Part shown: piece after piece, positions 1 through 64,000 of the stretch
Layout of the letters: every line of letters starts with the position of its first letter
Numbering within the stretch: position 1 is the first letter of the stretch
Assembly (NCBI GenBank): GCA_023665245.1
Contig: JAMPEH010000005.1
Span: 32,343 to 96,342, forward strand
Reading direction: 5' to 3'
From: Muribaculaceae bacterium
Lineage (GTDB): Bacteria > Pseudomonadota > Alphaproteobacteria > Rs-D84
DNA: 64,000 nt
Notes under the pieces: model-generated
What the model was told of the DNA's origin: nothing
Seen by the model: only the letters and a program-made list of their open reading frames with translations
The model's database searches: none
Translations under genes and position numbers: made by a program

Positions 1-448
1 TCGCATTTTCTTCAATAATCTCTATCTTCCAACCTTGACGCAAAGCATAAGACTTATACTGATTAAACAAATCACCCGCAAACAGTGCAGATTCTTCGCC
101 ACCGACACCGGCGCGAATTTCCATAATTACACTGTTATCATCCGCATCGTCACGTGGCAATAATGCGATTTGCAGTTTGCGTTCAATTTCCGGCAACGCA
201 TGATTTAATTCCGCCAATTGCTCGGCTGCAATAGACTTTAATTCCGGGTCATTTTGCATTTCCATCGCATCCGCGACACCCTGGGTTGTTTGAAAATATT
301 CCTTTATCAATGGCAATATTTCCGACAACCGTGAATATTCACGCGCCAATTTGGTCAATTCGGCCCCTGTTGCCGAACCAGAATTCATCTGAGCTTCTAT
401 TTCCGCCGCGTGTGTTTGTATATCTTTTAATTTCTGTTCAATAATCAT
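1..448 (-). CDS. prfA: Peptide chain release factor 1, N-terminal part (runs off left edge)
   Basis: Release factor 1 recognises UAG and UAA stop codons in the ribosomal A site and triggers peptide release. About 149 residues are present. A helical N-terminal region is followed by the stretch EIRAGVGGEESALFAGDLF, which is characteristic of RF1/RF2 (the EIRAGxGGxEAxLFAxDLxxMY segment). The stop-codon-recognition tripeptide and the GGQ loop would lie beyond the left edge. The ATG at 446-448 begins one base after the hisS stop codon, so hisS and prfA are very likely one transcript. RF1 rather than RF2 is favoured by the short N-terminus and the lack of the prfB frameshift context. The call is solid although the gene is incomplete. 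Confidence 0.93.
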   Translation of the reverse strand, partial: MIIEQKLKDIQTHAAEIEAQMNSGSATGAELTKLAREYSRLSEILPLIKEYFQTTQGVADAMEMQNDPELKSIAAEQLAELNHALPEIERKLQIALLPRDDADDNSVIMEIRAGVGGEESALFAGDLFNQYKSYALRQGWKIEIIEENA

Positions 449-449
449 T

Positions 450-1754
450 TTATTTTACCGTTTTTAATAAATTTATCGCATCCGCCACAGATAAATTTTG
501 CTGATTACCAGACGTCATATCTTTCACAGACAAAACCTGATTTTTTACTTCATCTGTGCCAATTATTATACTGTATTTTGCCTTTATTTTATCTGCGTAT
601 TCAATCTGATTTTTAAACTTTTTATCTGCATCCAAATACACACTGGTCGCAATATTTTCATTACGCAACGCATTTACCACACCCATTGCATAGGCCAGAT
701 TTTCACCACCCATAACCAATACAACCACATCAATTGCATTTTCAAACTGTGATAAATCAATCGCCCCCGATTCCAGTAACGCAACAAATATACGCGAAAA
801 GCCAATTGCCGCACCAACGCCGATAATTTTTGTCTTGCTGAATTTACCCGCCAAATCCGCATAGCGACCACCACCGGCCGCAGTACCCAATTCCGGATGA
901 CTTAATAATTTAAATTCAAATACCAAACCGGTGTAATATGCCAAACCACGCGTAATTGATAAATCAATTTCAGCATTTTTTACACCAAACATTTCTAATG
1001 TCTTCATAAAATCCGCCAATTCAGAAATTGCAGAATCCAACCTGTCTGATTTGTTTAAAAATTTAGTATATCCATCTGTAAATACAGACTTAATTTCACT
1101 TTCCTGATTTTCGTTATTTAACGTGTCACGCAGACCTTCGGCAAAGTCTTCATCACCCATTTTGTCACGTTTATCAATCAGAACAAAAACATTTTTCTTT
1201 TGTTCCGCATTCAAATTCAGATAGTCAAATAATGCATCCCAAAACGGACGCGAACCAACACGAACCTGATTTTCACCGATAAATTCACGACATGAACCCA
1301 ATGCACGCCCAATCACAGAAATAATTTCGGCATCATAGTTTGTGGATAAATTATTTATCCCCATAATATCCAAATCCATCTGATAAAATTCGCGATAGCG
1401 TCCACGCTGGGCACGTTCACCACGATAGCGTTTTGAAAATTGCGACGCACGGAACGGGAACGTCAAATCATTCAGATGCCCTGCGACATATCGCGACAAA
1501 CCAACCGTTCCATCATAACGCAAGCCCATTTTTGTATCGCCCTTTTGAAACAAGAACATCTGGGTTTCAATTTCATCCCAATTATCTTTGTCAGTTAAAA
1601 CTTCGGCACGTTCAATTGCTGGCAAATCCAGATTTGAAAACCCAGCCGTCCGCAACACGTGCAACATACGCGACGCACATACGTCAAAGCACCGCTGCTG
1701 TGCGGGCAACAATTCTATAAATCCTGATAATGGTTTCGTTGGTTTAAGGTCCAT
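450..1754 (-). CDS. hisS: Histidyl-tRNA synthetase
   Basis: Class II aminoacyl-tRNA synthetase that charges tRNA-His in the cytoplasm. The 434-residue length fits the bacterial family. Motif 2 is visible as FSKRYRGERAQRGRYREFYQ followed by DLDIMG. The histidine-specific motif appears as GLAYYTGLVFEF, and the motif 3 region as GGGRYADL. The C-terminal part (about residues 335-430) is the anticodon-binding alpha/beta domain. It is the first gene of a hisS-prfA pair on the minus strand. The upstream region to 1843 has AT-rich promoter-like sequence but no clear riboswitch or T-box. Confidence 0.97.
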   Translation of the reverse strand: MDLKPTKPLSGFIELLPAQQRCFDVCASRMLHVLRTAGFSNLDLPAIERAEVLTDKDNWDEIETQMFLFQKGDTKMGLRYDGTVGLSRYVAGHLNDLTFPFRASQFSKRYRGERAQRGRYREFYQMDLDIMGINNLSTNYDAEIISVIGRALGSCREFIGENQVRVGSRPFWDALFDYLNLNAEQKKNVFVLIDKRDKMGDEDFAEGLRDTLNNENQESEIKSVFTDGYTKFLNKSDRLDSAISELADFMKTLEMFGVKNAEIDLSITRGLAYYTGLVFEFKLLSHPELGTAAGGGRYADLAGKFSKTKIIGVGAAIGFSRIFVALLESGAIDLSQFENAIDVVVLVMGGENLAYAMGVVNALRNENIATSVYLDADKKFKNQIEYADKIKAKYSIIIGTDEVKNQVLSVKDMTSGNQQNLSVADAINLLKTVK

Positions 1755-1925
1755 TTTTTAATCCTATTTTTATGATATGAAAGCGACGACAAATTAATGC
1801 CAATTTATATTTAATAAAAATACGCTATAAACAACCGCCACAATGGGCGTGATGCAATACATGAAAGAAAATCAATATATTTTTCACACGGTTATCATAA
1901 TATATATTGACAAAAATTTCAAGTT

Positions 1926-1954
1926 AAAAAGGGTGTCGCACAATTGCAACACCC
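1926..1954 (-). terminator. Intrinsic terminator of the YadA-anchor gene
   Basis: On the minus strand GGGTGT pairs with ACACCC (1931-1954), with a T-tract at 1926-1930. It lies just after the stop codon of the gene at 1975-2607. Confidence 0.8.
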
Positions 1955-1974
1955 AATCAACCATTTATAATAAA

Positions 1975-2607
1975 TTAAAACAGTTTGAATTTTACATTCG
2001 TTCCGGCACGAACCGTCACATCATAGTCATTGAATCCAACACCTGCATTCATCGACCAATTATCAGTCAAACCAACCGCTGTACCAAATGCAACCGCCGA
2101 TTGCGAATTATGATAACCATAACCACCACCGAACGACACCTCGCCCTGCTTTACATCAGACACTGCAACCGCAGACAACGCCGCAACATTTGCAACACCG
2201 GCAGACAATTCTTTGGAAACTTTGTTGATTTCATGACTCAACTGACCAAAACCTGCCACCATATCATCTGCAATTGTGCCATTTTCTAAGGCCGCCAAAC
2301 GTTTTTGAATTCCACCATCCTTGCGATAATAAGAATAGAACAAACCGTCTGTCATATCACCATTTTCACCAAAGAATAATTGATTCCAATCACTGATAAC
2401 CTGATGTACCTGATCAAATTCAGCCGCATTATTATTAATTGCACCTTGAATTAAACTAAAATTATGATGCGCATTTGCATCAGTTGCTTCCTTCATACCA
2501 CCAGGATTTGTATCAGGATTATAAGAATCCCAGTTCAAATATGTACTGGCGTTTGCTGAACCAATGACCGCCAACGCGGCAACAGATGTTATGATAAGTT
2601 TTTTCAT
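1975..2607 (-). CDS. Small exported protein with a YadA-like C-terminal membrane anchor
   Basis: A 210-residue protein with a Sec signal peptide (MKKLIITSVAALAVIGSANA). The last about 60 residues have the YadA-anchor pattern: an AVAVSDVKQGEVSFGGGYG strand, QSAVAFGTAVGL, then NWSMNAGVGFND and a terminal Phe. YadA anchors form a trimeric 12-strand outer-membrane barrel, three times four strands. The passenger is very short and has no obvious head or neck repeats, so this may be a minimal trimeric autotransporter or a free anchor. The ATG at 2605-2607 was chosen because AGGAG lies 7 nt upstream and the signal peptide begins there; an upstream in-frame start would add 12 non-hydrophobic residues. 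It is preceded by leader copy L1. Confidence 0.75.
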   Translation of the reverse strand: MKKLIITSVAALAVIGSANASTYLNWDSYNPDTNPGGMKEATDANAHHNFSLIQGAINNNAAEFDQVHQVISDWNQLFFGENGDMTDGLFYSYYRKDGGIQKRLAALENGTIADDMVAGFGQLSHEINKVSKELSAGVANVAALSAVAVSDVKQGEVSFGGGYGYHNSQSAVAFGTAVGLTDNWSMNAGVGFNDYDVTVRAGTNVKFKLF

Positions 2608-2845
2608 AGTTTTTCTCCTATTTTTGTTTAAACAAAAAACCACCAGAAAAATCTTAGTGGCTGGAGGTTCGAAACTATAAACTAGAATAGTGCTGCTTAT
2701 TCAATATATTCGCAAGCCCTCCAACCCACCGTGGTTGGAGATATTTTTCAGTCATAATTGACCGCTAGTTTCACGGGTTTCGACACCCCATACGAACAAA
2801 CCATTCGTACCCACACATCATAATTGATAAAAATCAGATTTACAA
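2608..2845 (-). promoter_or_regulatory. Structured leader RNA copy L1 with promoter and terminator
   Basis: Promoter TTGTAA (2840-2845), 17-nt spacer, TATGAT (2817-2822). The RNA then has a hairpin TACGAA/TTCGTA, a GGGGTGTCGAAACCC hairpin, S1 CTCCAACC (2733-2740), S2 GGTTGGAGG (2718-2726), a hairpin GCTT/AAGC with loop GAATATATTGAAT, a hairpin ACTAT/ATAGT, S3 CCTCCAGCC (2659-2667), and a terminator CCAC...GTGG with a T-tract (2634-2660). S2 can pair perfectly with S1, or with S3 using one G-U. This is the short (type 1) form, shared with L4 and L7. Confidence 0.75.
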
Positions 2846-3568
2846 TCAGAAATATTGATGTAATTCCGCGCCGTGTTGTGTCAACCATCGTTTGGCACGT
2901 TCAACCCCAAATCCATAGAGTTCGGCAACCGTCGCCCAGAACGCCGGCGAATGGTCCATATGGCGCGTATGCGCCAATTCGTGCATAACGACATAGCGCA
3001 TAACGTCCATCGGCGCAAACGCCAATCGCCACGAAAACGACATTGTGCCGGATGTTGAACAACTGCCCCAACGGGACGTTGTATCACGAATTGCGATTCG
3101 CTGTGGCCAAAATTCACGTGGCGCAGTACGAATCATTTGTTTTACGGATTTCAAAAACTCTGCCTTTATAAAATCACGGACACGCCGTTCCAGCATTGAC
3201 ACATCACCCCCAACCATCAATACACACGTACCATCGTCACATACAACAAACCTATTCGCGCGCAAGTCTGGATTATGCAAAATTTGAACGGTTTGTCCCA
3301 AAAATTCAATTACATCACCCGATGAAATACGCTTCTTTTGCGGTGCGTTTGCAAAAATACGTTCAATCCAACGTCGCTTTGATTCAACGAATCGCAATGC
3401 CGACGATGTTGGTACCAGCCACGGCTTTGATATATGAATTTCACGCGGCGGGCGCGTTTTAGGCCGCAGCGTAATGTTTCGCATTCCGCGCCGCGAATCG
3501 ATTATAATCGGAATATTCTCGCCACTGGACGAAACAAACACATAATCAGACACGACGCCCGCCACCAA
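2846..3568 (-). CDS. YgjP-like (DUF45/WLM-type) zinc metallopeptidase
   Basis: A 240-residue protein of the YgjP family of putative metal-dependent hydrolases. The signature is the zinc motif HELAHTRHMDHSPAFW, with an HExxH variant (HELAH) plus a downstream His, and RWGSCSTSGTMSFSWRLAFA upstream, both typical of DUF45. The function is not settled for the family. The start shown overlaps the end of the transketolase gene by 23 nt, which suggests translational coupling; a slightly later start is possible because the first residues are poorly conserved in the family. No signal peptide is seen, so it is probably cytoplasmic. Confidence 0.8.
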   Translation of the reverse strand: MVAGVVSDYVFVSSSGENIPIIIDSRRGMRNITLRPKTRPPREIHISKPWLVPTSSALRFVESKRRWIERIFANAPQKKRISSGDVIEFLGQTVQILHNPDLRANRFVVCDDGTCVLMVGGDVSMLERRVRDFIKAEFLKSVKQMIRTAPREFWPQRIAIRDTTSRWGSCSTSGTMSFSWRLAFAPMDVMRYVVMHELAHTRHMDHSPAFWATVAELYGFGVERAKRWLTQHGAELHQYF

Positions 3569-5351
3569 TATAGCCCTTTATTTCAGACGCAATCGCATCT
3601 GCATCAAATCCGTATGCCGAATACACCGCATCACCCGGCCCCGACATACCAAAATCATCAATTCCAAATACAATATCCGCAATTGAAAACCAGGGTGCAG
3701 GGTTTGATGCCTCTATCGCGATTAACTTGCCACGCAAAATCTTGCGCTTATATAATGCAGACTGTGCACAAAACACGGCGACATCTGGAAAACTTGCCAC
3801 CTGAACAGATGGTCCCAATTTTTCCGCGACAGAAACCGCCAGCGGAACCTCGCTGCCTGTCGCAATAATTGTTGCCGTGACTTTGCCACCACGCGCTGGT
3901 TGAATAATATACCCACCATGCGAAATATCCGCAATACGCATACGCGGTGTTTGAATTTGTTTTATTTTTTGACGCGATAAAATTATACAGGATGGCCTGT
4001 CCGTGCTTTGAATCGCCATGCGCCATGCGGCTGCAACCTCGGCCCCATTGCATGGACGAAATACATTCAGATTTGGTATTAATCGCAATGACGCCAACTG
4101 TTCAACCGGCTGATGGGTGGGGCCATCTTCTCCAACGGCGATGCTGTCGTGCGTAAACACATAAATAACCGGCAATTTTGATAATGCCGCCAGACGAATA
4201 CTGGGGCGTAAGTAATCAGAAAATGCCAAGAATGTTGAACCATACGGTCGCAATCCCGCATAGGCCAACCCGTTCATAATCGCGCCCATTGCATGTTCAC
4301 GAACACCATAATTTATAAAGTTCCCCGAAAACTTGCCAGGCGCAACATCAACATGCGGGCACACACGCACATTTGTACTGGACGATAAATCCGCACTGCC
4401 CCCAATTAGACGCACACCTGCTGAAATCAGCTTATCCAAATAAATCCCGGACAATTCACGCGTTGACACACTGCCCGCGACAGGCGGCATATCAACATTT
4501 TGCAACGCAACATCTAACGGATTTTGAATATATTTAGCCGGCGCATCACGCGCCACATCCGCCCATAATTGTGCGCCGCGTGGCGACGTATATTTTGCTA
4601 TTAACGAATCTAACTCGGCCGCCCCTAATGCCAATCCATGTGCACGCGCTGTACCCGCAACAGACGAACCACGACCAATTAATGTCTTGCACTGAATAAA
4701 TGTCGGATTTTTTGATGCCGCGCACCGCGATAACGCGCGATTTATTGCACCGAAATCATCGCCATTAACCGTTATAACACGCCAACCCGCCGCACGCATC
4801 CGCATAGGCACATCAATATCAGTCAAAGCCGCACCATCAATACTGATTCTATTATCATCCCACAGCAATACCAGATTATTTAATTTATAAATTCCTGCAA
4901 ATGCGATTGATTCTTGGGCGACACCTTCCATCAAATCGCCATCACCACACAGACAATAAACCATACCGTCTGATTTTTTTATCTTTTCAGCCAGTGCAAT
5001 ACCAACTGCATTTCCGACACCCTGCCCCAGTGGCCCTGTGGTTGCAGAAACACCATCAATACCAAACTCTGGATGCCCCGGCAGTCCACCAATTTTACGA
5101 AACATTTCCATTTCACCGATGTCATATCCGGCCAACTTTAATACAGAATATAATAACGCACTGCCATGCCCCGCAGACAAAACAAATCTGTCACGACCAC
5201 GACGCAAGAAATTCGCAAAAATCGTTGTCACGATATCCGCCCCATCCAGCACGATACCAATATGCCCAGACATCGCAGAACGCACCGCACGCAAAGCATT
5301 GCTGCGCACAGAATTTGACATTTCTTTTAATTGTTTTGATGTGTATCTCAT
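3546..5351 (-). CDS. tkt: Transketolase (short form)
   Basis: Thiamine-diphosphate enzyme that moves two-carbon units between sugar phosphates in the pentose phosphate pathway. At 601 residues it is shorter than the usual 650-680. The TPP motif reads CGDGDLMEGVAQE...LNNLVLLWDDN, and the pyrimidine-domain region GGSADLSSSTN...NYGVREHAMGAIMNG is present, followed by THDSIAVGEDGPTHQPVEQL. The start codon lies inside a perfect 20-bp palindrome (5350-5369) that also sits before rnhA on the other strand. The gene is followed by, and overlaps, the YgjP-like gene. Confidence 0.93.
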   Translation of the reverse strand: MRYTSKQLKEMSNSVRSNALRAVRSAMSGHIGIVLDGADIVTTIFANFLRRGRDRFVLSAGHGSALLYSVLKLAGYDIGEMEMFRKIGGLPGHPEFGIDGVSATTGPLGQGVGNAVGIALAEKIKKSDGMVYCLCGDGDLMEGVAQESIAFAGIYKLNNLVLLWDDNRISIDGAALTDIDVPMRMRAAGWRVITVNGDDFGAINRALSRCAASKNPTFIQCKTLIGRGSSVAGTARAHGLALGAAELDSLIAKYTSPRGAQLWADVARDAPAKYIQNPLDVALQNVDMPPVAGSVSTRELSGIYLDKLISAGVRLIGGSADLSSSTNVRVCPHVDVAPGKFSGNFINYGVREHAMGAIMNGLAYAGLRPYGSTFLAFSDYLRPSIRLAALSKLPVIYVFTHDSIAVGEDGPTHQPVEQLASLRLIPNLNVFRPCNGAEVAAAWRMAIQSTDRPSCIILSRQKIKQIQTPRMRIADISHGGYIIQPARGGKVTATIIATGSEVPLAVSVAEKLGPSVQVASFPDVAVFCAQSALYKRKILRGKLIAIEASNPAPWFSIADIVFGIDDFGMSGPGDAVYSAYGFDADAIASEIKGYIGGGRRV

Positions 5352-5369
5352 GGTATAATATTATACCAT
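5350..5369. promoter_or_regulatory. Perfect 20-bp palindrome in the divergent tkt/rnhA control region
   Basis: The sequence ATGGTATAATATTATACCAT reads the same on both strands. It contains TATAAT on each strand and the tkt start codon at its edge. It may combine two -10 elements or be an operator; the -10 for tkt would place transcription start at or after the ATG, so an operator role or a chance overlap must be considered. Confidence 0.5.
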
Positions 5370-5387
5370 AAAAAGGCATGTAAAAAA

Positions 5388-5816
5388 ATGATAAAAATTT
5401 GGACAGATGGTTCTTGTTTAGGTAATCCAGGGCCCGGTGGATGGGGATTTATTGCAACAGATGGCACGAATATTGCCGAACGTTCAGGATGCGAAAAAGA
5501 TACTACAAACAATCGTATGGAACTGATGGCGGTAATACGTGCATTACGCGCGGCCCATCGTCATACAGATGTGGAATTGCACACAGACAGTAAATATGTC
5601 AAAGAAGGTATGGAATCCTGGATGCACAATTGGAAACGCAACAATTGGCGCACACGAACGAATAAACCTGTCAAAAATCAAGACCTGTGGCAACAGTTAG
5701 ATGAACTAGCCCAAAAAACAAAAATTCATTGGGTTTGGGTCAAGGGCCACGCCGGCGAAGAGTTCAACGAACGCGTTGACACCTTGGCCCGAACCGCTGC
5801 AGAAAGTTTAAAGTAA
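5388..5816 (+). CDS. rnhA: Ribonuclease HI
   Basis: Degrades the RNA strand of RNA-DNA hybrids such as R-loops and Okazaki primers. The 142-residue length matches the single-domain type I family. The catalytic acidic residues are visible: Asp in IWTDGSCLGNPGPGGWG, Glu in NNRMELMAVI, Asp in LHTDSKYV and Asp in ERVDTLA, with the flexible-loop His in WVKGHAGEEFN. It is transcribed divergently from tkt and ends 9 nt before the convergent Cys-rich gene. Confidence 0.96.
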   Translation: MIKIWTDGSCLGNPGPGGWGFIATDGTNIAERSGCEKDTTNNRMELMAVIRALRAAHRHTDVELHTDSKYVKEGMESWMHNWKRNNWRTRTNKPVKNQDLWQQLDELAQKTKIHWVWVKGHAGEEFNERVDTLARTAAESLK

Positions 5817-5825
5817 ATCAACACA

Positions 5826-6197
5826 TCACAATATAGCGCCCAGACAACTTAAACATTTTGCAGATTCTATTGTTGATAAATTTGTTTTAACATCACAACA
5901 AGTCTGCCGCACTTCCAGTGCATCACACGACGTATATTCCACTGTATAATTGCCGTTTGCGTCACTGCCTGTTGTGCTGGCACGTGAACACGTGCTGCCA
6001 CTTAGTTGCCAGCCATCTGGACACGAACGTATCACCTTATAATTATCGTTCGGACAACAATACTGTCCAGAAACGCACCTGCTTGTAAACGATTCCGCGG
6101 TTGTGCAAAATAAAGCCTCTGCTGCATTTGCCACATTAACGACTGTGACTGCTGCAAATGCCCCCATTACAAACAATAAATATGAATATATTTTCAT
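5826..6197 (-). CDS. Small Cys-rich exported protein
   Basis: A 123-residue protein with an N-terminal signal peptide (about residues 1-25, ending NVANA). The mature part has many cysteines (CTTAESFTSRC, QYCC, SCPDGW, TCSR, QTCC, CLSCLG), suggesting disulphide bonding in the envelope. I do not recognise a Pfam-like family. It is the shortest member of a set of Cys-rich exported proteins in this window, each preceded by the same type of structured leader (here L2). GGGAG 7 nt before the ATG supports the start. Confidence 0.75.
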   Translation of the reverse strand: MKIYSYLLFVMGAFAAVTVVNVANAAEALFCTTAESFTSRCVSGQYCCPNDNYKVIRSCPDGWQLSGSTCSRASTTGSDANGNYTVEYTSCDALEVRQTCCDVKTNLSTIESAKCLSCLGAIL

Positions 6198-6512
6198 TTC
6201 TGTACTCCCTTTTGTTTCGTGCCAAAATTGGCCAAATTACGAACAAACCGCCAGAAATTGGCGGTCGGGGATTTCAGAAAATCATAATTAAGAATGACCC
6301 CGATGACCTTTGGCAATGCCTGTTGTATAGTCATCGGATCCCCGACCAAAATACCAGTCGGGCAAGTAAAACAACGGCGCCTATGCGCGCCGACAGTTTC
6401 AGTCGGATTCAACATGCATTGCATGCCGCTTAATTACGGGATTTCTGACGTCCCTGAGCCAACATCCCTGTTGATTCAACATAAATTGTAGCCAATGCAC
6501 AAAAACAAGTAA
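6198..6512 (-). promoter_or_regulatory. Structured leader RNA copy L2 with promoter and terminator
   Basis: Promoter TTACTT (6507-6512), 16-nt spacer, TACAAT (6485-6490). Then hairpin CAAC/GTTG with an AGGGAT loop, GGGACGTCAGAAATCCC hairpin, S1 GCCCGACT (6356-6363), S2 GGTCGGGGAT (6338-6347), core hairpin CCGATGAC/GTCATCGG enclosing TATACAACAGG...CCAAAG, an A/T-rich hairpin GTCAT/ATGAT, S3 ATCCCCGACC (6263-6272), and terminator CCGCCA/TGGCGG (6248-6264) with a weak T-tract. S2 and S3 pair over 10 bp. Type 2 form. It fills the intergenic region before the gene at 5826-6197. Confidence 0.75.
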
Positions 6513-6550
6513 AGAAAAAACACAATATCTTTCCGTCACATACCATATAA

Positions 6551-7657
6551 CTATTCAACCAAAGACCGATATATTTTTATCGTATCATCCAACATACGTT
6601 TACGTGTATAGCGCGATATAAATCTCGAATATCCAATTGCCCCCTGTTTTATGCGTACGGCACGATTTTCTATTATACGCAACATATGCCGTTCATATTG
6701 ATTTAAATTTATTTCATGATTTGCAGTCATATCGGCATACAATGCCGCCGCGCCAAACATTTCAACCATCGCATTTTCATTTGTTGATACAATTGGCAAG
6801 CTATACGCCATTGCTTCTATTCCTGCAAACGAACAGGCCTCGGTCCTGGATGCAAACAAGGCACAATCCGCCATTTCATAATATCTTGCGATTTCATCCA
6901 CATTATCCAACAACCCAACACGAATAATTGGCAGGTCTGCAATTTCTTCAAACAGGGCTTCTGTCTCGCGCATCCAGCCACCCAATACATAAACCTCTAT
7001 TTTATGTTTTTTTGCAATGCGACGAATTACCGGAATAATTTTTTCAAACCCTTTGTGCGGGGACCATCCATTTGCAAATATAAAACGAAACACACCATCA
7101 TTGGGATGCTTTGATTTTAGCTTAGGCTTTTCTACACCATTGTATATAACACTAAACGGACGTGCACATTTCCAATAGTCTATATATCTGCGACCATTGT
7201 CACCCACCAATATTATATAGTCCATATTAAAATACGGGTCGGCCGGCACAAATCCCGATGCACTGTTAATTTGTGGCTGACAATGCAAAACACCAATCGT
7301 CTTGCAATATATACGACTTTTTATCATATAGGCCAAACCTTCACACGACAAACAATCACTTTTTACAATCAGGTTTGGCATTGATTTTATCTTAGGCCAA
7401 ATCATAGCTATAACCGCATCAAACAATGTATGAAACGGATAATTCACTGGATGAAATATTTGCAATTCATCATCTGTATCGGTGATTCGAACATCTTTGA
7501 ATTCCGGTGAACGATAGAATACGATATTATATGTTGATATATTTTCTGGCATACCATCCCGCAAGACATTAAAATATGTTGCAATGCCACTTTGATACCG
7601 CACATCACGTGAATCTATCTCAATAACACTAATTTGTTTTTGCATAGATTTTGACAT
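6551..7657 (-). CDS. Family-4-type glycosyltransferase
   Basis: A 368-residue GT-B fold glycosyltransferase. The C-terminal half carries RFIFANGWSPHKGFEKI (start of the donor-binding domain) and ASRTEACSFAGIEAMAYSLPIV, which matches the E-x7-E-type donor motif of GT4 enzymes. The N-terminal half is divergent, so the acceptor (LPS core, exopolysaccharide or glycoprotein) cannot be read. The ATG at 7655-7657 is preferred because GGGA lies 9 nt upstream; the longer frame would add 13 residues. It follows the Cys-rich gene 7678-8520 by 20 nt, so both probably share leader L3's transcript. A role in surface glycan or protein glycosylation is an inference. Confidence 0.82.
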   Translation of the reverse strand: MSKSMQKQISVIEIDSRDVRYQSGIATYFNVLRDGMPENISTYNIVFYRSPEFKDVRITDTDDELQIFHPVNYPFHTLFDAVIAMIWPKIKSMPNLIVKSDCLSCEGLAYMIKSRIYCKTIGVLHCQPQINSASGFVPADPYFNMDYIILVGDNGRRYIDYWKCARPFSVIYNGVEKPKLKSKHPNDGVFRFIFANGWSPHKGFEKIIPVIRRIAKKHKIEVYVLGGWMRETEALFEEIADLPIIRVGLLDNVDEIARYYEMADCALFASRTEACSFAGIEAMAYSLPIVSTNENAMVEMFGAAALYADMTANHEINLNQYERHMLRIIENRAVRIKQGAIGYSRFISRYTRKRMLDDTIKIYRSLVE

Positions 7658-7677
7658 ATTATATATTCCCTTTTGAG

Positions 7678-8520
7678 TTAATTTTGATATGGACACCCAC
7701 TGCCAGCAAAAATATATTCACCAAAATTATCTTTAAATATTTGATTACTTGGATTTGGATATGTGTAACAGGATGTTATACCAACCCCATTGCCACTTGT
7801 CGTCCAGCACCAGCCCGACGCACAATTTGAATCCCCTGTATTATTCCAGGTTGTGCCTATGCCACTATCAAAACTATATCCTGGACACGCCTTGCAACAT
7901 CCAGACATATTAGTATAAGAAGATTGCCCCGAAGTACATGGGGCCCCGGTTGACGTTATATACCATCCTGTCTCGCACCCAACAAATTTATACATACCAG
8001 ATGTCGGCATACCCGCCCACGATGTTGTTTGCATATTGCCTGCATAACCATAATTAGTAAAGAAACCGCTGTTGGAACAATAAATACCTGTAGTATCACA
8101 TTTTCCTGTACTACATCCAGACACATTATACCCACCCATCCCATCAGTACTGCCATAAACACATTTATACCATGCACACGGCAATGAGTCTTCCACACTG
8201 GATGATGAGCTGCCAGATGTACCTGTTGTTGATCCGCTACCAGTTCCATCAACTGCCCCCCCATTAATACAATTGCTATAATTATATCCACCATACTCTA
8301 ATCCCCCAGAACCAGCACTAGATATCGTCCCCCACCACGCATTTACATGTACAAAAAAACCATTTACACTAACACTGTTATAAGTTCCTGTATATTTTGC
8401 ATGTCCCACAGTACCAGATACCGTCTCTACGGCAGCATTACCTGATTGCCCCCATATTACACCAACAGCTGCCAACCCAACACCCAACATACGTGTTAAA
8501 ATTCTATTATATCGTCTCAT
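7678..8520 (-). CDS. Cys-rich exported protein
   Basis: A 280-residue protein that starts with a basic segment and a hydrophobic signal (MRRYNRILTRMLGVGLAAVGVIWG...GNAA). The mature part is rich in Gly, Ser, Tyr and Cys, with a GSGSTTGTSGSSSSS linker around residue 100 and recurring C-x(2-4)-C blocks such as GCCKACPGYSF. It belongs to the same loose group as the proteins at 15192, 44581, 47634 and 59279. Start 8520 was chosen because GGGGG lies 9 nt upstream. Leader L3 precedes it and a glycosyltransferase follows. Function unknown; a surface or envelope protein is likely. Confidence 0.75.
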   Translation of the reverse strand: MRRYNRILTRMLGVGLAAVGVIWGQSGNAAVETVSGTVGHAKYTGTYNSVSVNGFFVHVNAWWGTISSAGSGGLEYGGYNYSNCINGGAVDGTGSGSTTGTSGSSSSSVEDSLPCAWYKCVYGSTDGMGGYNVSGCSTGKCDTTGIYCSNSGFFTNYGYAGNMQTTSWAGMPTSGMYKFVGCETGWYITSTGAPCTSGQSSYTNMSGCCKACPGYSFDSGIGTTWNNTGDSNCASGWCWTTSGNGVGITSCYTYPNPSNQIFKDNFGEYIFAGSGCPYQN

Positions 8521-8809
8521 AATTAACATCCCCCATTTGTTGATAAAAAAATACCGCCAAAGGGAATCTGACGGTCGGGGAGTTAGCAAATCATAAGTTC
8601 AATGATTCTGTCAGCCTTTGGTATAAACCTATTGTATAGCTGACAGCTCCCCGGCGCGATGTCGGGGTATGAAATATGACGACGCAAAAGTACGAAAGTA
8701 ATCGGATTACGATACACTTTTGCACCGGAACTTACAGGCTTGCTACAGCCCCGAATTCAAATCCCTTTGAATTCAAATTTATTGTAATACACTATTAAAA
8801 TAAAATCTA
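8521..8809 (-). promoter_or_regulatory. Structured leader RNA copy L3 with promoter and terminator
   Basis: Promoter TAGATT (8804-8809), 17-nt spacer, TACAAT (8781-8786). Then hairpin GAATTCAAA/TTTGAATTC with loop GGGA, GGC/GCC hairpin, S1 ACCCCGAC (8661-8668), S2 GCCGGGGAG (8647-8655), core hairpin CTGTCAGC/GCTGACAG enclosing TATACAATAGG...CCAAAG (8608-8646), hairpin ATCAT/ATGAT (8590-8606), S3 CTCCCCGACC (8573-8582), and a terminator ACCGTCA/TTGGCGGT with a long T-tract (8545-8575). Here S2:S3 pair over 7 bp only. Type 2 form. Confidence 0.75.
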
Positions 8810-8811
8810 TT

Positions 8812-8834
8812 AAAAAATCCGCCAAATGGCGGAT
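8812..8834 (-). terminator. Intrinsic terminator of the DUF805 gene
   Basis: TCCGCC/GGCGGA hairpin on the minus strand followed by a run of T, directly after the stop of the gene at 8842-9486. Confidence 0.8.
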
Positions 8835-8841
8835 TAAAAAC

Positions 8842-9486
8842 TTATTTGCGTGTCTTGGTCGGCATCAACCCAACAAACACCGCAGATAGTAAGTATATTA
8901 ATATTCCCCACAGGTCCAGACCAAAATCTGCAAAATACCATGAAATTCCCCAAAATATCGCCACGAACCACGATACAACACATATAACGGCGCCTGCGCT
9001 GGGAATAATCGTCCACCACCCAGACCGACCAGCATCATGTAAACGACGCACAAATAATGCCCACAATGGAATCAAAAATACTAGACATGCAACCAATGCC
9101 AGCATACCATTATTCAAAAATAATAATATCGCAATCATCAATGCCCACATCACGATTCCATACCCAATCAGCCCACACCAAAATTGACTACGTGTTGCAC
9201 GTCCCTTGAAATCCAGAACAGAATTCCAAAAACCGGTCTTTTTCTGAACTGTGCCCGCGACACCGCAGCAAATACGGCGACGATAATTATCAATCAACAT
9301 ACACGTCAACCCCAGCATCCACCATCCGATGCATATTCCAAATATACCCCACGGGTTATTAACCAATGCGCCACTGTTCACCAGATGTTTTGTCGCGATT
9401 GCCATAACCGCCAATCCCGCGCACCACACTAACAATGCGCACCAAAAACGACGTCCACGATGATTACAATTTACATCTTGTATCAT
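8842..9486 (-). CDS. DUF805-family membrane protein
   Basis: A 214-residue integral membrane protein with two halves. Residues 1-70 hold two hydrophobic segments and Cys/His residues. The C-terminal half is a DUF805 domain, recognised by FKGRATRSQFWCGLI, the helices ALMIAILLFL and ALVACLVFLIPLW, then FVRRLHDAGRSGWWTIIP. DUF805 proteins are small inner-membrane proteins of unknown function. The ATG at 9484-9486 has GGAG 9 nt upstream. It is monocistronic between two terminators. Confidence 0.82.
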   Translation of the reverse strand: MIQDVNCNHRGRRFWCALLVWCAGLAVMAIATKHLVNSGALVNNPWGIFGICIGWWMLGLTCMLIDNYRRRICCGVAGTVQKKTGFWNSVLDFKGRATRSQFWCGLIGYGIVMWALMIAILLFLNNGMLALVACLVFLIPLWALFVRRLHDAGRSGWWTIIPSAGAVICVVSWFVAIFWGISWYFADFGLDLWGILIYLLSAVFVGLMPTKTRK

Positions 9487-9560
9487 TATAAAAATCTCCT
9501 TTGCTATATACACCTATTATAGCACAGTTTTACAATGAAAAATATAAACATTTTATCCGC

Positions 9561-9586
9561 AAAAAAACGCCCAAATGGGCGTTTTT
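9561..9586. terminator. Terminator after the gene at 9604-10035
   Basis: AACGCCC/GGGCGTT hairpin flanked by A and T runs. On the minus strand it follows the stop codon at 9604 and ends in a T-tract. Confidence 0.8.
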
Positions 9587-9603
9587 GATTTAGCATATAA
9601 AAC

Positions 9604-10035
9604 TTAACGTAATTTCATCCGGTCACGTTTTGAAACCAATGTATCAACACGTAATTTTGCCCAATCACGTGCAATTTCCATTTCAATCGCACGGTCGCCA
9701 TATTTTGACAACGAATCGCGATATTGACGCCATTGTGTATTCTTGCGGGCACGTTCATCCGGATTTTCACGCACACCAACCACCGGGCACAGCGAATCGC
9801 ACTTGTGTTTATACACATCACGCACCGCCGCACTTTCGGTAAAACGCGCGTTTGCTGCACGTAATGCCACCTGGGCATCTACAATTTCCTGGTCAATTTC
9901 GGTAGTATCCACATCTTTATGACCAGAACAACCACGGTCAATTCCAACAATCAGCAACAACCCAACAAACAATATCTTGGCATCCGTAGATACACGAACA
10001 CCCCGAATATTTTTGATAACATCATTTAATTTCAT
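9604..10035 (-). CDS. Hypothetical membrane-anchored protein
   Basis: A 143-residue protein with a basic N-terminus, one hydrophobic segment (about residues 20-33, ILFVGLLLIVGI) and a charged, largely helical remainder that could form a coiled coil (DQEIVDAQVALRAANARF). The topology is like a small single-pass protein with a periplasmic or cytoplasmic helical domain. No family recognised. It lies upstream of a terminator and downstream of rlmE but in a separate unit with a gap of 65 nt. Confidence 0.6.
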   Translation of the reverse strand: MKLNDVIKNIRGVRVSTDAKILFVGLLLIVGIDRGCSGHKDVDTTEIDQEIVDAQVALRAANARFTESAAVRDVYKHKCDSLCPVVGVRENPDERARKNTQWRQYRDSLSKYGDRAIEMEIARDWAKLRVDTLVSKRDRMKLR

Positions 10036-10100
10036 AGTAAACCCTTAATCCTTGTTCAGGACAGATATTATACAAAAATATTAAATTGTCAACAAATTAT

Positions 10101-10760
10101 TTAGCCCTTGAATCCCATCGCAACAATAAACATTTCCACACTGTCCTTGCGTGATGCGGGCGGTTTCATATGATGCACAGATTCAAATTTTTCTTTGATT
10201 TGTTTTAACAATTCGTTTGTTGTCCCGCCGGTAAAGGATTTTGCAACAAACACGCCGCCCGGCTTTAACGCACGCAATGCAAAATCAAACGCATATTCCA
10301 ACAACACCATCTGGCGAATATGGTCTGTCTTTTTGTGTCCAACCGTATTTGGCGCCATATCAGACATAACAACATCCACCGACCCATGTTCTGCCGCATC
10401 CGCCGGCAAATTTAATTTCTGAACCAACCAGTCCAGTGCCGCATCAGTTGTAAAATCACCTTGATAAAATTCAACACCAGGAATCGGTGTTATTTCCAGC
10501 AAATCCATTGCAAAAACGCGTGACCGCGGAAATTCGCGCATAACATATTGTGTCCAAGAGCCCGGCGCCGCGCCCAAATCAACCACAACCTGGCCATTTT
10601 TCAGGAAATGAAACTTTTCATTCATTTCAATTAATTTATATGCCGCACGCGCACGGTATCCATCCTTGTGTGCACGCGCAACATATGGGTCATTTGCCTG
10701 GCGCTGAATCCATGCAACAGATGATTTTTTTGCCGCAATTTTTTTATTTAATATTTTCAT
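10101..10760 (-). CDS. rlmE: 23S rRNA (uridine-2'-O-)-methyltransferase RlmE (FtsJ/RrmJ)
   Basis: Methylates the 2'-O of U2552 in the A-loop of 23S rRNA using S-adenosylmethionine. The 219-residue length is normal. The SAM site is VVDLGAAPGSWTQY. The K-D-K-E catalytic tetrad can be matched to Lys in RARAAYKLIEM, Asp in VVMSDMAPNTVG, Lys in GGVFVAKSF and Glu in DSVEMFIVA. The region encoding its start (MKILNK) and its ribosome-binding site is duplicated about 92 bp upstream by insertion of a palindromic element, see 10752-10863. Confidence 0.94.
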   Translation of the reverse strand: MKILNKKIAAKKSSVAWIQRQANDPYVARAHKDGYRARAAYKLIEMNEKFHFLKNGQVVVDLGAAPGSWTQYVMREFPRSRVFAMDLLEITPIPGVEFYQGDFTTDAALDWLVQKLNLPADAAEHGSVDVVMSDMAPNTVGHKKTDHIRQMVLLEYAFDFALRALKPGGVFVAKSFTGGTTNELLKQIKEKFESVHHMKPPASRKDSVEMFIVAMGFKG

Positions 10761-10863
10761 CCGATTTCCTTGTCATTCCGGAGCCGTCCGTGTGCGCCAC
10801 CATTTGGTGGCAGTCATAGGACGAGTGCGGAATTTTTATTAAGTATTTTCATCCGATTTCCTT
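10752..10863. repeat. REP-like palindromic element flanked by a 20-bp direct repeat
   Basis: The 20-mer TATTTTCATCCGATTTCCTT occurs at 10752-10771 and again at 10844-10863. Similarity extends a further about 10 bases on the upstream side. Between them lies an imperfect palindrome of about 62 bp, with ends ATTCCG/CGGAAT, inner arms GTCC/GGAC and centre GCCACC ATTT GGTGGC. The repeat carries the rlmE ribosome-binding site and first codons, so the insertion created a decoy start encoding MKILNKNSALVL and a stop. Confidence 0.7.
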
Positions 10864-10866
10864 CAA

Positions 10867-11118
10867 CTAACGCTGTTGAATACGTGCACGTACCTTTTTA
10901 CAAAATTCCATTGCCTGGTTATATGCCTGTGACCGACTGTTCACGAACAAACCATAATCACCAACCGGAAACACAATCGTACGTGCGTCATGATATTTAT
11001 AATGCACAACAACCTGATATGCAACAATCCGCAATCGATGGTGATGGTGATAGAATTCTGTGGGCTCGCTGACAGACGCAACAGACCAATCAAACCAATG
11101 CGTCCATCTCATTCCCAT
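10867..11118 (-). CDS. Small hypothetical protein, paralogue of the neighbour
   Basis: About 83 residues, no signal peptide. It aligns with the gene just upstream: WTHWFDWSV versus WSKIFDWSV, then VVHYKYHDARTIVFPV versus EVFYRHHGQRRVSFPV, and a basic C-terminus. This implies a tandem duplication. A start at GTG (11119-11121) is equally possible; GGGGG overlaps the stop of the upstream gene and would serve either. No known family recognised. The FDWSV pair may be lineage-specific. Confidence 0.55.
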   Translation of the reverse strand: MGMRWTHWFDWSVASVSEPTEFYHHHHRLRIVAYQVVVHYKYHDARTIVFPVGDYGLFVNSRSQAYNQAMEFCKKVRARIQQR

Positions 11119-11127
11119 CACTGCCCC

Positions 11128-11424
11128 CTATTTTGCCTTTGTATTGCACTTTATTTCAAATATTGCCGGCACATTTTCCGACGCACGACGCATTTTCTGG
11201 CACATTTTGTCATAAAATACATGTGCACGATGACACGCCAATTCACGTCCAGAAATAAACCACCGGTCACGCGTCACCGGAAAAGACACCCTGCGCTGGC
11301 CATGATGACGATAAAATACCTCTACACAATATGCATCCCTGGCATCTGGTGCACCCGCCAACATATATGGCGCCTGAATTCCGGTCACGGACCAATCAAA
11401 AATTTTAGACCATTTAATTTTCAT
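11128..11424 (-). CDS. Small hypothetical protein, paralogue of the neighbour
   Basis: A 98-residue basic protein. It shares the FDWSV motif, the [VE]V-x-Y-x-x-H-x-x-R-x-[VI]-x-FPV segment and a C-terminal basic helix with the downstream gene 10867-11118, only 6-9 nt away. The two are therefore an operon of tandem paralogues. It follows the SRP M-domain gene by 14 nt on the same strand. Function unknown. Confidence 0.6.
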   Translation of the reverse strand: MKIKWSKIFDWSVTGIQAPYMLAGAPDARDAYCVEVFYRHHGQRRVSFPVTRDRWFISGRELACHRAHVFYDKMCQKMRRASENVPAIFEIKCNTKAK

Positions 11425-11438
11425 ATTTTATACCATTA

Positions 11439-11960
11439 TTATGCGGCTGTGGGTTTCGGGCCAAAATTGCCAGGCTGTCCACCACCCTGTTGCATGCGTT
11501 GCATAACAGCCTCCATCCCGCCCATGCGCTGAATCATCGCCATTTGCTGACGCATCTTTGTGTACTGCTTAATAATATGTTCAACATCACGTACAGTACA
11601 ACCAGCCGTCTCTGCGATACGCGTTTTCGCATTGGCAAAGATTTTTTCTGGTTCAGCACGCTCTGCTGGGGTCATTGCCTCTAATATTTTAATCTGGGCA
11701 TCAACACTGCCGTCTTTAATTTTTTCCTTCATTGCGGATACAGCACCCGACATGCCTGGCACCATTTTTAACAGGCCGCTAAAATTACTCATTTTCTTAA
11801 TCTGCTTTAACTGCGCCAACATATCGTTTAAATCAAATTGACCACTCATCATACGTGCAGCAGTTTCCTTCATCCCACTGGGGATTTTATCTTCAGAAAT
11901 ATTATCAATTGACGCATCATCAATCTTCGCAGATTCTTTTTTCTTGCCAAAACCAAACAT
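11439..11960 (-). CDS. Stand-alone SRP54/Ffh M domain protein
   Basis: A 173-residue protein matching only the C-terminal methionine-rich M domain of Ffh, the part that binds SRP RNA and signal sequences. Matching blocks are GQFDLNDMLAQLKQIKKM, LLKMVPGM, then EAMTPAERAEPEKI, RIAETAGCTVRDVEHIIKQY and a Met-rich tail (MRQQMAMIQRMGGMEAVMQRM). The NG GTPase domain that normally precedes it is absent; instead there is a short basic-acidic start MFGFGKKKESAKIDD. AGGAG 8 nt before the ATG shows it is translated on its own. The gene directly upstream is uvrA, so no NG half is adjacent. It could be half of a split Ffh or a paralogue. Confidence 0.8.
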   Translation of the reverse strand: MFGFGKKKESAKIDDASIDNISEDKIPSGMKETAARMMSGQFDLNDMLAQLKQIKKMSNFSGLLKMVPGMSGAVSAMKEKIKDGSVDAQIKILEAMTPAERAEPEKIFANAKTRIAETAGCTVRDVEHIIKQYTKMRQQMAMIQRMGGMEAVMQRMQQGGGQPGNFGPKPTAA

Positions 11961-11974
11961 TATCAAAACTCCTT

Positions 11975-14845
11975 TTACTTAGATTTTACTTTTTTTCCTG
12001 ACGCCTTGTCCAGATACTTTTTCAAGTACTGACCGGTCAAAGATTCCGGACACGCGGCAATTTGTTCTGGTGTACCAACCGCCACAACCTGTCCACCACC
12101 TGCGCCACCATGTGGTCCCAGGTCAATAATCCAGTCTGCGGTCTTTATCACATCCAGATTATGTTCAATCACGATAACGGTATTACCCTGCTCAACCAGT
12201 TCATGTAACACCCCCAACAACATTTTTATATCTTCAAAATGCAGACCTGTTGTTGGTTCATCCAGAATATATATCGTCTGACCAGTGCTGCGTGCGGCCA
12301 ACTCTTTGGACAATTTGATACGTTGTGCCTCGCCACCGGATAATTCCAATGAACTTTGCCCCAATTTTATATAATCCAACCCCACACGTTTCAACAATTC
12401 TAATTTACGAGAAATCTGCGGCACATTAACAAAGAAACGATACGCTTCATCCACGGTCATATTCAAAACGTCTGCGATTGATTTACCCTTGTACTTTACA
12501 GCCAATGTTTCTTCATTATATCGTGCACCATGACATTTATCACACTCAACATAAACGTCTGCCAAGAAATTCATTTCTATCTTTATCTGACCATCACCCT
12601 GACAGGCCTCGCATCGTCCCCCCTTGACATTGAACGAGAATCGACCAGGCCCATATCCACGTGCCTTGGCCTCGGGCAGGCCCGCAAAGAAATCGCGAAT
12701 ATTTGAAAATACACCGGTATATGTCGCAGGATTACTGCGCGGGGTGCGCCCAATTGGTGACTGGTCAATATCAACAACCTTGTCTACGTTTTCCATACCG
12801 CGAATAATATCATGCGCCCCTGTTTCCAGTTTTGAATTATACATCGCACGCATTAACGCCGGATACAACGTATCCAGCAATAATGTAGATTTACCAGACC
12901 CCGACACCCCCGTCAGCGCAATAAATTTACCCAACGGAAATTCAACATCCACGTTTTTCAGATTATTTTCACGCGCACCATGTACAGAAATCGATTTTCC
13001 ATTACCGCTACGACGTGTCTTTGGAACTGCTATCTGACGCTTGCCCGACAGATATTGCCCAGTCAACGAATCTTTATTTTTTATAACCTGTTGGGGCGTA
13101 CCATGTGCAATAACATTGCCACCATTAACACCGGCGCCACGCCCAATATCAACCAGATAATCCGCCGCCAACATTGCATCTTCATCATGTTCAACAACGA
13201 TAACCGTATTATCCTTATCACGCAGCATTTTTAGCGTATCCAACAACTTGTCATTATCACTTTGATGCAGACCGATTGACGGTTCATCCAACACATACAG
13301 AACCCCCGACAATCCGCTGCCAATTTGTGATGCAAGTCTTATACGCTGCGCCTCGCCACCAGACAAAGTTCCGGCCATACGCGATAATGTCAAATACCCC
13401 AGACCAACATTTTGCAAAAAAGACAGACGACTGGTAATTTCACGCAAAATTACACGCGCAATATCATTATCTTTTTGCCCCAGATGGTTTGGCAAATCCA
13501 TGAACCAGCGCAAAGAATCATCCACCGCCATATCACACACATCCATGATATCCATACCGTTGATTTTCACACACAAAGCCTGGATATTTAATCGCTTGCC
13601 ATGACACATTGGGCACGTTTTTTCAGACTGATACTTGGCCAGTTCCGACCGCACGGATTCGGAATCCGATTCGCGCCAACGCCGTTCAATATTTGGAATC
13701 ACGCCTTCATACGGTTTTTCATATACAAAACCGTTCCAGTTTATTTTAATCTCCTCGTCACCACTGCCGTATAAAATTATATTTTTTTGTTCGGGCGTCA
13801 ATGTATGCCAAGGCTTTGACATTGGAATTTTATATTTCTTTTGCAACGCAGATAACAAATGCTCGAACTGACTTAACATCCCACCACGCGACCACGGCGC
13901 AATTGCACCATCCAATATAGACTTGGATGGGTCTGGCACCACCAAATCCGGTGACATATTTAATTGCACGCCCAGTCCATCGCACGTCGGACACGCCCCC
14001 ATTGGCGCATTAAAAGAAAACAGACGAGGTTCAATTTTTGGCACAGTAAATCCACTGACCGGACATGCATAATTTTGTGAATATAAAATATCTTCGTTTG
14101 TATCTAATCGGCGTACCAAGACGGATCCTGGCACCAAACGCAATGCACCTTCAAACGATGAATACATGCGCGATTTGAATTCATCCATATCATTATCAGA
14201 CACATCAGATGACGGCATCGCAAGTCTGTCAACAATAACAAAAATATTATGCTTTTTATTTTTATCCAGCACAGGAACAGATGATAAATCATGCAGTTCT
14301 CCATCAATTATCGCACGCTGATATCCCTGCTTTACCAAGAACGCTAATTCCTTGCGATATTCACCCTTGCGCTCACGTACAAGCGGGGCCATGATATAAA
14401 CCTTGGTACCCGATGGGATTTTCAGCGTCCAATCCACCATTTCTGATATCGTCTGGGATTTAATTGGCAACCCCGTCACCGGCGAATGCGGCACACCGAT
14501 ACGCGCCCACAGCAGGCGAAAATAATCATAAATTTCTGTCACCGTTCCAACTGTTGAACGTGGATTTTTTGATGTTGTCTTTTGCTCAATAGATATCGCC
14601 GGTGCCAGTCCTTCTATCATATCCACATCGGGTTTCTTCTGCATATCCAAGAATTGCCGGGCATAAGACGATAAACTTTCGACATATCTGCGTTGTCCTT
14701 CGGCATAAATAGTATTGAACGCCAATGATGATTTACCAGACCCTGATACACCAGTAAAGACCACCAACTTATTCTTTGGCAGGTCAATATCAATATTTTT
14801 AAGATTATTCTCTCGCGCACCGCGAATTTTTATTGTTCCAGTCAT
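11975..14845 (-). CDS. uvrA: Excinuclease ABC subunit A
   Basis: DNA damage sensor of nucleotide excision repair and a double ABC ATPase dimer. From the chosen ATG (14843-14845) it has about 956 residues. The first Walker A is [15 protein letters not shown] and the second [15 protein letters not shown]. The signatures [16 protein letters not shown] and [16 protein letters not shown] are present. The second zinc module reads [10 protein letters not shown]...[11 protein letters not shown]. The first is ACPVSGFTV...[10 protein letters not shown], lacking one cysteine, as is usual in alphaproteobacterial UvrA. The open frame extends 41 residues further upstream, but UvrA proteins begin near [12 protein letters not shown]. 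Confidence 0.95.
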
Positions 14846-14921
14846 AGTGACAATAAATATAGCCAAAATATTGAAATTTTCAACCGAAACGACAAAAAAT
14901 AAATTCCTATAGAATACACAA

Positions 14922-15191
14922 TTGCATTTACACACCGGACACGATATAATCACTACGTCACCGGGCATTCTGGTGATGGGGTGTGAAGACCCGTACTTGC
15001 GCGTCGGAATATAAACCTGTGGCGTATAAATACACTTTTTTTATTCTGCTAGAAACAAACTCCTGACCTGTGGTCAGGAGGGCTGTGAATATATTGAATA
15101 AACACACAATTCGCAAGATTGTCTTCAACCTCCTGACCACTCACATCTTGGGTGGTTTTTCATTTCGAAAACGAAACAGGAGATTGACCAA
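14922..15191 (+). promoter_or_regulatory. Structured leader RNA copy L4 with promoter and terminator
   Basis: Promoter TTGCAT (14922-14927), 17-nt spacer, TATAAT (14945-14950), predicted start near 14957. Then hairpin CACC/GGTG, GGGGTGTGAAGACCC, S1 CTCCTGACC (15060-15068), S2 GGTCAGGAGG (15072-15081), hairpin TGTG/CACA with loop AATATATTGAATAAA, hairpin CAAT/ATTG, S3 CCTCCTGACC (15129-15138), and terminator ACCAC/GTGGT with T-tract (15136-15160). AGGAG lies 8-12 nt before the gene's ATG. S2 is fully complementary to both S1 and S3. This is the clearest type 1 copy. Confidence 0.82.
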
Positions 15192-15836
15192 ATGAATAAA
15201 ATAATACTTTCTGTATTGATATCAACACTGGTAATTGATACAGCATTAGCAGCATCTACAACCAATTGTATATCATGCACAGACACTGGCACCGGACGCT
15301 GTGCATCTTATGGGGCTGACTGTTGTGCGCCATGCAAGCTTAACCTGGGTGATACAGGTGGCGACAGCAGTTTTTCCCCCAGCGAATGCGCAGAAAATTG
15401 CCCATCATCAAATTGGGTTACACTGCCTGATTATGGCGACGGGATACGCCCCGCAAATCCTGAATATTGGCAGGCAATGTGCGGCTATACAGATGGCCTA
15501 AACAATCTAAAAGGAACATGTTATTTCAGATGTATTGCCGGCCAATACGGCACAATTACATCGGCGTACACCACAAACGGCAAAACATCGTATATGGCGG
15601 AAAACAACTGTCAAACATGCCCACACAGTAACATAACACAAAAACCCCAAGAATTCGGTTTCGGAACCCGACCTGGCTTTGGCGATGGATGGACACTTGT
15701 GACACAATCCAACGACCCCAGAACATCCGTTGCCGGCGATAATACCGACATTACAAATTGTTATATTCCATCTGGGTCATACGGTGATGTAACCGGGAAA
15801 TTCACACTCAGTGACGATTGTTATTACAAAAATTAA
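15192..15836 (+). CDS. Cys-rich exported protein with CYIPxGS...DDCYY C-terminus
   Basis: A 214-residue protein with signal peptide (residues 1-21, ending ALAA) and about 16 cysteines in the mature part, in blocks such as CISCTDTGTGRC, DCCAPCK and NNCQTCPH. The C-terminus has ITNCYIPSGSYGDVTGKF then LSDDCYYKN. A near-identical layout ends the protein at 59279 (ITDCYIPKDS...DETGTYTLTDDCQY), which defines a family. Disulphide-rich surface or periplasmic role is likely; no function can be assigned. It is controlled by leader L4, and followed by a bidirectional terminator. Confidence 0.78.
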   Translation: MNKIILSVLISTLVIDTALAASTTNCISCTDTGTGRCASYGADCCAPCKLNLGDTGGDSSFSPSECAENCPSSNWVTLPDYGDGIRPANPEYWQAMCGYTDGLNNLKGTCYFRCIAGQYGTITSAYTTNGKTSYMAENNCQTCPHSNITQKPQEFGFGTRPGFGDGWTLVTQSNDPRTSVAGDNTDITNCYIPSGSYGDVTGKFTLSDDCYYKN

Positions 15837-15843
15837 CAGCATA

Positions 15844-15871
15844 AAAACCGCCCCGACGGGGGGCGGTTTTG
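15844..15871. terminator. Bidirectional terminator between convergent genes
   Basis: AACCGCCC...GGGCGGTT hairpin flanked by A and T runs. It serves both the Cys-rich gene on the plus strand and the rodZ-like gene on the minus strand. Confidence 0.85.
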
Positions 15872-16756
15872 TTATTTTGTTTCTGGCTTTTCTGATTCAG
15901 ACACAACTTTATCTTTTTGTGGCATTAATTTTTCCGGACTTAATGATATATCTGCCTTGCGCACATGGTCTGGGCCGGCCTTGGGTGCCAATTGGCCATT
16001 AACCCAAATATCAATACCGCCCGCATCACCAAATGTCGCTTTGAACTTACCCACCGTCGGGACATAGTATACGTCGCCTTCGACCAAGACACGTGAAAAT
16101 TCAGTCTTGCCACGGCCATCTTCAACCTTTATCCACGAACCACGATTCGCCTGTAATATAACCTGGGCATCATCACGATTTTCCACCCCCCAGCGTTCAC
16201 GCACCAGCAGATTGTACTTTGGTTCATTTGATACAGTTTCCACAACAGCCGCATCATTTTCAGTCACCGGAACATCCGACGATAATGACATCACTGCAAA
16301 AATCGCCGCAATAACAACAATCGCCAATATCACCACACCAGCAACAAACATTTTCCACCGCCGCGCAATATATCCCGTGCATACCTTTAACGCACCACCA
16401 GTCGACGCGTTTGTGCCGGACTTTGCCTTTGGCGCCTTGGCCGTTGCATCCGCGTTATTTGTATCGGTCGGCACGTCGGGCATAACACCCATTTCAACCT
16501 TTATTTTATTAACAATTTCATCCGGATTCAGGCCCAGTTCCATCGCATAATTACGCGCGAATCCCAAAATATAGACCAATTCCGGGATAAAGGTGTAATT
16601 GCCATCTTCCAATGCCTGCAAGAATTCTTCACGAATACACAACTGCTTGGCAATTGTGGGGATTTCACGTTTGCGCCGGCCGGTTGTTCTGGCGTTGCGC
16701 AACATTTCACCCGCTGTCATTTCTGGAATATGTTCTTCTGTTTTTATTTCATCCAT
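15872..16756 (-). CDS. RodZ-like helix-turn-helix membrane protein (HTH_25 + DUF4115)
   Basis: A 294-residue bitopic protein. Residues about 12-85 form a Cro/C1-type HTH (AGEMLRNARTTGRRKREIPTIAKQL...YILGFARNYAMELGLNPDEI), followed by a polar linker. One transmembrane helix lies at about 133-157 (FVAGVVILAIVVIAAIFAVM), followed by a periplasmic DUF4115 beta domain (WIKVEDGRGKTEFSRVLVEGDVYYVP). This is the architecture of RodZ, which links MreB filaments to the rod complex. Many alphaproteobacteria have such proteins upstream of ispG; here the next gene downstream is on the other strand. Shape-determination role is inferred from the family. Confidence 0.82.
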   Translation of the reverse strand: MDEIKTEEHIPEMTAGEMLRNARTTGRRKREIPTIAKQLCIREEFLQALEDGNYTFIPELVYILGFARNYAMELGLNPDEIVNKIKVEMGVMPDVPTDTNNADATAKAPKAKSGTNASTGGALKVCTGYIARRWKMFVAGVVILAIVVIAAIFAVMSLSSDVPVTENDAAVVETVSNEPKYNLLVRERWGVENRDDAQVILQANRGSWIKVEDGRGKTEFSRVLVEGDVYYVPTVGKFKATFGDAGGIDIWVNGQLAPKAGPDHVRKADISLSPEKLMPQKDKVVSESEKPETK

Positions 16757-16798
16757 GTCGTATATCCTTCAAATTTTTATCGTCATTTATGATAGAAT

Positions 16799-17731
16799 CT
16801 ATATATCCGTTCTGCAACCCCAAAATTTACGTATTTCTGATTTTAATTCATTTGCGTCCGTTATTTGATTAACACGAATCCGAAATTCAGCCGAATTCGG
16901 GATGCCCGCACTGTACCACGCGGCATGCTTACGAAACATCGGAACGCCTGAACGTGCACCATAGTATCCCAATACATATTCCAAGTGCCGCAACACTACA
17001 TCACCAATATTTTCCGGCGACGCCGCACCATCACCCGCCAGCACCCCCAGCACCCACGGTCGCCCCAATATTGCCCGCCCAATCATTGCGCCACGATACC
17101 CCAAATCCGCCACCGCATCAACATCGGCCACAGTCTTTATATCACCATTTGCAACAATTGGAATTGGCACACCCGAATCAATTTCCGGATGCACGGCCGC
17201 CCCCAGATACAGTTGCGCACGCGTACGCCCATGCAACGCAGCAAACTGCACCCCACAATCAGCGGCAATATTTATCAAATCACGCCAATCACAGTGTTCT
17301 GCGTCCCATCCCAATCGGGTCTTAATAGATACCGGAATCTGAACCGCACGCACAACAGCCGCCATAATTTTACCGGCCAAGATATGGTCACGCATCAAAT
17401 GTGCACCGGCGCCGGCCCGGGTTGCAACCTTTGGCACAGGACAGCCCATATTAATATCAATCCATTTGGCACCACTGTCTTGTAAAATGCGGGCAGCATC
17501 CGCCATGAGTGCCACATCCGCCCCAAAAATCTGGGCACCGATGGCACCTTCGTCATCATATCGGTCAAAATTACGCAGACAATTTTTATGCATTTCAACC
17601 AGCGAATGACACGAAATCATTTCTGTCACCAGTTTTGCATTTGGCGCAAATTCGCGCAAAATACGTCGAAACGGCCGGTCTGTAATCCCAGCCAATGGCG
17701 CAGCAAAAATTTGATTATTATCTGAAAACAT
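16799..17731 (-). CDS. dus: tRNA-dihydrouridine synthase (DusB-like)
   Basis: FMN-dependent TIM-barrel enzyme that reduces uridines in the tRNA D-loop. From the chosen ATG it has 310 residues. It begins FAAPLAGITDRPFRR, has EMISCHSLV, the catalytic-cysteine motif WIDINMGCPVPKVATRAGAGAHLM, then VPIVANGDIKTVADV and GAMIGRAILGRPWV for phosphate/FMN binding. The open frame extends 45 residues upstream but overlaps the divergent ftsB-like gene and lacks family similarity. The 19-nt divergent spacer to 17751 carries a TATAAT. Confidence 0.92.
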   Translation of the reverse strand: MFSDNNQIFAAPLAGITDRPFRRILREFAPNAKLVTEMISCHSLVEMHKNCLRNFDRYDDEGAIGAQIFGADVALMADAARILQDSGAKWIDINMGCPVPKVATRAGAGAHLMRDHILAGKIMAAVVRAVQIPVSIKTRLGWDAEHCDWRDLINIAADCGVQFAALHGRTRAQLYLGAAVHPEIDSGVPIPIVANGDIKTVADVDAVADLGYRGAMIGRAILGRPWVLGVLAGDGAASPENIGDVVLRHLEYVLGYYGARSGVPMFRKHAAWYSAGIPNSAEFRIRVNQITDANELKSEIRKFWGCRTDI

Positions 17732-17750
17732 TTGTGATATAATAAACGCT

Positions 17751-18077
17751 ATGGGTGAAAAAATCAAAAATTTATTCGGTTTTATTGGTCGTGCATGGTC
17801 ACTGGGGATATGGGGCAAATTTGGCGTCATGATTACCATATTCAGCATATTTGTATTTACCGGCATATTCTTTGGCCAGGTCAGCGTTCAAAAATTTGTG
17901 ATAAACATATGGCGCTTGGATGCAGAACAGACACAATTGGCCACCGAACAGGAAAAACTAAACACCCTGAACCACCACATTGAATTATTACAGAATTACA
18001 GTCCTGACTATGTCGAAGAATTAGGATTAAAATACCTTAACATCGGTGACCCAAATGCTAGGGTTCTGAAAATATAG
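17751..18077 (+). CDS. FtsB/DivIC-type septum formation initiator protein
   Basis: A 108-residue bitopic protein with a transmembrane helix (about residues 25-43, FGVMITIFSIFVFTGIFFG) followed by a coiled coil (LDAEQTQLATEQEKLNTLNHHIELLQ) and a short tail (DYVEELGLKYLNIGDPNARVL). This is the layout of FtsB/DivIC, which forms a complex with FtsL and FtsQ at the division septum. The tail's ELGLKYLN resembles the family's E-x-A-R-x-x-L-x-x motif. It is divergent from dus and convergent with the tspO gene, 2 nt apart. Confidence 0.8.
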   Translation: MGEKIKNLFGFIGRAWSLGIWGKFGVMITIFSIFVFTGIFFGQVSVQKFVINIWRLDAEQTQLATEQEKLNTLNHHIELLQNYSPDYVEELGLKYLNIGDPNARVLKI

Positions 18078-18079
18078 CC

Positions 18080-18550
18080 CTAGTTCAAATACAGCACCAT
18101 GGCATTTAAATACCCGGCCAACACCAACCATATCAAATACGGCCATACCAGTGCAGATGCCCCACGACTGATTGGATAGAACGATTTTTTCATCCATATG
18201 GTAAATATAAACAGCAACACAACCACAATCATCCCAAGGTCCGCCATATGCAGTCCAAAGAACGCATAAGACCACAACGCATTTAACGCCATCTGGGTGA
18301 CGAACAACAAATATGATTTTGCCTTACTGTACCGTGAACGCGCATTAATAATCATAAATAGCGCAATTCCTAGCAATGCATACAGCACAGTCCATGCAAC
18401 CGCGAACACCCACGGTGCCGGTGTTAATACAGATTGGTTCAGACTATTAAACCATGCATCGCTATGTCCCATTGGTGTAAACATAATGCCAATCAGCCCA
18501 GGTATAAACGACACCACCATGGCGAATATAAATTGCAAAAACTTTTTCAT
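18080..18550 (-). CDS. tspO: TspO/MBR family protein
   Basis: A 156-residue five-helix membrane protein of the tryptophan-rich sensory/peripheral benzodiazepine receptor family, which binds porphyrins and is linked to tetrapyrrole and oxygen-related regulation in alphaproteobacteria. Family motifs: TPAPWVFAVAWTVLYALLGIALF, QMALNALWSYAFFGLHMADLG and the final VLAGYLNAMVLYLN. The upstream 230 nt hold a folded RNA candidate ending in a terminator (18624-18781), so expression may depend on readthrough. Confidence 0.9.
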   Translation of the reverse strand: MKKFLQFIFAMVVSFIPGLIGIMFTPMGHSDAWFNSLNQSVLTPAPWVFAVAWTVLYALLGIALFMIINARSRYSKAKSYLLFVTQMALNALWSYAFFGLHMADLGMIVVVLLFIFTIWMKKSFYPISRGASALVWPYLIWLVLAGYLNAMVLYLN

Positions 18551-18623
18551 AATAAAATCCTTTTATAACAAAATGATATCAGGCAACACCTGATATCACC
18601 ATAGGTATGAATTCATAAAAAGA

Positions 18624-18781
18624 TAAAAACCGCCGCATATCGGCGGTTGAATTATTGTTATGTTGTTGGGCACGAAAACACTAGCACACAAAAGCATTCT
18701 TTTCTATTGTGTCCTCATTTCAATGCGCCCCTATGGGGGGGGTATAGGATATAAGTACACAATTTGATTATTATGCCCAAC
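18624..18781 (-). ncRNA. Structured RNA candidate upstream of tspO, with its own terminator
   Basis: On the minus strand GTTGGGCA (18774-18781) pairs with TGCCCAAC (18665-18672), closing a 117-nt domain. Inside, ATTGTGT pairs with ACACAAT and CCTAT with ATAGG around a C-rich loop. It is followed by a strong terminator CCGCCG/CGGCGG with T-tract (18624-18646), about 75 nt before the tspO start. It can be a tspO leader or an independent small RNA. It does not share the S1/S2/S3 design of the leader family. No known riboswitch consensus was recognised. Confidence 0.5.
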
Positions 18782-18856
18782 GTTACGCAAAAACATGTTT
18801 TAGGCTAACCTTACAACGAATTTATATTCACGCCACATTGGGCATTTATCGCATTA

Positions 18857-19258
18857 TTAAAAATAACACCACTGAACGTTTTCGTTGGCATAGTACGGAT
18901 TACAACACCCCGGTAAGCCTAATGCTATAGAATACGATTTGGTTCTTGGTACATATACAAAGCAAGCCGTGTATGTAGGATCCGATTTTCTGTTGCCCCC
19001 CTTCTCAAACTCATAAGTAGCATTTTTCACTACCATTTTGCAAACCCTGCTTCCGTATCGTTTATCAATATAATCTGTTTTATCTACCTTTAAGATATAT
19101 TCGTTTGCTATATATTTTAGTGACCAGTCAACTGGTCGACCTGTGTCTGCTCTAAAATCAACAAAAAATTGTGCAGCGGTCATTTTATTACATGCTCCAG
19201 GATCATCGCAAGCAGCCAACCCCAGGCAACATAATACTGCTATATTGTTTAGTTTCAT
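18857..19258 (-). CDS. Hypothetical lipoprotein
   Basis: A 133-residue protein with a lipoprotein signal (MKLNNIAVLCCLGLAAC; lipobox LAAC). The mature part is Cys-containing (DDPGACNKM, RVCKMVV, YTACFVY, GLPGCCNPYY, QWCYF) and ends in aromatic residues. No family recognised. It is the last gene of a small minus-strand operon (19845-18857) driven by leader L5. It differs from the other Cys-rich proteins in being a lipoprotein. Confidence 0.65.
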   Translation of the reverse strand: MKLNNIAVLCCLGLAACDDPGACNKMTAAQFFVDFRADTGRPVDWSLKYIANEYILKVDKTDYIDKRYGSRVCKMVVKNATYEFEKGGNRKSDPTYTACFVYVPRTKSYSIALGLPGCCNPYYANENVQWCYF

Positions 19259-19268
19259 TTTTTACTCC

Positions 19269-19688
19269 TTATTTATGAGCATAGGTTAGGTGTATTCGCT
19301 GGTTATCAACCGTAAAAACCCATAAAACACATTTAGGGTTATCGCATAAAAATTTATATGCTTCTGCGTGTTTTGGCGTTTTTATCTTCAAAAGACGCGA
19401 TGTTCGGCGTGCTACTATGTATTCCTGATTATCGGCATTTAGGGTCAAATACCTGGAATCGGAATCTGTTGCAACCAATGCACCCCGTCCTGGAATAAAA
19501 ACATTATCAAAGAAATGCGAATTATTTTGTAATTGTATACAAATCCGAAATCCGTTTTTATTTTCAAACCAATATTGACCGCTCAAACGATGGCTTTTCA
19601 GTGGCAACATATTTAGCGAGCGCATTACCGCCCCAATTGTGCCAATTGCAGCCAATGCACTCCAAACATTTCCCCACATTATACTCAT
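19269..19688 (-). CDS. Hypothetical membrane-anchored protein
   Basis: A 139-residue protein with a short hydrophobic N-terminal segment (VWSALAAIGTIGAVM) that may be a membrane anchor. The rest is predicted beta-rich (YWFENKNGFRICIQLQNNSHFF, ECVLWVFTV-like region near the end). No known family. It lies 10 nt upstream of the lipoprotein gene and 46 nt downstream of the 36-residue basic peptide gene, so the three are likely co-transcribed. Confidence 0.55.
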   Translation of the reverse strand: MSIMWGNVWSALAAIGTIGAVMRSLNMLPLKSHRLSGQYWFENKNGFRICIQLQNNSHFFDNVFIPGRGALVATDSDSRYLTLNADNQEYIVARRTSRLLKIKTPKHAEAYKFLCDNPKCVLWVFTVDNQRIHLTYAHK

Positions 19689-19734
19689 TTCCTAACTATT
19701 ACAGAATCCCGGGCACTTACATGCCCGAGTTTGT

Positions 19735-19845
19735 TTATTTTTTTCGTCTATATGTACTTCCGCGCACGCTGATACTGCGTGTGCCACCAGTGCGCTTACT
19801 TACATAAGTTCTGCTGCTTGCACGTCTTGTTATAAGATTGCCCAT
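19735..19845 (-). CDS. 36-residue basic peptide at the head of the L5 operon
   Basis: A short frame encoding MGNLITRRASSRTYVSKRTG and then 16 more residues ending in RRKK. Ten of its 36 residues are Arg or Lys and there are no acidic residues. A strong AGGAGG lies 5-6 nt before the ATG, which argues that it is translated. A hairpin GGGCA/TGCCC follows the stop but lacks a T-tract. It is the first frame after the terminator of leader L5. Could be a nucleic-acid-binding peptide, a toxin-like peptide or a leader peptide; function unknown. Confidence 0.6.
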   Translation of the reverse strand: MGNLITRRASSRTYVSKRTGGTRSISVRGSTYRRKK

Positions 19846-20138
19846 AATGCTCCTCCTGTTGTGATAAAATTAAACCGCCAAAAGGAATTTGACGGTCGGG
19901 GAGTTGGTAATCATCTTGTTATTGATTCTGCCGCTTTCGGGTTTCCCCTGTTGTATAACAGACAGCCCCCCGACCCATATAAAGCAGGTCAGGGATATAT
20001 AACGGCGCAAAATTACTGGTAAATCGGATTAACGATGTCCACATGTTTTCGCACCGAACAAGATGGGCTACCACAGCCCCGAACCCAATTCCCATTGGAT
20101 TCAACTAATAGTCTATCACAGACTTGATTCCTGTGCAA
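19846..20138 (-). promoter_or_regulatory. Structured leader RNA copy L5 with promoter and terminator
   Basis: Promoter TTGCAC (20133-20138), 17-nt spacer, TAGACT (20110-20115). Then hairpin CCAA/TTGG with loop TGGGAA, GGGCT/AGCCC hairpin, S1 CCCTGACC (19987-19994), S2 GGTCGGGGGG (about 19966-19975), core hairpin CTGTCTGTTATACAACAGG...CGGCAG, hairpin ATCA/TGAT, S3 CTCCCCGACC (19894-19903), and hairpin ACCGTCA/TTGGCGGT (19874-19896) with only a weak T-tract. S1:S2 pair over 8 bp with one wobble, S2:S3 over 10 with one wobble. Type 2 form. Confidence 0.75.
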
Positions 20139-20266
20139 TACGTTTATAATTTATACCGACCTTAAAAATTTTGCCATCGGCAAACCGGCGTTCTCTCGCC
20201 CGCCTATTTTCTGCGGTTCGAACTGCTTCCTCGCAGGTTCTCATCCGCGGCTTATATCATAAATGA

Positions 20267-20287
20267 AACCGCCGGCAAGCGGCGGTT
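20267..20287 (-). terminator. Terminator-like hairpin downstream of tRNA-Arg remnant
   Basis: AACCGCC...GGCGGTT hairpin; on the minus strand it is followed by TTTCATTT. Confidence 0.6.
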
Positions 20288-20293
20288 GAATTT

Positions 20294-20313
20294 CTGGCGC
20301 GCCCTGCAGGATT
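20294..20313 (-). repeat. Duplicated 3' end of tRNA-Arg (att-like direct repeat)
   Basis: The 20-mer CTGGCGCGCCCTGCAGGATT (plus strand) is identical to 20475-20494, which is the 3' end including CCA of the intact tRNA-Arg. The copies are 181 bp apart in direct orientation. This is the usual scar of a tRNA-targeting integrative element, here without an integrase. Confidence 0.7.
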
Positions 20314-20349
20314 GTAATTCCCATTGCTGGCGCAATGGGCCCCTTTCTG

Positions 20350-20424
20350 GTCGTATAGCTCAAACAGCGTTAACACTTGTTTTCGCTAACTATCCCATCG
20401 AACCATGGTTCAAATCCATACGAC
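20350..20424 (+). pseudogene. tRNA-like remnant
   Basis: A 75-nt stretch with GTCGTAT pairing ATACGAC at its ends, TAGCTC at the D-arm position and a T-arm-like ATGG TTCAAAT CCAT. The anticodon region does not form a regular 5-bp stem with 7-nt loop, so it is not a normal tRNA. It lies between the two tRNA-Arg 3' repeats. A degraded tRNA is the simplest reading. Confidence 0.35.
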
Positions 20425-20443
20425 TTCGTCGTGACAAAATAAA

Positions 20444-20463
20444 AAACCGCCTAACGACGGTTT
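20444..20463 (-). terminator. Terminator of tRNA-Arg
   Basis: Hairpin AAACCGTCG/GGCGGTTT on the minus strand followed by TTTTTTATTTT, 12 nt after the tRNA CCA end. Confidence 0.7.
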
Positions 20464-20475
20464 CTTATTTTATCC

Positions 20476-20552
20476 TGGCGCGCCCTGCAGGATTCGAACC
20501 TGCGACCTGCGGATTAGAAATCCGATGCTCTATCCAGCTGGGCTAAGGGCGC
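20476..20552 (-). tRNA. tRNA-Arg (UCU)
   Basis: The minus strand gives a full cloverleaf: acceptor GCGCCCT/AGGGCGC, D-arm with GCCCAGCTGGATAGAGC, anticodon stem CGGAT with loop TTTCTAA (anticodon TCT), and T-arm GCAGGTTCGAATCCTGC. The CCA end is encoded. Its last 20 nt recur at 20294-20313. Confidence 0.95.
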
Positions 20553-20600
20553 AACACGCACTATTTTATATCATTTATTCTGAAAATTCAAGTCCCAGAC

Positions 20601-20628
20601 AAAAAAAGCCAGTCAAATCGGACTGGCT
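20601..20628 (-). terminator. Terminator of the DUF308 gene
   Basis: AGCCAGTC/GACTGGCT hairpin followed by seven T on the minus strand. Confidence 0.85.
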
Positions 20629-20646
20629 CTTATAATTATTATACAG

Positions 20647-21264
20647 TTATCTATCTGTCACGCGTTTCAAGTGTACTAATTGGGCAAACATATAGAAATC
20701 TGCCAGTGCATACATAAACAGTGTTATCGCCAGGTAATACACCAACGCAACCGCCCCCGCCATCGGAAAGAACAATAACGCAATTGCCAATGCAACCAAT
20801 ATTATCGCCATTATCAAGTTAAACACATAATGTCCAAACTTTGCACGCGCCATATTTATTGCGAATATCAATGCCATTATTGCCTTGAATACAAATAATA
20901 TAACAAAGATATAAATTATACTTAACAATGAGCCCACCGGATAAACACAGAACAACACACCTAATACAATATTCAGCAGTCCAAATAAAACATCAAACCA
21001 TCCCCCACCGATATTATGAGATGTGACGAATCCTGAAATCGTTCGATACAATCCGAACAGCACCAAACCAATACCAATAATAAACGTCAAGGCTGTCAAA
21101 ATTGCAACAGGCTTAATCAACAAAAACACACCCGCAACAATGAACAATAAGCCTTCGCATATCAGCAGTGGTGCACTTTTATCATACATCCGACGTACTG
21201 CCGCAGCGATAGAATTTGAATTATTACGACGCGTATTTGTTTTGCGTTGTCTTTCAGTCACCAT
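20647..21264 (-). CDS. DUF308 (HdeD-like) membrane protein
   Basis: A 205-residue protein with six predicted helices arranged as three pairs. Motifs such as ICEGLLFIVAGVFLLIKPVAIL and WFDVLFGLLNIVLGVLFCVYPVGSL match the repeated DUF308 pattern of HdeD, an inner-membrane protein linked to acid resistance in enterobacteria. The N-terminus is basic and polar (RQRKTNTRRNNSNS). Monocistronic, between the tRNA-Arg region and the tolC operon. Specific role not inferable. Confidence 0.82.
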   Translation of the reverse strand: MVTERQRKTNTRRNNSNSIAAAVRRMYDKSAPLLICEGLLFIVAGVFLLIKPVAILTALTFIIGIGLVLFGLYRTISGFVTSHNIGGGWFDVLFGLLNIVLGVLFCVYPVGSLLSIIYIFVILFVFKAIMALIFAINMARAKFGHYVFNLIMAIILVALAIALLFFPMAGAVALVYYLAITLFMYALADFYMFAQLVHLKRVTDR

Positions 21265-21300
21265 GAAAATCCCCTTTTGTTATCAAATATATTTTATCAT

Positions 21301-21331
21301 AAATACCACCCATATTTCAGGTGGTATTTTT
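21301..21331. terminator. Bidirectional terminator after tolC-like gene
   Basis: AATACCACC...GGTGGTATT hairpin with a T-run on the plus strand and TTTATG on the minus strand, just after the stop of the gene at 21334. Confidence 0.75.
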
Positions 21332-21333
21332 TC

Positions 21334-22623
21334 CTAGTTTTTATGTTCTGTGCTTATCCCCAAATTTTGTGGCCCCAACATCCCACATGACGCCAATATT
21401 GCAAAATATGCCGCCGTCTGACCATGACGCGCACGCGACAATGCAACCTGTGAATTTAATAATTCTTGTTCTGCGTTTAGTACATCCAGCACTGTACGAC
21501 GGCCACTTTTTTGTTCGGCCCGTGTTCCTTCCAGTGCCAATTTATTCGCATCAACCGCAGACTGTGCTGCCGATATCGCATACGTCTGGGCATCATACGT
21601 ATTCCATGACTGATGCAGATTTTGCACAACGACACGACGCGTATTTTTTATTTGGTCTTGGATACCGGCAACGGTAAAGCGTACTTTTTCCACATTTGCA
21701 GACGCCGTACCTTTATCATACAACGGTACAGATAAATACACACCAACGCGTCCATCACGCACACGGTCAATGTATGGCAAATCATCAAACTGCATAACCG
21801 ATGCCTTTACATCAATAGACGGCAACATTGACTGGCGTGCAACTGTTATGTTCTCTCGCGCCGCGGCCTCTTGCGATTCCAGTGCCAAAATCGCAGGATG
21901 ATGCGCAATAGCCCATGCTTCTGCGGCATCTACATCCTTGGGAAATATTGATGACATCCGTTTTAAATCAATATCTGCATATTCAGATTCCGTGTCACCG
22001 TAAATTCGCCGAAACGTTTCCAACGCATTATCATACGCCGCGGTGGCATCAAATACATGATATTTCGCACTGTCCAATCTGGCAGATGCCTGGGCCAAAT
22101 CCGTTTTTGTCAGCATTCCAACATCTGCACGTTCTTTGCAAAAATCATAGTATTCTTGTAAAACACGTTGATTATTTTTGTTTAATTTTAATACTTCACG
22201 TGCATTTAACACATCAATATACGAATTTATTGCCTGCATAAAAACATCTTGTTCTGTTGCATACAAGACAGCCCGCTGGGATTCCAAGATACCTTTTGCA
22301 GCCTTGATTTCTGCAATTGTGGCGAATCCTTTGAATATATTTTGTTGTGCTTGAATTCCGATTTGTGTTGGCACATAATCAAATGTCTGCCCACCCAATT
22401 TAGTGCGCGCCAGTCCTGCATTGGCCCCAATACCCAAATATGGTTTTGCGTCACGCCGTGCCAGTTTTACATCCGCGTTTGCACTGTCGACAACCTGGCG
22501 CTGTGCAGATATAACAGGATTTGAATCATACACACGTTGCAGTGCCGAATACATATCCGCACGCGCACCAGTCATTGACACCCCCGCAACAAAACCAATA
22601 AAACATATACTAAATCGTTTCAT
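21334..22623 (-). CDS. TolC-family outer-membrane efflux protein
   Basis: A 429-residue outer-membrane factor with a signal peptide (MKRFSICFIGFVAGVSMTGARA). It has the long alpha-helical repeats of TolC: ADMYSALQRVYDSNPVISAQRQVVDSANADVKLARRDAKP at the N-terminus (shown in part) and the matching second repeat ending with AEQELLNSQVALSRARHG. TolC trimers form the outer-membrane duct of tripartite exporters. It is the last gene of the 27231-21334 exporter operon; AGGGGA lies 8 nt before the ATG. The longer open frame upstream overlaps the permease gene and is not needed. Confidence 0.9.
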   Translation of the reverse strand: MKRFSICFIGFVAGVSMTGARADMYSALQRVYDSNPVISAQRQVVDSANADVKLARRDAKPYLGIGANAGLARTKLGGQTFDYVPTQIGIQAQQNIFKGFATIAEIKAAKGILESQRAVLYATEQDVFMQAINSYIDVLNAREVLKLNKNNQRVLQEYYDFCKERADVGMLTKTDLAQASARLDSAKYHVFDATAAYDNALETFRRIYGDTESEYADIDLKRMSSIFPKDVDAAEAWAIAHHPAILALESQEAAARENITVARQSMLPSIDVKASVMQFDDLPYIDRVRDGRVGVYLSVPLYDKGTASANVEKVRFTVAGIQDQIKNTRRVVVQNLHQSWNTYDAQTYAISAAQSAVDANKLALEGTRAEQKSGRRTVLDVLNAEQELLNSQVALSRARHGQTAAYFAILASCGMLGPQNLGISTEHKN

Positions 22624-22640
22624 GATATATCCCCTACTTC

Positions 22641-23732
22641 TTATAACCTGGTCTTGAAACCACGCAATGCAGCAGCCCACACCGCGCACCCAACAATCGC
22701 CATCATAAAGCATTGGCGACCAAAATACCCGATATCCGAACCCTTTAAAATCAAGTTCCGAACCAGATACGAATAATGACTTAATGGATTCACATAACTA
22801 ATATACTGCAAGATTTTCGGCATATTTTCCGTAGGAAATATCGCCCCCGACAGCATCAGCATCAAAAACGCCACAATCACTACCCCCAACAGTGCCTGCT
22901 GTTGCGTCTTGGTATAATTTGACAACAGCACTGCAATTCCTGTGGCCGGTATACAAAACACAACAAAACCCAACATAAACAACGTGACAGAACCGACAAA
23001 TGGTAATTTATACGCCCACAGCCCAATTATCAAAATAGACAACATCACAACAAACGATACCGCAACATATGGCAAGACCTTGCCTGCGATAATGTCGTAT
23101 TTTGATACCGGTGCCGATATCAGCGTTTCAATCGTACCGGTTTCTTTTTCCTTGGTTATTGAAATCGTTATCAGTATCAACAGCGACAAAAACACCAATA
23201 TAGCAATCAATGACGGAACCATGAACCATTTGGTATTTAATTCAGGATTAAATAATATCCGCAAATTAAAACCAATCTGTGACGCCGGCATTGCATATCC
23301 CATTTCCTTGACCGCAGATAATGTGACGCCTTGCAGATAGGCCTCGATACTCTGTGCTTTCAGAATATTCATAGAATCTATCAAAATTTGAATTTGCCCA
23401 TCGCCACGTGCCAACGCACGCGTTAATCCACCTGATGGTGCAACGATTGCAACGTCTGCCACACCACTTTGTACCGCCGTCACGGCGTCTAATTTCGTAT
23501 TTGGAATACGAACAAACCATCCAGAACCAATAGCATGGTTATAAACCTTTTCCATGATGATATCACCCGGTGCCGCATCAACCGCCAGGCGCAGATTCTT
23601 GGCCTCTAATGTAATGGCGCCACTGTAAATCACCAATTGCACCGCCGGCATAATCAAAACCGCCGACAACAGCACTTTGTCACGTGTCAGTGCAATTATT
23701 TCCTTTTTAAAAAATCCCCAAAAACGTTTCAT
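22641..23732 (-). CDS. ABC-2 type transporter permease (YbhR/YhhJ-like)
   Basis: A 363-residue ABC-2 permease. One N-terminal transmembrane helix (VLLSAVLIMPAVQLVIYSG) is followed by a large periplasmic domain and five C-terminal helices. The family hallmark KEKETGTIETLISAPVSKYDIIAGKVLPY is present. Its ATG overlaps the upstream permease stop (ATGA), so the two are translationally coupled. Together they probably form a heterodimeric membrane unit, as YbhS and YbhR do. Confidence 0.9.
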   Translation of the reverse strand: MKRFWGFFKKEIIALTRDKVLLSAVLIMPAVQLVIYSGAITLEAKNLRLAVDAAPGDIIMEKVYNHAIGSGWFVRIPNTKLDAVTAVQSGVADVAIVAPSGGLTRALARGDGQIQILIDSMNILKAQSIEAYLQGVTLSAVKEMGYAMPASQIGFNLRILFNPELNTKWFMVPSLIAILVFLSLLILITISITKEKETGTIETLISAPVSKYDIIAGKVLPYVAVSFVVMLSILIIGLWAYKLPFVGSVTLFMLGFVVFCIPATGIAVLLSNYTKTQQQALLGVVIVAFLMLMLSGAIFPTENMPKILQYISYVNPLSHYSYLVRNLILKGSDIGYFGRQCFMMAIVGCAVWAAALRGFKTRL

Positions 23733-24850
23733 TCCAACGTCCTTTTGAAACGTACCAAACATATTATCAATAAAACCACCGCGGCAATTGCCAGCATCGC
23801 CATTTCTAATTGCAAATCCCAAATATGGCTGCCTTTTAAAAATTGGTCACGCGCAATATCGATATAGAAACGTGCTGGAAACAATGATGCCGCCGCCCTG
23901 TATATTCGCGCCATATATTCAACCGGAAAAATAAATCCAGACAGAATGACCGATGGCAACAACCCGATAATACACGCAAATTGAATTGCCACATCTTGTT
24001 TATGTGTCGATACAGATATCAGCAACCCAATCGCCAAATATCCCAAAATAAACAACACCGTTCCCAAAACCAATGTTAAATAAGACCCAACAAACGGCAC
24101 ACTAAACACAATGCGCGCAACAATAAACACCAACACAAATCCAATAAAACTGAGTATTGCATACGGCAACACTTTACCGACAATAATTTCCAACGTTGTC
24201 GCTGGTGTCGACAACAGCATTTCCATCGATCCACGTTCCCATTCCCGACATATTGTCAGTGTCGTCAGCATAATCGCCACCAGCGCAATAATCACCGCCG
24301 TTAATCCCGGCACAGAAAACCACCGTGAATTCAATTCTGGATTAAACAAATACCGCGATTTAAACCCAAATCCGCCACCTGATGTCGCGTATGAATTATT
24401 TATATGCGCCGCGGCCTTGGTATTTATCGTCTGTAAATAATTCATAATCGACATAACAGACGAATTATCCGCCCCATCCAACATAATTTGCACGCCGGCA
24501 CCATTACCGCCAACTGCATCACGTTCAAAATTCGGCGGCACAATCAATGTCGCACGCGCACGTTCTGCAACAATTTCATCAAATGCATTTTCTGGCGATG
24601 CCAATTGATACGTTTTAAAATACCCAGAACTGCCAAATGTATCTATTAGTTCACGCGACGTTTCGGTTCGGTCTGCATCATGATAGGCCAGATTAATTGA
24701 CCGAATATTAAACTCTATCGAATTGCCCAGAATCAAAACAATCAGCAATGGCAACAATAACGCCATTATCAACGTAAATGGGTCACGCAGGATATGTTTA
24801 AATTCTTTGGAAAATATGGCACGTGCACGACGCGATGAAAATACGGTCAT
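23729..24850 (-). CDS. ABC-2 type transporter permease (YbhS-like)
   Basis: A 373-residue paralogue of the neighbouring permease: N-terminal helix (LIMALLLPLLIVLILGNSIEFN), periplasmic domain, hallmark REWERGSMEMLLSTPATTLEIIVGKVLPY and five C-terminal helices. Four-base ATGA overlaps join it to both the upstream ATPase gene and the downstream permease gene. Belongs to the HlyD-ABC-ABC-permease-permease-TolC operon. Substrate unknown; related systems export drugs or cations. Confidence 0.9.
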   Translation of the reverse strand: MTVFSSRRARAIFSKEFKHILRDPFTLIMALLLPLLIVLILGNSIEFNIRSINLAYHDADRTETSRELIDTFGSSGYFKTYQLASPENAFDEIVAERARATLIVPPNFERDAVGGNGAGVQIMLDGADNSSVMSIMNYLQTINTKAAAHINNSYATSGGGFGFKSRYLFNPELNSRWFSVPGLTAVIIALVAIMLTTLTICREWERGSMEMLLSTPATTLEIIVGKVLPYAILSFIGFVLVFIVARIVFSVPFVGSYLTLVLGTVLFILGYLAIGLLISVSTHKQDVAIQFACIIGLLPSVILSGFIFPVEYMARIYRAAASLFPARFYIDIARDQFLKGSHIWDLQLEMAMLAIAAVVLLIICLVRFKRTLE

Positions 24851-25764
24851 CTGTTATCCCCCTCTACCAATCGGATAAACACATCTTCCAATGATGGCGA
24901 TATAGACTGAATATCAAAATCACGTTTATATTTTTGAATCTGGGCCGCCACATCCACATCATCACGAAAACGAATATGATAATGCAAACCATATGGTTCA
25001 CATATATCCAACATTTTCGCCGGCGGTAATTTTGCCCCCAACTGTCGCGGTGTAAAGTTATACAACGATGTACCAAATGTCTGCCGTTTCAATTTGGCAG
25101 GACTATCTACGGCAATCAATTCACCTGCCCGCATTAGTGCCACACGGTGGCAATTTTCAGCCTCGTCCATGTAATGGGTCGTCACAAATATAGTCTTGCC
25201 ATCTTTGGCCAAACGTTTAATCAGTGTCCAAAAACGCTGACGTGCACGGGGCGCGACACCAGCCGTCGGCTCGTCCAGAAATATAATCTTTGGGTCATGC
25301 AACAATGCGACACACAGGGCAACCTCTTGCTTTATGCCACCGGGTAAATTCCGCACAACCGTTTTTAAATCATAATCAAAACCGATAAATTTTAATAACT
25401 TGTCCCGCTGGGCAACATATTTATCATCAGGCAATTGACGCAAGCTTGCTGCAAAATCAAAATTTTCACGTACCGACAATTCATCATATAACGTAAACCG
25501 CTGGGACATATATCCAACACGTTGTTTTACCGCATTTTCGTTGCCGGGGACTAACTTTTTACCATCAATTACAACCGTTCCACGACTGGCCAACAACAAT
25601 CCGCACAAAACACGTATAGTTGTTGTCTTGCCCGCACCATTGGCCCCCAAGAAACCAAATATCTCACCCGACCCGACAGCAAATGTCACATCACGCACGG
25701 CAAAGAAATCGCCGAATATTACCGATAAATTTTTCACATCTACGATTGGTGTGCCACGCTTCAT
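24847..25764 (-). CDS. ABC transporter ATP-binding protein (second ATPase of the exporter)
   Basis: A 305-residue ABC ATPase: Walker A GANGAGKTTTIR, Q-loop GYMSQRFTLYDELSVREN, signature region RNLPGGIKQEVALCVALLHDPKIIFLDEPTAGVAPRAR with Walker B, and switch His in FVTTHYMDEAENC. The signature LPGGIKQ is slightly degenerate compared with LSGGxxQ, as in the C-terminal ATPase half of YbhF. The adjacent gene encodes the other ATPase, so the fused YbhF is represented here by two proteins. ATGA overlaps on both sides. Confidence 0.92.
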   Translation of the reverse strand: MKRGTPIVDVKNLSVIFGDFFAVRDVTFAVGSGEIFGFLGANGAGKTTTIRVLCGLLLASRGTVVIDGKKLVPGNENAVKQRVGYMSQRFTLYDELSVRENFDFAASLRQLPDDKYVAQRDKLLKFIGFDYDLKTVVRNLPGGIKQEVALCVALLHDPKIIFLDEPTAGVAPRARQRFWTLIKRLAKDGKTIFVTTHYMDEAENCHRVALMRAGELIAVDSPAKLKRQTFGTSLYNFTPRQLGAKLPPAKMLDICEPYGLHYHIRFRDDVDVAAQIQKYKRDFDIQSISPSLEDVFIRLVEGDNR

Positions 25765-26492
25765 TTTGCACCCCCACGCGACAAGAAAAATTCATCAAAA
25801 TTTGAACATTTGTTTTTAACTAATAAATCTTTGGGCTCGCCTGCCCCCAATACATGACCATTTTCCATCAGAATAACCTGACTGCAACGTTCGGCCTCGT
25901 CCATGTATGCGGTACTCATAATAATCAAAATCCCCATATCCAGCGATTGATGCAACAAATTCCAAAACTCACGCCGGCTGATTGGATCAACACCATTTGT
26001 CGGCTCATCCAACAGCATTATCTTTGGCGACCGCAATAACGCACACATCAGCCCCAATTTTTTATACATTCCCCCAGACAATTTGCCCGCCGGTAAATCC
26101 AAGAATTTATCCAGACGCGTCAACGACAATAATTCTGATTTTTTGCGTTCATATTCATCCGGACTGATACTGTACAAATCACGAAAAAATTCCAAATGTT
26201 CACCCACAGACAAATCCGCATACAAACTCTGACTCTGTGGCATATATGCAATATGTTCACGTATCGACGAAAACGGCACCACACGGCCATCCGCAACATA
26301 AGACACGCCCCCAGAATTTGCACGCATCAAATCTAACATTATCCTAAATAACGTTGTCTTGCCCGCGCCCGCCGGCCCAATTACACCATATAAATTACCG
26401 GGCTGAAAACGAATACTGATATCATCCAACGCAACAATATTTTTGAAGCGCTTTGACATCCCAACAACATTTATCTCTATATTACTATTCAT
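25761..26492 (-). CDS. ABC transporter ATP-binding protein (first ATPase of the exporter)
   Basis: A 243-residue ABC ATPase: Walker A GPAGAGKTTLFR, Q-loop YMPQSQSLYADLSVGEHLEF, canonical signature AGKLSGGMYKKLGLMCALL, Walker B IMLLDEPTNGVDP and switch region IIMSTAYMDEAERC, in which the usual switch His is replaced by Ala-Tyr (STAYMDEA). It corresponds to the N-terminal ATPase half of YbhF/RbbA-type proteins. The ATG overlaps the upstream HlyD gene by 8 nt. Confidence 0.92.
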   Translation of the reverse strand: MNSNIEINVVGMSKRFKNIVALDDISIRFQPGNLYGVIGPAGAGKTTLFRIMLDLMRANSGGVSYVADGRVVPFSSIREHIAYMPQSQSLYADLSVGEHLEFFRDLYSISPDEYERKKSELLSLTRLDKFLDLPAGKLSGGMYKKLGLMCALLRSPKIMLLDEPTNGVDPISRREFWNLLHQSLDMGILIIMSTAYMDEAERCSQVILMENGHVLGAGEPKDLLVKNKCSNFDEFFLSRGGAK

Positions 26493-27231
26493 TGACCAAC
26501 GAACTTTCGATTGTCATCCCGGATTTCAATACCAAATCAGAATTATCAAACTTGACCTTAACACCATATACTAAACGCATCCGTTCTTCGCTGGTCTGGA
26601 CATTTTTCGGAGTAAATTCTGCTTCTTCATTAATCTTTATAATTTTACCAGAAAACGATTTGCCCGGTGCCTCTGGCAACGTGCCAACAACAGATTGACC
26701 GACACGCAATTTATACAACATTTCATACGGCACATAAAAATACGCCCATATATCATATGGATTTGCAACGGAAATCAATACAGTTCCGGGCGCAACAGCC
26801 TCGCCCACCTCGCGGAACTTTGTAATAACCATACCATCAATCGGACTTTTAATATTGCACCAGTCCAACTTTAAATCATTGTCTTGTTTATTACGGGCAA
26901 TAACATCAAATTCCGCCTGGGACAGATGCCCCTTATCACGCAGTGCAACCGCACGATCATAATCACCATTAATCTGTGTCGCCAAAACCTTGTACACGTC
27001 GCACGACAATACCATCATTGGCTGGCCCATAACGACCGTATCACCTTCGGCAACATAAGCCTCTGCAACATCAGACGCCACACGCGACGTCAATATAACC
27101 TTGGTTGTTTCTAATGTTCCTGCATAAACAAACGGCCCACGCATAAAGAACCGAATAATCAACACTATCGCCGTAATAACAACAATTATCGCAGCAATAA
27201 TAACAGCCCATTTTTTCTTGTTTTGAATCAT
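26485..27231 (-). CDS. HlyD-family periplasmic adaptor (YbhG/YhiI-like)
   Basis: A 248-residue membrane-fusion protein, first gene of the exporter operon. It has a single N-terminal anchor helix (KWAVIIAAIIVVITAIVLIIRF), a barrel-sandwich domain (VASDVAEAYVAEGDTVVMGQPMM ... DWCNIKSPIDGMVITKFREVGEAVAPG; the two halves flank a very short hairpin) and a beta-barrel domain. It is shorter than the typical 330 residues because the coiled-coil hairpin is small. It would connect the ABC-2 permeases to the TolC protein encoded at the operon's end. Confidence 0.88.
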   Translation of the reverse strand: MIQNKKKWAVIIAAIIVVITAIVLIIRFFMRGPFVYAGTLETTKVILTSRVASDVAEAYVAEGDTVVMGQPMMVLSCDVYKVLATQINGDYDRAVALRDKGHLSQAEFDVIARNKQDNDLKLDWCNIKSPIDGMVITKFREVGEAVAPGTVLISVANPYDIWAYFYVPYEMLYKLRVGQSVVGTLPEAPGKSFSGKIIKINEEAEFTPKNVQTSEERMRLVYGVKVKFDNSDLVLKSGMTIESSLVNE

Positions 27232-27264
27232 GTTCCCCTACCTTACATTTATTCAGTTTGATAA

Positions 27265-27292
27265 TTATTACACTTTTTAATAAATCATGCAA
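27265..27292 (-). promoter_or_regulatory. Predicted promoter of the exporter operon
   Basis: TTGCAT (27287-27292), 16-nt spacer, TAATAA (27265-27270) on the minus strand, about 33 nt before the HlyD gene start. Confidence 0.55.
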
Positions 27293-27366
27293 TACGTAAA
27301 ACTACTTTTTTAATATAATACCATTCCAGCCCCGCAAACCAAACAGGAATAAAGTTATAAAAAAAT

Positions 27367-27394
27367 TTGCATTTATAAAAAACAATGTTATAAT
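27367..27394 (+). promoter_or_regulatory. Predicted promoter of tRNA-Pro
   Basis: TTGCAT (27367-27372), 16-nt spacer, TATAAT (27389-27394), 11 nt before the mature tRNA 5' end. Confidence 0.7.
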
Positions 27395-27405
27395 CATTAC
27401 CGTTT

Positions 27406-27482
27406 CGGGGTGTAGCTCAGTCTGGTAGAGTGCTTGCTTTGGGAGCAAGATGTCGAAGGTTCGAATCCTTTCGCCCCGACCA
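27406..27482 (+). tRNA. tRNA-Pro (UGG)
   Basis: Cloverleaf with acceptor CGGGGTG/CGCCCCG, D-arm GCTCAGTCTGGTAGAGT, anticodon stem CTTGC/GCAAG with loop TTTGGGA (anticodon TGG), T-arm AAGGTTCGAATCCTT and encoded CCA. It stands at the left border of the AT-rich island. Confidence 0.95.
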
Positions 27483-27493
27483 GTATTCAGAAA

Positions 27494-27517
27494 GGTCGCG
27501 CATTGCCGCGGCTTTTT
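27494..27517 (+). terminator. Terminator of tRNA-Pro
   Basis: GTCGCG/CGCGGC hairpin with a G-U pair, followed by TTTTT. Confidence 0.65.
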
Positions 27518-27698
27518 CTATGTGTGCGCCGCACACCGCGGGGATTCGCGAGCAAGCTTGACTCCGGTATCCCAGCAATATACGCAAAGCCAGCCATAAT
27601 ATACCAAAATGTATACAATGCCCAATTTCGCGGAGTCAAATAGGGTTGAAAATACGATTGTTTTTATCTATATGGATTAGTGCACGAAAGGTAGAACT

Positions 27699-28454
27699 AT
27701 GAACGATTTTGAGAATATAAAAATTTGGTTATTAAAAACATTTAAGGCCAACGATAAAAGCAAGTTAACTCAATTTACTACATGGCATGATATAGATATT
27801 CATTGGACCTGTTATAATAATAAGATAAATGAAAATACATGTAGAGATGTTGTTTGGTATTTGTGCAATATTGGTATATTGAGGCCAGGATGTTATGCTA
27901 ATAGTGGGCACTCAGGAGGAACGCCTACGGATTATTTCTGCATCACAGACTACGGGAAAAAATGGCTTGAAAATATAAATAGTGATAATTATGTGTCTAT
28001 TCCAAAAGTGCCGTCAGAATTTTTGAAATTATTTGATATAAATGTTAATAAATTTGGTGAGGCATTTGGACAAAGGCTTGAAGAGGCTGTCAATTGTTAT
28101 AATTTGCAGTTATATACGGCATGTCATGTTATGGTTGGATCTGCTATTGAAAGTGTTTTATTGGCGATATTAGAGGCCAAACAAGAAATTGTAGACCAAA
28201 CAAAAACAGAGATTTTAAATGATTATAAAAGAGGAAGTACCAAGAGACTCGAAGATAACACTATACACAAATGTTCAAGAGAATTAAAGGATTGTTATAA
28301 TGGGTTATGTGCCTTTATAAGGGATTTTAGAAATAATGCTGCACATGGTGAATCTGTTATTTCTTCTGAAAGTAGCGCATATTTATCTTTGATAAGTTTG
28401 TATCGTTTCGCTAATTTAGTCGGTAAGCAAGTAATAGAAAGTAATAAATCTTAA
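27699..28454 (+). CDS. HEPN-like (DUF4145-type) protein at island edge
   Basis: A 251-residue protein without signal peptide. Residues about 128-230 are helical (LEEAVNCYNLQLYTACHVMVGSAIESVLLAIL) and contain RDFRNNAAHGE, which fits the R-x4-6-H motif of HEPN domains; many HEPN proteins are RNases in toxin-antitoxin or abortive-infection systems, but others are inactive. The N-terminal about 110 residues look like a winged-helix or substrate-recognition region, not recognised. It ends by overlapping the stop codon of the convergent serine recombinase by 4 nt, so it belongs to the island. Base composition is AT-rich like its island neighbours. Confidence 0.6.
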   Translation: MNDFENIKIWLLKTFKANDKSKLTQFTTWHDIDIHWTCYNNKINENTCRDVVWYLCNIGILRPGCYANSGHSGGTPTDYFCITDYGKKWLENINSDNYVSIPKVPSEFLKLFDINVNKFGEAFGQRLEEAVNCYNLQLYTACHVMVGSAIESVLLAILEAKQEIVDQTKTEILNDYKRGSTKRLEDNTIHKCSRELKDCYNGLCAFIRDFRNNAAHGESVISSESSAYLSLISLYRFANLVGKQVIESNKS

Positions 28455-30076
28455 TTATAAAACTCCCGTTCCTGTTCTGCGAAATCCTCATACTTACTCG
28501 CAATCTGGAAAAGGATCTGCAGGTTAATGTGGGGTGGAATTTTGCTATCCATTATGTCGTTGATGATACGAGGAGACAGGTATGCCAGATTCAGGTATTT
28601 ATAAATCGTGCGCTGGTCGCGCTTTTCTGTGGTGGCAATCGCTTTGACACCAATACCACTTTCATAGGCTTTCTTGTATTTCCAGGCGTATGCCAGGGCT
28701 TTAATAAGCATTGTCGCATTTTCGGTTTTTGTTAATAAATCCCGACTGCAACCGGCGTTTCTGTGATTTATGCAAGTATGACTGGACAGATAGACCACCT
28801 GTTCAATGATAACCTGAGCCCCATCGGGGCTAAGGCAATAATCCATTGGTGTGGCGGATGTGTTGATATAACTGTCTTTTCTGAAATCGCTTAATTTATC
28901 CAAGTCCGTAATGTTTATAAATATGGTCAGTTTATGATCATTATACACAATTCTGTCAATCATAGCCTGTGCCAATGCTTCACTGTATTCCAATTGTTTC
29001 AGCGTCAAACGCGCCGTATCGGGTAATTTCCCCATATCAGAGTTCAAAAAGTCCCGTACATTATTACATACTATGGTGTCAAAATCCCCCGCCGGCAGGG
29101 ATATTTTACCACATTTGTAGTATTTATATTGCCGCAAGCCCTTGTTCCCGGTTTTGTTTTTGAACGCCATCCCATCAGCGGTGTATATCATATTATGGAA
29201 CAAGGTACGGCCACGACAATACACGGTGCGCCCCTTATGATTATTGTTGTCTTGCAGTTTTTGTTGCACGGTATCAAATAGTTCTTTGGTAATAATGGCT
29301 GGATGCTGACCATCAAAAACCTCGCCGGTTGATTTGTTGGGCAATTTGCCCAGATAGATTTGATTTTTCAATATCCGTTCCACGATATTCGCAGTCATTT
29401 CGCGACCGCCATGTATTTCGCCTTTCTTGCTCGTCCATTGTTTGCCACGAATCCCAAGAGCCGTAATTTGATCCCGGCAATCTAATAAACTATTGCTATC
29501 CAGGTATGTGTTAAATATTTTATTTACGGTTTCCCGTTCAGCCTCGTTTACAACAAGTTTCCCAAATTGTATATCATAACCAAGTGGTGGTATGCCGCCA
29601 ACCCATAGCCCCTTGGACTTTGTCGCGCGCATTTTATCGCGAACGCGTTCACTGGCGACCTCTCGTTCAAACTCTGCGAAACTCAATAACATATTTAATG
29701 TCAATTTACCCATGGCGGTGCTAGTGTCAAAACTTTGCGTTATACTGACCAAATTGCAATCGTATCGTTCAAAAATTTCCTTCATCATGCGTTTGAAGTC
29801 ATAAATACTGCGCGACAGACGATCTATTTTATATACTAATACGCAGTGTATTTTACCCGCCCGCACATCGTCCAACATTTGCTGTAATCCGGGGCGGGCC
29901 ATTGTGCCACCAGAAATCGCAGCATCGGAATAAGTTTTGAAATATTCCCAACCCTGAAACGCCTGGGACGCGATATATGATTTACAGGCCAATTCTTGGT
30001 TGTCTAACGAATTAAATTCCATATCCAGACCACGGTCGGACGATTTGCGTACATATATAGCGCATTGTATTTTCAT
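28451..30076 (-). CDS. Large serine recombinase (integrase)
   Basis: A 541-residue site-specific recombinase. The N-terminal resolvase domain begins CAIYVRKSSDRG (catalytic Ser in RKSSD), then YSDAAISGGTMARPGLQQML, VYKIDRLSRSIYDF and ASERVRDKM. It is followed by a recombinase domain (PPLGYD...IFNTYLDSNSLLDCRDQI), a zinc-ribbon-like region with YYKCGKISLPAGDFD and a helical tail. Such enzymes integrate and excise phages and islands. AGAGG 8 nt before the ATG at 30074-30076 supports this start. DUF2924 is divergently encoded next to it, a pairing common in alphaproteobacterial mobile DNA. Confidence 0.93.
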   Translation of the reverse strand: MKIQCAIYVRKSSDRGLDMEFNSLDNQELACKSYIASQAFQGWEYFKTYSDAAISGGTMARPGLQQMLDDVRAGKIHCVLVYKIDRLSRSIYDFKRMMKEIFERYDCNLVSITQSFDTSTAMGKLTLNMLLSFAEFEREVASERVRDKMRATKSKGLWVGGIPPLGYDIQFGKLVVNEAERETVNKIFNTYLDSNSLLDCRDQITALGIRGKQWTSKKGEIHGGREMTANIVERILKNQIYLGKLPNKSTGEVFDGQHPAIITKELFDTVQQKLQDNNNHKGRTVYCRGRTLFHNMIYTADGMAFKNKTGNKGLRQYKYYKCGKISLPAGDFDTIVCNNVRDFLNSDMGKLPDTARLTLKQLEYSEALAQAMIDRIVYNDHKLTIFINITDLDKLSDFRKDSYINTSATPMDYCLSPDGAQVIIEQVVYLSSHTCINHRNAGCSRDLLTKTENATMLIKALAYAWKYKKAYESGIGVKAIATTEKRDQRTIYKYLNLAYLSPRIINDIMDSKIPPHINLQILFQIASKYEDFAEQEREFYN

Positions 30077-30194
30077 TGTTTTTACCTCTTTGCTTGTGTG
30101 CATTAGTGCTTACAAATAGAAGTAAGTCCAGTGGTTTTATTGGCCTTGACTAATCATGTTTTGTAAGCGGTAATTGCAACAGAAGGGGTAAAAA

Positions 30195-30602
30195 ATGAAT
30201 GAATTAAAACAAATGTCACCCGATAAATTACGCGCATTATGGCGGAAATATTTTCAAAACGATGCACGACCGCAACTGCGCCCACTGTGGTATAAAATTC
30301 AATGTGAGAGAAGCGGTCAATGGATAGAGCAACGCCATCTGACGCGCTTGAATAAATATGCGATTGCGCCTGAATTGCACGCATCACGCGCCAATCAAAA
30401 TAAATATCATATTAAACCAGGCACGCATCTGGTCAAAAAGTATCGCGGGCGCGAGTATGTTATTGAGGCGCTGGGGAATGACAGTTTCCGATATAACGGC
30501 ACGACATATAAAAGCCTGTCTGCGGTGGCGATGGCAATCACGGGACATAAAGTATCAGGTTATGAATTTTTCCGATTTAATAATAAAGGAAAGAAACAAT
30601 GA
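30195..30602 (+). CDS. DUF2924 protein
   Basis: A 135-residue basic protein. The N-terminal LRALWRKYFQND is followed by RPLWYKIQCERSG and, in the C-terminal half, GTHLVKKYRGREYVIEALGNDSFRYNGTTYKSLSAVAMAITGHKVSGYEFF, here cut to the recognisable DUF2924 pattern: a G-x-x-L-x-R-x-W-x-G-x-x-H-like strand and SLSxVAxxITG. DUF2924 proteins are widespread in alphaproteobacterial phages and islands and usually sit beside a serine recombinase, as here; they may be recombination directionality factors, which is an inference. Divergent from the recombinase with a 118-nt spacer. Confidence 0.8.
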   Translation: MNELKQMSPDKLRALWRKYFQNDARPQLRPLWYKIQCERSGQWIEQRHLTRLNKYAIAPELHASRANQNKYHIKPGTHLVKKYRGREYVIEALGNDSFRYNGTTYKSLSAVAMAITGHKVSGYEFFRFNNKGKKQ

Positions 30603-30904
30603 AGTAAAAAAAGAAAAGTGCTTATGGATATATTGCGTACTTGGGTTATTTTTACAACTTTAATCAATTGGATTGTATAAAAACTCTATACTAACTTGGT
30701 TTTGTTTTAACTCCATATCAATTTTCAATAGTTCATGTAAACCGCATAATTATATTACCATAAACAAGAGTTTTTTTCTGGTTCTGAGGTCAAATCTCCT
30801 TGAATTCAAAGCAAGGTTTACAACAAGACGTACTAAGAAAAATTAAGTGTATCATTGTTTTGATAAACAAAAATTTTTAACGCTCTTAGAATATACCAGT
30901 TATG
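30603..30904. other. Intergenic, AT-rich, no gene seen
   Basis: About 300 bp between DUF2924 and the RloC-like gene. It is strongly AT-rich, with scattered stop codons in all frames. No clear hairpin terminator or promoter consensus stands out. Confidence 0.5.
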
Positions 30905-33418
30905 CTATACTGAAAAATTTGTATTTCCTTGATATACTTTTACTAAATCTGGTTGTGTTTTTACTAATATGCCTGCATCAATCTTAGATTTTTCTTCCGG
31001 TGTGATTTGCGGCATTGAATCAGTTTTTGCAAATTTATTAATGCTGGTCATATGCTCTGCGTCAAGTTCTGTCATTATCTCAATTGTACTCGTGGCGATT
31101 TGCTTCAAGTCATCTTCCGATATGTAAGAATTGTTGTCAGTCAAATTCTGAACGCTCCCGTGACTTTGTTTGTTGGTTATGTCAATAATTTTACCCAACT
31201 TCTCTGTCAACTCTTTTTTATAATTTTGTTTTTCTAAGAATCTCTTAGTATCACCTAAATCTGGACTCTTTACATGATTGTTTGCTTTTTCTTTATCAGA
31301 CCATAATATAGCGAATTTGAAAGATAAAAATGTGTCAAGAACTCTGCGTATAAAATTTGGCAAATATTTACGGGCCTCTGTGTATTGAATATTGCCATTA
31401 TTGAATTTTTGAATATCCTTTAACATATAAAAATATGTTGTTTCAAAATTCTCCAATTCTTCTGGTAATACACCCAAGGAATCTTTATCAAGAAAGAAGT
31501 GTTTTGGGTGGCAACCATAAATAGCATTAAAAAATTTCAAGAATAAGAAGTTATGGCTAAAAACAATCAATTGTTTAACTGACGAGAATGAATCTGTTAT
31601 TAGATGTGCCGTACTGTATAACCTGTTTTCGTCCAAACTTGAAATTGGGTCATCAATAACAACAATGGCTTCGGATTTGTCAGTGTCATTTAATTCATTC
31701 TCAAACTTACTAAGGAAATATGCAAATCCCAGTGCGGTTTTTTCACCATCGCTCAGACATTCTCTATTTTTCTCGGATTGTGAAGTATTGTATTTTACGA
31801 CAATATCTTTGGTTTCTTCCCCTGGTTTATCGCGCAAATCAATTGTGAATGTATCAATCCCCATAGTATTTAGGAATTTGTTTATTCCTTTGGATTCTGC
31901 TTTGATTTTAGACAGTTCGCTAATACGACTATTTTTCCAAAATAATAACCCGTCATGGTTATTTTCATCGGTTGTATCAATAGTTGCTAATTTCTGTTTC
32001 TCTGAATTGTACACAGACAACGCGCCATTTCTAGTATCTAACTGATTAAATTCTAATATTACCAAATCTTTATAGACCTGTTTTATATCATTTATAATAA
32101 TGTCTGTCCTTCGCGGAGCAATACCTTGCAACTTTTGCAATAATTCAGCCTTTAACGAATTTATAGCATTTATTGCAGAATCAAATCTTGCTAATTCGTT
32201 AATAGTTTTCGGTGGAATAACTGTTGTCATTCCAACGTTTTGTATTTTGTTTTCAATCAGTGCCTTGATTGATTCCAGCATAGAAGCGGCATTTGATACC
32301 AATGGTTTCATAAATTGTGATTCTGGCAGATGGTCTTTATATTTGGAATACAATGCTTCTAAGGCGTTTACGTTTCCATCTGTCTGTTTAAGATTTCCGA
32401 TAATGGTTTCTATGTTTGATTTTTGTTGTGAAAGTGCCGTTATAAATTCGTCATACGCCTTGTCAAAATACCCATTGAAATCTTTTAATATTGAATTCAA
32501 TTGTCCTGATATGTCGCTATTACATAATGGACAGTGGGATCTTTGCTGTTCTAGCACCCTTTTACCAAATCTGAACCATTCTTCAGTAGATTGTTTGTAT
32601 TGTTCGTCTGCAAATCCGTCTTTCACAGATCGGATTCGTCTTTCCAAAACATCTTTTGATAATTGCTGAATTGTTTTGCTCAATAACGTATTTATTTCTT
32701 GTGAATTCAGTCCAATTTTTTGTAATGATATATTCTGAATCTGAGTTATATGATTGTTGATTTCTTCGGATTTTGTGCTGAGAGAATACTCCTTAACCAG
32801 CGAACTTTTTCTGTCTTCCAGCTCTATTTCTGTTTGTTGCGGCAATGCTACATTATCAATCGTGAGATTTGTTAGGCGAGAATTGGAAACTTTACTACCA
32901 AAGTCTTTCCCCGCACGTTCCCTAATTTTTCCAAATTCTGTATTAAATAATTCTATTTGTTTGGTTGCTGTTTTGCGATTATCTTCTAATTCTTTGATTT
33001 TTGTATTTATATCTTGCAGTTCTGGTGTAGTCAAGCTATCAGTAGAACCACTGAATTTTCTTACCCCGTTTGATACATGGTCAGATACAAAATTAGAATT
33101 GAATACATAGAACGACTGCAAATTGTTTGTGGGATCATAGATAGTAGGCTTTAATAGGCCTTGCAACTGTATTTTTATACTTGTTTGCTCTGTATCATTT
33201 CTGGTTATATGTTTCAGAATTTCAGTTTTATTTTTTGTAAAGGATTCCGCACCAAACAGCGACAATACATTTGATATTGTTGATTTTCCAGAACCATTAA
33301 ATCCAAACACAATATTACAATTTTGGGTATTAGCTTTAGTTTTAGTACAAAAATCCTGTGTCTGCTGAAAATTAGCAAACTTTCCAATGTTTTTAAGTTC
33401 AATTATCTTTGTAATCAT
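30905..33418 (-). CDS. RloC/PrrC-like AAA_13 ATPase (candidate anticodon nuclease)
   Basis: An 837-residue SMC/Rad50-like ATPase. Walker A is FGFNGSGKST (residues 38-47), followed by coiled coil. CPLC at 296-299 lies at the coil tip in the position of a zinc hook, as in RloC. The ABC signature LSDGEKTALGFAYFL is near 555 and Walker B IVVIDDPISSLDEN near 585. The C-terminal domain has the AAA_13-type block NFIRRVLDTFLSFKF (Arg 691/692) and NKQSHGSV (His 753). In PrrC the tRNase triad is Arg-x3-Glu...His; here Asp 695 stands where Glu is expected, so nuclease activity is uncertain. It lies next to a restriction-modification system on the same strand. Confidence 0.7.
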   Translation of the reverse strand: MITKIIELKNIGKFANFQQTQDFCTKTKANTQNCNIVFGFNGSGKSTISNVLSLFGAESFTKNKTEILKHITRNDTEQTSIKIQLQGLLKPTIYDPTNNLQSFYVFNSNFVSDHVSNGVRKFSGSTDSLTTPELQDINTKIKELEDNRKTATKQIELFNTEFGKIRERAGKDFGSKVSNSRLTNLTIDNVALPQQTEIELEDRKSSLVKEYSLSTKSEEINNHITQIQNISLQKIGLNSQEINTLLSKTIQQLSKDVLERRIRSVKDGFADEQYKQSTEEWFRFGKRVLEQQRSHCPLCNSDISGQLNSILKDFNGYFDKAYDEFITALSQQKSNIETIIGNLKQTDGNVNALEALYSKYKDHLPESQFMKPLVSNAASMLESIKALIENKIQNVGMTTVIPPKTINELARFDSAINAINSLKAELLQKLQGIAPRRTDIIINDIKQVYKDLVILEFNQLDTRNGALSVYNSEKQKLATIDTTDENNHDGLLFWKNSRISELSKIKAESKGINKFLNTMGIDTFTIDLRDKPGEETKDIVVKYNTSQSEKNRECLSDGEKTALGFAYFLSKFENELNDTDKSEAIVVIDDPISSLDENRLYSTAHLITDSFSSVKQLIVFSHNFLFLKFFNAIYGCHPKHFFLDKDSLGVLPEELENFETTYFYMLKDIQKFNNGNIQYTEARKYLPNFIRRVLDTFLSFKFAILWSDKEKANNHVKSPDLGDTKRFLEKQNYKKELTEKLGKIIDITNKQSHGSVQNLTDNNSYISEDDLKQIATSTIEIMTELDAEHMTSINKFAKTDSMPQITPEEKSKIDAGILVKTQPDLVKVYQGNTNFSV

Positions 33419-33458
33419 ATGGAAATATTATATACTCATTTCTCCAAAGTCTCCGCTG

Positions 33459-35444
33459 TTAATTTAAGCTCAACATACGCCTTTTTATATGTGTATAGTA
33501 CCAATCAACCGGAGCAGAACCTTCTGCTTGATAAACTTCATCAAGCTGTTTGTACAAGTCTTTATAGGTTAGTCTCGAAGCAAGGATAGCTTTCAAAACA
33601 TCAATTTCCAGAGGGATTATTTTCATACCAACCTGTGTCTGCTTCTGATCTGAGCGACTATAATATGTCATATGCTTGCGCGAACGAAAATCTGAGATAA
33701 CATTAGGATCCAAATGATTAGTGGCAAATATACAATAAGAGTAATTATTGCGAGTTCTTATTAAATGGTCCCCTAAGTGTCTAGACACAGGTTCCATTTC
33801 CATCCTGCGTTGATTTGTGGCGTCAGCTAGGGTCGCTTCGATAAGAAGACAGTGTTGTGGATAGTGAGTGGAAGCTTCGTATTCATAAACAATATCAGCT
33901 TCTCCGCCGCCGGCATGCGTTTTTGGCAACAAATCTGCGTCTAATGATAATTTCATATATTCCAGAATATTTCCTTCGCGTTCACTGACTTTATACCATA
34001 ATATGCCCAGTATATATTCAAAAATAGTTGGAACATCAGCATTATCTGTTACTGTCTCTTGAACAAAAGAATCGTCCCTTGTTTGAAATGCGGTCAATAG
34101 CTCTTGTATCTTATCATCCGTAAATAGTTGATCTATTAAGAGGTTAAATCTCCGCAATCTCTCATTTTTTATAACTTCTCTTGCAGAAGCCAAATTAGTG
34201 GCATTTGTTCCAAGTTCTTGGTTGATTCCATTCAATACGGCATTCTCGCTTATAGTTAAGCACGACGAAATTTGTTCCAAGCGTGTAACTTTGTGGAGGT
34301 CATTATGCGCTTCAAATGCCGACCGATATAGACAATCTGCGATAGGGACAAAGAAACTCTTAGGAACAATGTCAAATTCTACTTTGTCTTCGTAAAATAA
34401 AACCAAATCCGTAAGTCTAAAGTATCTGCGATTGAGATCAAAGTAGTCATATAGTGTAGCTTTTGCTTTATTCACATGTATTATTTTGAAAAAAACTCTT
34501 TTTAGGTCTGCTTCGTTGCGTATAGAACTAAAAATACTATCTTTTAAGGCTTTACCAGGATCTGTCATAATGGCTTTTTTAGAGGAATTGTTAAACAAAA
34601 GAGCCACCCAATATTTTCCCGCTGTGTCGGATATGCTTCTAGCTGCTCGATATAACATTGAGATCTTAGAAGCGTCTTTGTACAGGAAAACGTCTTTCAA
34701 AGCTAAATACAAGCAGAAATATGGCTTATCATACCTCCTGCTCTTACGGTTTAAGCCTATTTCACAAATTAGGTTCTCGGTTACTGCGTTCTCCAGAAAA
34801 ACAGTTTGTGCCTGTTGGTAATTATCCATTTTAATAAGGCGATTAAAAATAATATCTTCTATAGTCTCTTGACCGGTCCGCAGTTTTTGGATATGTTCAA
34901 GAATTTCCTGCGTTGTCTCTTGATTTATACATAATGGCAGTAAATACATGAATTCCTGGAACGAAAGATAACCTAATTTTGATAACGCATATATAAAAAC
35001 TATAAAAGGACGCACTGTATGACCGTCTACAACAGAGATTGTTTTTAACAATTGCTGCACGAAAATCATACTATCTTTTTGTATTTGAAAAATATTATCA
35101 TCGTCAAAACTTCCTTCTAGACTTATGTTGAGCAATCTTTGACCAACTGCTGTTAAACGTCTATCTTTTGTTATCAAACCAATTTCAACTAGTCCGGATG
35201 TTTTTTCTCGTGCATCTTTTGGTTTGTTTTGGGCTGCGCCGACAACGAACCCTTTTTCTTGCATATAGTCATAATATGCTGATTGAAGCGCATTATTGCC
35301 ATTCCATACAACATCACTATTTTCTGGCAAATTCCAAAAATCGTTTAAGATTAGAAGTTGCTGTTCTATGGTTTTATTGAAATTCTTGGTTCTGAAACTG
35401 GTTGTTCCAAGGTTCCAACAAAAACTTTTATACGGAATCGGCAT
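33459..35444 (-). CDS. AlwI/BstNBI-like type IIS restriction endonuclease
   Basis: A 661-residue protein of the AlwI family. It starts YKSFCWNLGTTSFRTKNFN, the typical family beginning, and has DNA-recognition and helical regions before a C-terminal PD-(D/E)XK-like nuclease. The catalytic candidates are Glu 476 (FEYILGILWYKV), Asp 517 (GGGEADIVYEY), Glu 536 (LLIEATLAD) and Glu 549; their order and spacing resemble the residues reported for BstNBI. Family members recognise asymmetric 5-bp sites and cut outside them. AGGAAG 6-7 nt before the ATG supports the start. Two methyltransferase genes directly upstream on the same strand complete the system. Confidence 0.85.
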   Translation of the reverse strand: MPIPYKSFCWNLGTTSFRTKNFNKTIEQQLLILNDFWNLPENSDVVWNGNNALQSAYYDYMQEKGFVVGAAQNKPKDAREKTSGLVEIGLITKDRRLTAVGQRLLNISLEGSFDDDNIFQIQKDSMIFVQQLLKTISVVDGHTVRPFIVFIYALSKLGYLSFQEFMYLLPLCINQETTQEILEHIQKLRTGQETIEDIIFNRLIKMDNYQQAQTVFLENAVTENLICEIGLNRKSRRYDKPYFCLYLALKDVFLYKDASKISMLYRAARSISDTAGKYWVALLFNNSSKKAIMTDPGKALKDSIFSSIRNEADLKRVFFKIIHVNKAKATLYDYFDLNRRYFRLTDLVLFYEDKVEFDIVPKSFFVPIADCLYRSAFEAHNDLHKVTRLEQISSCLTISENAVLNGINQELGTNATNLASAREVIKNERLRRFNLLIDQLFTDDKIQELLTAFQTRDDSFVQETVTDNADVPTIFEYILGILWYKVSEREGNILEYMKLSLDADLLPKTHAGGGEADIVYEYEASTHYPQHCLLIEATLADATNQRRMEMEPVSRHLGDHLIRTRNNYSYCIFATNHLDPNVISDFRSRKHMTYYSRSDQKQTQVGMKIIPLEIDVLKAILASRLTYKDLYKQLDEVYQAEGSAPVDWYYTHIKRRMLSLN

Positions 35445-35459
35445 ACTAAACTTCCTTTT

Positions 35460-36377
35460 TTAATAATTTATTATCAAAACTTCCTCGCTAGAATCTGTTT
35501 TGTCCTTAGTGTGATAACTGGAGTTTGCATAAGTATATCTTAATGGAATTACTGTATATTTGTCAATATTATTACTGAGCCACTGTAACAGGATACTATT
35601 TTCTTTCCCTTTGCTTCTCAACACATTAGAAAGCGCAAACCTTATTCCATGTTGACTAAGCCTGTCCAGAAACTTTAGGAGTTCTTTCTCTGTTTGGTTG
35701 TTCCAACCGCCTTGCTCATTATATGTAGCGCAAGTGATTAAATATGGGGGATCTATATACACAAAATCATCTGATTTTAATGCTTCTATATCAAAATCAC
35801 GAAAATCTTTACACATAAACCAACACTCTTGCTCATGCAATCTATCGATGAAAGTAGATAGCTTTGTCGCCATATTGGAATTAAAGTCTCTTTTCCCAAC
35901 AGGTAAGTTAAAATCGCCATGCGCATTAAAACGTATCTGGTTATTAAATGCATAAACAATCAGAACATATAAGACCACATAATAGTAATAGTCTTCGTTT
36001 AACTTAGTATTAAAATCATCACGAAGTTTCAGAAATTTATCTTTATTGTAAGGCCCCAAGCCAGTACTACTGTCGCAACCATAATGATCGTATCCGTGCA
36101 AGCTAACGAGTGAAAGCTCATACTTGTCTATTATTTGATATACCCAGTCAAATATAGCTTTTTTATCAAGATTCTTTAGTGTGTTATACAGATAAATAAG
36201 TTCTCTGTTAAGGTCATTATATATCACAGAACTAGCTTGTACATTGATTCCGACATTACAACCACCACAAAACAGGTCCACAAAAGTGTTTATCTTTTTT
36301 GGAAATAGTGGAAGAATCTGCGACAAAAGCTTTGCCTTTCCGCCAGTATAATTAAGAGGAGATTGTATGAAAGGCAA
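35460..36377 (-). CDS. D12-class DNA adenine methyltransferase
   Basis: A 305-residue N6-adenine methyltransferase of the Dam/D12 class. SAM motif FVDLFCGGCNVG follows an N-terminal PLNYTGGKAKLL; the catalytic motif IV is VYIDPPYLI. The only reasonable start is the TTG at 36375-36377, directly behind the TAA of the upstream methyltransferase, with GGAAC upstream; the next ATG is far inside the domain. One of two enzymes expected to protect the two strands of an asymmetric site. Target sequence cannot be read from the protein; GGATC would be the AlwI precedent. Confidence 0.87.
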   Translation of the reverse strand: MPFIQSPLNYTGGKAKLLSQILPLFPKKINTFVDLFCGGCNVGINVQASSVIYNDLNRELIYLYNTLKNLDKKAIFDWVYQIIDKYELSLVSLHGYDHYGCDSSTGLGPYNKDKFLKLRDDFNTKLNEDYYYYVVLYVLIVYAFNNQIRFNAHGDFNLPVGKRDFNSNMATKLSTFIDRLHEQECWFMCKDFRDFDIEALKSDDFVYIDPPYLITCATYNEQGGWNNQTEKELLKFLDRLSQHGIRFALSNVLRSKGKENSILLQWLSNNIDKYTVIPLRYTYANSSYHTKDKTDSSEEVLIINY

Positions 36378-37412
36378 TTATGTTCCTTTTGGGTAGCAGG
36401 TGCACAAGAACAATCTCTCCTCATTGTCTTCTATATCGGATTTTCCTGTTGTAAACGCTTTATATTTTGTGGAAAATACTTTAACCGTCCCTTTGGCACT
36501 CATAATACGCATAATATCTTCATCTGATATTTTTGCGTTGGATCGATCGTTACCCTTTTGGGACATGTTATTATATGACAACAATATGTATTTTGCATTT
36601 ATATTTCGAATTAAATCTTCAAAAGATTTAGTTGCCTGGTTTGTACAATACTTACTTTTTATATCAGAACGATCCATTTTCTTGGCGACACCGTATACTT
36701 TTGGCTTCGCCCATTTTGCAACATTTTCAAGCAAATGGTAAGCATCGCAATATTGTCTGGAATTATATGGTGGATCTATGTATACCAAATCTGCATACAT
36801 GTCTTTTACCAACTGATTGGCATCAAGATTAAAACATTTGTTGAGCTTATTATTCGTTTTAGGCGCAAGTGGCACATATAGCTCTAAAGCACAGTCGTAA
36901 GAGCTTCCTTTTCTATAGGCATCATAGTGGCCACATGTCTGAGCTATTTTATCCATCGCATACAGTAAAGATGTAATTAGAATAGCACGCTCCCGTTCGT
37001 TTATGAGCTTTTGCTTAAATAGTCGTTCAATATCGTTGCGTATATAGCCGATCTTTGAGCAGTCTTTTTTACTAAAATATGTATCAGCAAAATTTTGTGT
37101 CATATAGTTGGATCTGCACAAATCAATAGCATTATACTGTTTTATCAGATCTATAATTTTTTTCTTGCTATAAGACTCTGCTCCAAACCAAGCATAGTTG
37201 CAGATATAATTGCTGTACATCAAATCATTGGTGATTATGTTCAGTTTGTCGCAAAAAGCGGACGAAACAGCACCAGTTCCCGCAAAGATATCCGCTAGCG
37301 AAGTAATCTCAGGACATTCCTTCGCGACAACACTGCTAATAAATGGCAACAATTTGTATTTGTTGCCCAAATAACGTCTGTTGTTAATTTTGGACGTTTT
37401 ATAGCCCCGCAT
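36378..37412 (-). CDS. D12-class DNA adenine methyltransferase (second)
   Basis: A 344-residue adenine methyltransferase, divergent from its neighbour. It begins with RRYLGNKYKLLPFI, has SAM motif LADIFAGTGAVSSAF, and catalytic motif VYIDPPYNSRQYCDAYHLLENVA; YNSRQY is typical of one D12 subgroup. It is the first gene of the methyltransferase-methyltransferase-endonuclease operon, an order that lets modification precede restriction. AAAGGAAC precedes the ATG. Confidence 0.88.
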   Translation of the reverse strand: MRGYKTSKINNRRYLGNKYKLLPFISSVVAKECPEITSLADIFAGTGAVSSAFCDKLNIITNDLMYSNYICNYAWFGAESYSKKKIIDLIKQYNAIDLCRSNYMTQNFADTYFSKKDCSKIGYIRNDIERLFKQKLINERERAILITSLLYAMDKIAQTCGHYDAYRKGSSYDCALELYVPLAPKTNNKLNKCFNLDANQLVKDMYADLVYIDPPYNSRQYCDAYHLLENVAKWAKPKVYGVAKKMDRSDIKSKYCTNQATKSFEDLIRNINAKYILLSYNNMSQKGNDRSNAKISDEDIMRIMSAKGTVKVFSTKYKAFTTGKSDIEDNEERLFLCTCYPKGT

Positions 37413-37738
37413 GTTCCTTTCCCCTTCTTTTTAAGAAGTTAGAACAAAACTACTATATAAGTCAAGAAACAAACGATAGAGACCCAGTCAAGTCATCACA
37501 TAATTTGTCAAGCGTTCTAAAAACACTATTTTGTCTTGTAACACAGAATAATGATCCGCTCATAGATAGTCTTTATATATGGGAAAGGGGTTATTGCGAA
37601 GCTTAGCAGTTATCTGGCGCTATCCACAAAATGTGTTATTATATCCAATTTTATCATCCTACGACATGATTACATATTGTATTACCATATTGATATTTCT
37701 AAGGTTTTGTGTATAATAGCAAAAAATAGGATATAATT
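37413..37738. other. Divergent intergenic region between R-M operon and KAP gene
   Basis: 326 bp, AT-rich. It should hold the promoters of both the minus-strand R-M operon and the plus-strand KAP gene. No unambiguous -35/-10 pair was chosen. AGGATATAATT directly before the KAP ATG gives its ribosome-binding site. No coding potential seen. Confidence 0.5.
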
Positions 37739-39364
37739 ATGGCTGATAACAATACATTAATTTATGATATCTGGAGTAATGACAAACTGGATATCAAAGA
37801 AAATGTCATTGGATTTGCCAATATATTGAAACAAGAAAAATTTACGGAACCCGGGACATCAAAAGTATATTCTATTTCAGCCGAATTTGGAATTGGTAAA
37901 ACATTCTTTTGCGAAAGACTGCGCGATGTTTTGGAGCATGACGGCATACCCGTATCTATGTTAAATATATGGGAGATGGATTTTTATGAAAACCCACTTG
38001 TTCCCCTGCTTATAAACTTGCAGAAAACATATGCAAAATACTCTGGAACTCCCGAGCGTTTCCCAGACCCGAAAACGCTTTTAAATGCATTCAAGTCTTT
38101 AGTAGCAGGAATTTTTGTTGAAGCCCATGCGCCATTATTCGGCAAAATAGTTATTGATGGCGAAAAAATCATAAATTGCCATGAAAATCTAAAAAAAACA
38201 GCTGAAGAAAATAATATTTACACCGAATATAAACAATTTGAAACAGAATTAAATAACTTGAAATCCTTCTTGAGCAATTGGGCACAAGAAACAGCCTCTC
38301 CAATCGTTATCATAATTGATGAACTTGACCGTTGTCGCCCCGATTATGCGGTTAAAACGCTTGAAGTCTTAAAACATTTCTTTGATATCCCTGGATTTGT
38401 ATTTGTTTTAGCCATTGATGAAGAACAATTAAAGAACTCTGTTGAAACGTTATTCGGCACAAAAAACTTTGATGGATACAAACGCAAATTTATAAATAAC
38501 TCATTTGTATTACCCGCACCAGACAAGGTAAAATTTACAGATTATTTATATGAAAAATCTGGACTGACCAATATTGTAAAACAAATAGAGGCAAATGAAA
38601 AAGATTTGGTATTCAAGATCAGACGAGATGGATATCAAGATTATATTAACAGAAGTTTTTTTGGTGCAGATAACGCTAGAGAAATAGAAAACTGCAAAAA
38701 TTTTAACGAACTACAAACCACAGAATCCATAATTAAGAGATATTTCGCAGCCTATAGCATTTGGTTTAAATTCACTTTACGCCAAATGGAACAAATTTTT
38801 GATAGATTGACGCTATTTTCAAAAGAAATTTTGGGAAGTGACACATTATTCTCACCTGATTTGGCAGTACTGCTTACATGTTTACACGAATTTGACTTAA
38901 AATTGTATTCGAAACTTAGAGAAAAAGGGTTCATAGGGTATTCAGATCATTTGTTTTCTCTAATAATTGGCACTAACACATCTATGGCGTTTAAATTGTA
39001 TGAAAAAGATTCTTTTGGCATGATTGACAAGCTTGATCGCAAACTTGTTCCAACATGCCCACAAATTCCAGATTTTTCTACACTAAATGGCTCCAACCAA
39101 ACCAGAGTAATCATAAATGATAATGTGGAACGCTTTTTTATACAAGATCCAGACAATCCTAAAAAATGGCTATTAGACGCCGTTGTAGAACATCAGAAAA
39201 ATCCAATTGATAACAAATGTCGCATAGGTATTGTTATACATCCGAAATCAAATGCTAAATGGGAAAATGTCGAACCAGATATAGACACAGCGACGCAATT
39301 CAACCTTGAACTATTCAAGAATAATTATTTTGATAAGATGGATTTTATATCTAATTTCAAATAG
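37739..39364 (+). CDS. KAP-family P-loop NTPase
   Basis: A 541-residue STAND/KAP-type NTPase. Walker A is SAEFGIGKTFFCERL (about residues 48-62), and Walker B VIIIDELDRCRPDYAVKTLEVLKHFF, the KAP hallmark with DELDRC. VFVLAIDEEQL and the YKRKFINNSFVLP segment follow. No transmembrane segments inserted in the P-loop domain are evident, unlike classical KAP proteins. Bacterial KAP NTPases often occur in plasmids and defence islands; some are anti-phage. The C-terminal 200 residues are not recognised. It is the last gene of the island. Confidence 0.8.
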   Translation: MADNNTLIYDIWSNDKLDIKENVIGFANILKQEKFTEPGTSKVYSISAEFGIGKTFFCERLRDVLEHDGIPVSMLNIWEMDFYENPLVPLLINLQKTYAKYSGTPERFPDPKTLLNAFKSLVAGIFVEAHAPLFGKIVIDGEKIINCHENLKKTAEENNIYTEYKQFETELNNLKSFLSNWAQETASPIVIIIDELDRCRPDYAVKTLEVLKHFFDIPGFVFVLAIDEEQLKNSVETLFGTKNFDGYKRKFINNSFVLPAPDKVKFTDYLYEKSGLTNIVKQIEANEKDLVFKIRRDGYQDYINRSFFGADNAREIENCKNFNELQTTESIIKRYFAAYSIWFKFTLRQMEQIFDRLTLFSKEILGSDTLFSPDLAVLLTCLHEFDLKLYSKLREKGFIGYSDHLFSLIIGTNTSMAFKLYEKDSFGMIDKLDRKLVPTCPQIPDFSTLNGSNQTRVIINDNVERFFIQDPDNPKKWLLDAVVEHQKNPIDNKCRIGIVIHPKSNAKWENVEPDIDTATQFNLELFKNNYFDKMDFISNFK

Positions 39365-39612
39365 AGCATTTGACCAAAGATGTGTATGTTTCTGAATTCG
39401 CTGTAAATATGTTGTATGTATAGCCTATTTCCGTGATATCTTGTAATAAAATCCCTGTTATTTTACGGGAATTATCGTTAAAAGATACAGAAAACCGGTA
39501 TTTTTATGTGATGACAATGTGCTAAATCACTGTAAAATCCCTGTTAATCCCTGAAATTGAGTATTCTGGTATCGGATTTTGGGCAAATGAATACTGGTCG
39601 ACCAGAATAAAT

Positions 39613-39637
39613 AAAAAACGGTCTTGTACCGTTTTTA
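39613..39637. terminator. Terminator near the right border of the island
   Basis: AAAACGGT/ACCGTTTT hairpin flanked by A and T runs; works in both directions. Confidence 0.75.
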
Positions 39638-39833
39638 TTTGGTTTGTATATATAGTCAATATAGTCATGACGATTCGATGGCGTATTGTTTCAACAATAC
39701 ACATATGGAACAAGCATTCATCTAGTTGAATATTATGGCAATTTCAGCCACTAGTTGAATTTATACAAGATTTAAATGCGCAACATAAGCCCCAAATGAC
39801 TGAATTTAAAAAAAATGAAATTAATAGTTTATT

Positions 39834-39944
39834 TTTACAAATAAATATGTAATAATATAAGTACATCAATAAATTATTGATTTTATATGTGGAGATCAAA
39901 ATTTAGCAAAGCCATCAAATTCGTATTGATGGCTTTGTTTTTTT
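39834..39944 (+). ncRNA. Short transcript candidate with strong terminator
   Basis: A promoter-like TTTACA (39834-39839), 16-nt spacer and TATAAG (39856-39861) precede a terminator AAAGCCATCAA/TTGATGGCTTT with seven T (39908-39944). The 70-80 nt product contains a GGAG but no frame of useful length. It may be a small RNA or a remnant. Confidence 0.4.
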
Positions 39945-40019
39945 ATTAAGTTTCATATTAAATTTTACCCATAATTTTTATACTTGTCTGAATGTGTTAA
40001 TTTTTTTACAATAATTTTG

Positions 40020-41033
40020 ATGGACAGGATTTTTGCTTTTATTTGTACTCTATTTTGCCTGATTTCTGTATCGGGGGCGGCAACCGTGCAAAGTGCGGCG
40101 ACACAAACGTCTGCATATAATTATAATTACATGTATCCATATATGAATAATCAAATGCGAACCGAATTAAATCCCGGCACCGCAATCGCACAGAGCACCA
40201 GCCCTATAAACGCCGTGGTGCGAACGGAAAGCACCGGCACCCAACGACGCGTCGTCGCACGCAGTGCGTCAAATGGTGGTGGAACTGCACGTCGCGCAAC
40301 AAACACAACAACAACCGCCCGCGCGGCCACTGTTAGCAATGCGTCAACTGGCACGTCTGCGACACAATCACGTCGTGTTGTCGCACGCAGTGCAACAAAT
40401 GGTGGTGGCATTGTGCGCAGCGCAACAACCGCCCGCACCATCCGCGGCGACGCATCCAACATCGGGGGCAGTCGCGGCGACACATCATATCTGGCACGAA
40501 TATCTGAAACGGCCGCCAATCAAACGCAATCCACCACAGAATCAATTCCATCGGCGCGATGCCTGGCCGACTATACAGATTGTATGAATCAATATTGTGT
40601 ACGTGAAAACACGGCATACAACCGCTGTTATTGCAGTTCTAAATTGTCACAAATTGATTCAAAATATCAAAATGCCATCGATAATTTAATAAAGCAGATT
40701 ATTCAATTACAAAACAAAAGTTATTGGTCAGATGCCGAAATGAACGAATACTGGATGAGTACCGTCGGCAAATACAGTGGTGAAAATTCATGGACCAATT
40801 TGGACAATGCATTAAACATAGATTGGGCCAGCACCGAAAGCCGTGTTCGTGGCCAACAGGCATTTGCCACCGGTCATGAGTATTGTGTTCAGCATTTACG
40901 TGGATGCACATATATGGCATCAAATATGCGCGACGCATATCGGTCAGAGATATCACGCGACTGTGCAACATATGAAAATGCACTGCAAACCATAAAAAAT
41001 GTCGCAGAAAGTTTAGTGGAGTCTTATCAATGA
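40020..41033 (+). CDS. Exported protein with RRVVARSA repeats and a Cys-containing C-terminus
   Basis: A 337-residue protein with a signal peptide (MDRIFAFICTLFCLISVSGA). Residues about 60-150 are low-complexity, Thr/Ser/Ala/Arg-rich, with the block RRVVARSA[ST]NGGG occurring twice. The C-terminal half is folded and has cysteines in ARCLADYTDCMNQYCVRENTAYNRCYCSS and later EYCVQHLRGC and RDCATYENAL. No family known to me. The ATG at 40020 starts the signal peptide; an upstream TTG in frame is less likely. Its stop overlaps the ATG of the arginase-family gene (ATGA), so the two are translationally coupled. Confidence 0.7.
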   Translation: MDRIFAFICTLFCLISVSGAATVQSAATQTSAYNYNYMYPYMNNQMRTELNPGTAIAQSTSPINAVVRTESTGTQRRVVARSASNGGGTARRATNTTTTARAATVSNASTGTSATQSRRVVARSATNGGGIVRSATTARTIRGDASNIGGSRGDTSYLARISETAANQTQSTTESIPSARCLADYTDCMNQYCVRENTAYNRCYCSSKLSQIDSKYQNAIDNLIKQIIQLQNKSYWSDAEMNEYWMSTVGKYSGENSWTNLDNALNIDWASTESRVRGQQAFATGHEYCVQHLRGCTYMASNMRDAYRSEISRDCATYENALQTIKNVAESLVESYQ

Positions 41034-41866
41034 AATCTTTTTTAGGAATAGAATATAGTCGTGGCGCACGCGCCAATCCGGTTGATGGTGGCCCAATGCT
41101 GGCCCCACGTGCGGTAAAACAAATGTTTCCAAACGCAAATTGGACAATGATTGAGCACGCGCCATGCGATATGGACGCATGCCGTGCCGACCGTTTTGGT
41201 GACACATTTGAAATACAAAAACAAATATATACCGCAACACCAAACGCGCCACACGTCATGATTGGTGGTGACCATTCTGTAAATTTCGGACATTTTGCAA
41301 CATTGGCTGACAGGGTATCAGACCAAGACCTGTGCCTGATATACATTGATGCGCACTTGGATATTCACAGTCCAGAATCCAGCCAGGCCCAGGCATCCGG
41401 TGCCCCACACGGCACAAACGTCCGCGCATTGTTGGGTGATGGCGATGTGCGCTGGTTAGGATTACAGACACGACGCCCTGCCCTGAAACCAGAAAACATA
41501 TTCTATCTGGGCACGCGTTCATATGAACCCGCTGAAATAGAATATGTGACAAACAACAATATCTTTATGCGCCGCGCCACCAAATTACAAAGCATGACAG
41601 ATTGCATCAATGCACTATCAGAAATTCGTACCAGAATCGGCGACCGGCCATATGTCGTATCATTTGATTTTGACGCAATTGACCCAAAATATTTTCCAGA
41701 CGTTTGGGTTCCAGAATCTGGTGGTATATCTGTTGACGCTGCAGAATATTTTACACGCGAACTGGCACCATACGCACACAGTTTTGAATTTGTTGAATAC
41801 GCACCATCGGGTGACGTGCACAGTGCGCAAATCGTCAAAACACTGGTTGGAATTGCCGCTGAATAA
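41030..41866 (+). CDS. Arginase/agmatinase family ureohydrolase
   Basis: A 278-residue binuclear manganese hydrolase. Metal ligands are visible: His in MIGGDHSVNFG, Asp-His-Asp in YIDAHLDIHSPESS and the two Asp in VSFDFDAIDP. The loop IHSPESSQAQASGAPHGTNV resembles arginase (DINTP...SGNLHG) more than agmatinase, so arginase is the better guess, giving ornithine and urea from arginine. It lacks a signal peptide. Translationally coupled to an exported unknown protein, which is unusual. Confidence 0.83.
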   Translation: MKSFLGIEYSRGARANPVDGGPMLAPRAVKQMFPNANWTMIEHAPCDMDACRADRFGDTFEIQKQIYTATPNAPHVMIGGDHSVNFGHFATLADRVSDQDLCLIYIDAHLDIHSPESSQAQASGAPHGTNVRALLGDGDVRWLGLQTRRPALKPENIFYLGTRSYEPAEIEYVTNNNIFMRRATKLQSMTDCINALSEIRTRIGDRPYVVSFDFDAIDPKYFPDVWVPESGGISVDAAEYFTRELAPYAHSFEFVEYAPSGDVHSAQIVKTLVGIAAE

Positions 41867-41873
41867 ATTACTG

Positions 41874-42779
41874 TCAGCGTTGACGCTTAACGCAAGTCTC
41901 TATTAAATCTGCCATGCGGTATTTATCATCCAACACACATGTCCATACGGCTAAATCAATAACATGATCCAATTCACGTCGCTGGGCTGGGCGCATATTT
42001 ATTGTATACAGGTAATCAATCTGTGACATATAACCCCGTTCTGCCGCGTTCATTATTGTCCGAAACATTTTACGTCCCCGATACGATAATGCCCCATAAC
42101 TGGTTAAATACGTATCACCAAAATCAATGCGGCGCCCATGGCGATAATTGCGACGCTCAGCCTCGTTCTCGCGCATGGCAAAGATATCATTTTCATTGTG
42201 ACGAATTATCCCGTCTTGACGTTCACCTGCCCACTTTGACAGCATATATTTTTGCGTTCCGGTAAACGATGCCATATACACCGGACAATTATCACGTGGC
42301 TCGGCATGCCCCGCAGCAAACGCCGTCTGTATTTCAAATACAGGCCCATGCCCACGATAGTGGTGCGACATATCATAAAAACTTTTCAGTGCATATTCTG
42401 CACCAATTTTCGGGAATGACAATTTAAACACAACAGCCATCAGTCCCGACCATGGACTGAGCCCACATATATTTATCCCCCGGGCGGTTAATTTGCAATC
42501 TGTGCCAAACAAACGTTTCATCGCATCGACATCAACAACAACATCAGATTCCGGCGCAGTCAGATAACACAAATTATTTTCCAGAAATTCACTTATAATC
42601 CAATGCATTTCATACGCAGCCACCCCACGCAAATCCGAGGCCACACGCGGGCACAACTGGGGCGGTAATCCACCCACAAACGGTTGAACATCGTGGTTAT
42701 TTAAAATATATTTAATGTGATTAATATCCAGCCGGCGCCGTAATAAACGTGTCAAAGATACCTGTGGCTTGTTTTTCAT
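41874..42779 (-). CDS. Hypothetical protein
   Basis: A 301-residue cytoplasmic-looking protein, rich in Arg, Tyr and His, without signal peptide or clear membrane helices. Segments such as GLSPWSGLMAVVFKLSFPKIGAEYALKSF and FGDTYLTSYGALSYRGRKMFRTIMNAAERGY are reminiscent of a divergent kinase-like fold, but no catalytic motif could be confirmed. Convergent with the arginase gene 7 nt away. Unknown function. Confidence 0.6.
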   Translation of the reverse strand: MKNKPQVSLTRLLRRRLDINHIKYILNNHDVQPFVGGLPPQLCPRVASDLRGVAAYEMHWIISEFLENNLCYLTAPESDVVVDVDAMKRLFGTDCKLTARGINICGLSPWSGLMAVVFKLSFPKIGAEYALKSFYDMSHHYRGHGPVFEIQTAFAAGHAEPRDNCPVYMASFTGTQKYMLSKWAGERQDGIIRHNENDIFAMRENEAERRNYRHGRRIDFGDTYLTSYGALSYRGRKMFRTIMNAAERGYMSQIDYLYTINMRPAQRRELDHVIDLAVWTCVLDDKYRMADLIETCVKRQR

Positions 42780-42809
42780 ACCTTATAAATAGCACATATA
42801 AATATTTTG

Positions 42810-43010
42810 TCAATCGTGACTTTCGCACATTTTATTATGCCGATAAATATTGCGCGCCAAATCATCACTGATTACATCCCAATCAGACGCCCGCCCATAT
42901 ATTATATCACAGGAACAAATTGCCACACCAAAATCATTATTCGGCAATTGTGTATTTTTCGCGCAGGACGCGACGAATATCGCGCACAGCAGTATGATTG
43001 ATTTTTTCAT
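42810..43010 (-). CDS. Rz1-like outer-membrane spanin lipoprotein (candidate)
   Basis: A 66-residue lipoprotein: signal MKKSIILLCAIFVASC with lipobox VASC, then a short mature part ending DDLARNIYRHNKMCESHD. The ending resembles the S-x-x-x-x-R-x-x-x-x-H-N-x-x-x-x-x-C tail often seen in phage Rz1-like proteins. It starts inside the Rz-like frame in another reading frame (74-nt overlap) and continues beyond it, with AGGA upstream. This nested layout is typical of phage two-component spanins, which fuse inner and outer membranes in lysis. No other phage gene is nearby, so it may be a remnant or domesticated. Confidence 0.55.
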   Translation of the reverse strand: MKKSIILLCAIFVASCAKNTQLPNNDFGVAICSCDIIYGRASDWDVISDDLARNIYRHNKMCESHD

Positions 43011-43161
43011 TTATTTTTTCCTGTCGCTTGATTGTTTTAATCAGATGCACCGTTGTATTACGCTCGCATGTGACGATAGCATTGGCCACCCCAACACGAT
43101 ACCCCGCCACATAGGCACCAATGCACATCACACAGACCATTATGACGATATAAATTCGCAT
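42937..43161 (-). CDS. Rz-like inner-membrane spanin (candidate)
   Basis: A 74-residue bitopic protein: N-terminal helix (IYIVIMVCVMCIGAYVAGYRVG) followed by a charged helical periplasmic segment (LIKTIKRQEKINEKINHTAVRDIRRVLREKY) able to form a coiled coil. This is the i-spanin layout. The ATG at 43159-43161 has GGGT about 8 nt upstream, and the longer frame would run into the rho terminator. The lipoprotein gene 42810-43010 overlaps its end in another frame. It starts only 16 nt after the rho terminator, so readthrough from rho could express it. Confidence 0.55.
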   Translation of the reverse strand: MRIYIVIMVCVMCIGAYVAGYRVGVANAIVTCERNTTVHLIKTIKRQEKINEKINHTAVRDIRRVLREKYTIAE

Positions 43162-43177
43162 TGTTTTTACCCAAAAA

Positions 43178-43199
43178 AAAGCCCCACAGTGTGGAGCCA
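43178..43199 (-). terminator. Terminator of rho
   Basis: GGCTCCAC/GTGGGGC hairpin followed by eight T on the minus strand, 26 nt after the rho stop codon. Confidence 0.85.
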
Positions 43200-43224
43200 A
43201 ACACACCTATATAAGATACATATT

Positions 43225-44493
43225 TTACTGATTCATTGAATTAAAGAAATCAGCATTTGTCTTGGTCAGACGCAATTTATCAAGAACAAATTCCATTGCC
43301 TCTAATGTTCCCATCGGGTTTATGATACGACGCAATACATACGTTTTTGACAACATATCTTTGCCAATTAACAAATCATCCTTGCGCGTGCCGGATTTTG
43401 TAATGTCAATTGCCGGATATACGCGTTTATCAGACAGTTTTCTGTCCAGAATAATTTCACTATTGCCGGTACCTTTGAATTCTTCAAAAATAACTTCGTC
43501 CATTTTTGATCCGGTATCGACCAACGCCGTTGCAATAATGGTCAGACTGCCACCACCTTCGATATTACGGGCGGCACCAAAGAAACGCTTTGGACGCTGC
43601 AATGCATACGCATCAACACCACCGGTTAAAACCTTGCCACTGGATGGAACACATGTATTATATGCACGCCCCAAACGTGTTATTGAATCCAGCAAGATAA
43701 CAACATCCTGCCCCGCTTCGACCAGACGTTTTGCCTTTTCAATAACCATTTCCGCGACCTGGATATGACGGGCGGCCGGTTCATCAAATGTAGACGATAT
43801 AACCTCGCCCTTGACGCTGCGCTGCATATCAGTCACTTCTTCGGGACGTTCATCAATCAACAACACAATCAGTTTTACATCAGGATAATTTGTCGCAATA
43901 CTGTGCGCAATATTTTGCAACATAACGGTTTTACCGGTACGTGGTGGCGCAACAATCAGGCTACGCTGCCCCTTGCCCGTTGGCGAAATCAAATCAATCA
44001 CACGCGCCGACAGATTGCGACCGCGATCCTTGTCATCAGGCACTTCCATTTTCAACTGTTCATCTGGATACAGCGGCGTCATATCATCAAACGATACACG
44101 ATGGCGCAGTTTTTCCGGTGCATCCCCATTTACACGTTCAATTGTTTCCAGCGCAAAATAACGTTCCGATTCGTTTTGTGGTGCCTGAATCTGGCCTTCA
44201 ACATAGTCACCTGTCTTTAATCCATACTTTTTAATCAAATTCGGCGATACGTACAAATCATCAGGCCCCGCCAGATAGTTCGATTCCGGTGCACGCAGGA
44301 AACCAAAACCATCCTGCATACGTTCCAAAACACCATCACCAATCAACGTCACTTTTTTATCAGCGGCAAAAACACGCATAACCGCAAAGCGCAACTGTTG
44401 AACATTTAATTGTGACGGGTTTTCGATACCCATATCTTCCGCCATTTTCAGCAACTGCTGGGGCGATTTAGCCTTTAATTCATTAATATGCAT
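43225..44493 (-). CDS. rho: Transcription termination factor Rho
   Basis: Hexameric RNA helicase that terminates transcription. The 422-residue length is standard. It has the N-terminal [24 protein letters not shown] helical domain, the RNA-binding cold-shock fold ([32 protein letters not shown]), Walker [13 protein letters not shown], Walker [19 protein letters not shown], the Q-loop and R-loop region ([31 protein letters not shown]). Preceded by a Cys-rich gene and followed by its own terminator and the spanin-like pair. Confidence 0.97.
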
Positions 44494-44580
44494 AAATAAT
44501 CCTTTTGTGGAAATTCAGACCGGAACCGGCCCACTAGATACATATATTATACACATTTTTGTCAAAAAGTCAAGCATCAC

Positions 44581-45345
44581 CTAACTTTTGTACCATGCGT
44601 CGGCGCCACAGATACCACATCCCGGCGTATCACAAAATGTGCCCCCAGATATATAACATGCCCCTATACTCTGACTGTCTATGTCTGCTGTTGTACCACT
44701 GGTATCGCCATACTTGGGACACGCGGTACAATCGGTACCATTTTTATAATATCCCTTGGCACAAACGCAGGCTTTACGGGTGGCGTTTGGCGTCCATCCG
44801 GCAGCGCATCCCCCAATAAAAGGTTGCTTTCCCCCATTATCTGCAGCATATCCATCAGACGTACAACAATCTGTTCCATTGTACACGACCGCTGCATGCG
44901 GAAATGGCGTTGCAGATATCGTACTGGCCCCCGATGAATACATCGCGCAATACATTTGACCATTAACAGTAAAATTTGGCCCCTTGCATATTGTGCATTT
45001 ACTGCTGCCACTGGGGCACGATGACGTTGTCGAAACATTTCCTATGGCCGAACCCTTTTGACATGACGATGCCAACTTTACAGTCCATCCATTAAACGTT
45101 TTATCCGCGGCCCCAGCCCCCGATACAAAATAATTATAGCCGCAATAGGCCGCACATCCATCACAATAACAAAAATACAAGTTATAGTTTCCTGTTGCCT
45201 CGCGGGCGGTATAACTGGTACATGGCCGGTCACCATAACTGCCAAACATACTGGCACAATCTGTGGCGGTCGGCGGCGTCCCGACAGCCGCATATACAGC
45301 ATCCATAGCACATATAACGAACATAAAAAACAAAAGATTTCTCAT
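44581..45345 (-). CDS. Cys-rich exported protein with CYISGGTFCDTPGCGIC C-terminus
   Basis: A 254-residue protein with signal peptide (MRNLLFFMFVICAMDAVYA) and more than 20 cysteines. Repeated CxxC/CxxxC blocks such as YFCYCDGCAAYCGY, SKCTICKG, KACVCAKGYY and DCTACPKYGDTSGTTADI are present. The end, IGACYISGGTFCDTPGCGIC, is close to that of the protein at 47634 (TECYVTSGTFCDNTGCGTC), so the two are paralogues. GGGG 5-8 nt before the ATG. Leader L6 precedes it. Probably a disulphide-stabilised surface protein; function unknown. Confidence 0.78.
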   Translation of the reverse strand: MRNLLFFMFVICAMDAVYAAVGTPPTATDCASMFGSYGDRPCTSYTAREATGNYNLYFCYCDGCAAYCGYNYFVSGAGAADKTFNGWTVKLASSCQKGSAIGNVSTTSSCPSGSSKCTICKGPNFTVNGQMYCAMYSSGASTISATPFPHAAVVYNGTDCCTSDGYAADNGGKQPFIGGCAAGWTPNATRKACVCAKGYYKNGTDCTACPKYGDTSGTTADIDSQSIGACYISGGTFCDTPGCGICGADAWYKS

Positions 45346-45645
45346 ATTTCCCCTCTTGGTTAAGAATCAAAAAACCGCCATGGAATTTGGCGGTCGGGGA
45401 GTTAAGAAAATCACGCATTAGTGTGACCCCGCCGGTCTTTGGGCATGCACCCTGTGGTATAACTGACGGCTCCCCGACCTGATTTGATCGGGGGAATACA
45501 ATAAATGGCGCATACGCGCCGCACTTGTACTGCGGACATACGACGAAATAATTCGCCGCCTAATGCATGGACTTTCTTACGGTCCCGAAGCCAACGTCCC
45601 ATTGGATTCGCATATAATTATACATGGCACCGACCACAAAAACAA
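45346..45645 (-). promoter_or_regulatory. Structured leader RNA copy L6 with promoter and terminator
   Basis: Promoter TTGTTT (45640-45645), 17-nt spacer, TATAAT (45617-45622). Then hairpin CCAA/TTGG with loop TGGGACG, GGACCGTAAGAAAGTCC hairpin, S1 CCCCCGATC (45486-45494), S2 GGTCGGGGAG (45470-45479), core hairpin GCCGTCAG...CCGGC with TATACCACAGGG...CCCAAAG (45431-45470), hairpin TCACAC/GTGTGA-like with GTGATTTTC, S3 CTCCCCGACC (45392-45401), and terminator ACCGCCA/TGGCGGT with six T (45369-45394). The clearest type 2 copy. Confidence 0.82.
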
Positions 45646-45722
45646 TATGTTTTTCCACTTGCATTTATTGGTAAATACTGGTCAAATGAATCATAGAAAA
45701 AACAACAAAAAAAGGAAGCGAT

Positions 45723-46184
45723 ATGGCAGGCAGCATTAATAAAGTTATTTTGGTTGGCAATGTGGGTCAGGATCCCCAGGTTCGCACAATGAACAGCGGA
45801 CAAAAGGTGGTCAGTTTTTCACTGGCAACATCTGAACGTTGGCGCGACCGCACAACTGGCGAACAGAAAGAACAAACCGAATGGCACCGCGTTGTAATAT
45901 TCAACCCAAATCTGGTGGATGTTGCCGAACGCATGTTGCAAAAAGGCACGAAATTATATATGGAAGGTGCACTGAAAACCCGCAAATGGCAGAATCAACA
46001 GGGCGTTGACCAATACACAACCGAAGTTGTATTAAACCCATTTTCCGGCCAGATGGTAATCCTGGGCGGTGCGAAATCAATGGCTGATGGTATGTCGGGC
46101 GGCGAATATGGCGCAGCCCCGGCCCCGACCGCCCCACGCGAAGAAATATCGGTCGCAGATATCGGTGACGATATACCGTTCTAA
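45723..46184 (+). CDS. ssb: Single-stranded DNA-binding protein
   Basis: Binds and protects single-stranded DNA in replication, repair and recombination. The 153 residues begin with the OB fold ([67 protein letters not shown]) and end in the acidic interaction tail [13 protein letters not shown] 6 nt before the ATG. A terminator ATCCTCC/GGGGGAT with TTTTG follows at 46211-46236. Confidence 0.95.
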
Positions 46185-46210
46185 AGAACGGGATATCAGA
46201 AACCGATAAT

Positions 46211-46236
46211 TCAATCCTCCATCTGGGGGATTTTGT
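46211..46236 (+). terminator. Terminator of ssb
   Basis: ATCCTCC/GGGGGAT hairpin followed by TTTTGTTT. Confidence 0.7.
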
Positions 46237-47550
46237 TTAGTATTTACGTAATTTCTTTGTATTGCCCCACCACAGCCACGCAACAAACGCAAACAGTAAA
46301 ATACGCGATATCGGCATTGCCATCCAAACGCCATCCAATCCAAAAAATACTGGCAATATAAACAGGCATAATGGCAACGCGACAAACGCGTCACCGTATA
46401 TCAGTATATTTGCATAGGCAACCTTGCCTGTTGCCTGGTAATAATATCCTGCGACACGTATAATGCCCAATAATAAAAATGCAGTTGAACTGATTACCAA
46501 TCCGTGTGCCGCCATTGGGACCAGGTCACCTGTCAAATTAAACCAATGTGGGAATATATCGCATCCAATAAACGATACGCACATCAATATAAATCCTGCA
46601 ATCGCCGCAAACACATACCCCAGATTACCAATCGCATTTTGTGATTTATAATCCTTTGCCCCATACAAATATGCCGCCAATGGTTGCACCCCCAATGCCA
46701 GTCCCGTCATAAACAGCGACCCCAGTGATTCAATCGCCCCAATAAATGTATAAATCGCCAATCCATTTACACCGCCATATCGCAATGATTGGAAATTATG
46801 CAGGAACAGCATTACTATTATCGTCATCTGATTTCCAAACGATGGCAGTCCATTAACAACGATTTCACGAATATATTTTAACCGTACAACCAACATATCG
46901 CGCCCATAACGCAATTTGGTATATTTTGTCGCAAAATAACCCAGTTGCGCCATTGCCCCAATTGTCTGTGACGCAACCGTCGCAATTGCCGCCCCTCGCA
47001 GTCCCATATCAAACACAAATATCAGTACATAGTCCAAAATAATATTCATCAACAGGCCGACAACAATAAACACCATTGATAATACCGGACGGTTATCATT
47101 TCTGATAACAGATCCCAATCCACAGACCAGCATTGACGCCATGCATCCGATAATCAACACACGCGCATATTCGCACGCAGTCCCCATCAAATCCGGTGTC
47201 GCGCCAAACAATATCAATATATCCGGCAAAAAATGCAACGCTGGCAATATACAGATACATGCAACCACAACCTGGCACAGCAACATATTTCCAAATATAC
47301 GCCATGCGTGTACCAAATCATTACGACCACGTGATTGTGATATAATAACCGCCGCACCCGTTCCAAACATATCGCCCAGTGCGCCAAACAACATAACCAA
47401 CGGCCACGTTAATGCCACCGCCGCCAATCCCATCGGACCACCATATTGTCCGATAAAAACAGAATCAACAATGCTGTACGACCCGACAATCAGCATTGCG
47501 ATAACCGACGGCAACGCATACGATAAAAACAGATGTAAATTCTTCTTCAT
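46237..47550 (-). CDS. MATE family multidrug/Na+ antiporter
   Basis: A 437-residue polytopic inner-membrane protein of the MATE family with twelve predicted helices in two similar halves. Typical starts of the halves are LPSVIAMLIVGSYSIVDSVFIGQYGGP and NGLPSFGNQMTIIVMLFLHNF. MATE transporters expel cationic drugs and metabolites in exchange for Na+ or H+. Monocistronic, between ssb and a Cys-rich gene. Confidence 0.92.
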   Translation of the reverse strand: MKKNLHLFLSYALPSVIAMLIVGSYSIVDSVFIGQYGGPMGLAAVALTWPLVMLFGALGDMFGTGAAVIISQSRGRNDLVHAWRIFGNMLLCQVVVACICILPALHFLPDILILFGATPDLMGTACEYARVLIIGCMASMLVCGLGSVIRNDNRPVLSMVFIVVGLLMNIILDYVLIFVFDMGLRGAAIATVASQTIGAMAQLGYFATKYTKLRYGRDMLVVRLKYIREIVVNGLPSFGNQMTIIVMLFLHNFQSLRYGGVNGLAIYTFIGAIESLGSLFMTGLALGVQPLAAYLYGAKDYKSQNAIGNLGYVFAAIAGFILMCVSFIGCDIFPHWFNLTGDLVPMAAHGLVISSTAFLLLGIIRVAGYYYQATGKVAYANILIYGDAFVALPLCLFILPVFFGLDGVWMAMPISRILLFAFVAWLWWGNTKKLRKY

Positions 47551-47608
47551 TTTTCCCCCACAAAAAGCGGATTGTTTATACAGGATAAAAATCAGAATGT
47601 CAAATTAT

Positions 47609-47632
47609 AAATCCCCCAGATGGGGGGATGGT
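47609..47632 (-). terminator. Terminator of the Cys-rich gene at 47634
   Basis: ATCCCCCC/GGGGGAT hairpin with TTTATAATTT on the minus strand, directly after the stop codon. Confidence 0.75.
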
Positions 47633-47633
47633 A

Positions 47634-48278
47634 TCAGTTCACATAATATGCATTGTCATCACACGTGCCGCAACCAGTATTATCACAAAATGTTCCACTG
47701 GTAACATAGCATTCCGTCACCGACGTAGCACCGATTTCGGCTGTGGTACCGGTCACATCACCAAACTTTGGACATTGGGTACAGCCCGACCCAATCTGGG
47801 TCGGCGTTCCATAATATCCCACCTTGCAACCAATTTGTGTTTGCGATTTACACGTTGCACCATCACAATAACGCAGGGTACGTCGGGCATATGGAATACT
47901 GGGGATTTCTGACCATGCGTCTGAATTGCACGTACCGCACAATTCTGCATTTGATTTACAGGTATATCGTACGTTATTCTCAGCACTATTTAATGCATTA
48001 CAGCCCACTTTATCTTGCAAAAAATTAGAATCCAACACGTACGTATACCCATCCTTGCATCCATTATAACAAAAAAGAAATGGTCCAACCAGGGTGCCAC
48101 TGCTGTTATAATAACAACGCCATTCAACTGTCACATCTTTGCATCCTGGGTTAGATGAAGATGAACCTGATGGAATTTTGTCCGCCGGACACGCAACCAT
48201 TGCACACGGCGTGCCTGCAACCGCATTACTAATATGTAACATCGACACAACTGCAATGCCAAATACTATATTTTTCAT
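47634..48278 (-). CDS. Cys-rich exported protein with CYVTSGTFCDNTGCGTC C-terminus
   Basis: A 214-residue protein with signal peptide (MKNIVFGIAVVSMLHISNAVA) and about 18 cysteines (CAMVACPADK, FCYNGCKDGY, CKSNAELCGTC, GCTQCPKFGDVTGTTAEI). The C-terminal 45 residues closely match the protein at 44581, indicating recent common origin. AGGAG lies 9 nt before the ATG. Controlled by leader L7. Function unknown. Confidence 0.78.
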   Translation of the reverse strand: MKNIVFGIAVVSMLHISNAVAGTPCAMVACPADKIPSGSSSSNPGCKDVTVEWRCYYNSSGTLVGPFLFCYNGCKDGYTYVLDSNFLQDKVGCNALNSAENNVRYTCKSNAELCGTCNSDAWSEIPSIPYARRTLRYCDGATCKSQTQIGCKVGYYGTPTQIGSGCTQCPKFGDVTGTTAEIGATSVTECYVTSGTFCDNTGCGTCDDNAYYVN

Positions 48279-48535
48279 GATTCAAACTCCTGGTTTGTAA
48301 AAGAAACAAAAAACCGTCATTTTTGACGGTCAGGAGGTTGAGAACAATCGAAAGAATTGCGTCACGTATTTAATATTTCGTGACCCTCCTGACCAAATAA
48401 TGGTTCAGGAGTTTTTATTTTTTCATCAGGACATTAAAACAGGCGCACACAGCGCGCCATAGGACAATATTCTGACGCTTTCGCAGAGGTTCTCACGCCT
48501 CATCAACGGAACACCCGTCAACGTTTATTATTATA
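48279..48535 (-). promoter_or_regulatory. Structured leader RNA copy L7 with -10 and terminator
   Basis: A TATAAT lies at 48530-48535; the -35 is weak. Then hairpin AACGG/CCGTT, GAGGCGTGAGAACCTC hairpin, S1 CTCCTGAACC (48402-48411, one extra A), S2 GGTCAGGAGG (48385-48394), hairpin GTCACG/CGTGAC, hairpin CAAT/ATTG, S3 CCTCCTGACC (48328-48337), and a perfect terminator ACCGTCA/TGACGGT with six T (48308-48330). Type 1 form, closest to L4. Confidence 0.8.
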
Positions 48536-48622
48536 ACACAGGCAAATATTAAATCTAGGGTTTTGTTTATCCATCGCCCAGATATTCTAAACACATAAAA
48601 TATCGAACTTCATAGATATAAC

Positions 48623-48720
48623 GTTTTGTTAGGTGCTTGGTTCTCTTACCTCGTCACCCCGTTGAAGAACGGGGGCCACTGTGTTTATCGACTATCCAAG
48701 CACTCGGAACATTACAAAAC
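48623..48720. repeat. Long imperfect inverted repeat (palindromic element or small RNA)
   Basis: Outer arms GTTTTGT (48623-48629) and ACAAAAC (48714-48720), middle arms GTGCTTGG (48633-48640) and CCAAGCAC (48696-48703), and a central hairpin CCCCGTT gaag AACGGGG (48657-48674). No T-tract follows on either strand. It lies between the autotransporter gene's end and leader L7. Confidence 0.5.
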
Positions 48721-48786
48721 ACAATGGATACCGACCGCCGTCGGTATGACATTTTGTGCAAAAAATCACCCATCTGGGGAATTTTT

Positions 48787-51700
48787 TTAGAATCGATATG
48801 ATCCGGACAATCTGATGTTATGCAATTGGATATCGGAATTATATTGATAACGATAGTCAATTCCGAATTGCAGCCCCATCGCCGACAAGAATTCAACACC
48901 ACCACCAATATTTGCCCACAATGGATCAATATCAACATCGTATTCTGTAAAACTGCCCGCCGGTGCAAATTTATATTTCACATCATCTGGCGCCCCCAGA
49001 ACATCATATTCAACACCAATTGTTGCATATGGACGAATCTGGAACCATGCCGATGGATAAATACGCTTTTGCGCGGTCAAAGAATACCCCGGTGTAAAGA
49101 TAAAGTATCCATCAGATTCCAATTTCATATAATTCTGGCCAGCGGCCTTTTCCGTGACCGAAAATCCAGTATTGTATCCAACGCGTGCATACATGTTGCC
49201 AACGATATATTGGTTCAACCAATCATGCAGCAAGCCCCATTCTGACGTCAGACTGAACGCCGTACCATCACCACTGATTTTTGCAACAAAATTCTGTTCG
49301 CGGTCAACATCCAACAAATGTATGTCCAAGAATCCATTACCATAAACACGTGTTTTTTGGCCCAAAATCTTCATCAAATATGCGCCCAAACCAATATTGG
49401 TATCCGCAACCTTGGTTGTCACATGGCCTGCGATATGCTGGCCCGGCAGATATCCCAAATCCATAGAATCAGAATTATCAGACGACATGTGTGATACACG
49501 CCCCGTCAATCCCACAATCAATGTCTGTGATTCTTGCCAGTCGAACCCACCAGAAACGCTGAACCGATTTCCATCCGCGCGTTTACCATCCATGGCCTTT
49601 TGATTAAACATACCATAGTCGAAATCAACCCACGCCTTCTTTAAATTGCGATTACGATTCCAGATAAATTCATCAAACATACGATCTTCAAACGAACGGA
49701 AATTTGTATGTTCATTCAAAATAACACTGCCTGCTAATTGTTCTAATTCGCGTACTTGGAACAAACGGCTGAAACGCGCCAACCCCGCCCCATCGCGATT
49801 TAAATTATAGTATTCCATACGGTCATATAACTCGTTTGCCAATGTGGACATATTGGTATTTTTGAATATCAGCGGAATCGCCTCTATCGGGGTACGATTA
49901 TAGAACCCGGTTTCTGCCAATTTCCCGGCAATCAGGTTATCCAAAGCCCCCGCAGATACATATTCACCCGTCGTATGGTCAGATTCACGCCCAACAACCG
50001 GCTGAATCTTGAACACTTCAACAGGCCCACCGAATCGCGGATCAAACACGACATACAAACTGTCTGACTGACCATCACCATCCGAATCGCGTACAGAAAT
50101 ATACGCAGGTAAATCAGTATCTGAACCATTTTCTGCCTTTAAAGAATCCAGATAATTAAAGCAAATTGAACCATCTGCATTACAGAAACTGACATTCAGA
50201 TTACGTATTTTTGCCGCCAAATCCGCATCAGACACACCGCCATCAGCATGCAGCAACCAAATCGCTGTCCCCTGATTAACGATATCATCCAACACCAATC
50301 CAACCTGTGGCCGGGCCAACGCGCCACCATTTTGTGCCACATTGAATCCAGATGCACTGGACACAAATGCACCATCAACCTGAATCAATGCACCGGCATC
50401 CGTTTCGGCATTTGTAATTTTACCCAATGTATCGTCATCATTTAAACTGACCGTTGACCAGTAATTTACCGTCACAGTATTATCATCTGCCACGGTTGCA
50501 TATTTCATAATTGCCGCATTAATTTGACTGTTATCATCAAATTTATAGTTTCCTGCAACCGTCATCGATTCCAGACCAATAAACTGGGTATTGCCCAAGA
50601 TATTGCCACCGACATCAACTTTTAACCAATTGTTATCCGGATTTGCAGCAATGCGCAAATCTGTGGCATCAATATCGGCATCAACCTTTACATCGCTGGC
50701 ATTCAAGACCAAATGGCCCGCGTCTTGCTTAATTCCCGCGACATCAATATTCCCCACCGTCAACACATAGTTATCAGACGTAATATTTACATCATTTGCC
50801 GCCAAAGCGCCCATATATTTCTGATATATCATCCCCGATACATCAAACGCACCCTGATTATCATTATCGGTGCCCTGGGCGGTCAAACCCGCCCCGGCCA
50901 GTGTCAATGTTCCATCATTTAATGCGATTGACGTCACAGTACCAATACCAGTCCCCGAATCAATGCTTAATGCGCCTGTACTGGTGACGGTACCCGCACT
51001 AAATTCATTTGCACCCGATAAAGTCAATGCACCATTATTGGTAATATCCGCCATAGAAATTGTTTTGGCCGTCAAATCAACTGATGCGCCTGTGCTAACC
51101 GTTGTTGTACCTGTAATCGTCGCGCTGTCACCAATCGAATATGTGACATCATTTGCCACGGCATTAAATGCACCCGTCACGGTCAGATTTCTGGCCGAAA
51201 CCGTGGCATTATCACGAACGATATTCATCAGACCGGTCGTCGTCCCCTGGGTCAAATAACCATTAACAACAATATCAGCACCAGACGCATCTATATTTGC
51301 AACATCCAGATTAATAACACCATTTGTTGCAGTAATACTGCCCGAATTCAATGATGTTGCAATAATGTCCATTACACTGGAATTTGTCGCATTACCCTGG
51401 GACGCAATTGATGTTGCATTAACCGACGCACCGGTAATTGTAGCAGAACCCGAATTTATCAATATCCCCGTCGTAATATCAGCCGTACCATTATTTGCCA
51501 TTAATTTTAACGTGCCACTGTTATTAATATTTGCAGTGTTAATTGACTGGGCTGCAACCTCTACCGTGGCAGTATTTGTGATATTATTATCAAATTCTGC
51601 AATGCCATTTAACGCATTGACGATAAACGAACCTGTTGAATTTACCAGGCCACCAATCGTCGCATCCCCTGCCGAATTCAATGTAAACGTATCAGCATCA

Positions 51701-54105
51701 CCAATCGTCACACCACCCGAAATATTAATATTCTGGCCATTGCTGGTTGTTTCCATAGTTAAATCTGACGAATCGGTAGTCAACCCCGCTGATTCCGTAT
51801 CAGTGTTTGCATTTGCAACGAATCGCACACCACCGACAACATTAATCGCCCCGGTATCCGCGGATATCTGTGACCCGTGTGCAATCAATAAACCGCCATT
51901 TTTGACATCAACCGCCCCAGCATCGGTATCATCAGAATAAATTTCAACCGCGCCACCATTACTGGCCGATATGGTCCCCGTCACATCTGCCGTACCCGTT
52001 GCATGTGATGCACCACCCAATATAATTTTACCCAGATTCTGTGCCGTCACATTACCGACAGTTCTTATAGAGCCATCCGTATTTCTGGCGCCAACGTTCA
52101 CAATTGCAGAGTCAAACTGGGCCTTGCGCGATACATCACTGCCTGTTGCAGAAATATCACCATCAATATTGATACTTTTACCGGAACTTAACACAAAAAC
52201 CGGTGTTCCAGATGTTGCAATATTCACATTGCCAACATTTCCAGTGGCCAGATCATTGCTTAACGTGACATCGCCATTAATTTGAACAGATTCAGTGACA
52301 TCAACCCGGGTTGTTGTACCACCAATATTCATATTACCGGCCGTGACCGACATCCCCTTGGCAACATCAACACCACCAATCAATGCATTTAAGTTTAATG
52401 TACCACCCTGAACATCAATCCCGGCAATTTGTGCGGCACTGCCATTTGAATCAGAGCCCTTGATAGTCGTCGTACCACTATAATTTGTCACCGTGTCATC
52501 AATCGTTATCTGACGTGCATTAATCGTCAAATCGCCATCATTATTATTTGTGACCGTTCCGGTAATATGAACCGCACCAGACGCATCCGTCAGGCCCAAA
52601 ATATCCAAATCACCCATATTAGATACGCCCGCCAAATTAACCGTTTTACCGTTAAAAACCATTGTTCCATTGTTTGAAACGGTACCACCAACGGTCAAAT
52701 TATTTGCAGATACAATATTCGTTTCCGAATTTTGTGCGCCACTGACATTACCAGCAATATTTACCGCGCCATCCGTCGCAGTTGAATTAATCTGCAACAA
52801 TTTCGCTCTGTTTGAAACAGTATCCGCATTAACAGACAATCCGGATATTTTCATATTTGCATTTGCATTGTTGGCAACACCGGATTGGCCACTGATACCA
52901 TTTATAATATCATTTGCCTTTACCGCACCATTTGTTATTTCCAAATAGAACGTATTCAAATTATTTGCAAAAACCTGCAACCATGCGTCCCGGGCCGCCC
53001 CAGTAAGATTGGCCGAATCAATTCCACCAAATGCCAAAGTACCGGTTTTCAAATGAAATTCTTTATCCACCGCCATATTCGACAAATTAATTCCATACTT
53101 AAAATCAGTATTACCTGCAACATTAATAACCAGGTCACCCGAATTTACCAATGACGCATTATTCGCATCACCACCAGACACCGTCAAGTTCCCAGTTGTT
53201 GTGGTTATTGATAATTTACCACCATCCCCAGAAATCCCACCTGTGGCATCCTTGTCATTTTTCATTGTGCCGTCTATGACAATGTTTGCGGCCTTGATAT
53301 TCATAGATGCCCCAGAATTTTCAACATTGCCAGAACTGGTTAAATTCCCAGTCGCCGTCACTGTCATATCTTGGGCACGATTTTGAATATTACCGGATAT
53401 TATATTACCACCCGCTGTAATATTTGCATTTCCAGCATTTTGCCCCATCTGGAACTGTGCCATTGTAATATCACCAGTGGCATTTAACTTTGCATTGCCA
53501 CCCATCACATTTATTGCACCTGTATTAATAGTTGCAGCATTGATATCCAAACTATCCTGACTACCTGTGGTGGTCACATCAATTGCCCCAGATTCAAACA
53601 TTCCAATACCCGACGTTGCAACAAATTGCCCATTAACTGTGGTCTTGCCACCAATTGTCACATCAACAGTTGTATTATTTCCCTGTAATGTCAGACTACG
53701 TTCTTTATCCGTTGCAAAAACAATATTGCCATCAATCTCTATCGGGCCGGTCGAATTAATTGTAAAACTATCACTGCCAACATTTATTCCCATATTGCCA
53801 ACAGAACTGGCCGATGTACCAACTGTCAAATTCTGTGTCACAGTCAAGCCATTCGCACCACTGATTGTCAATGCATTTGCAACATTACCAATAACGTTCA
53901 ACGAAATATCAGATGTACTGATACCGCCGATACCACCACCGGAACCAATTGCATTTAATGCCGCCGGATTAAACGTCACCGCATTTCCGCCTGCATTTTC
54001 AGAATACCCATCCGCCGTTTGCTGCGTCGCATCAGTATAATTAACACCCGCCAATGCCCCAACCGGCAACAAGCAACACACAAAAGAAAGTAGCTTTTTC
54101 ATCAT
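48787..54105 (-). CDS. Giant autotransporter adhesin (beta-helix passenger plus barrel)
   Basis: A 1,772-residue type V secreted protein. A signal peptide (MMKKLLSFVCCLLPVGALA) is followed by about 1,300 residues of repetitive, Asn/Thr/Gly/Val-rich sequence (blocks like VTGTVSNNGTMVFNGKTVNLAGVSN) expected to form a right-handed beta-helix. Residues from about 1,490 form an autotransporter barrel (AWVDFDYGMFNQ, FSVSGGFDWQE, IVGLTGRVSHM) ending in the required aromatic SGSYRF. The passenger is almost free of cysteine. Probably a surface adhesin. Long plus-strand frames inside it are antisense shadows. Expressed alone; promoter region shared with divergent eno. Confidence 0.9.
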   Translation of the reverse strand: MMKKLLSFVCCLLPVGALAGVNYTDATQQTADGYSENAGGNAVTFNPAALNAIGSGGGIGGISTSDISLNVIGNVANALTISGANGLTVTQNLTVGTSASSVGNMGINVGSDSFTINSTGPIEIDGNIVFATDKERSLTLQGNNTTVDVTIGGKTTVNGQFVATSGIGMFESGAIDVTTTGSQDSLDINAATINTGAINVMGGNAKLNATGDITMAQFQMGQNAGNANITAGGNIISGNIQNRAQDMTVTATGNLTSSGNVENSGASMNIKAANIVIDGTMKNDKDATGGISGDGGKLSITTTTGNLTVSGGDANNASLVNSGDLVINVAGNTDFKYGINLSNMAVDKEFHLKTGTLAFGGIDSANLTGAARDAWLQVFANNLNTFYLEITNGAVKANDIINGISGQSGVANNANANMKISGLSVNADTVSNRAKLLQINSTATDGAVNIAGNVSGAQNSETNIVSANNLTVGGTVSNNGTMVFNGKTVNLAGVSNMGDLDILGLTDASGAVHITGTVTNNNDGDLTINARQITIDDTVTNYSGTTTIKGSDSNGSAAQIAGIDVQGGTLNLNALIGGVDVAKGMSVTAGNMNIGGTTTRVDVTESVQINGDVTLSNDLATGNVGNVNIATSGTPVFVLSSGKSINIDGDISATGSDVSRKAQFDSAIVNVGARNTDGSIRTVGNVTAQNLGKIILGGASHATGTADVTGTISASNGGAVEIYSDDTDAGAVDVKNGGLLIAHGSQISADTGAINVVGGVRFVANANTDTESAGLTTDSSDLTMETTSNGQNINISGGVTIGDADTFTLNSAGDATIGGLVNSTGSFIVNALNGIAEFDNNITNTATVEVAAQSINTANINNSGTLKLMANNGTADITTGILINSGSATITGASVNATSIASQGNATNSSVMDIIATSLNSGSITATNGVINLDVANIDASGADIVVNGYLTQGTTTGLMNIVRDNATVSARNLTVTGAFNAVANDVTYSIGDSATITGTTTVSTGASVDLTAKTISMADITNNGALTLSGANEFSAGTVTSTGALSIDSGTGIGTVTSIALNDGTLTLAGAGLTAQGTDNDNQGAFDVSGMIYQKYMGALAANDVNITSDNYVLTVGNIDVAGIKQDAGHLVLNASDVKVDADIDATDLRIAANPDNNWLKVDVGGNILGNTQFIGLESMTVAGNYKFDDNSQINAAIMKYATVADDNTVTVNYWSTVSLNDDDTLGKITNAETDAGALIQVDGAFVSSASGFNVAQNGGALARPQVGLVLDDIVNQGTAIWLLHADGGVSDADLAAKIRNLNVSFCNADGSICFNYLDSLKAENGSDTDLPAYISVRDSDGDGQSDSLYVVFDPRFGGPVEVFKIQPVVGRESDHTTGEYVSAGALDNLIAGKLAETGFYNRTPIEAIPLIFKNTNMSTLANELYDRMEYYNLNRDGAGLARFSRLFQVRELEQLAGSVILNEHTNFRSFEDRMFDEFIWNRNRNLKKAWVDFDYGMFNQKAMDGKRADGNRFSVSGGFDWQESQTLIVGLTGRVSHMSSDNSDSMDLGYLPGQHIAGHVTTKVADTNIGLGAYLMKILGQKTRVYGNGFLDIHLLDVDREQNFVAKISGDGTAFSLTSEWGLLHDWLNQYIVGNMYARVGYNTGFSVTEKAAGQNYMKLESDGYFIFTPGYSLTAQKRIYPSAWFQIRPYATIGVEYDVLGAPDDVKYKFAPAGSFTEYDVDIDPLWANIGGGVEFLSAMGLQFGIDYRYQYNSDIQLHNIRLSGSYRF

Positions 54106-54206
54106 AATTTTTATTTACTCTAATTAGATTTGTGATTATATTATTGCACAATTCGTTTTCTTAGGCAAGACGATAGTTGTATGAAATATAGTATTAAAAA
54201 GTGTAA

Positions 54207-55481
<1,275 letters not shown>

Positions 55482-55529
55482 ATCAAATAAATATATGGCG
55501 CGGGCACAGCCCCGCGCCAAGAAATAAAT

Positions 55530-55730
55530 ATGATACATAACCTGATTGTTATCTTAAAATATATTATTGCGATATTAATAATCGCGATTATTGTCTTGGC
55601 CCCCGCATGGATGGCGGCGCAAACAAAAAAAGACAAAACCAACACTGGGATGATTCGTATTGCCAGTTGGCTGTTGGGATGGACGGGCATTGGATGGCTG
55701 TGGTCACTAATCCGCGGCACAAAAAAATAA
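55530..55730 (+). CDS. Superinfection-immunity-like small membrane protein
   Basis: A 66-residue protein with two hydrophobic segments (IVILKYIIAILIIAIIVLAPAWMA and WLLGWTGIGWLWSLI) linked by a basic loop. The WLLGWTGIGWLWSLI pattern matches the superinfection immunity protein family (phage T4 Imm-like fold family, PF14373), which is common in chromosomes and whose role there is unknown. It starts 48 nt after eno on the same strand and may be co-transcribed. Confidence 0.65.
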   Translation: MIHNLIVILKYIIAILIIAIIVLAPAWMAAQTKKDKTNTGMIRIASWLLGWTGIGWLWSLIRGTKK

Positions 55731-55731
55731 A

Positions 55732-56901
55732 TTAAATCTGCTCTAACGGCAAACAATCTGAATCATTTGATATATTACAACACGATTTAACATCAACACG
55801 CGTTGCTGATTTGGCGTCGGCAGAAAAATAAACATTAAATTTTGCATAAAACGTCCTGCCATTCCAATCAAAGCCCCCATATTTCTTACTACACTTGCCA
55901 TCATAGCCCGCATGTGCCACTAACAAATCGGTAATATCTTGTTTTAACTTTTCATTATTTACAGATTTGGCAATACATTCACCACCATTGACAGTTCCCC
56001 ATGAATTTTCCTTAAAAAATTTGGCGATTAACGCCTTAATGTCATCATGACAACTGGCCGTTGACACATCCAACGGATGATTTACACCATTCTCGTCCTC
56101 TATGCCGGCCAATGATATTTTACCAACATTCGCAGACGCCTTGACCCCAGGCTTAGATATAACAGTCCTTGTTTCTGTATCGTTCAGTTTTAATGTCAAA
56201 TACGATGATTTATCCTCGTATGGTTTGTATCCGTTTGCCTCGTTTGCCCAACGCTCTGCCAATGATAAGTCTTCATAGGTCGCCGGGAATTCAGCACGCG
56301 CCAGACTTGTTTGTCCGGCGCCGTTCAGTGATTGTAATTGTTTTAATTCTTCTTCCCTGCCCTTCATCTCGCGCATCCAGTCTGGTATTTTTGGAGCAAA
56401 CGGATTCGGTATCTTATATTCTATGCCATCCGCTGCCGGATTCGGTGCTGTTGCACCAGGAAACGATGTCGGCACAACCGTGTGTTCCGCACTGCGGATA
56501 TAATTATCAAACGCTGTATCTATGAATCCTGCACAACTGGTCGCCCAGTTATGGCCAGGTAATCTGGATAACTGCAACATCAATGTTGGACGAATATCAC
56601 TTAGTTGCATATTATGACAATTGTTATTGTTGGCACAAATGCCCGTAATTAATGCATTAACCGTACGTTCACAATCACCAGAAGATACATCTGGTCCTGT
56701 AACATATACTGGGACCGGCATGTTTTGGCGATATCCACCGTTTGGATTCCAAAATGGATTTGATGAATAGGTTTGAACGTTTTGTATCTGGCCATACGAT
56801 GAAAAGGGATTTATACCGTCAACAGCAAATGAGGCACACGACCAGCCACCAATAAAGGCGCAGAACACGAACACAAAAAGTGATTTAATCCCTCTTACCA
56901 T
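55732..56901 (-). CDS. Exported hypothetical protein
   Basis: A 389-residue protein with a signal peptide (MVRGIKSLFVFVFCAFIGGWSCASFA). The mature N-terminal part has DCERTVNALITGICANNNNCHNMQL, the middle is charged and proline-rich (NPFAPKIPDWMREMKGREEELKQL), and the C-terminus is a folded domain with Cys (CSKKYGGFDWNGRTFYAKFNVYF...SCCNISNDSDC). Eight cysteines suggest disulphides. No family recognised. It converges with the 66-residue gene, 1 nt apart. Confidence 0.65.
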   Translation of the reverse strand: MVRGIKSLFVFVFCAFIGGWSCASFAVDGINPFSSYGQIQNVQTYSSNPFWNPNGGYRQNMPVPVYVTGPDVSSGDCERTVNALITGICANNNNCHNMQLSDIRPTLMLQLSRLPGHNWATSCAGFIDTAFDNYIRSAEHTVVPTSFPGATAPNPAADGIEYKIPNPFAPKIPDWMREMKGREEELKQLQSLNGAGQTSLARAEFPATYEDLSLAERWANEANGYKPYEDKSSYLTLKLNDTETRTVISKPGVKASANVGKISLAGIEDENGVNHPLDVSTASCHDDIKALIAKFFKENSWGTVNGGECIAKSVNNEKLKQDITDLLVAHAGYDGKCSKKYGGFDWNGRTFYAKFNVYFSADAKSATRVDVKSCCNISNDSDCLPLEQI

Positions 56902-57043
56902 TATTTATATTATACAATATACATCGATTAAAATCTATCTGTAAATCCGATTAAAAGACACATTTTCCATAATAAAAAAATTACAGAGAGCATACAACCC
57001 CCTGTAATCAAATTGCATATAAAAACACAAACGTTTTTATTTT

Positions 57044-57211
57044 TTACATATTATCCATACCGCCACCCAACGTGATACCACGCTTTTGCAAGGCCGCCGC
57101 CAGATTAAAGACTGGGCTGTTCATCCCACGTTTAAATCCCGCCGCCGTACCCGCCGTCATTTGTTGAACAGCAACAGTGGCCGAATTAAATTTATCAATT
57201 GTATCAGTCAT
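57044..57211 (-). CDS. Small hypothetical protein
   Basis: A 55-residue protein (MTDTIDKFNSATVAVQQMTA...), soluble, ending GGGMDNM. An AGAGG 8 nt before this ATG favours it over the upstream ATG that would add 11 residues. No family recognised. It stands alone in a 400-bp gap between larger genes. Moderate confidence because of its size. Confidence 0.5.
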   Translation of the reverse strand: MTDTIDKFNSATVAVQQMTAGTAAGFKRGMNSPVFNLAAALQKRGITLGGGMDNM

Positions 57212-57301
57212 TTTCAATGCCTCTTTGAACATCTCTCTGACAGGGGTTAATATATACCAACAATTTATTTTTGTCAAGTATTATAATCCCACCCTGCAAC
57301 A

Positions 57302-58867
57302 TTACTGGCCACAGCCATACATGCCACAGTTTTGGTCAGAATATTCTTCTACCTCTAATGTGATTGGTGCACCAGGGGTATCTTCTGTATAGTGAACTTC
57401 TTTGATAACCTGGACACGACGATTTGCCGCATTTGCAACATTATCGCCTGTTTGAACTGCCAAATCTTGTTCACCGGCAGATACCGCAACAATCTGGCTG
57501 GCCGGGATACCATATTTAATCAGCATTTTTTGTACTGCATCTGCACGACGACCACCCAATGCATAGTTATAATCAACACTACCCATTGTGTCTGTATGTC
57601 CAATAACAGATACTTTTATATTTTTATTTGCCTGGGTTGCACTGGCCAATTTTTGAATCAAGTCTTGATATTCAGGCTTTATAACAGCCTTGTTAAAATC
57701 AAAACGAATTTCAAAAACTTCTTCCATTACATGTTGTTTTGGTTCCAATGGAATTTGTTGAACTTTTATCATTGTTTTTTCGCCAACCGCGGCTGTATTT
57801 GCAGATTGCGCCTGAATTTTATCCAATCTGGCATTAATTGCTGCCAATTCCGCACGCATCGCCATCATCATATTAATAAATTCGTCACGCGAAACTAATT
57901 GATCACCAATCATCGGTATTTCTTCGGCCGATGTAGACGCAGGCGCTGCAGATTCTGTCACTGTTTCAACGGCTGCACCTGTGCACTCATAGCGGCCAGC
58001 CGCATTATATGTGCATGATGATGTAGAATTATCATTACCAGAATTAGAAACAGTTTTATCCCCACCATAGATATTCTGATTAAATACCATCGGCTGAACA
58101 GGCACTGGATTTATCAAATGTTCTGGAACATTAACATTATTTACAATAATCACACCTTCACGTGCAGTTGACGCCCCACGCATAGCCGCCAATGAACGTG
58201 TATCTGCATAATAATTACCTGCTGTACCACGCGTGGTCTGCGTTGTTGTCACAATTTCATCAGTTGTAATTGTTTCTGTTGTTTTTGTATTTTTGGCCAC
58301 AACCTTTCCACCAGTGCAATCACGCAACGCAGTCATAGCCTTGTAATATCTATCGCGACATTGTTTTGCCGTGGCGTTTTGACCACTGGCCGCAGCAGAC
58401 AACCAGCAATCAAATTTCGCCTGCAATTCTGCCGCCAGTTCTGGATTAGTATCACTGGCATCATTTTTCAGTTGTTCCATCAAATCATTATATGCGGTAT
58501 ACAATTCAAAAGATTCTTGTTCACCGTCGACGGGCCAATTATCCAATGTTTCCGGAAAAGGTAATTCACCACTGAACGCGGCAACTGCTTTCTGTGCGAA
58601 CAGTTCACCCATATCCGGATACCCACTGGTACGCGCATTATAAATCGCATAAGAACGATAGTTCATTGCCAATTGATTCAAAAAAGAATCCTGATGTGGC
58701 GCAGAATAAACATCCAAACGTTCGACATAGTCAACCGTCGGTGTCGACGCATTTGCGTACATATCCGTGTTTGTTGATTTTTGCGTGCATCCAGCAATCA
58801 GCACAACCGAGCCCACAATAATCATGTGCGACAGTATTTGCAACGACACAACAGATTTCTTTTTCAT
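57302..58867 (-). CDS. OmpA-family peptidoglycan-binding lipoprotein
   Basis: A 521-residue outer-membrane lipoprotein. The signal ends at IAGC (MKKKSVVSLQ...VVLIAGC). About 330 residues of unknown, helical and Thr-rich sequence follow, including a short coiled coil (MMAMRAELAAINARLDKI). The C-terminal OmpA domain starts at VFEIRFDFNKAVIKPEYQDLIQKLA and has VIGHTDTMGSVDYNYALGGRRADAVQ and AANRRVQVIKE, with the Asp and Arg that bind diaminopimelate. It likely tethers the outer membrane to the cell wall. Confidence 0.88.
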   Translation of the reverse strand: MKKKSVVSLQILSHMIIVGSVVLIAGCTQKSTNTDMYANASTPTVDYVERLDVYSAPHQDSFLNQLAMNYRSYAIYNARTSGYPDMGELFAQKAVAAFSGELPFPETLDNWPVDGEQESFELYTAYNDLMEQLKNDASDTNPELAAELQAKFDCWLSAAASGQNATAKQCRDRYYKAMTALRDCTGGKVVAKNTKTTETITTDEIVTTTQTTRGTAGNYYADTRSLAAMRGASTAREGVIIVNNVNVPEHLINPVPVQPMVFNQNIYGGDKTVSNSGNDNSTSSCTYNAAGRYECTGAAVETVTESAAPASTSAEEIPMIGDQLVSRDEFINMMMAMRAELAAINARLDKIQAQSANTAAVGEKTMIKVQQIPLEPKQHVMEEVFEIRFDFNKAVIKPEYQDLIQKLASATQANKNIKVSVIGHTDTMGSVDYNYALGGRRADAVQKMLIKYGIPASQIVAVSAGEQDLAVQTGDNVANAANRRVQVIKEVHYTEDTPGAPITLEVEEYSDQNCGMYGCGQ

Positions 58868-58963
58868 AAAAATTCCTTTCTATAATCTATTATATTATAC
58901 GATTTTTCATGAATTTAGTAAAGCGAAAAAACACATCTATAAAAAAGCAGCAGCATATAATTC

Positions 58964-59278
58964 TTGTTTTTAATCGCACCCTATTTTATAATTGCCCCGA
59001 ACCAGCAGGGATGTTGGTTCGGGGACCTAAGAAATCCTTTATTTCGGCGGTATGAAAATATCGTAATCCATGATGAACATCACCGACGCAGGCAACCTCT
59101 GCATGTTGGCGATGCATTTTATCACCCGACTGTGTCTTCGGTCGGGGGTCTGTTGGTTATACAATAGTGTGCCCCGCACACAAAAACCAACAGGGTCATT
59201 CCGAAATATGATTTTCTTAATCCCCGACCGCCAAACCATGGCGGTTTTGTTTAAACAACAAACCAAGGGATACAGAAA
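58964..59278 (+). promoter_or_regulatory. Structured leader RNA copy L8 with promoter and terminator
   Basis: Promoter TTGTTT (58964-58969), 17-nt spacer, TATAAT (58987-58992). Then hairpin CCCCGAACCA/TGGTTCGGGG, conserved GGACCTAAGAAATCC, S1 ACCCGACT (59124-59131), S2 GGTCGGGGGT (59140-59149), core hairpin CTGTTGGTT/AACCAACAG with TATACAATAG (59150-59193), hairpin GTCAT/ATGAT, S3 ATCCCCGACC (59220-59229), and terminator ACCGCCA/TGGCGGT with TTTT (59227-59248). GGGA precedes the gene's ATG. Type 2 form. Confidence 0.8.
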
Positions 59279-59944
59279 ATGAATAAAATATCACTAATCA
59301 CCGCTGTTGCGATTACTGCAATATCGTCAAACTGCGTTGCCGATAATTACCTAACCTCCGCCCAATGTCTAATGATATTAAACACAATATGTCCTGAATT
59401 GCCAGCCAAAACCCAAGTCCGCTATGACAGCGCAACATGCAGTTCCACATCTAATGCATGCACCAACTGCACAGGCACAATTACAGTCCCCACTGGATAC
59501 AAGGCCGCCAATAATGCAACAAGTGTATCAGTACAGGCAACAGAATCATGTGCAAGAAAAGACGCCTCATCATTACAGAACATATATGTCAAAACATGCT
59601 CTTGCGAGCCAAAATCAACTACTGTCACATGCGATACCGCAAACGGATATACGGGCACACCGCGTATAAGTAATGGCGCATTTTACGGATGTGCAAAACA
59701 AAGCTCAACAACCAAATGCGCCAAAGGCGAATACCTGGCATCTGACCACTGTGAAACATGCCCCAGCCTGCACGGCGTCGCCGCCACAACAAAACGCATC
59801 AGATTACAATACCTGATAACAGACTGCTATATCCCCAAAGACAGCGTCATAACCGACGAAACAGGCACATACACATTGACAGATGATTGCCAGTATTCAG
59901 CATTTAGTATAATAGACCCAGATACACCAATTATTAAGCCATAA
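59279..59944 (+). CDS. Cys-rich exported protein with CYIPKDS...DDCQY C-terminus
   Basis: A 221-residue protein with signal peptide (MNKISLITAVAITAISSNCVA). The mature part has about 14 cysteines (CLMILNTICPELPA, CSSTSNACTNC, KTCSCEPK, DHCETCPS) and the ending TDCYIPKDSVITDETGTYTLTDDCQY (given in part), which parallels the protein at 15192. Leader L8 precedes it, and a terminator follows. Part of the same exported Cys-rich family; function unknown. Confidence 0.78.
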   Translation: MNKISLITAVAITAISSNCVADNYLTSAQCLMILNTICPELPAKTQVRYDSATCSSTSNACTNCTGTITVPTGYKAANNATSVSVQATESCARKDASSLQNIYVKTCSCEPKSTTVTCDTANGYTGTPRISNGAFYGCAKQSSTTKCAKGEYLASDHCETCPSLHGVAATTKRIRLQYLITDCYIPKDSVITDETGTYTLTDDCQYSAFSIIDPDTPIIKP

Positions 59945-59950
59945 ATAATA

Positions 59951-59975
59951 AAAATCCCGCACAACGCGGGATTTT
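59951..59975. terminator. Bidirectional terminator between convergent genes
   Basis: AAAATCCCGC/GCGGGATTTT hairpin with A and T runs, just after the Cys-rich gene and overlapping the end of the convergent gene. Confidence 0.8.
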
Positions 59976-60780
59976 ATCTGTCCAGATATTGTGTCGCCAT
60001 TGTCCCCAGCGAACCCAACGAGCCAAGCCCACCACCACTGCTGTTGATACTGGAAACCTGTTGCAAAATATTTGCCGTATTTGTCTTTTGCCCGACATTA
60101 CCCAGCGTTGTGGTCAAGAATTCACCCCACAATGCGCGTTTTTTCGCACTTAATTTTGCGGACGAACAATTCTCTATTTTATCCATTAATTTGGCCGCCA
60201 TGGTTAAATCCTGGGCGGTGTAATCCTTGGTTTCAAAATCAACCAAATTAAAGATGTCGTATATATCAGAAACAGTCTTTTGTGTTTTACATGTATCATC
60301 ACCATTTGGACAGAATTTTGCAATTCCAACCTTGGGAAATCCGGCCCAAACCATACCATCGTTGCCAGAGCCCTTGAACGTATCAAAACACACGTCCGTT
60401 AATTCACCCTGGTCGGCGATTTTTGCGTTCCATGCATATCCACCGGACGCATTATCACACGGTTTACGGCGCAATGAACTTTCGACATCTTTGGCGGATG
60501 CACTGCCGGTCATGGCCCACTCTTTGACAATTTTATCAACAAAATTTATTTCTGAACTGGATGGGATACACTCCTCCGTCAGGGCCTTTTGCTTGGCATT
60601 TAATTGCTGAACCGTGCTGACCAATCCCAATACACTGCCAACCAGACTGGCCGAAGAATCAGTCACACTGGCCGATTGGGTTGCAACCGGTGCCGCCTTT
60701 TTAACAGACACCGCCGCATTCGCCGTGGAAAGCGCCACCGCGTACAAACAGCCAAACAAAAATGTAAATTTGAATTTCAT
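59974..60780 (-). CDS. Exported hypothetical protein
   Basis: A 268-residue protein with signal peptide (MKFKFTFLFGCLYAVALSTANA). The mature part has six cysteines, including LRRKPCDNASGGYAW, DVCFDTFKGSG and KFCPNGDDTCKTQ, and ends with a Gly/Ser-rich stretch. The mixture of helical segments and Cys pairs does not match a family I know. The + strand lptC gene is divergent 86 nt away. Envelope location likely. Confidence 0.65.
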   Translation of the reverse strand: MKFKFTFLFGCLYAVALSTANAAVSVKKAAPVATQSASVTDSSASLVGSVLGLVSTVQQLNAKQKALTEECIPSSSEINFVDKIVKEWAMTGSASAKDVESSLRRKPCDNASGGYAWNAKIADQGELTDVCFDTFKGSGNDGMVWAGFPKVGIAKFCPNGDDTCKTQKTVSDIYDIFNLVDFETKDYTAQDLTMAAKLMDKIENCSSAKLSAKKRALWGEFLTTTLGNVGQKTNTANILQQVSSINSSGGGLGSLGSLGTMATQYLDR

Positions 60781-60866
60781 CTCTCTTGATGTGCATTATA
60801 ACACAAAAGATTCTGTGAATAAATATAAAAATTGCATTTTGCGCCGGGACACGCTACACTGGGCGT

Positions 60867-61346
60867 ATGCAACCTAGCAAACGCAGTTTTATCATATTTT
60901 CAAAACATCGGCGTCTGACCCGCCTGTGGCAGTTTTTCTTTACAGGATGGGGTCTGGTTATGGTGGCGGCACTGGTGGCGGGTGCACTGTTTTCAAAACA
61001 GTTGCTGTGGACACCAATTTCAGCCGTAAATATGACAGATATCGTCACAAACCAATTTAAAATGACAAATGCGTCTTTTGCCGGTACCGATAAAAATGGC
61101 GACCCGTTCAAATTGCGCGCCGCCACCGGACGCCAAGAATATAATAATCCTGACATAATATATCTGGATACGGTATCTGGCGTTATCACACGCCGCACAG
61201 ACGGCCAAATAATTACAGACAACATATCTGCCCGCACCGGCCAATATAACCGCGCAAACAAGACGATAAAATTACTGGGGAACGTCAAAATCGATTCCAG
61301 CAACGGTGACAAAATTTTAACAAAAGAACTGGTGATAAGATTATGA
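60867..61346 (+). CDS. lptC: LptC-like LPS export protein
   Basis: A 159-residue bitopic protein: basic N-terminus, transmembrane helix (LVMVAALVAGALFSKQLLW), then a periplasmic beta-jellyroll with NQFKMTNASFAGTDKNGDPFKLRAATG and LGNVKIDSSNGDKILTKEL, matching LptC, which takes LPS from LptBFG and hands it to LptA. Its stop overlaps the lptB start (ATGA). The usual lptA gene between lptC and lptB is absent here. Confidence 0.82.
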   Translation: MQPSKRSFIIFSKHRRLTRLWQFFFTGWGLVMVAALVAGALFSKQLLWTPISAVNMTDIVTNQFKMTNASFAGTDKNGDPFKLRAATGRQEYNNPDIIYLDTVSGVITRRTDGQIITDNISARTGQYNRANKTIKLLGNVKIDSSNGDKILTKELVIRL

Positions 61347-62071
61347 AGCAATCAATTTTACGCGTTGAACACCTGTCAAAATCATACGGCAAGCGCATGG
61401 TTATAAAAGACATATCCATGTTTGCACGCCAGGGCGAATCGGTCGGATTACTGGGGCCAAATGGCGCGGGCAAAACCACTGCATTTTATTGCATAACAGG
61501 CCAGATTGGTGCCACCGGCGGCCAGATTTTTTTAAATTCCCAGGATATAACACATCTGCCGTTTTATCAGCGGGCACGCCTGCATATCGGATACCTGCCC
61601 CAAGAAAATAGTGTATTCCGCGGATTGACAGTCGAACAAAATATCATGGCAATATTAGAGGTCGTAGAACCAGACCGTAAAAAACGCAAACAAAAACTGG
61701 ATGCACTGCTGGATGAATTTTCTATATCATCATTACGTCGCAGTCCGGCAACCGCACTGTCTGGTGGCGAACGTCGCCGCGTTGAAATTGCCCGTGCACT
61801 GGCCAACGATCCAAAATTTATTTTGCTGGACGAACCATTTGCCGGAATTGACCCAATTGCAGTAAACGAGATTCGCAGTCTGGTATCACAATTAAAGAAC
61901 CGCGGTCTGGGCGTTATTATCACAGACCATAACGTACGTGAAACATTGGGTATTACCGACCGCAGTTATGTTCTGCATGACGGAAAAATATTGAAACATG
62001 GAACAACATCCGAAATCGTCCAAGACGAAATGGTCAAAAAAGTATACTTGGGCGAAGACTTTGTTATGTAA
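61343..62071 (+). CDS. lptB: LPS export ABC transporter ATP-binding protein LptB
   Basis: A 242-residue ATPase that powers LPS extraction from the inner membrane with LptF and LptG. Walker A LGPNGAGKTTAFY, Q-loop GYLPQENSVFRGLTVEQNI, signature LSGGERRRVEIARAL, Walker B FILLDEPFAGIDPIAV, switch IIITDHNVRETLGI and the family-typical end YLGEDF. Translationally coupled to lptC. Confidence 0.94.
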   Translation: MKQSILRVEHLSKSYGKRMVIKDISMFARQGESVGLLGPNGAGKTTAFYCITGQIGATGGQIFLNSQDITHLPFYQRARLHIGYLPQENSVFRGLTVEQNIMAILEVVEPDRKKRKQKLDALLDEFSISSLRRSPATALSGGERRRVEIARALANDPKFILLDEPFAGIDPIAVNEIRSLVSQLKNRGLGVIITDHNVRETLGITDRSYVLHDGKILKHGTTSEIVQDEMVKKVYLGEDFVM

Positions 62072-62153
62072 TTAAGCACCATACTACTATTGTCGCCCAC
62101 AGCATCGGACCAAAAAAATTGTTATCTGTGATTTGTTCACTGTTCTTTGAATA

Positions 62154-62176
62154 AACGCCCCAGATGGGGCGTTTTA
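62154..62176. terminator. Bidirectional terminator between lptB and carD
   Basis: AAACGCCCC/GGGGCGTTT hairpin with A and T runs between convergent genes. Confidence 0.8.
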
Positions 62177-62177
62177 T

Positions 62178-62738
62178 TTATGATTCATCATCTTCCATTT
62201 CATCTTCATCAGACTCAACAGCATTTAAATCAATTTCCTTGGGCACACCCAAAATATCTTCGATTTTATCGGACGCTGTATCCAAATCAATCTTGTGCAG
62301 GACGGCAAATTCTTGGGCCATACGTTCCAATGCACGCAAATATAACTGGCGGGCAGAAAACGTCATTGTATCCGCCGCGGTACGACGTTGCAGGTCACGT
62401 ACAACCTCGGCCAGTTTCATCGGGTCACCAGAATTAATATTTTCTTCGTATTGCGCCGCACGACGTGCCCAAATCATACGCTTGGCACCGGCCTTGCCCT
62501 TGGCAGACGCGATTGCCTCGTCCATTTTTTTGACGGATGTCAACGGACGTAATCCTGAAATTTCCGCACGTTCCACAGGCACCCGCAATGTCATATGATT
62601 GCGTTCAAATTCAATAACCAACATTTTTATTTTCTGGTCACCGATAACCTGTTCTTCAACACGTTGCAATTTACCAACACCCTGGGTCGGATAAACAACA
62701 TATTGCCCGCTTTTAAAATCTAATTTTTTACTTGGCAT
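62178..62738 (-). CDS. carD: CarD/CdnL family transcription regulator
   Basis: A 186-residue RNA polymerase-binding protein that stabilises open promoter complexes, often at rRNA promoters. The N-terminal Tudor-like domain reads FKSGQYVVYPTQGVGKLQRVEEQVIGDQ and EFERNHMTLRVPVERAEISGLRPL. A helical domain with RRAAQYEENINSGDPMKLAEVVRDL follows, then an acidic tail (ESDEDEMEDDES). The ATG at 62736-62738 has AAGAG about 9 nt upstream; the longer frame lacks a good site. Likely global regulator of growth. Confidence 0.92.
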   Translation of the reverse strand: MPSKKLDFKSGQYVVYPTQGVGKLQRVEEQVIGDQKIKMLVIEFERNHMTLRVPVERAEISGLRPLTSVKKMDEAIASAKGKAGAKRMIWARRAAQYEENINSGDPMKLAEVVRDLQRRTAADTMTFSARQLYLRALERMAQEFAVLHKIDLDTASDKIEDILGVPKEIDLNAVESDEDEMEDDES

Positions 62739-62826
62739 GAAACACTCTTTAACGTTTGCCATCCTCTCATAGAACGTAGTATACCACAAAAAATTCAAAA
62801 AAACAAATAATTGGGCAAAAAAATCA

Positions 62827-62842
62827 GGCCCCGTTATGGGGC
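62827..62842 (-). terminator. Terminator-like hairpin after the gene at 62853
   Basis: GGCCCC/GGGGCC hairpin followed on the minus strand by TGATTTTTTTG. Confidence 0.7.
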
Positions 62843-62852
62843 CCGATAAAAA

Positions 62853-63398
62853 CTATCGAATTACGCGACGTGCCGCCCCCGTTCGACGCATCGTAGACGA
62901 ACGAATTACCTTGGCATTTGCGGCCGCATTTGACGAACTGCAATTCCATTTACCTGATTTTTCATCATATATTGCGGTTTGCCCCGCCTCGCATTTTGGT
63001 TCACTCAGGCGCCACGCGAAACAACTGCCCTTTTGATACGAACGATACGTTATACTGTCGCCACGCATATATGTACCATATTCCGGATTCCAAACACCGG
63101 CAGGTTCATTTGCACACCAACGACGTTCACCAAAGCATTCTATTGTATTGTGCGCAGAATCTTCTAATAAAACGGGCGAATTTGTTGATTTATAACCACT
63201 GTTCGCATTTTTACCAACACCCATAGGTTTGTTTGTTTCCAAATCACGACACCACAGTTTTTGACATTCCATCGCATCAATACCGTCAATTTTGCTGTGA
63301 TTCGCCAGAACATAGCCCGGCCCACACGAAAACGTTGCCGCACGCACAGTCGTACATACACACATAACTATCAATAAAAAAGACAGCAATTTTTTCAT
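62853..63398 (-). CDS. Exported Cys-containing hypothetical protein
   Basis: A 181-residue protein with signal peptide (MKKLLSFLLIVMCVCTTVRAA). Mature part: FSCGPGYVLANHSKIDGIDAM, CQKLWCRDLET, IECFGERRWCANEPAGVW, GSCFAWRLSEPKCEAGQTAIYDEKSGKWNC and a basic Arg-rich C-terminus (MRRTGAARRVIR). Eight to nine cysteines. No known family. It lacks the S1/S2/S3 leader that precedes the other Cys-rich genes. GAGAG 9 nt before the ATG. Confidence 0.7.
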   Translation of the reverse strand: MKKLLSFLLIVMCVCTTVRAATFSCGPGYVLANHSKIDGIDAMECQKLWCRDLETNKPMGVGKNANSGYKSTNSPVLLEDSAHNTIECFGERRWCANEPAGVWNPEYGTYMRGDSITYRSYQKGSCFAWRLSEPKCEAGQTAIYDEKSGKWNCSSSNAAANAKVIRSSTMRRTGAARRVIR

Positions 63399-63457
63399 AT
63401 TCAATCTCTCGTCCTTGATATTTTACACGTTTTGTGTAAAATTTACAAACAGTTTTT

Positions 63458-63889
63458 TTACTGTCCCAGGCCTGCCGGTGAAAAACGTCCAATATTATTG
63501 AACAATTCTTCAATTGCGTTCAGTTCAATCGCGGCCGGAATTTCTGTTTCACCATCCGCAATCATAACATTTGGCAAGTCATCATCATGCAACACGGCCG
63601 TTTTAACTACACGATTCCCCTTTACCCATGCCAGTAACACAGTCTTGTTATCATACGTCATAGGCAATGGCCCACGATAGTTTTCATCCGCGCCATAATA
63701 TATCCATACCGTATCCCCATATACAGTTTTAACCTGGGGCGAACCAATTTTATCCATCAATTGGTCGGTTGTGCGAACATCAGCCACAACCGCATCAACA
63801 TCCGCCGGAAATACATATCCGCGATGCTTGGTCTGAAATGTGCATCCACACACCGTAAACAACAGGCAAATCAGTAATAATTTTCTCAT
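63458..63889 (-). CDS. bamE: BamE/SmpA-like outer-membrane lipoprotein
   Basis: A 143-residue lipoprotein (signal MRKLLLICLLFTVCGC, lipobox VCGC). The start of the mature part KHRGYVFPADVDAVVADVRTTDQLMDKIGSPQVKTVYGDTVWIYYG matches BamE, where HGYVL...LGSP...WYY recurs. BamE is an accessory of the beta-barrel assembly machine. The C-terminal 40 residues extend beyond the domain. The gene upstream on this strand lies past the right edge. Confidence 0.82.
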   Translation of the reverse strand: MRKLLLICLLFTVCGCTFQTKHRGYVFPADVDAVVADVRTTDQLMDKIGSPQVKTVYGDTVWIYYGADENYRGPLPMTYDNKTVLLAWVKGNRVVKTAVLHDDDLPNVMIADGETEIPAAIELNAIEELFNNIGRFSPAGLGQ

Positions 63890-64000
63890 GCCTATAAATC
63901 TACACCAAAGGCCGCCCCCAATGCAACAGAATTTTTACCATGCCCCACCGGAACACATACTATTTTTTATAAAAACAACCACTACTTAATTTAAACGTAC
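63890..64000. other. Right edge, upstream region of bamE
   Basis: 111 bp without a confirmed gene. A short minus-strand frame ending GKNSVALGAAFGVDL and a stop just before bamE has no start codon and is not called. Confidence 0.4.

What the first reader, a model, noticed from the sequence alone, without database searches (positions are those of the whole stretch)
14922..15191. A repeated structured leader RNA with three interchangeable pairing segments (L4 as reference, eight copies in 64 kb)
Seen directly: eight intergenic regions (L1 2608-2845, L2 6198-6512, L3 8521-8809, L4 14922-15191, L5 19846-20138, L6 45346-45645, L7 48279-48535, L8 58964-59278) share one order of elements: promoter, 5' hairpin, small GGG/CCC hairpin, S1, S2, two hairpins, S3, intrinsic terminator, then gene. 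S2 is complementary to both S1 and S3 in most copies. The actual sequence changes between copies (GGTTGGAGG, GGTCAGGAGG, GGTCGGGGAG, GGTCGGGGAT) while S3 changes to match, which is compensatory change supporting S2:S3 pairing. Seven copies precede exported proteins and one a basic peptide. Inference: a cis-acting RNA attenuator family, or small RNAs that end at the terminator with occasional readthrough. I recognise no known riboswitch, T-box or leader consensus.
Basis: partly seen in the sequence, partly recalled or inferred. Interest (0 to 1): 0.92.

Follow-up and report, generated by a model that had tools for sequence, protein, structure and literature searches.

The report
Self-addressed RNA leaders on surface genes
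Bacteria of one gut group carry many copies of a folded RNA switch, related to phage-type control RNAs, in front of genes for mostly secreted proteins, and each copy carries its own matching sequence pairs, which suggests that every gene may have a private on/off switch.

Summary
All eight leaders are real, and S2:S3 is a covarying helix. A covariance model finds 49, 55 and 56 copies in three roughly 1-Mb relatives and at least one copy in 179 of 190 genomes of the order. It is not an orphan: four of the eight cores (L3, L5, L6, L8) are sub-threshold, full-length matches to Rfam sRNA-Xcc1 (RF02221).

The loop of the GGG/CCC hairpin (a1) pairs with the linker before S3 (a'). The next segment (b1) pairs with the P3 loop (b'). 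Each is at least 6 Watson-Crick bases in 91 of 100 copies, against about 5 of 100 when partners are swapped. The a1/a' pairing recurs in proteobacterial sRNA-Xcc1 loci; several precede phage-antirepressor genes, and there a further b2 complement lies near the start. This is the logic of phage C4 and P4 CI antisense RNA.

Best reading: a C4/Xcc1-type RNA domesticated as an attenuator. The isolated leader is predicted to fold S1:S2 + a1b1:b'a' + terminator (OFF); RNA starting at S2 folds as the C4-like three-way junction. Of 95 targets, 70 look secreted. Sign of regulation, cis versus trans action, and signal are not shown.

The parts
14984..14990 (+). L4 a1: loop of the small GGG/CCC hairpin H2 (TGAAGAC)
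   Evidence: complementary to a' (GTCTTCA)
14996..15001 (+). L4 b1 (CTTGCG)
   Evidence: complementary to b' in the P3 loop
15060..15068 (+). L4 S1 (CTCCTGACC)
   Evidence: pairs S2
15072..15081 (+). L4 S2 = 5' strand of P1 (GGTCAGGAGG)
   Evidence: pairs S1 or S3; GGT start resembles the published C4 processing motif GGW (passage)
15112..15117 (+). L4 b' in P3 loop (CGCAAG)
15121..15127 (+). L4 a' linker between P3 and S3 (GTCTTCA)
15129..15138 (+). L4 S3 = 3' strand of P1 (CCTCCTGACC), overlaps 5' arm of terminator T2
15135..15161 (+). L4 intrinsic terminator T2
   Evidence: terminator scan
15175..15182 (+). L4 Shine-Dalgarno region (AACAGGAG)
15192..15836 (+). L4 gene: 214-residue Cys-rich protein with signal-like N-terminus
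   Evidence: no Pfam
2633..2743 (-). L1 core S1..T2 (a1 2777-2783, b1 2765-2771, b' 2679-2685, a' 2669-2675); gene 1975-2607 has YadA anchor
6241..6366 (-). L2 core (a1 6442-6448, b1 6429-6436, b' 6285-6292, a' 6274-6280); gene 5826-6197
8546..8671 (-). L3 core (a1 8740-8745, b1 8728-8734, b' 8594-8600, a' 8584-8589); RF02221 33.4 bits at 8566-8655; gene 7678-8520
19867..19995 (-). L5 core (a1 20069-20073, b1 20057-20064, b' 19913-19920, a' 19905-19909); best RF02221 match in the window, 19886-19975, 40.9 bits; start codon at 19845, 36-residue basic peptide
45368..45497 (-). L6 core (a1 45573-45579, b1 45560-45566, b' 45415-45421, a' 45403-45409); RF02221 29.1 bits at 45384-45479; gene 44581-45345
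48307..48413 (-). L7 core (a1 48489-48495, b1 48478-48483, b' 48349-48354, a' 48339-48345); gene 47634-48278
48442..48458 (-). L7 upstream terminator-like hairpin T1 (GGCGCGCTGTGTGCGCC + TGTTTTAATG)
59120..59251 (+). L8 core (a1 59028-59034, b1 59040-59047, b' 59201-59208, a' 59213-59219); RF02221 37.8 bits at 59140-59237; gene 59279-59944

Best explanation
Each leader is a C4/sRNA-Xcc1-type RNA module built into the 5' UTR of a single gene and used as a transcription attenuator with a private bipartite address. Order: H2 hairpin with a1 in its loop, b1, often terminator T1, S1, S2 (P1 5' strand), P2 with a conserved loop, P3 with b' in its loop, a' linker, S3 (P1 3' strand, overlapping the 5' arm of terminator T2), Shine-Dalgarno, gene. 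Default (inferred from predicted folding): the nascent RNA closes as a1b1:b'a' around S1:S2, S3 is left to T2, and transcription stops before the gene. Alternative: when a1b1 or S1 is unavailable, S2:S3 closes the three-way junction, takes the ACC of S3 out of T2, and the terminator is weakened. An RNA cut or starting at S2 (reported by RNase P for C4; suggested for sRNA-Xcc1 by its 88-nt RACE length against an 87-position model that begins at S2) takes the three-way-junction fold with b' and a' exposed, so it could bind a1b1 of a new transcript from the same gene. Shown: the elements, their covariation, the private matching, the homology, and the gene context. Inferred: termination, the OFF default, processing, and trans action. 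Unknown: the sign of feedback and the signal.
For: Covarying core: 8 copies; 108 copies. Non-circular tests with H2 located by sequence only (100 of 108 copies; 8 dropped, among them L6; list): a1:a' at least 6 WC in 91/100 own against mean 5.5, max 16 in 200 swaps; b1:b' at least 6 in 91/100 against mean 5.2, max 12 in 200 swaps; both at least 5 in 92/100. S1:S2 and S2:S3 match their own copy better than swapped copies. T2 T-run 102/108; T1-like 52/93 against 8/93 shuffled. MFE of the isolated leader: S2 with the 30 nt upstream 95, with S3 0 of 100; strict a1:a' 93 of 94 and b1:b' 90 of 95 testable. On 92 copies T2 forms in 90; blocking a1b1 gives S2:S3 in 17 of 92, against 0 of 92 when the same number of scattered upstream positions is blocked; RNA starting at S2 gives S2:S3 in 88 of 92. 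Homology: RF02221 full-length sub-threshold matches in four of eight window leaders and 11 of 15 related loci. a1:a' in RF02221 loci of the class and phylum: at least 7 WC in 11/15 and 21/25, against swapped means 2.7 (max 7) and 3.8 (max 9); b2:b' within 90 nt downstream in 17/25 against 6.2, max 12. C4 processing and a'/b' roles from passages of PMC5320573; P4 CI seqA/seqC from passages of PMC4825925.
Against: No expression data: termination, readthrough and processing are unobserved, and no promoter is established. With a1b1 blocked only 17 of 92 copies switch in silico and T2 still forms in 81, so a1b1 alone does not flip most copies. The order's leaders lack a2/b2 near the start (a' 4.19 against 4.05, b' 4.22 against 4.11, n=95), so the canonical C4 step is missing. 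No sign of selection for orthogonality: cross-matches are as rare between genomes G001 and G036 (1.7-1.8%) as within them (1.8-2.1%), and window against G001 gives 3.5% (10 of 287), so purely cis pairing explains the private codes equally well. S3:Shine-Dalgarno complementarity is confounded with S3 class. The window copies score far below the RF02221 cut-off (best 40.9 against 53 bits), and L1, L2, L4 and L7 give no match at E up to 10. T1 is not found by the rule used in 41 of 93.
Confidence: 0.6

Rival explanations
1. Purely cis attenuator or riboswitch: a1b1:b'a' and S1:S2 against S2:S3 are two folds of one RNA, toggled by a ligand or protein that binds the conserved P2 loop (UAUACAAYA...AAAG); no trans-acting RNA exists.
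For: The isolated leader folds into one closed state in most copies (S1:S2 95 of 100; strict a1:a' 93 of 94, b1:b' 90 of 95). The P2 internal loop is conserved in the longer-loop copies (visible). No orthogonality selection is seen.
Against: sRNA-Xcc1 is a discrete, RACE-mapped 88-nt RNA in Xanthomonas (passages), about the length of the 87-position Rfam model that matches the core; proteobacterial loci have a b2 near the start, as a trans target would, though a cis partner could look the same. The few recognisable target domains share no metabolic theme.
Confidence: 0.25
2. Small RNA genes: the leaders are terminated sRNAs that act in trans on other mRNAs, and the downstream gene is only incidental readthrough (like the multicopy C4-like sRNAs of Acinetobacter).
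For: Strong T2 in 102 of 108. A multicopy C4-like sRNA family is published in A. baumannii (abstract and passages). A processed RNA would expose a'/b'.
Against: The start codon chosen lies within 70 nt of the core in 95 of 108, often with a Shine-Dalgarno sequence (by eye); 70 of these 95 genes pass a signal-peptide heuristic against 111 of 431 other ORFs. Such gene specificity would not arise by chance placement. a'/b' match their own a1/b1.
Confidence: 0.1
3. Mobile or integron-type element: the leader-gene units are cassettes and the conserved structure serves recombination (attC-like DNA hairpins).
For: sRNA-Xcc1 is integron-borne in Xanthomonas (passages); copy number varies between relatives.
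Against: In the window the copies lie on both strands and scattered among ordinary genes. They covary with G-U states as RNA does and carry terminators and gene-proximal Shine-Dalgarno sequences. The one type-A motif scanned has 0 exact matches in IMG/VR. No integron integrase search was made.
Confidence: 0.05

Closest known systems
sRNA-Xcc1 (Rfam RF02221), integron-borne RNA of Xanthomonas
   Same: P1 enclosing P2 (asymmetric AAUACAAUA...GAA loop) and P3; full-length sub-threshold matches; upstream a1:a' pairing in RF02221 loci of the class and phylum
   Different: Window copies score below the cut-off; the order's leaders have a strong T2, S1 and no a2/b2, 49-56 copies in the three genomes counted, and mostly secreted-looking targets. 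Of 25 RF02221 loci from the phylum sample, nine had a Bro-N, P22_AR_N, KilA-N, Rha or SymE gene starting 24-224 nt downstream (10 of 24 called ORFs scanned), as did two named plasmids.
C4 antisense RNA of phages P1/P7 and relatives (RF01695, c4-2 RF02944)
   Same: Three stems P1-P3; cut out of a longer transcript; a'/b' loops; GGW at P1 5' end (passages); upstream a1b1 partners (recalled; 'c4-a1b1' only listed by name in the passage)
   Different: No Rfam C4 match in the window; no a2/b2 near the start in the order's leaders; mostly secreted-looking targets instead of antirepressors; added intrinsic terminators
CI RNA / immunity region of satellite phage P4
   Same: One RNA segment complementary to an upstream and a downstream segment, with transcription termination as the output (passages)
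   Different: Sequence not compared; CI prevents expression of replication genes (passage); single copy (recalled)
Acinetobacter baumannii Group 1 C4-like sRNAs
   Same: A C4-type RNA expanded to many copies in one bacterial genome (abstract and passages)
   Different: In the passages seen they are described as processed sRNAs, not as leaders each heading its own secreted-protein gene

Membership tests
sRNA-Xcc1 RF02221 | Score at or above gathering cut-off (53 bits) | tested here: not met
   Window: no copy reached it; L5 40.9, L8 37.8, L3 33.4 bits, L6 29.1; L1, L2, L4, L7 no match at E up to 10. Closest relative genome G001: best 51.8. Over cut-off in 3 of 142 genomes of the class.
sRNA-Xcc1 RF02221 | Full-length P1/P2/P3 architecture with the AAUACAAUA-type loop | tested here: met
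   Model 1-87 aligned in L3, L5, L6, L8 and in 11 of 15 related loci at E up to 0.34, best 2e-5. Copies with the short P2 loop (L1, L4, L7) do not match.
C4 antisense RNA RF01695/RF02944 | Rfam match | tested here: not met
   No C4 match in the window at E up to 10 or in the 15 related loci at E up to 1
C4 antisense RNA RF01695/RF02944 | a' and b' complementary to upstream a1 and b1 | tested here: met
   91/100 and 91/100 against about 5 swapped
C4 antisense RNA RF01695/RF02944 | a2/b2 target over the ribosome-binding site of the downstream gene | tested here: not met
   Order's leaders: own equals swapped. In 25 RF02221 loci of the phylum sample: b2 17/25 against 6.2 (max 12), a2 15/25 against 5.9 (max 12), within 90 nt downstream; in 15 loci of the class inconclusive (b2 7 against 3.5, max 9; a2 7 against 3.8, max 8)
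C4 antisense RNA RF01695/RF02944 | RNase P processing at GGW, 5' end of P1, with RCC 3' of P1 | tested here: inconclusive
   Sequence only: GG at P1 5' end 81/108 (GGT 78), R[CT]C after P1 82/108; cleavage not testable here
Terminator-type leader attenuator | Intrinsic terminator in the 5' UTR overlapping a competing helix | tested here: met
   S3/T2 overlap in sequence; T-run 102/108; chosen start within 70 nt in 95/108
Terminator-type leader attenuator | Conditional readthrough in vivo | not testable with these tools
   no expression data
Known riboswitch, T-box or ribosomal leader | Rfam match | tested here: not met
   Only two tRNAs reach a cut-off in the window

The most novel reading that the evidence does not exclude
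A phage-immunity-type antisense RNA has been domesticated across an order of gut Alphaproteobacteria into about 50 parallel self-silencing switches per 1-Mb genome in the genomes counted in full. Each secreted-protein gene makes an RNA that recognises only its own leader, so the cell can turn surface proteins on and off one by one: an RNA-based route to surface variation without DNA rearrangement. The same logic makes sRNA-Xcc1 a C4-class immunity RNA of mobile antirepressor genes rather than a general virulence sRNA.
Probability: 0.3. Interest if true: 0.93.

Novelty: new variant of a known kind. Interest (0 to 1): 0.83.

Why it matters
It ties a little-explained Rfam family (sRNA-Xcc1) to the C4/P4 type of antisense immunity by a testable set of pairings (a1b1, a'b', a2b2). 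It also reveals one of the densest leader-RNA families I know of (recalled comparison): 49, 55 and 56 copies in three roughly 1-Mb genomes, and present in 179 of 190 genomes of a gut order. If the private addresses work in trans, they give a ready set of RNA regulators that act on one gene each, and a mechanism for individual control of surface proteins in uncultured gut bacteria.

Tried and rejected
Aligning the eight regions all on + gave a poorer alignment; six belong on -. S3:Shine-Dalgarno sequestration looked attractive, because the SD wording follows the S3 class and the overall match beats swaps (4.93 against 4.15; -8.8 against -7.4 kcal/mol), but within classes it is not above swaps for CAGGAG (5.62 against 5.61) and TTGGAG (4.83 against 4.75, max 4.88) and only slightly so for CGGG (4.53 against 4.28, max of 200 swaps 4.5), so I do not claim it. 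a2/b2 near the start in the order's leaders: rejected. Selection for orthogonal addresses: not seen. One exact type-A motif in viral contigs: 0 matches; other forms were not scanned. Metagenome contigs were not available. The 2011 sRNA-Xcc1 paper is not held; I know it only through citations. One paper search for leader RNAs in this order returned nothing. In the library held, one paper contains both 'sRNA-Xcc1' and 'C4 antisense': the Xylella paper PMC12189769, whose passages seen list the two as separate families in one table; so I found no published link between them, in this library and for these words. My note says 12 of 15 loci; the right count is 11 of 15 loci in 12 rows. A first, circular test of a1:a' was replaced by the non-circular one.

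Full report
WHAT WAS CHECKED. The eight leaders are real. Read on their own strands (L4 and L8 on +, six on -), they share one order of elements. A covariance model of the eight S1-to-terminator cores (R1) finds these eight in the window and no ninth; the next match, E=0.23, is the reverse strand of L4. The structure S2:S3 + P2 + P3 + terminator tip is 89.9% paired on the eight copies, with 18 of 27 pairs changed on both sides, against a shuffled mean of 6.6 (0 of 500 reach it). On 108 copies from the window and two relatives it is 94.4% paired, with 25 of 26 pairs changed on both sides against a shuffled mean of 19.9 (0 of 500; this alignment was fitted to the model).

WHERE IT LIVES. The window is from a gut alphaproteobacterium. 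Its histidyl-tRNA synthetase is 88% identical to a MAG labelled 'uncultured Rickettsiales', and one Candidatus Enterousia MAG is among the 80 loci kept; UvrA is 94% identical in the genome of the first MAG (G001). R1 found 52 matches at E up to 0.002 in 1.29 Mb of these 80 loci, matches in 48 of 59 relatives, 49, 55 and 56 copies in G001, G036 and G018, and at least one match in 179 of 190 genomes of the order, 11 having none (copy numbers there are capped at 18 scored candidates, and the strict filters lose weak matches).

WHAT IT IS RELATED TO. At gathering scores Rfam gives only two tRNAs in the window. At looser thresholds four of the eight cores match sRNA-Xcc1, RF02221, over the whole model, all below its cut-off of 53 bits: L5 40.9 bits (E=0.00095), L8 37.8 (E=0.0052), L3 33.4 (E=0.057) in the whole-window scan, and L6 29.1 bits (E 0.0016-0.0039 in scans of 171 and 421 bases; not listed at E up to 10). 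L1, L2, L4 and L7 have no such match. In 15 related loci, 11 match RF02221 at E up to 0.34, the best 47.3 bits, E=2e-5, all below the cut-off. RF02221 itself is found in 19 of 142 genomes of the class (3 over cut-off; G001 51.8 bits) and in 51 of 299 genomes of the phylum (35 over cut-off), and in 0 of 14 control genomes. Both sampling searches used strict filters. sRNA-Xcc1 was mapped by RACE as an 88-nt RNA in Xanthomonas (passages of PMC2996969). In Xanthomonas integrons it lies upstream of symE (passages of PMC12444791). One Xylella genome has seven copies, five of them clustered (passages of PMC12189769).

THE MISSED PAIRINGS. Reading the leaders beside the RF02221 loci showed that the loop of the small GGG/CCC hairpin (a1) is complementary to the linker between P3 and S3 (a'), and that the segment just after that hairpin (b1) is complementary to the P3 loop (b'). 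To test this without circularity I located the hairpin by sequence frame alone (100 of 108 copies; the 8 others, including L6, were dropped, list; L6 shows both pairs by eye). a1:a' has at least 6 Watson-Crick bases in 91 of 100 copies, against a mean of 5.5 and a maximum of 16 of 100 in 200 swaps between copies; there are 64 distinct 9-nt linkers. b1:b' has at least 6 in 91 of 100, against a mean of 5.2 and a maximum of 12 in 200 swaps. Both are at least 5 in 92 of 100. Shared descent of copies makes the swap control stricter, not laxer (my inference). Cross-matching of both pairs (at least 5 each) between different leaders is rare: 0 of 42 in the window, 29 of 1640 in G001, 56 of 2652 in G036. 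It is as rare between G001 and G036 (74 of 4264) and 10 of 287 from window to G001, so selection for insulation is not shown.

THE SAME LOGIC IN RF02221 LOCI. In 15 loci of the class sample (two of them, L154 in G001 and L160 in G124, from the order itself) a1:a' has at least 7 bases in 11, against a swapped mean of 2.7 (max 7), and b1:b' at least 6 in 14 against 6.2 (max 11). In the 25 loci fetched from the phylum sample a1:a' is 21 against 3.8 (max 9); b1:b' is 22 against 11.2 (max 19). In those 25, but not in the order's leaders, there is a third set of complements within 90 nt downstream: b2:b' at least 6 in 17 of 25 against 6.2 (max 12), and a2:a' 15 of 25 against 5.9 (max 12). In the 15 class loci a2 and b2 are inconclusive (7 and 7, against 3.8, max 8, and 3.5, max 9) (all; the order's leaders n=95, own equal to swapped). 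Of 10 downstream proteins from the 25 loci scanned with Pfam, nine hit: Bro-N three, P22_AR_N two, Rha two, KilA-N one, SymE one (I chose these ten of 24 called ORFs; their starts lie 24-224 nt after the core). Two named plasmids have the RNA 38-41 nt upstream of a Bro-N (Pseudomonas aeruginosa) and a Rha gene (Pantoea). This is the layout of phage C4 RNA: three stems, processing by RNase P at a GGW 5' of P1, a' giving specificity and b' covering the ribosome site (passages of PMC5320573); the a1/b1 naming is recalled and appears as a motif name, 'c4-a1b1', in PMC2864571 (passage). P4 CI RNA pairs with seqA and seqC and terminates transcription (passage of PMC4825925). In the order's leaders P1 starts with GG in 81 of 108 (GGT 78) and is followed by R[CT]C in 82 of 108; both fit RNase P substrates (RCCA dependence, passages of PMC12710915), but the latter also serves as the terminator arm.

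HOW IT MOST LIKELY WORKS. S1:S2 and S2:S3 are mutually exclusive; S2:S3 is the stronger in 86 of 108 by duplex energy. Yet in the minimum-energy fold of the isolated leader S2 pairs with the 30 nt just upstream in 95 and with S3 in 0 of 100; a1 pairs with a' strictly in 93 of 94 testable copies and b1 with b' in 90 of 95; T2 is complete in 90 of 92. RNA that starts at S2 folds as the three-way junction in 88 of 92. Blocking a1b1, as a bound RNA would, moves S2 to S3 in 17 of 92 and lowers complete T2 to 81, while blocking the same number of scattered upstream positions gives 0 and 91. So the a1b1 lock, with S1:S2, favours termination, and opening it favours the alternative fold, but for most copies not decisively. 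A further terminator-like hairpin T1 between the hairpin H2 and S1 is found in 52 of 93, against 8 of 93 in mononucleotide shuffles. These are thermodynamic predictions, not measurements. Whether the lock is opened by a sister RNA in trans, by a protein or by a ligand is open. Precedents exist for both signs: CI terminates, while IsrK in trans raised anrP expression (passages of PMC4825925).

WHAT IT CONTROLS. A same-strand ORF of at least 30 residues starting within 160 nt of the core was found for 107 of 108 copies, which by itself is a weak criterion and has no control; 95 have the chosen start within 70 nt. By a simple hydrophobicity rule 70 of these 95 look secreted, against 111 of 431 other ORFs; cysteine content is 5.5% (leader genes of at least 80 residues) against 1.7%. 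Of 98 downstream proteins scanned (of 101 listed), few have Pfam domains: the HTH_31 model in five, RgpF in two, single cases of glycosyltransferase 2, Chlam_PMP, PAP2, trypsin, beta-barrel, OmpA and YadA anchor domains. The consensus of the 98 shows a shared Cys-rich C-terminal pattern.

VERDICT. Real and strongly structured. Related to, but by Rfam's cut-off not a member of, sRNA-Xcc1; works like C4/CI RNA, with transcription termination in place of the a2/b2 block (inferred). New variant of a known kind, on an unusual scale.

Noticed in passing
window 27406-39364: A tRNA gene is followed by a large serine recombinase (28451-30103), an AAA_13/PrrC-like ATPase (30905-33418), an AlwI-type restriction enzyme with two D12 methyltransferases (33459-37412) and a KAP-family NTPase (37739-39364): a likely mobile defence island.
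   Followed up: partly
window 48787-54105: A 1772-residue protein on the - strand near L7 without any Pfam match at 1e-5.
   Followed up: no
L153 and genome G150: Another genome of the class (1.4 Mb) with 13 RF02221 matches, two over the cut-off: a possible independent expansion.
   Followed up: no
L195 2890-2958: A sub-threshold c4-2 RNA (RF02944, 34.8 bits, cut-off 41) lies about 1.3 kb from an sRNA-Xcc1 copy that heads a P22_AR_N antirepressor-type gene.
   Followed up: no
L205 1501-1586 and 2780-2867: Two sRNA-Xcc1 copies about 1.2 kb apart on one strand; the one at 1501-1586 precedes a SymE gene.
   Followed up: no
leaders in L118, L136, L121, L133, L113, L167: Small helix-turn-helix-like regulators (by eye) are also preceded by the leader; the HTH_31 model hits 5 of the 98 downstream proteins scanned.
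   Followed up: no
P2 loop of the copies: Two loop types, UAUACAAYA with an apical hairpin and AAAG, or a short AAUAUAUUGAAUA loop, tend to go with different S3 words; some copies look intermediate (L114:4142, L135:816) (by eye, output partly cut).
   Followed up: no
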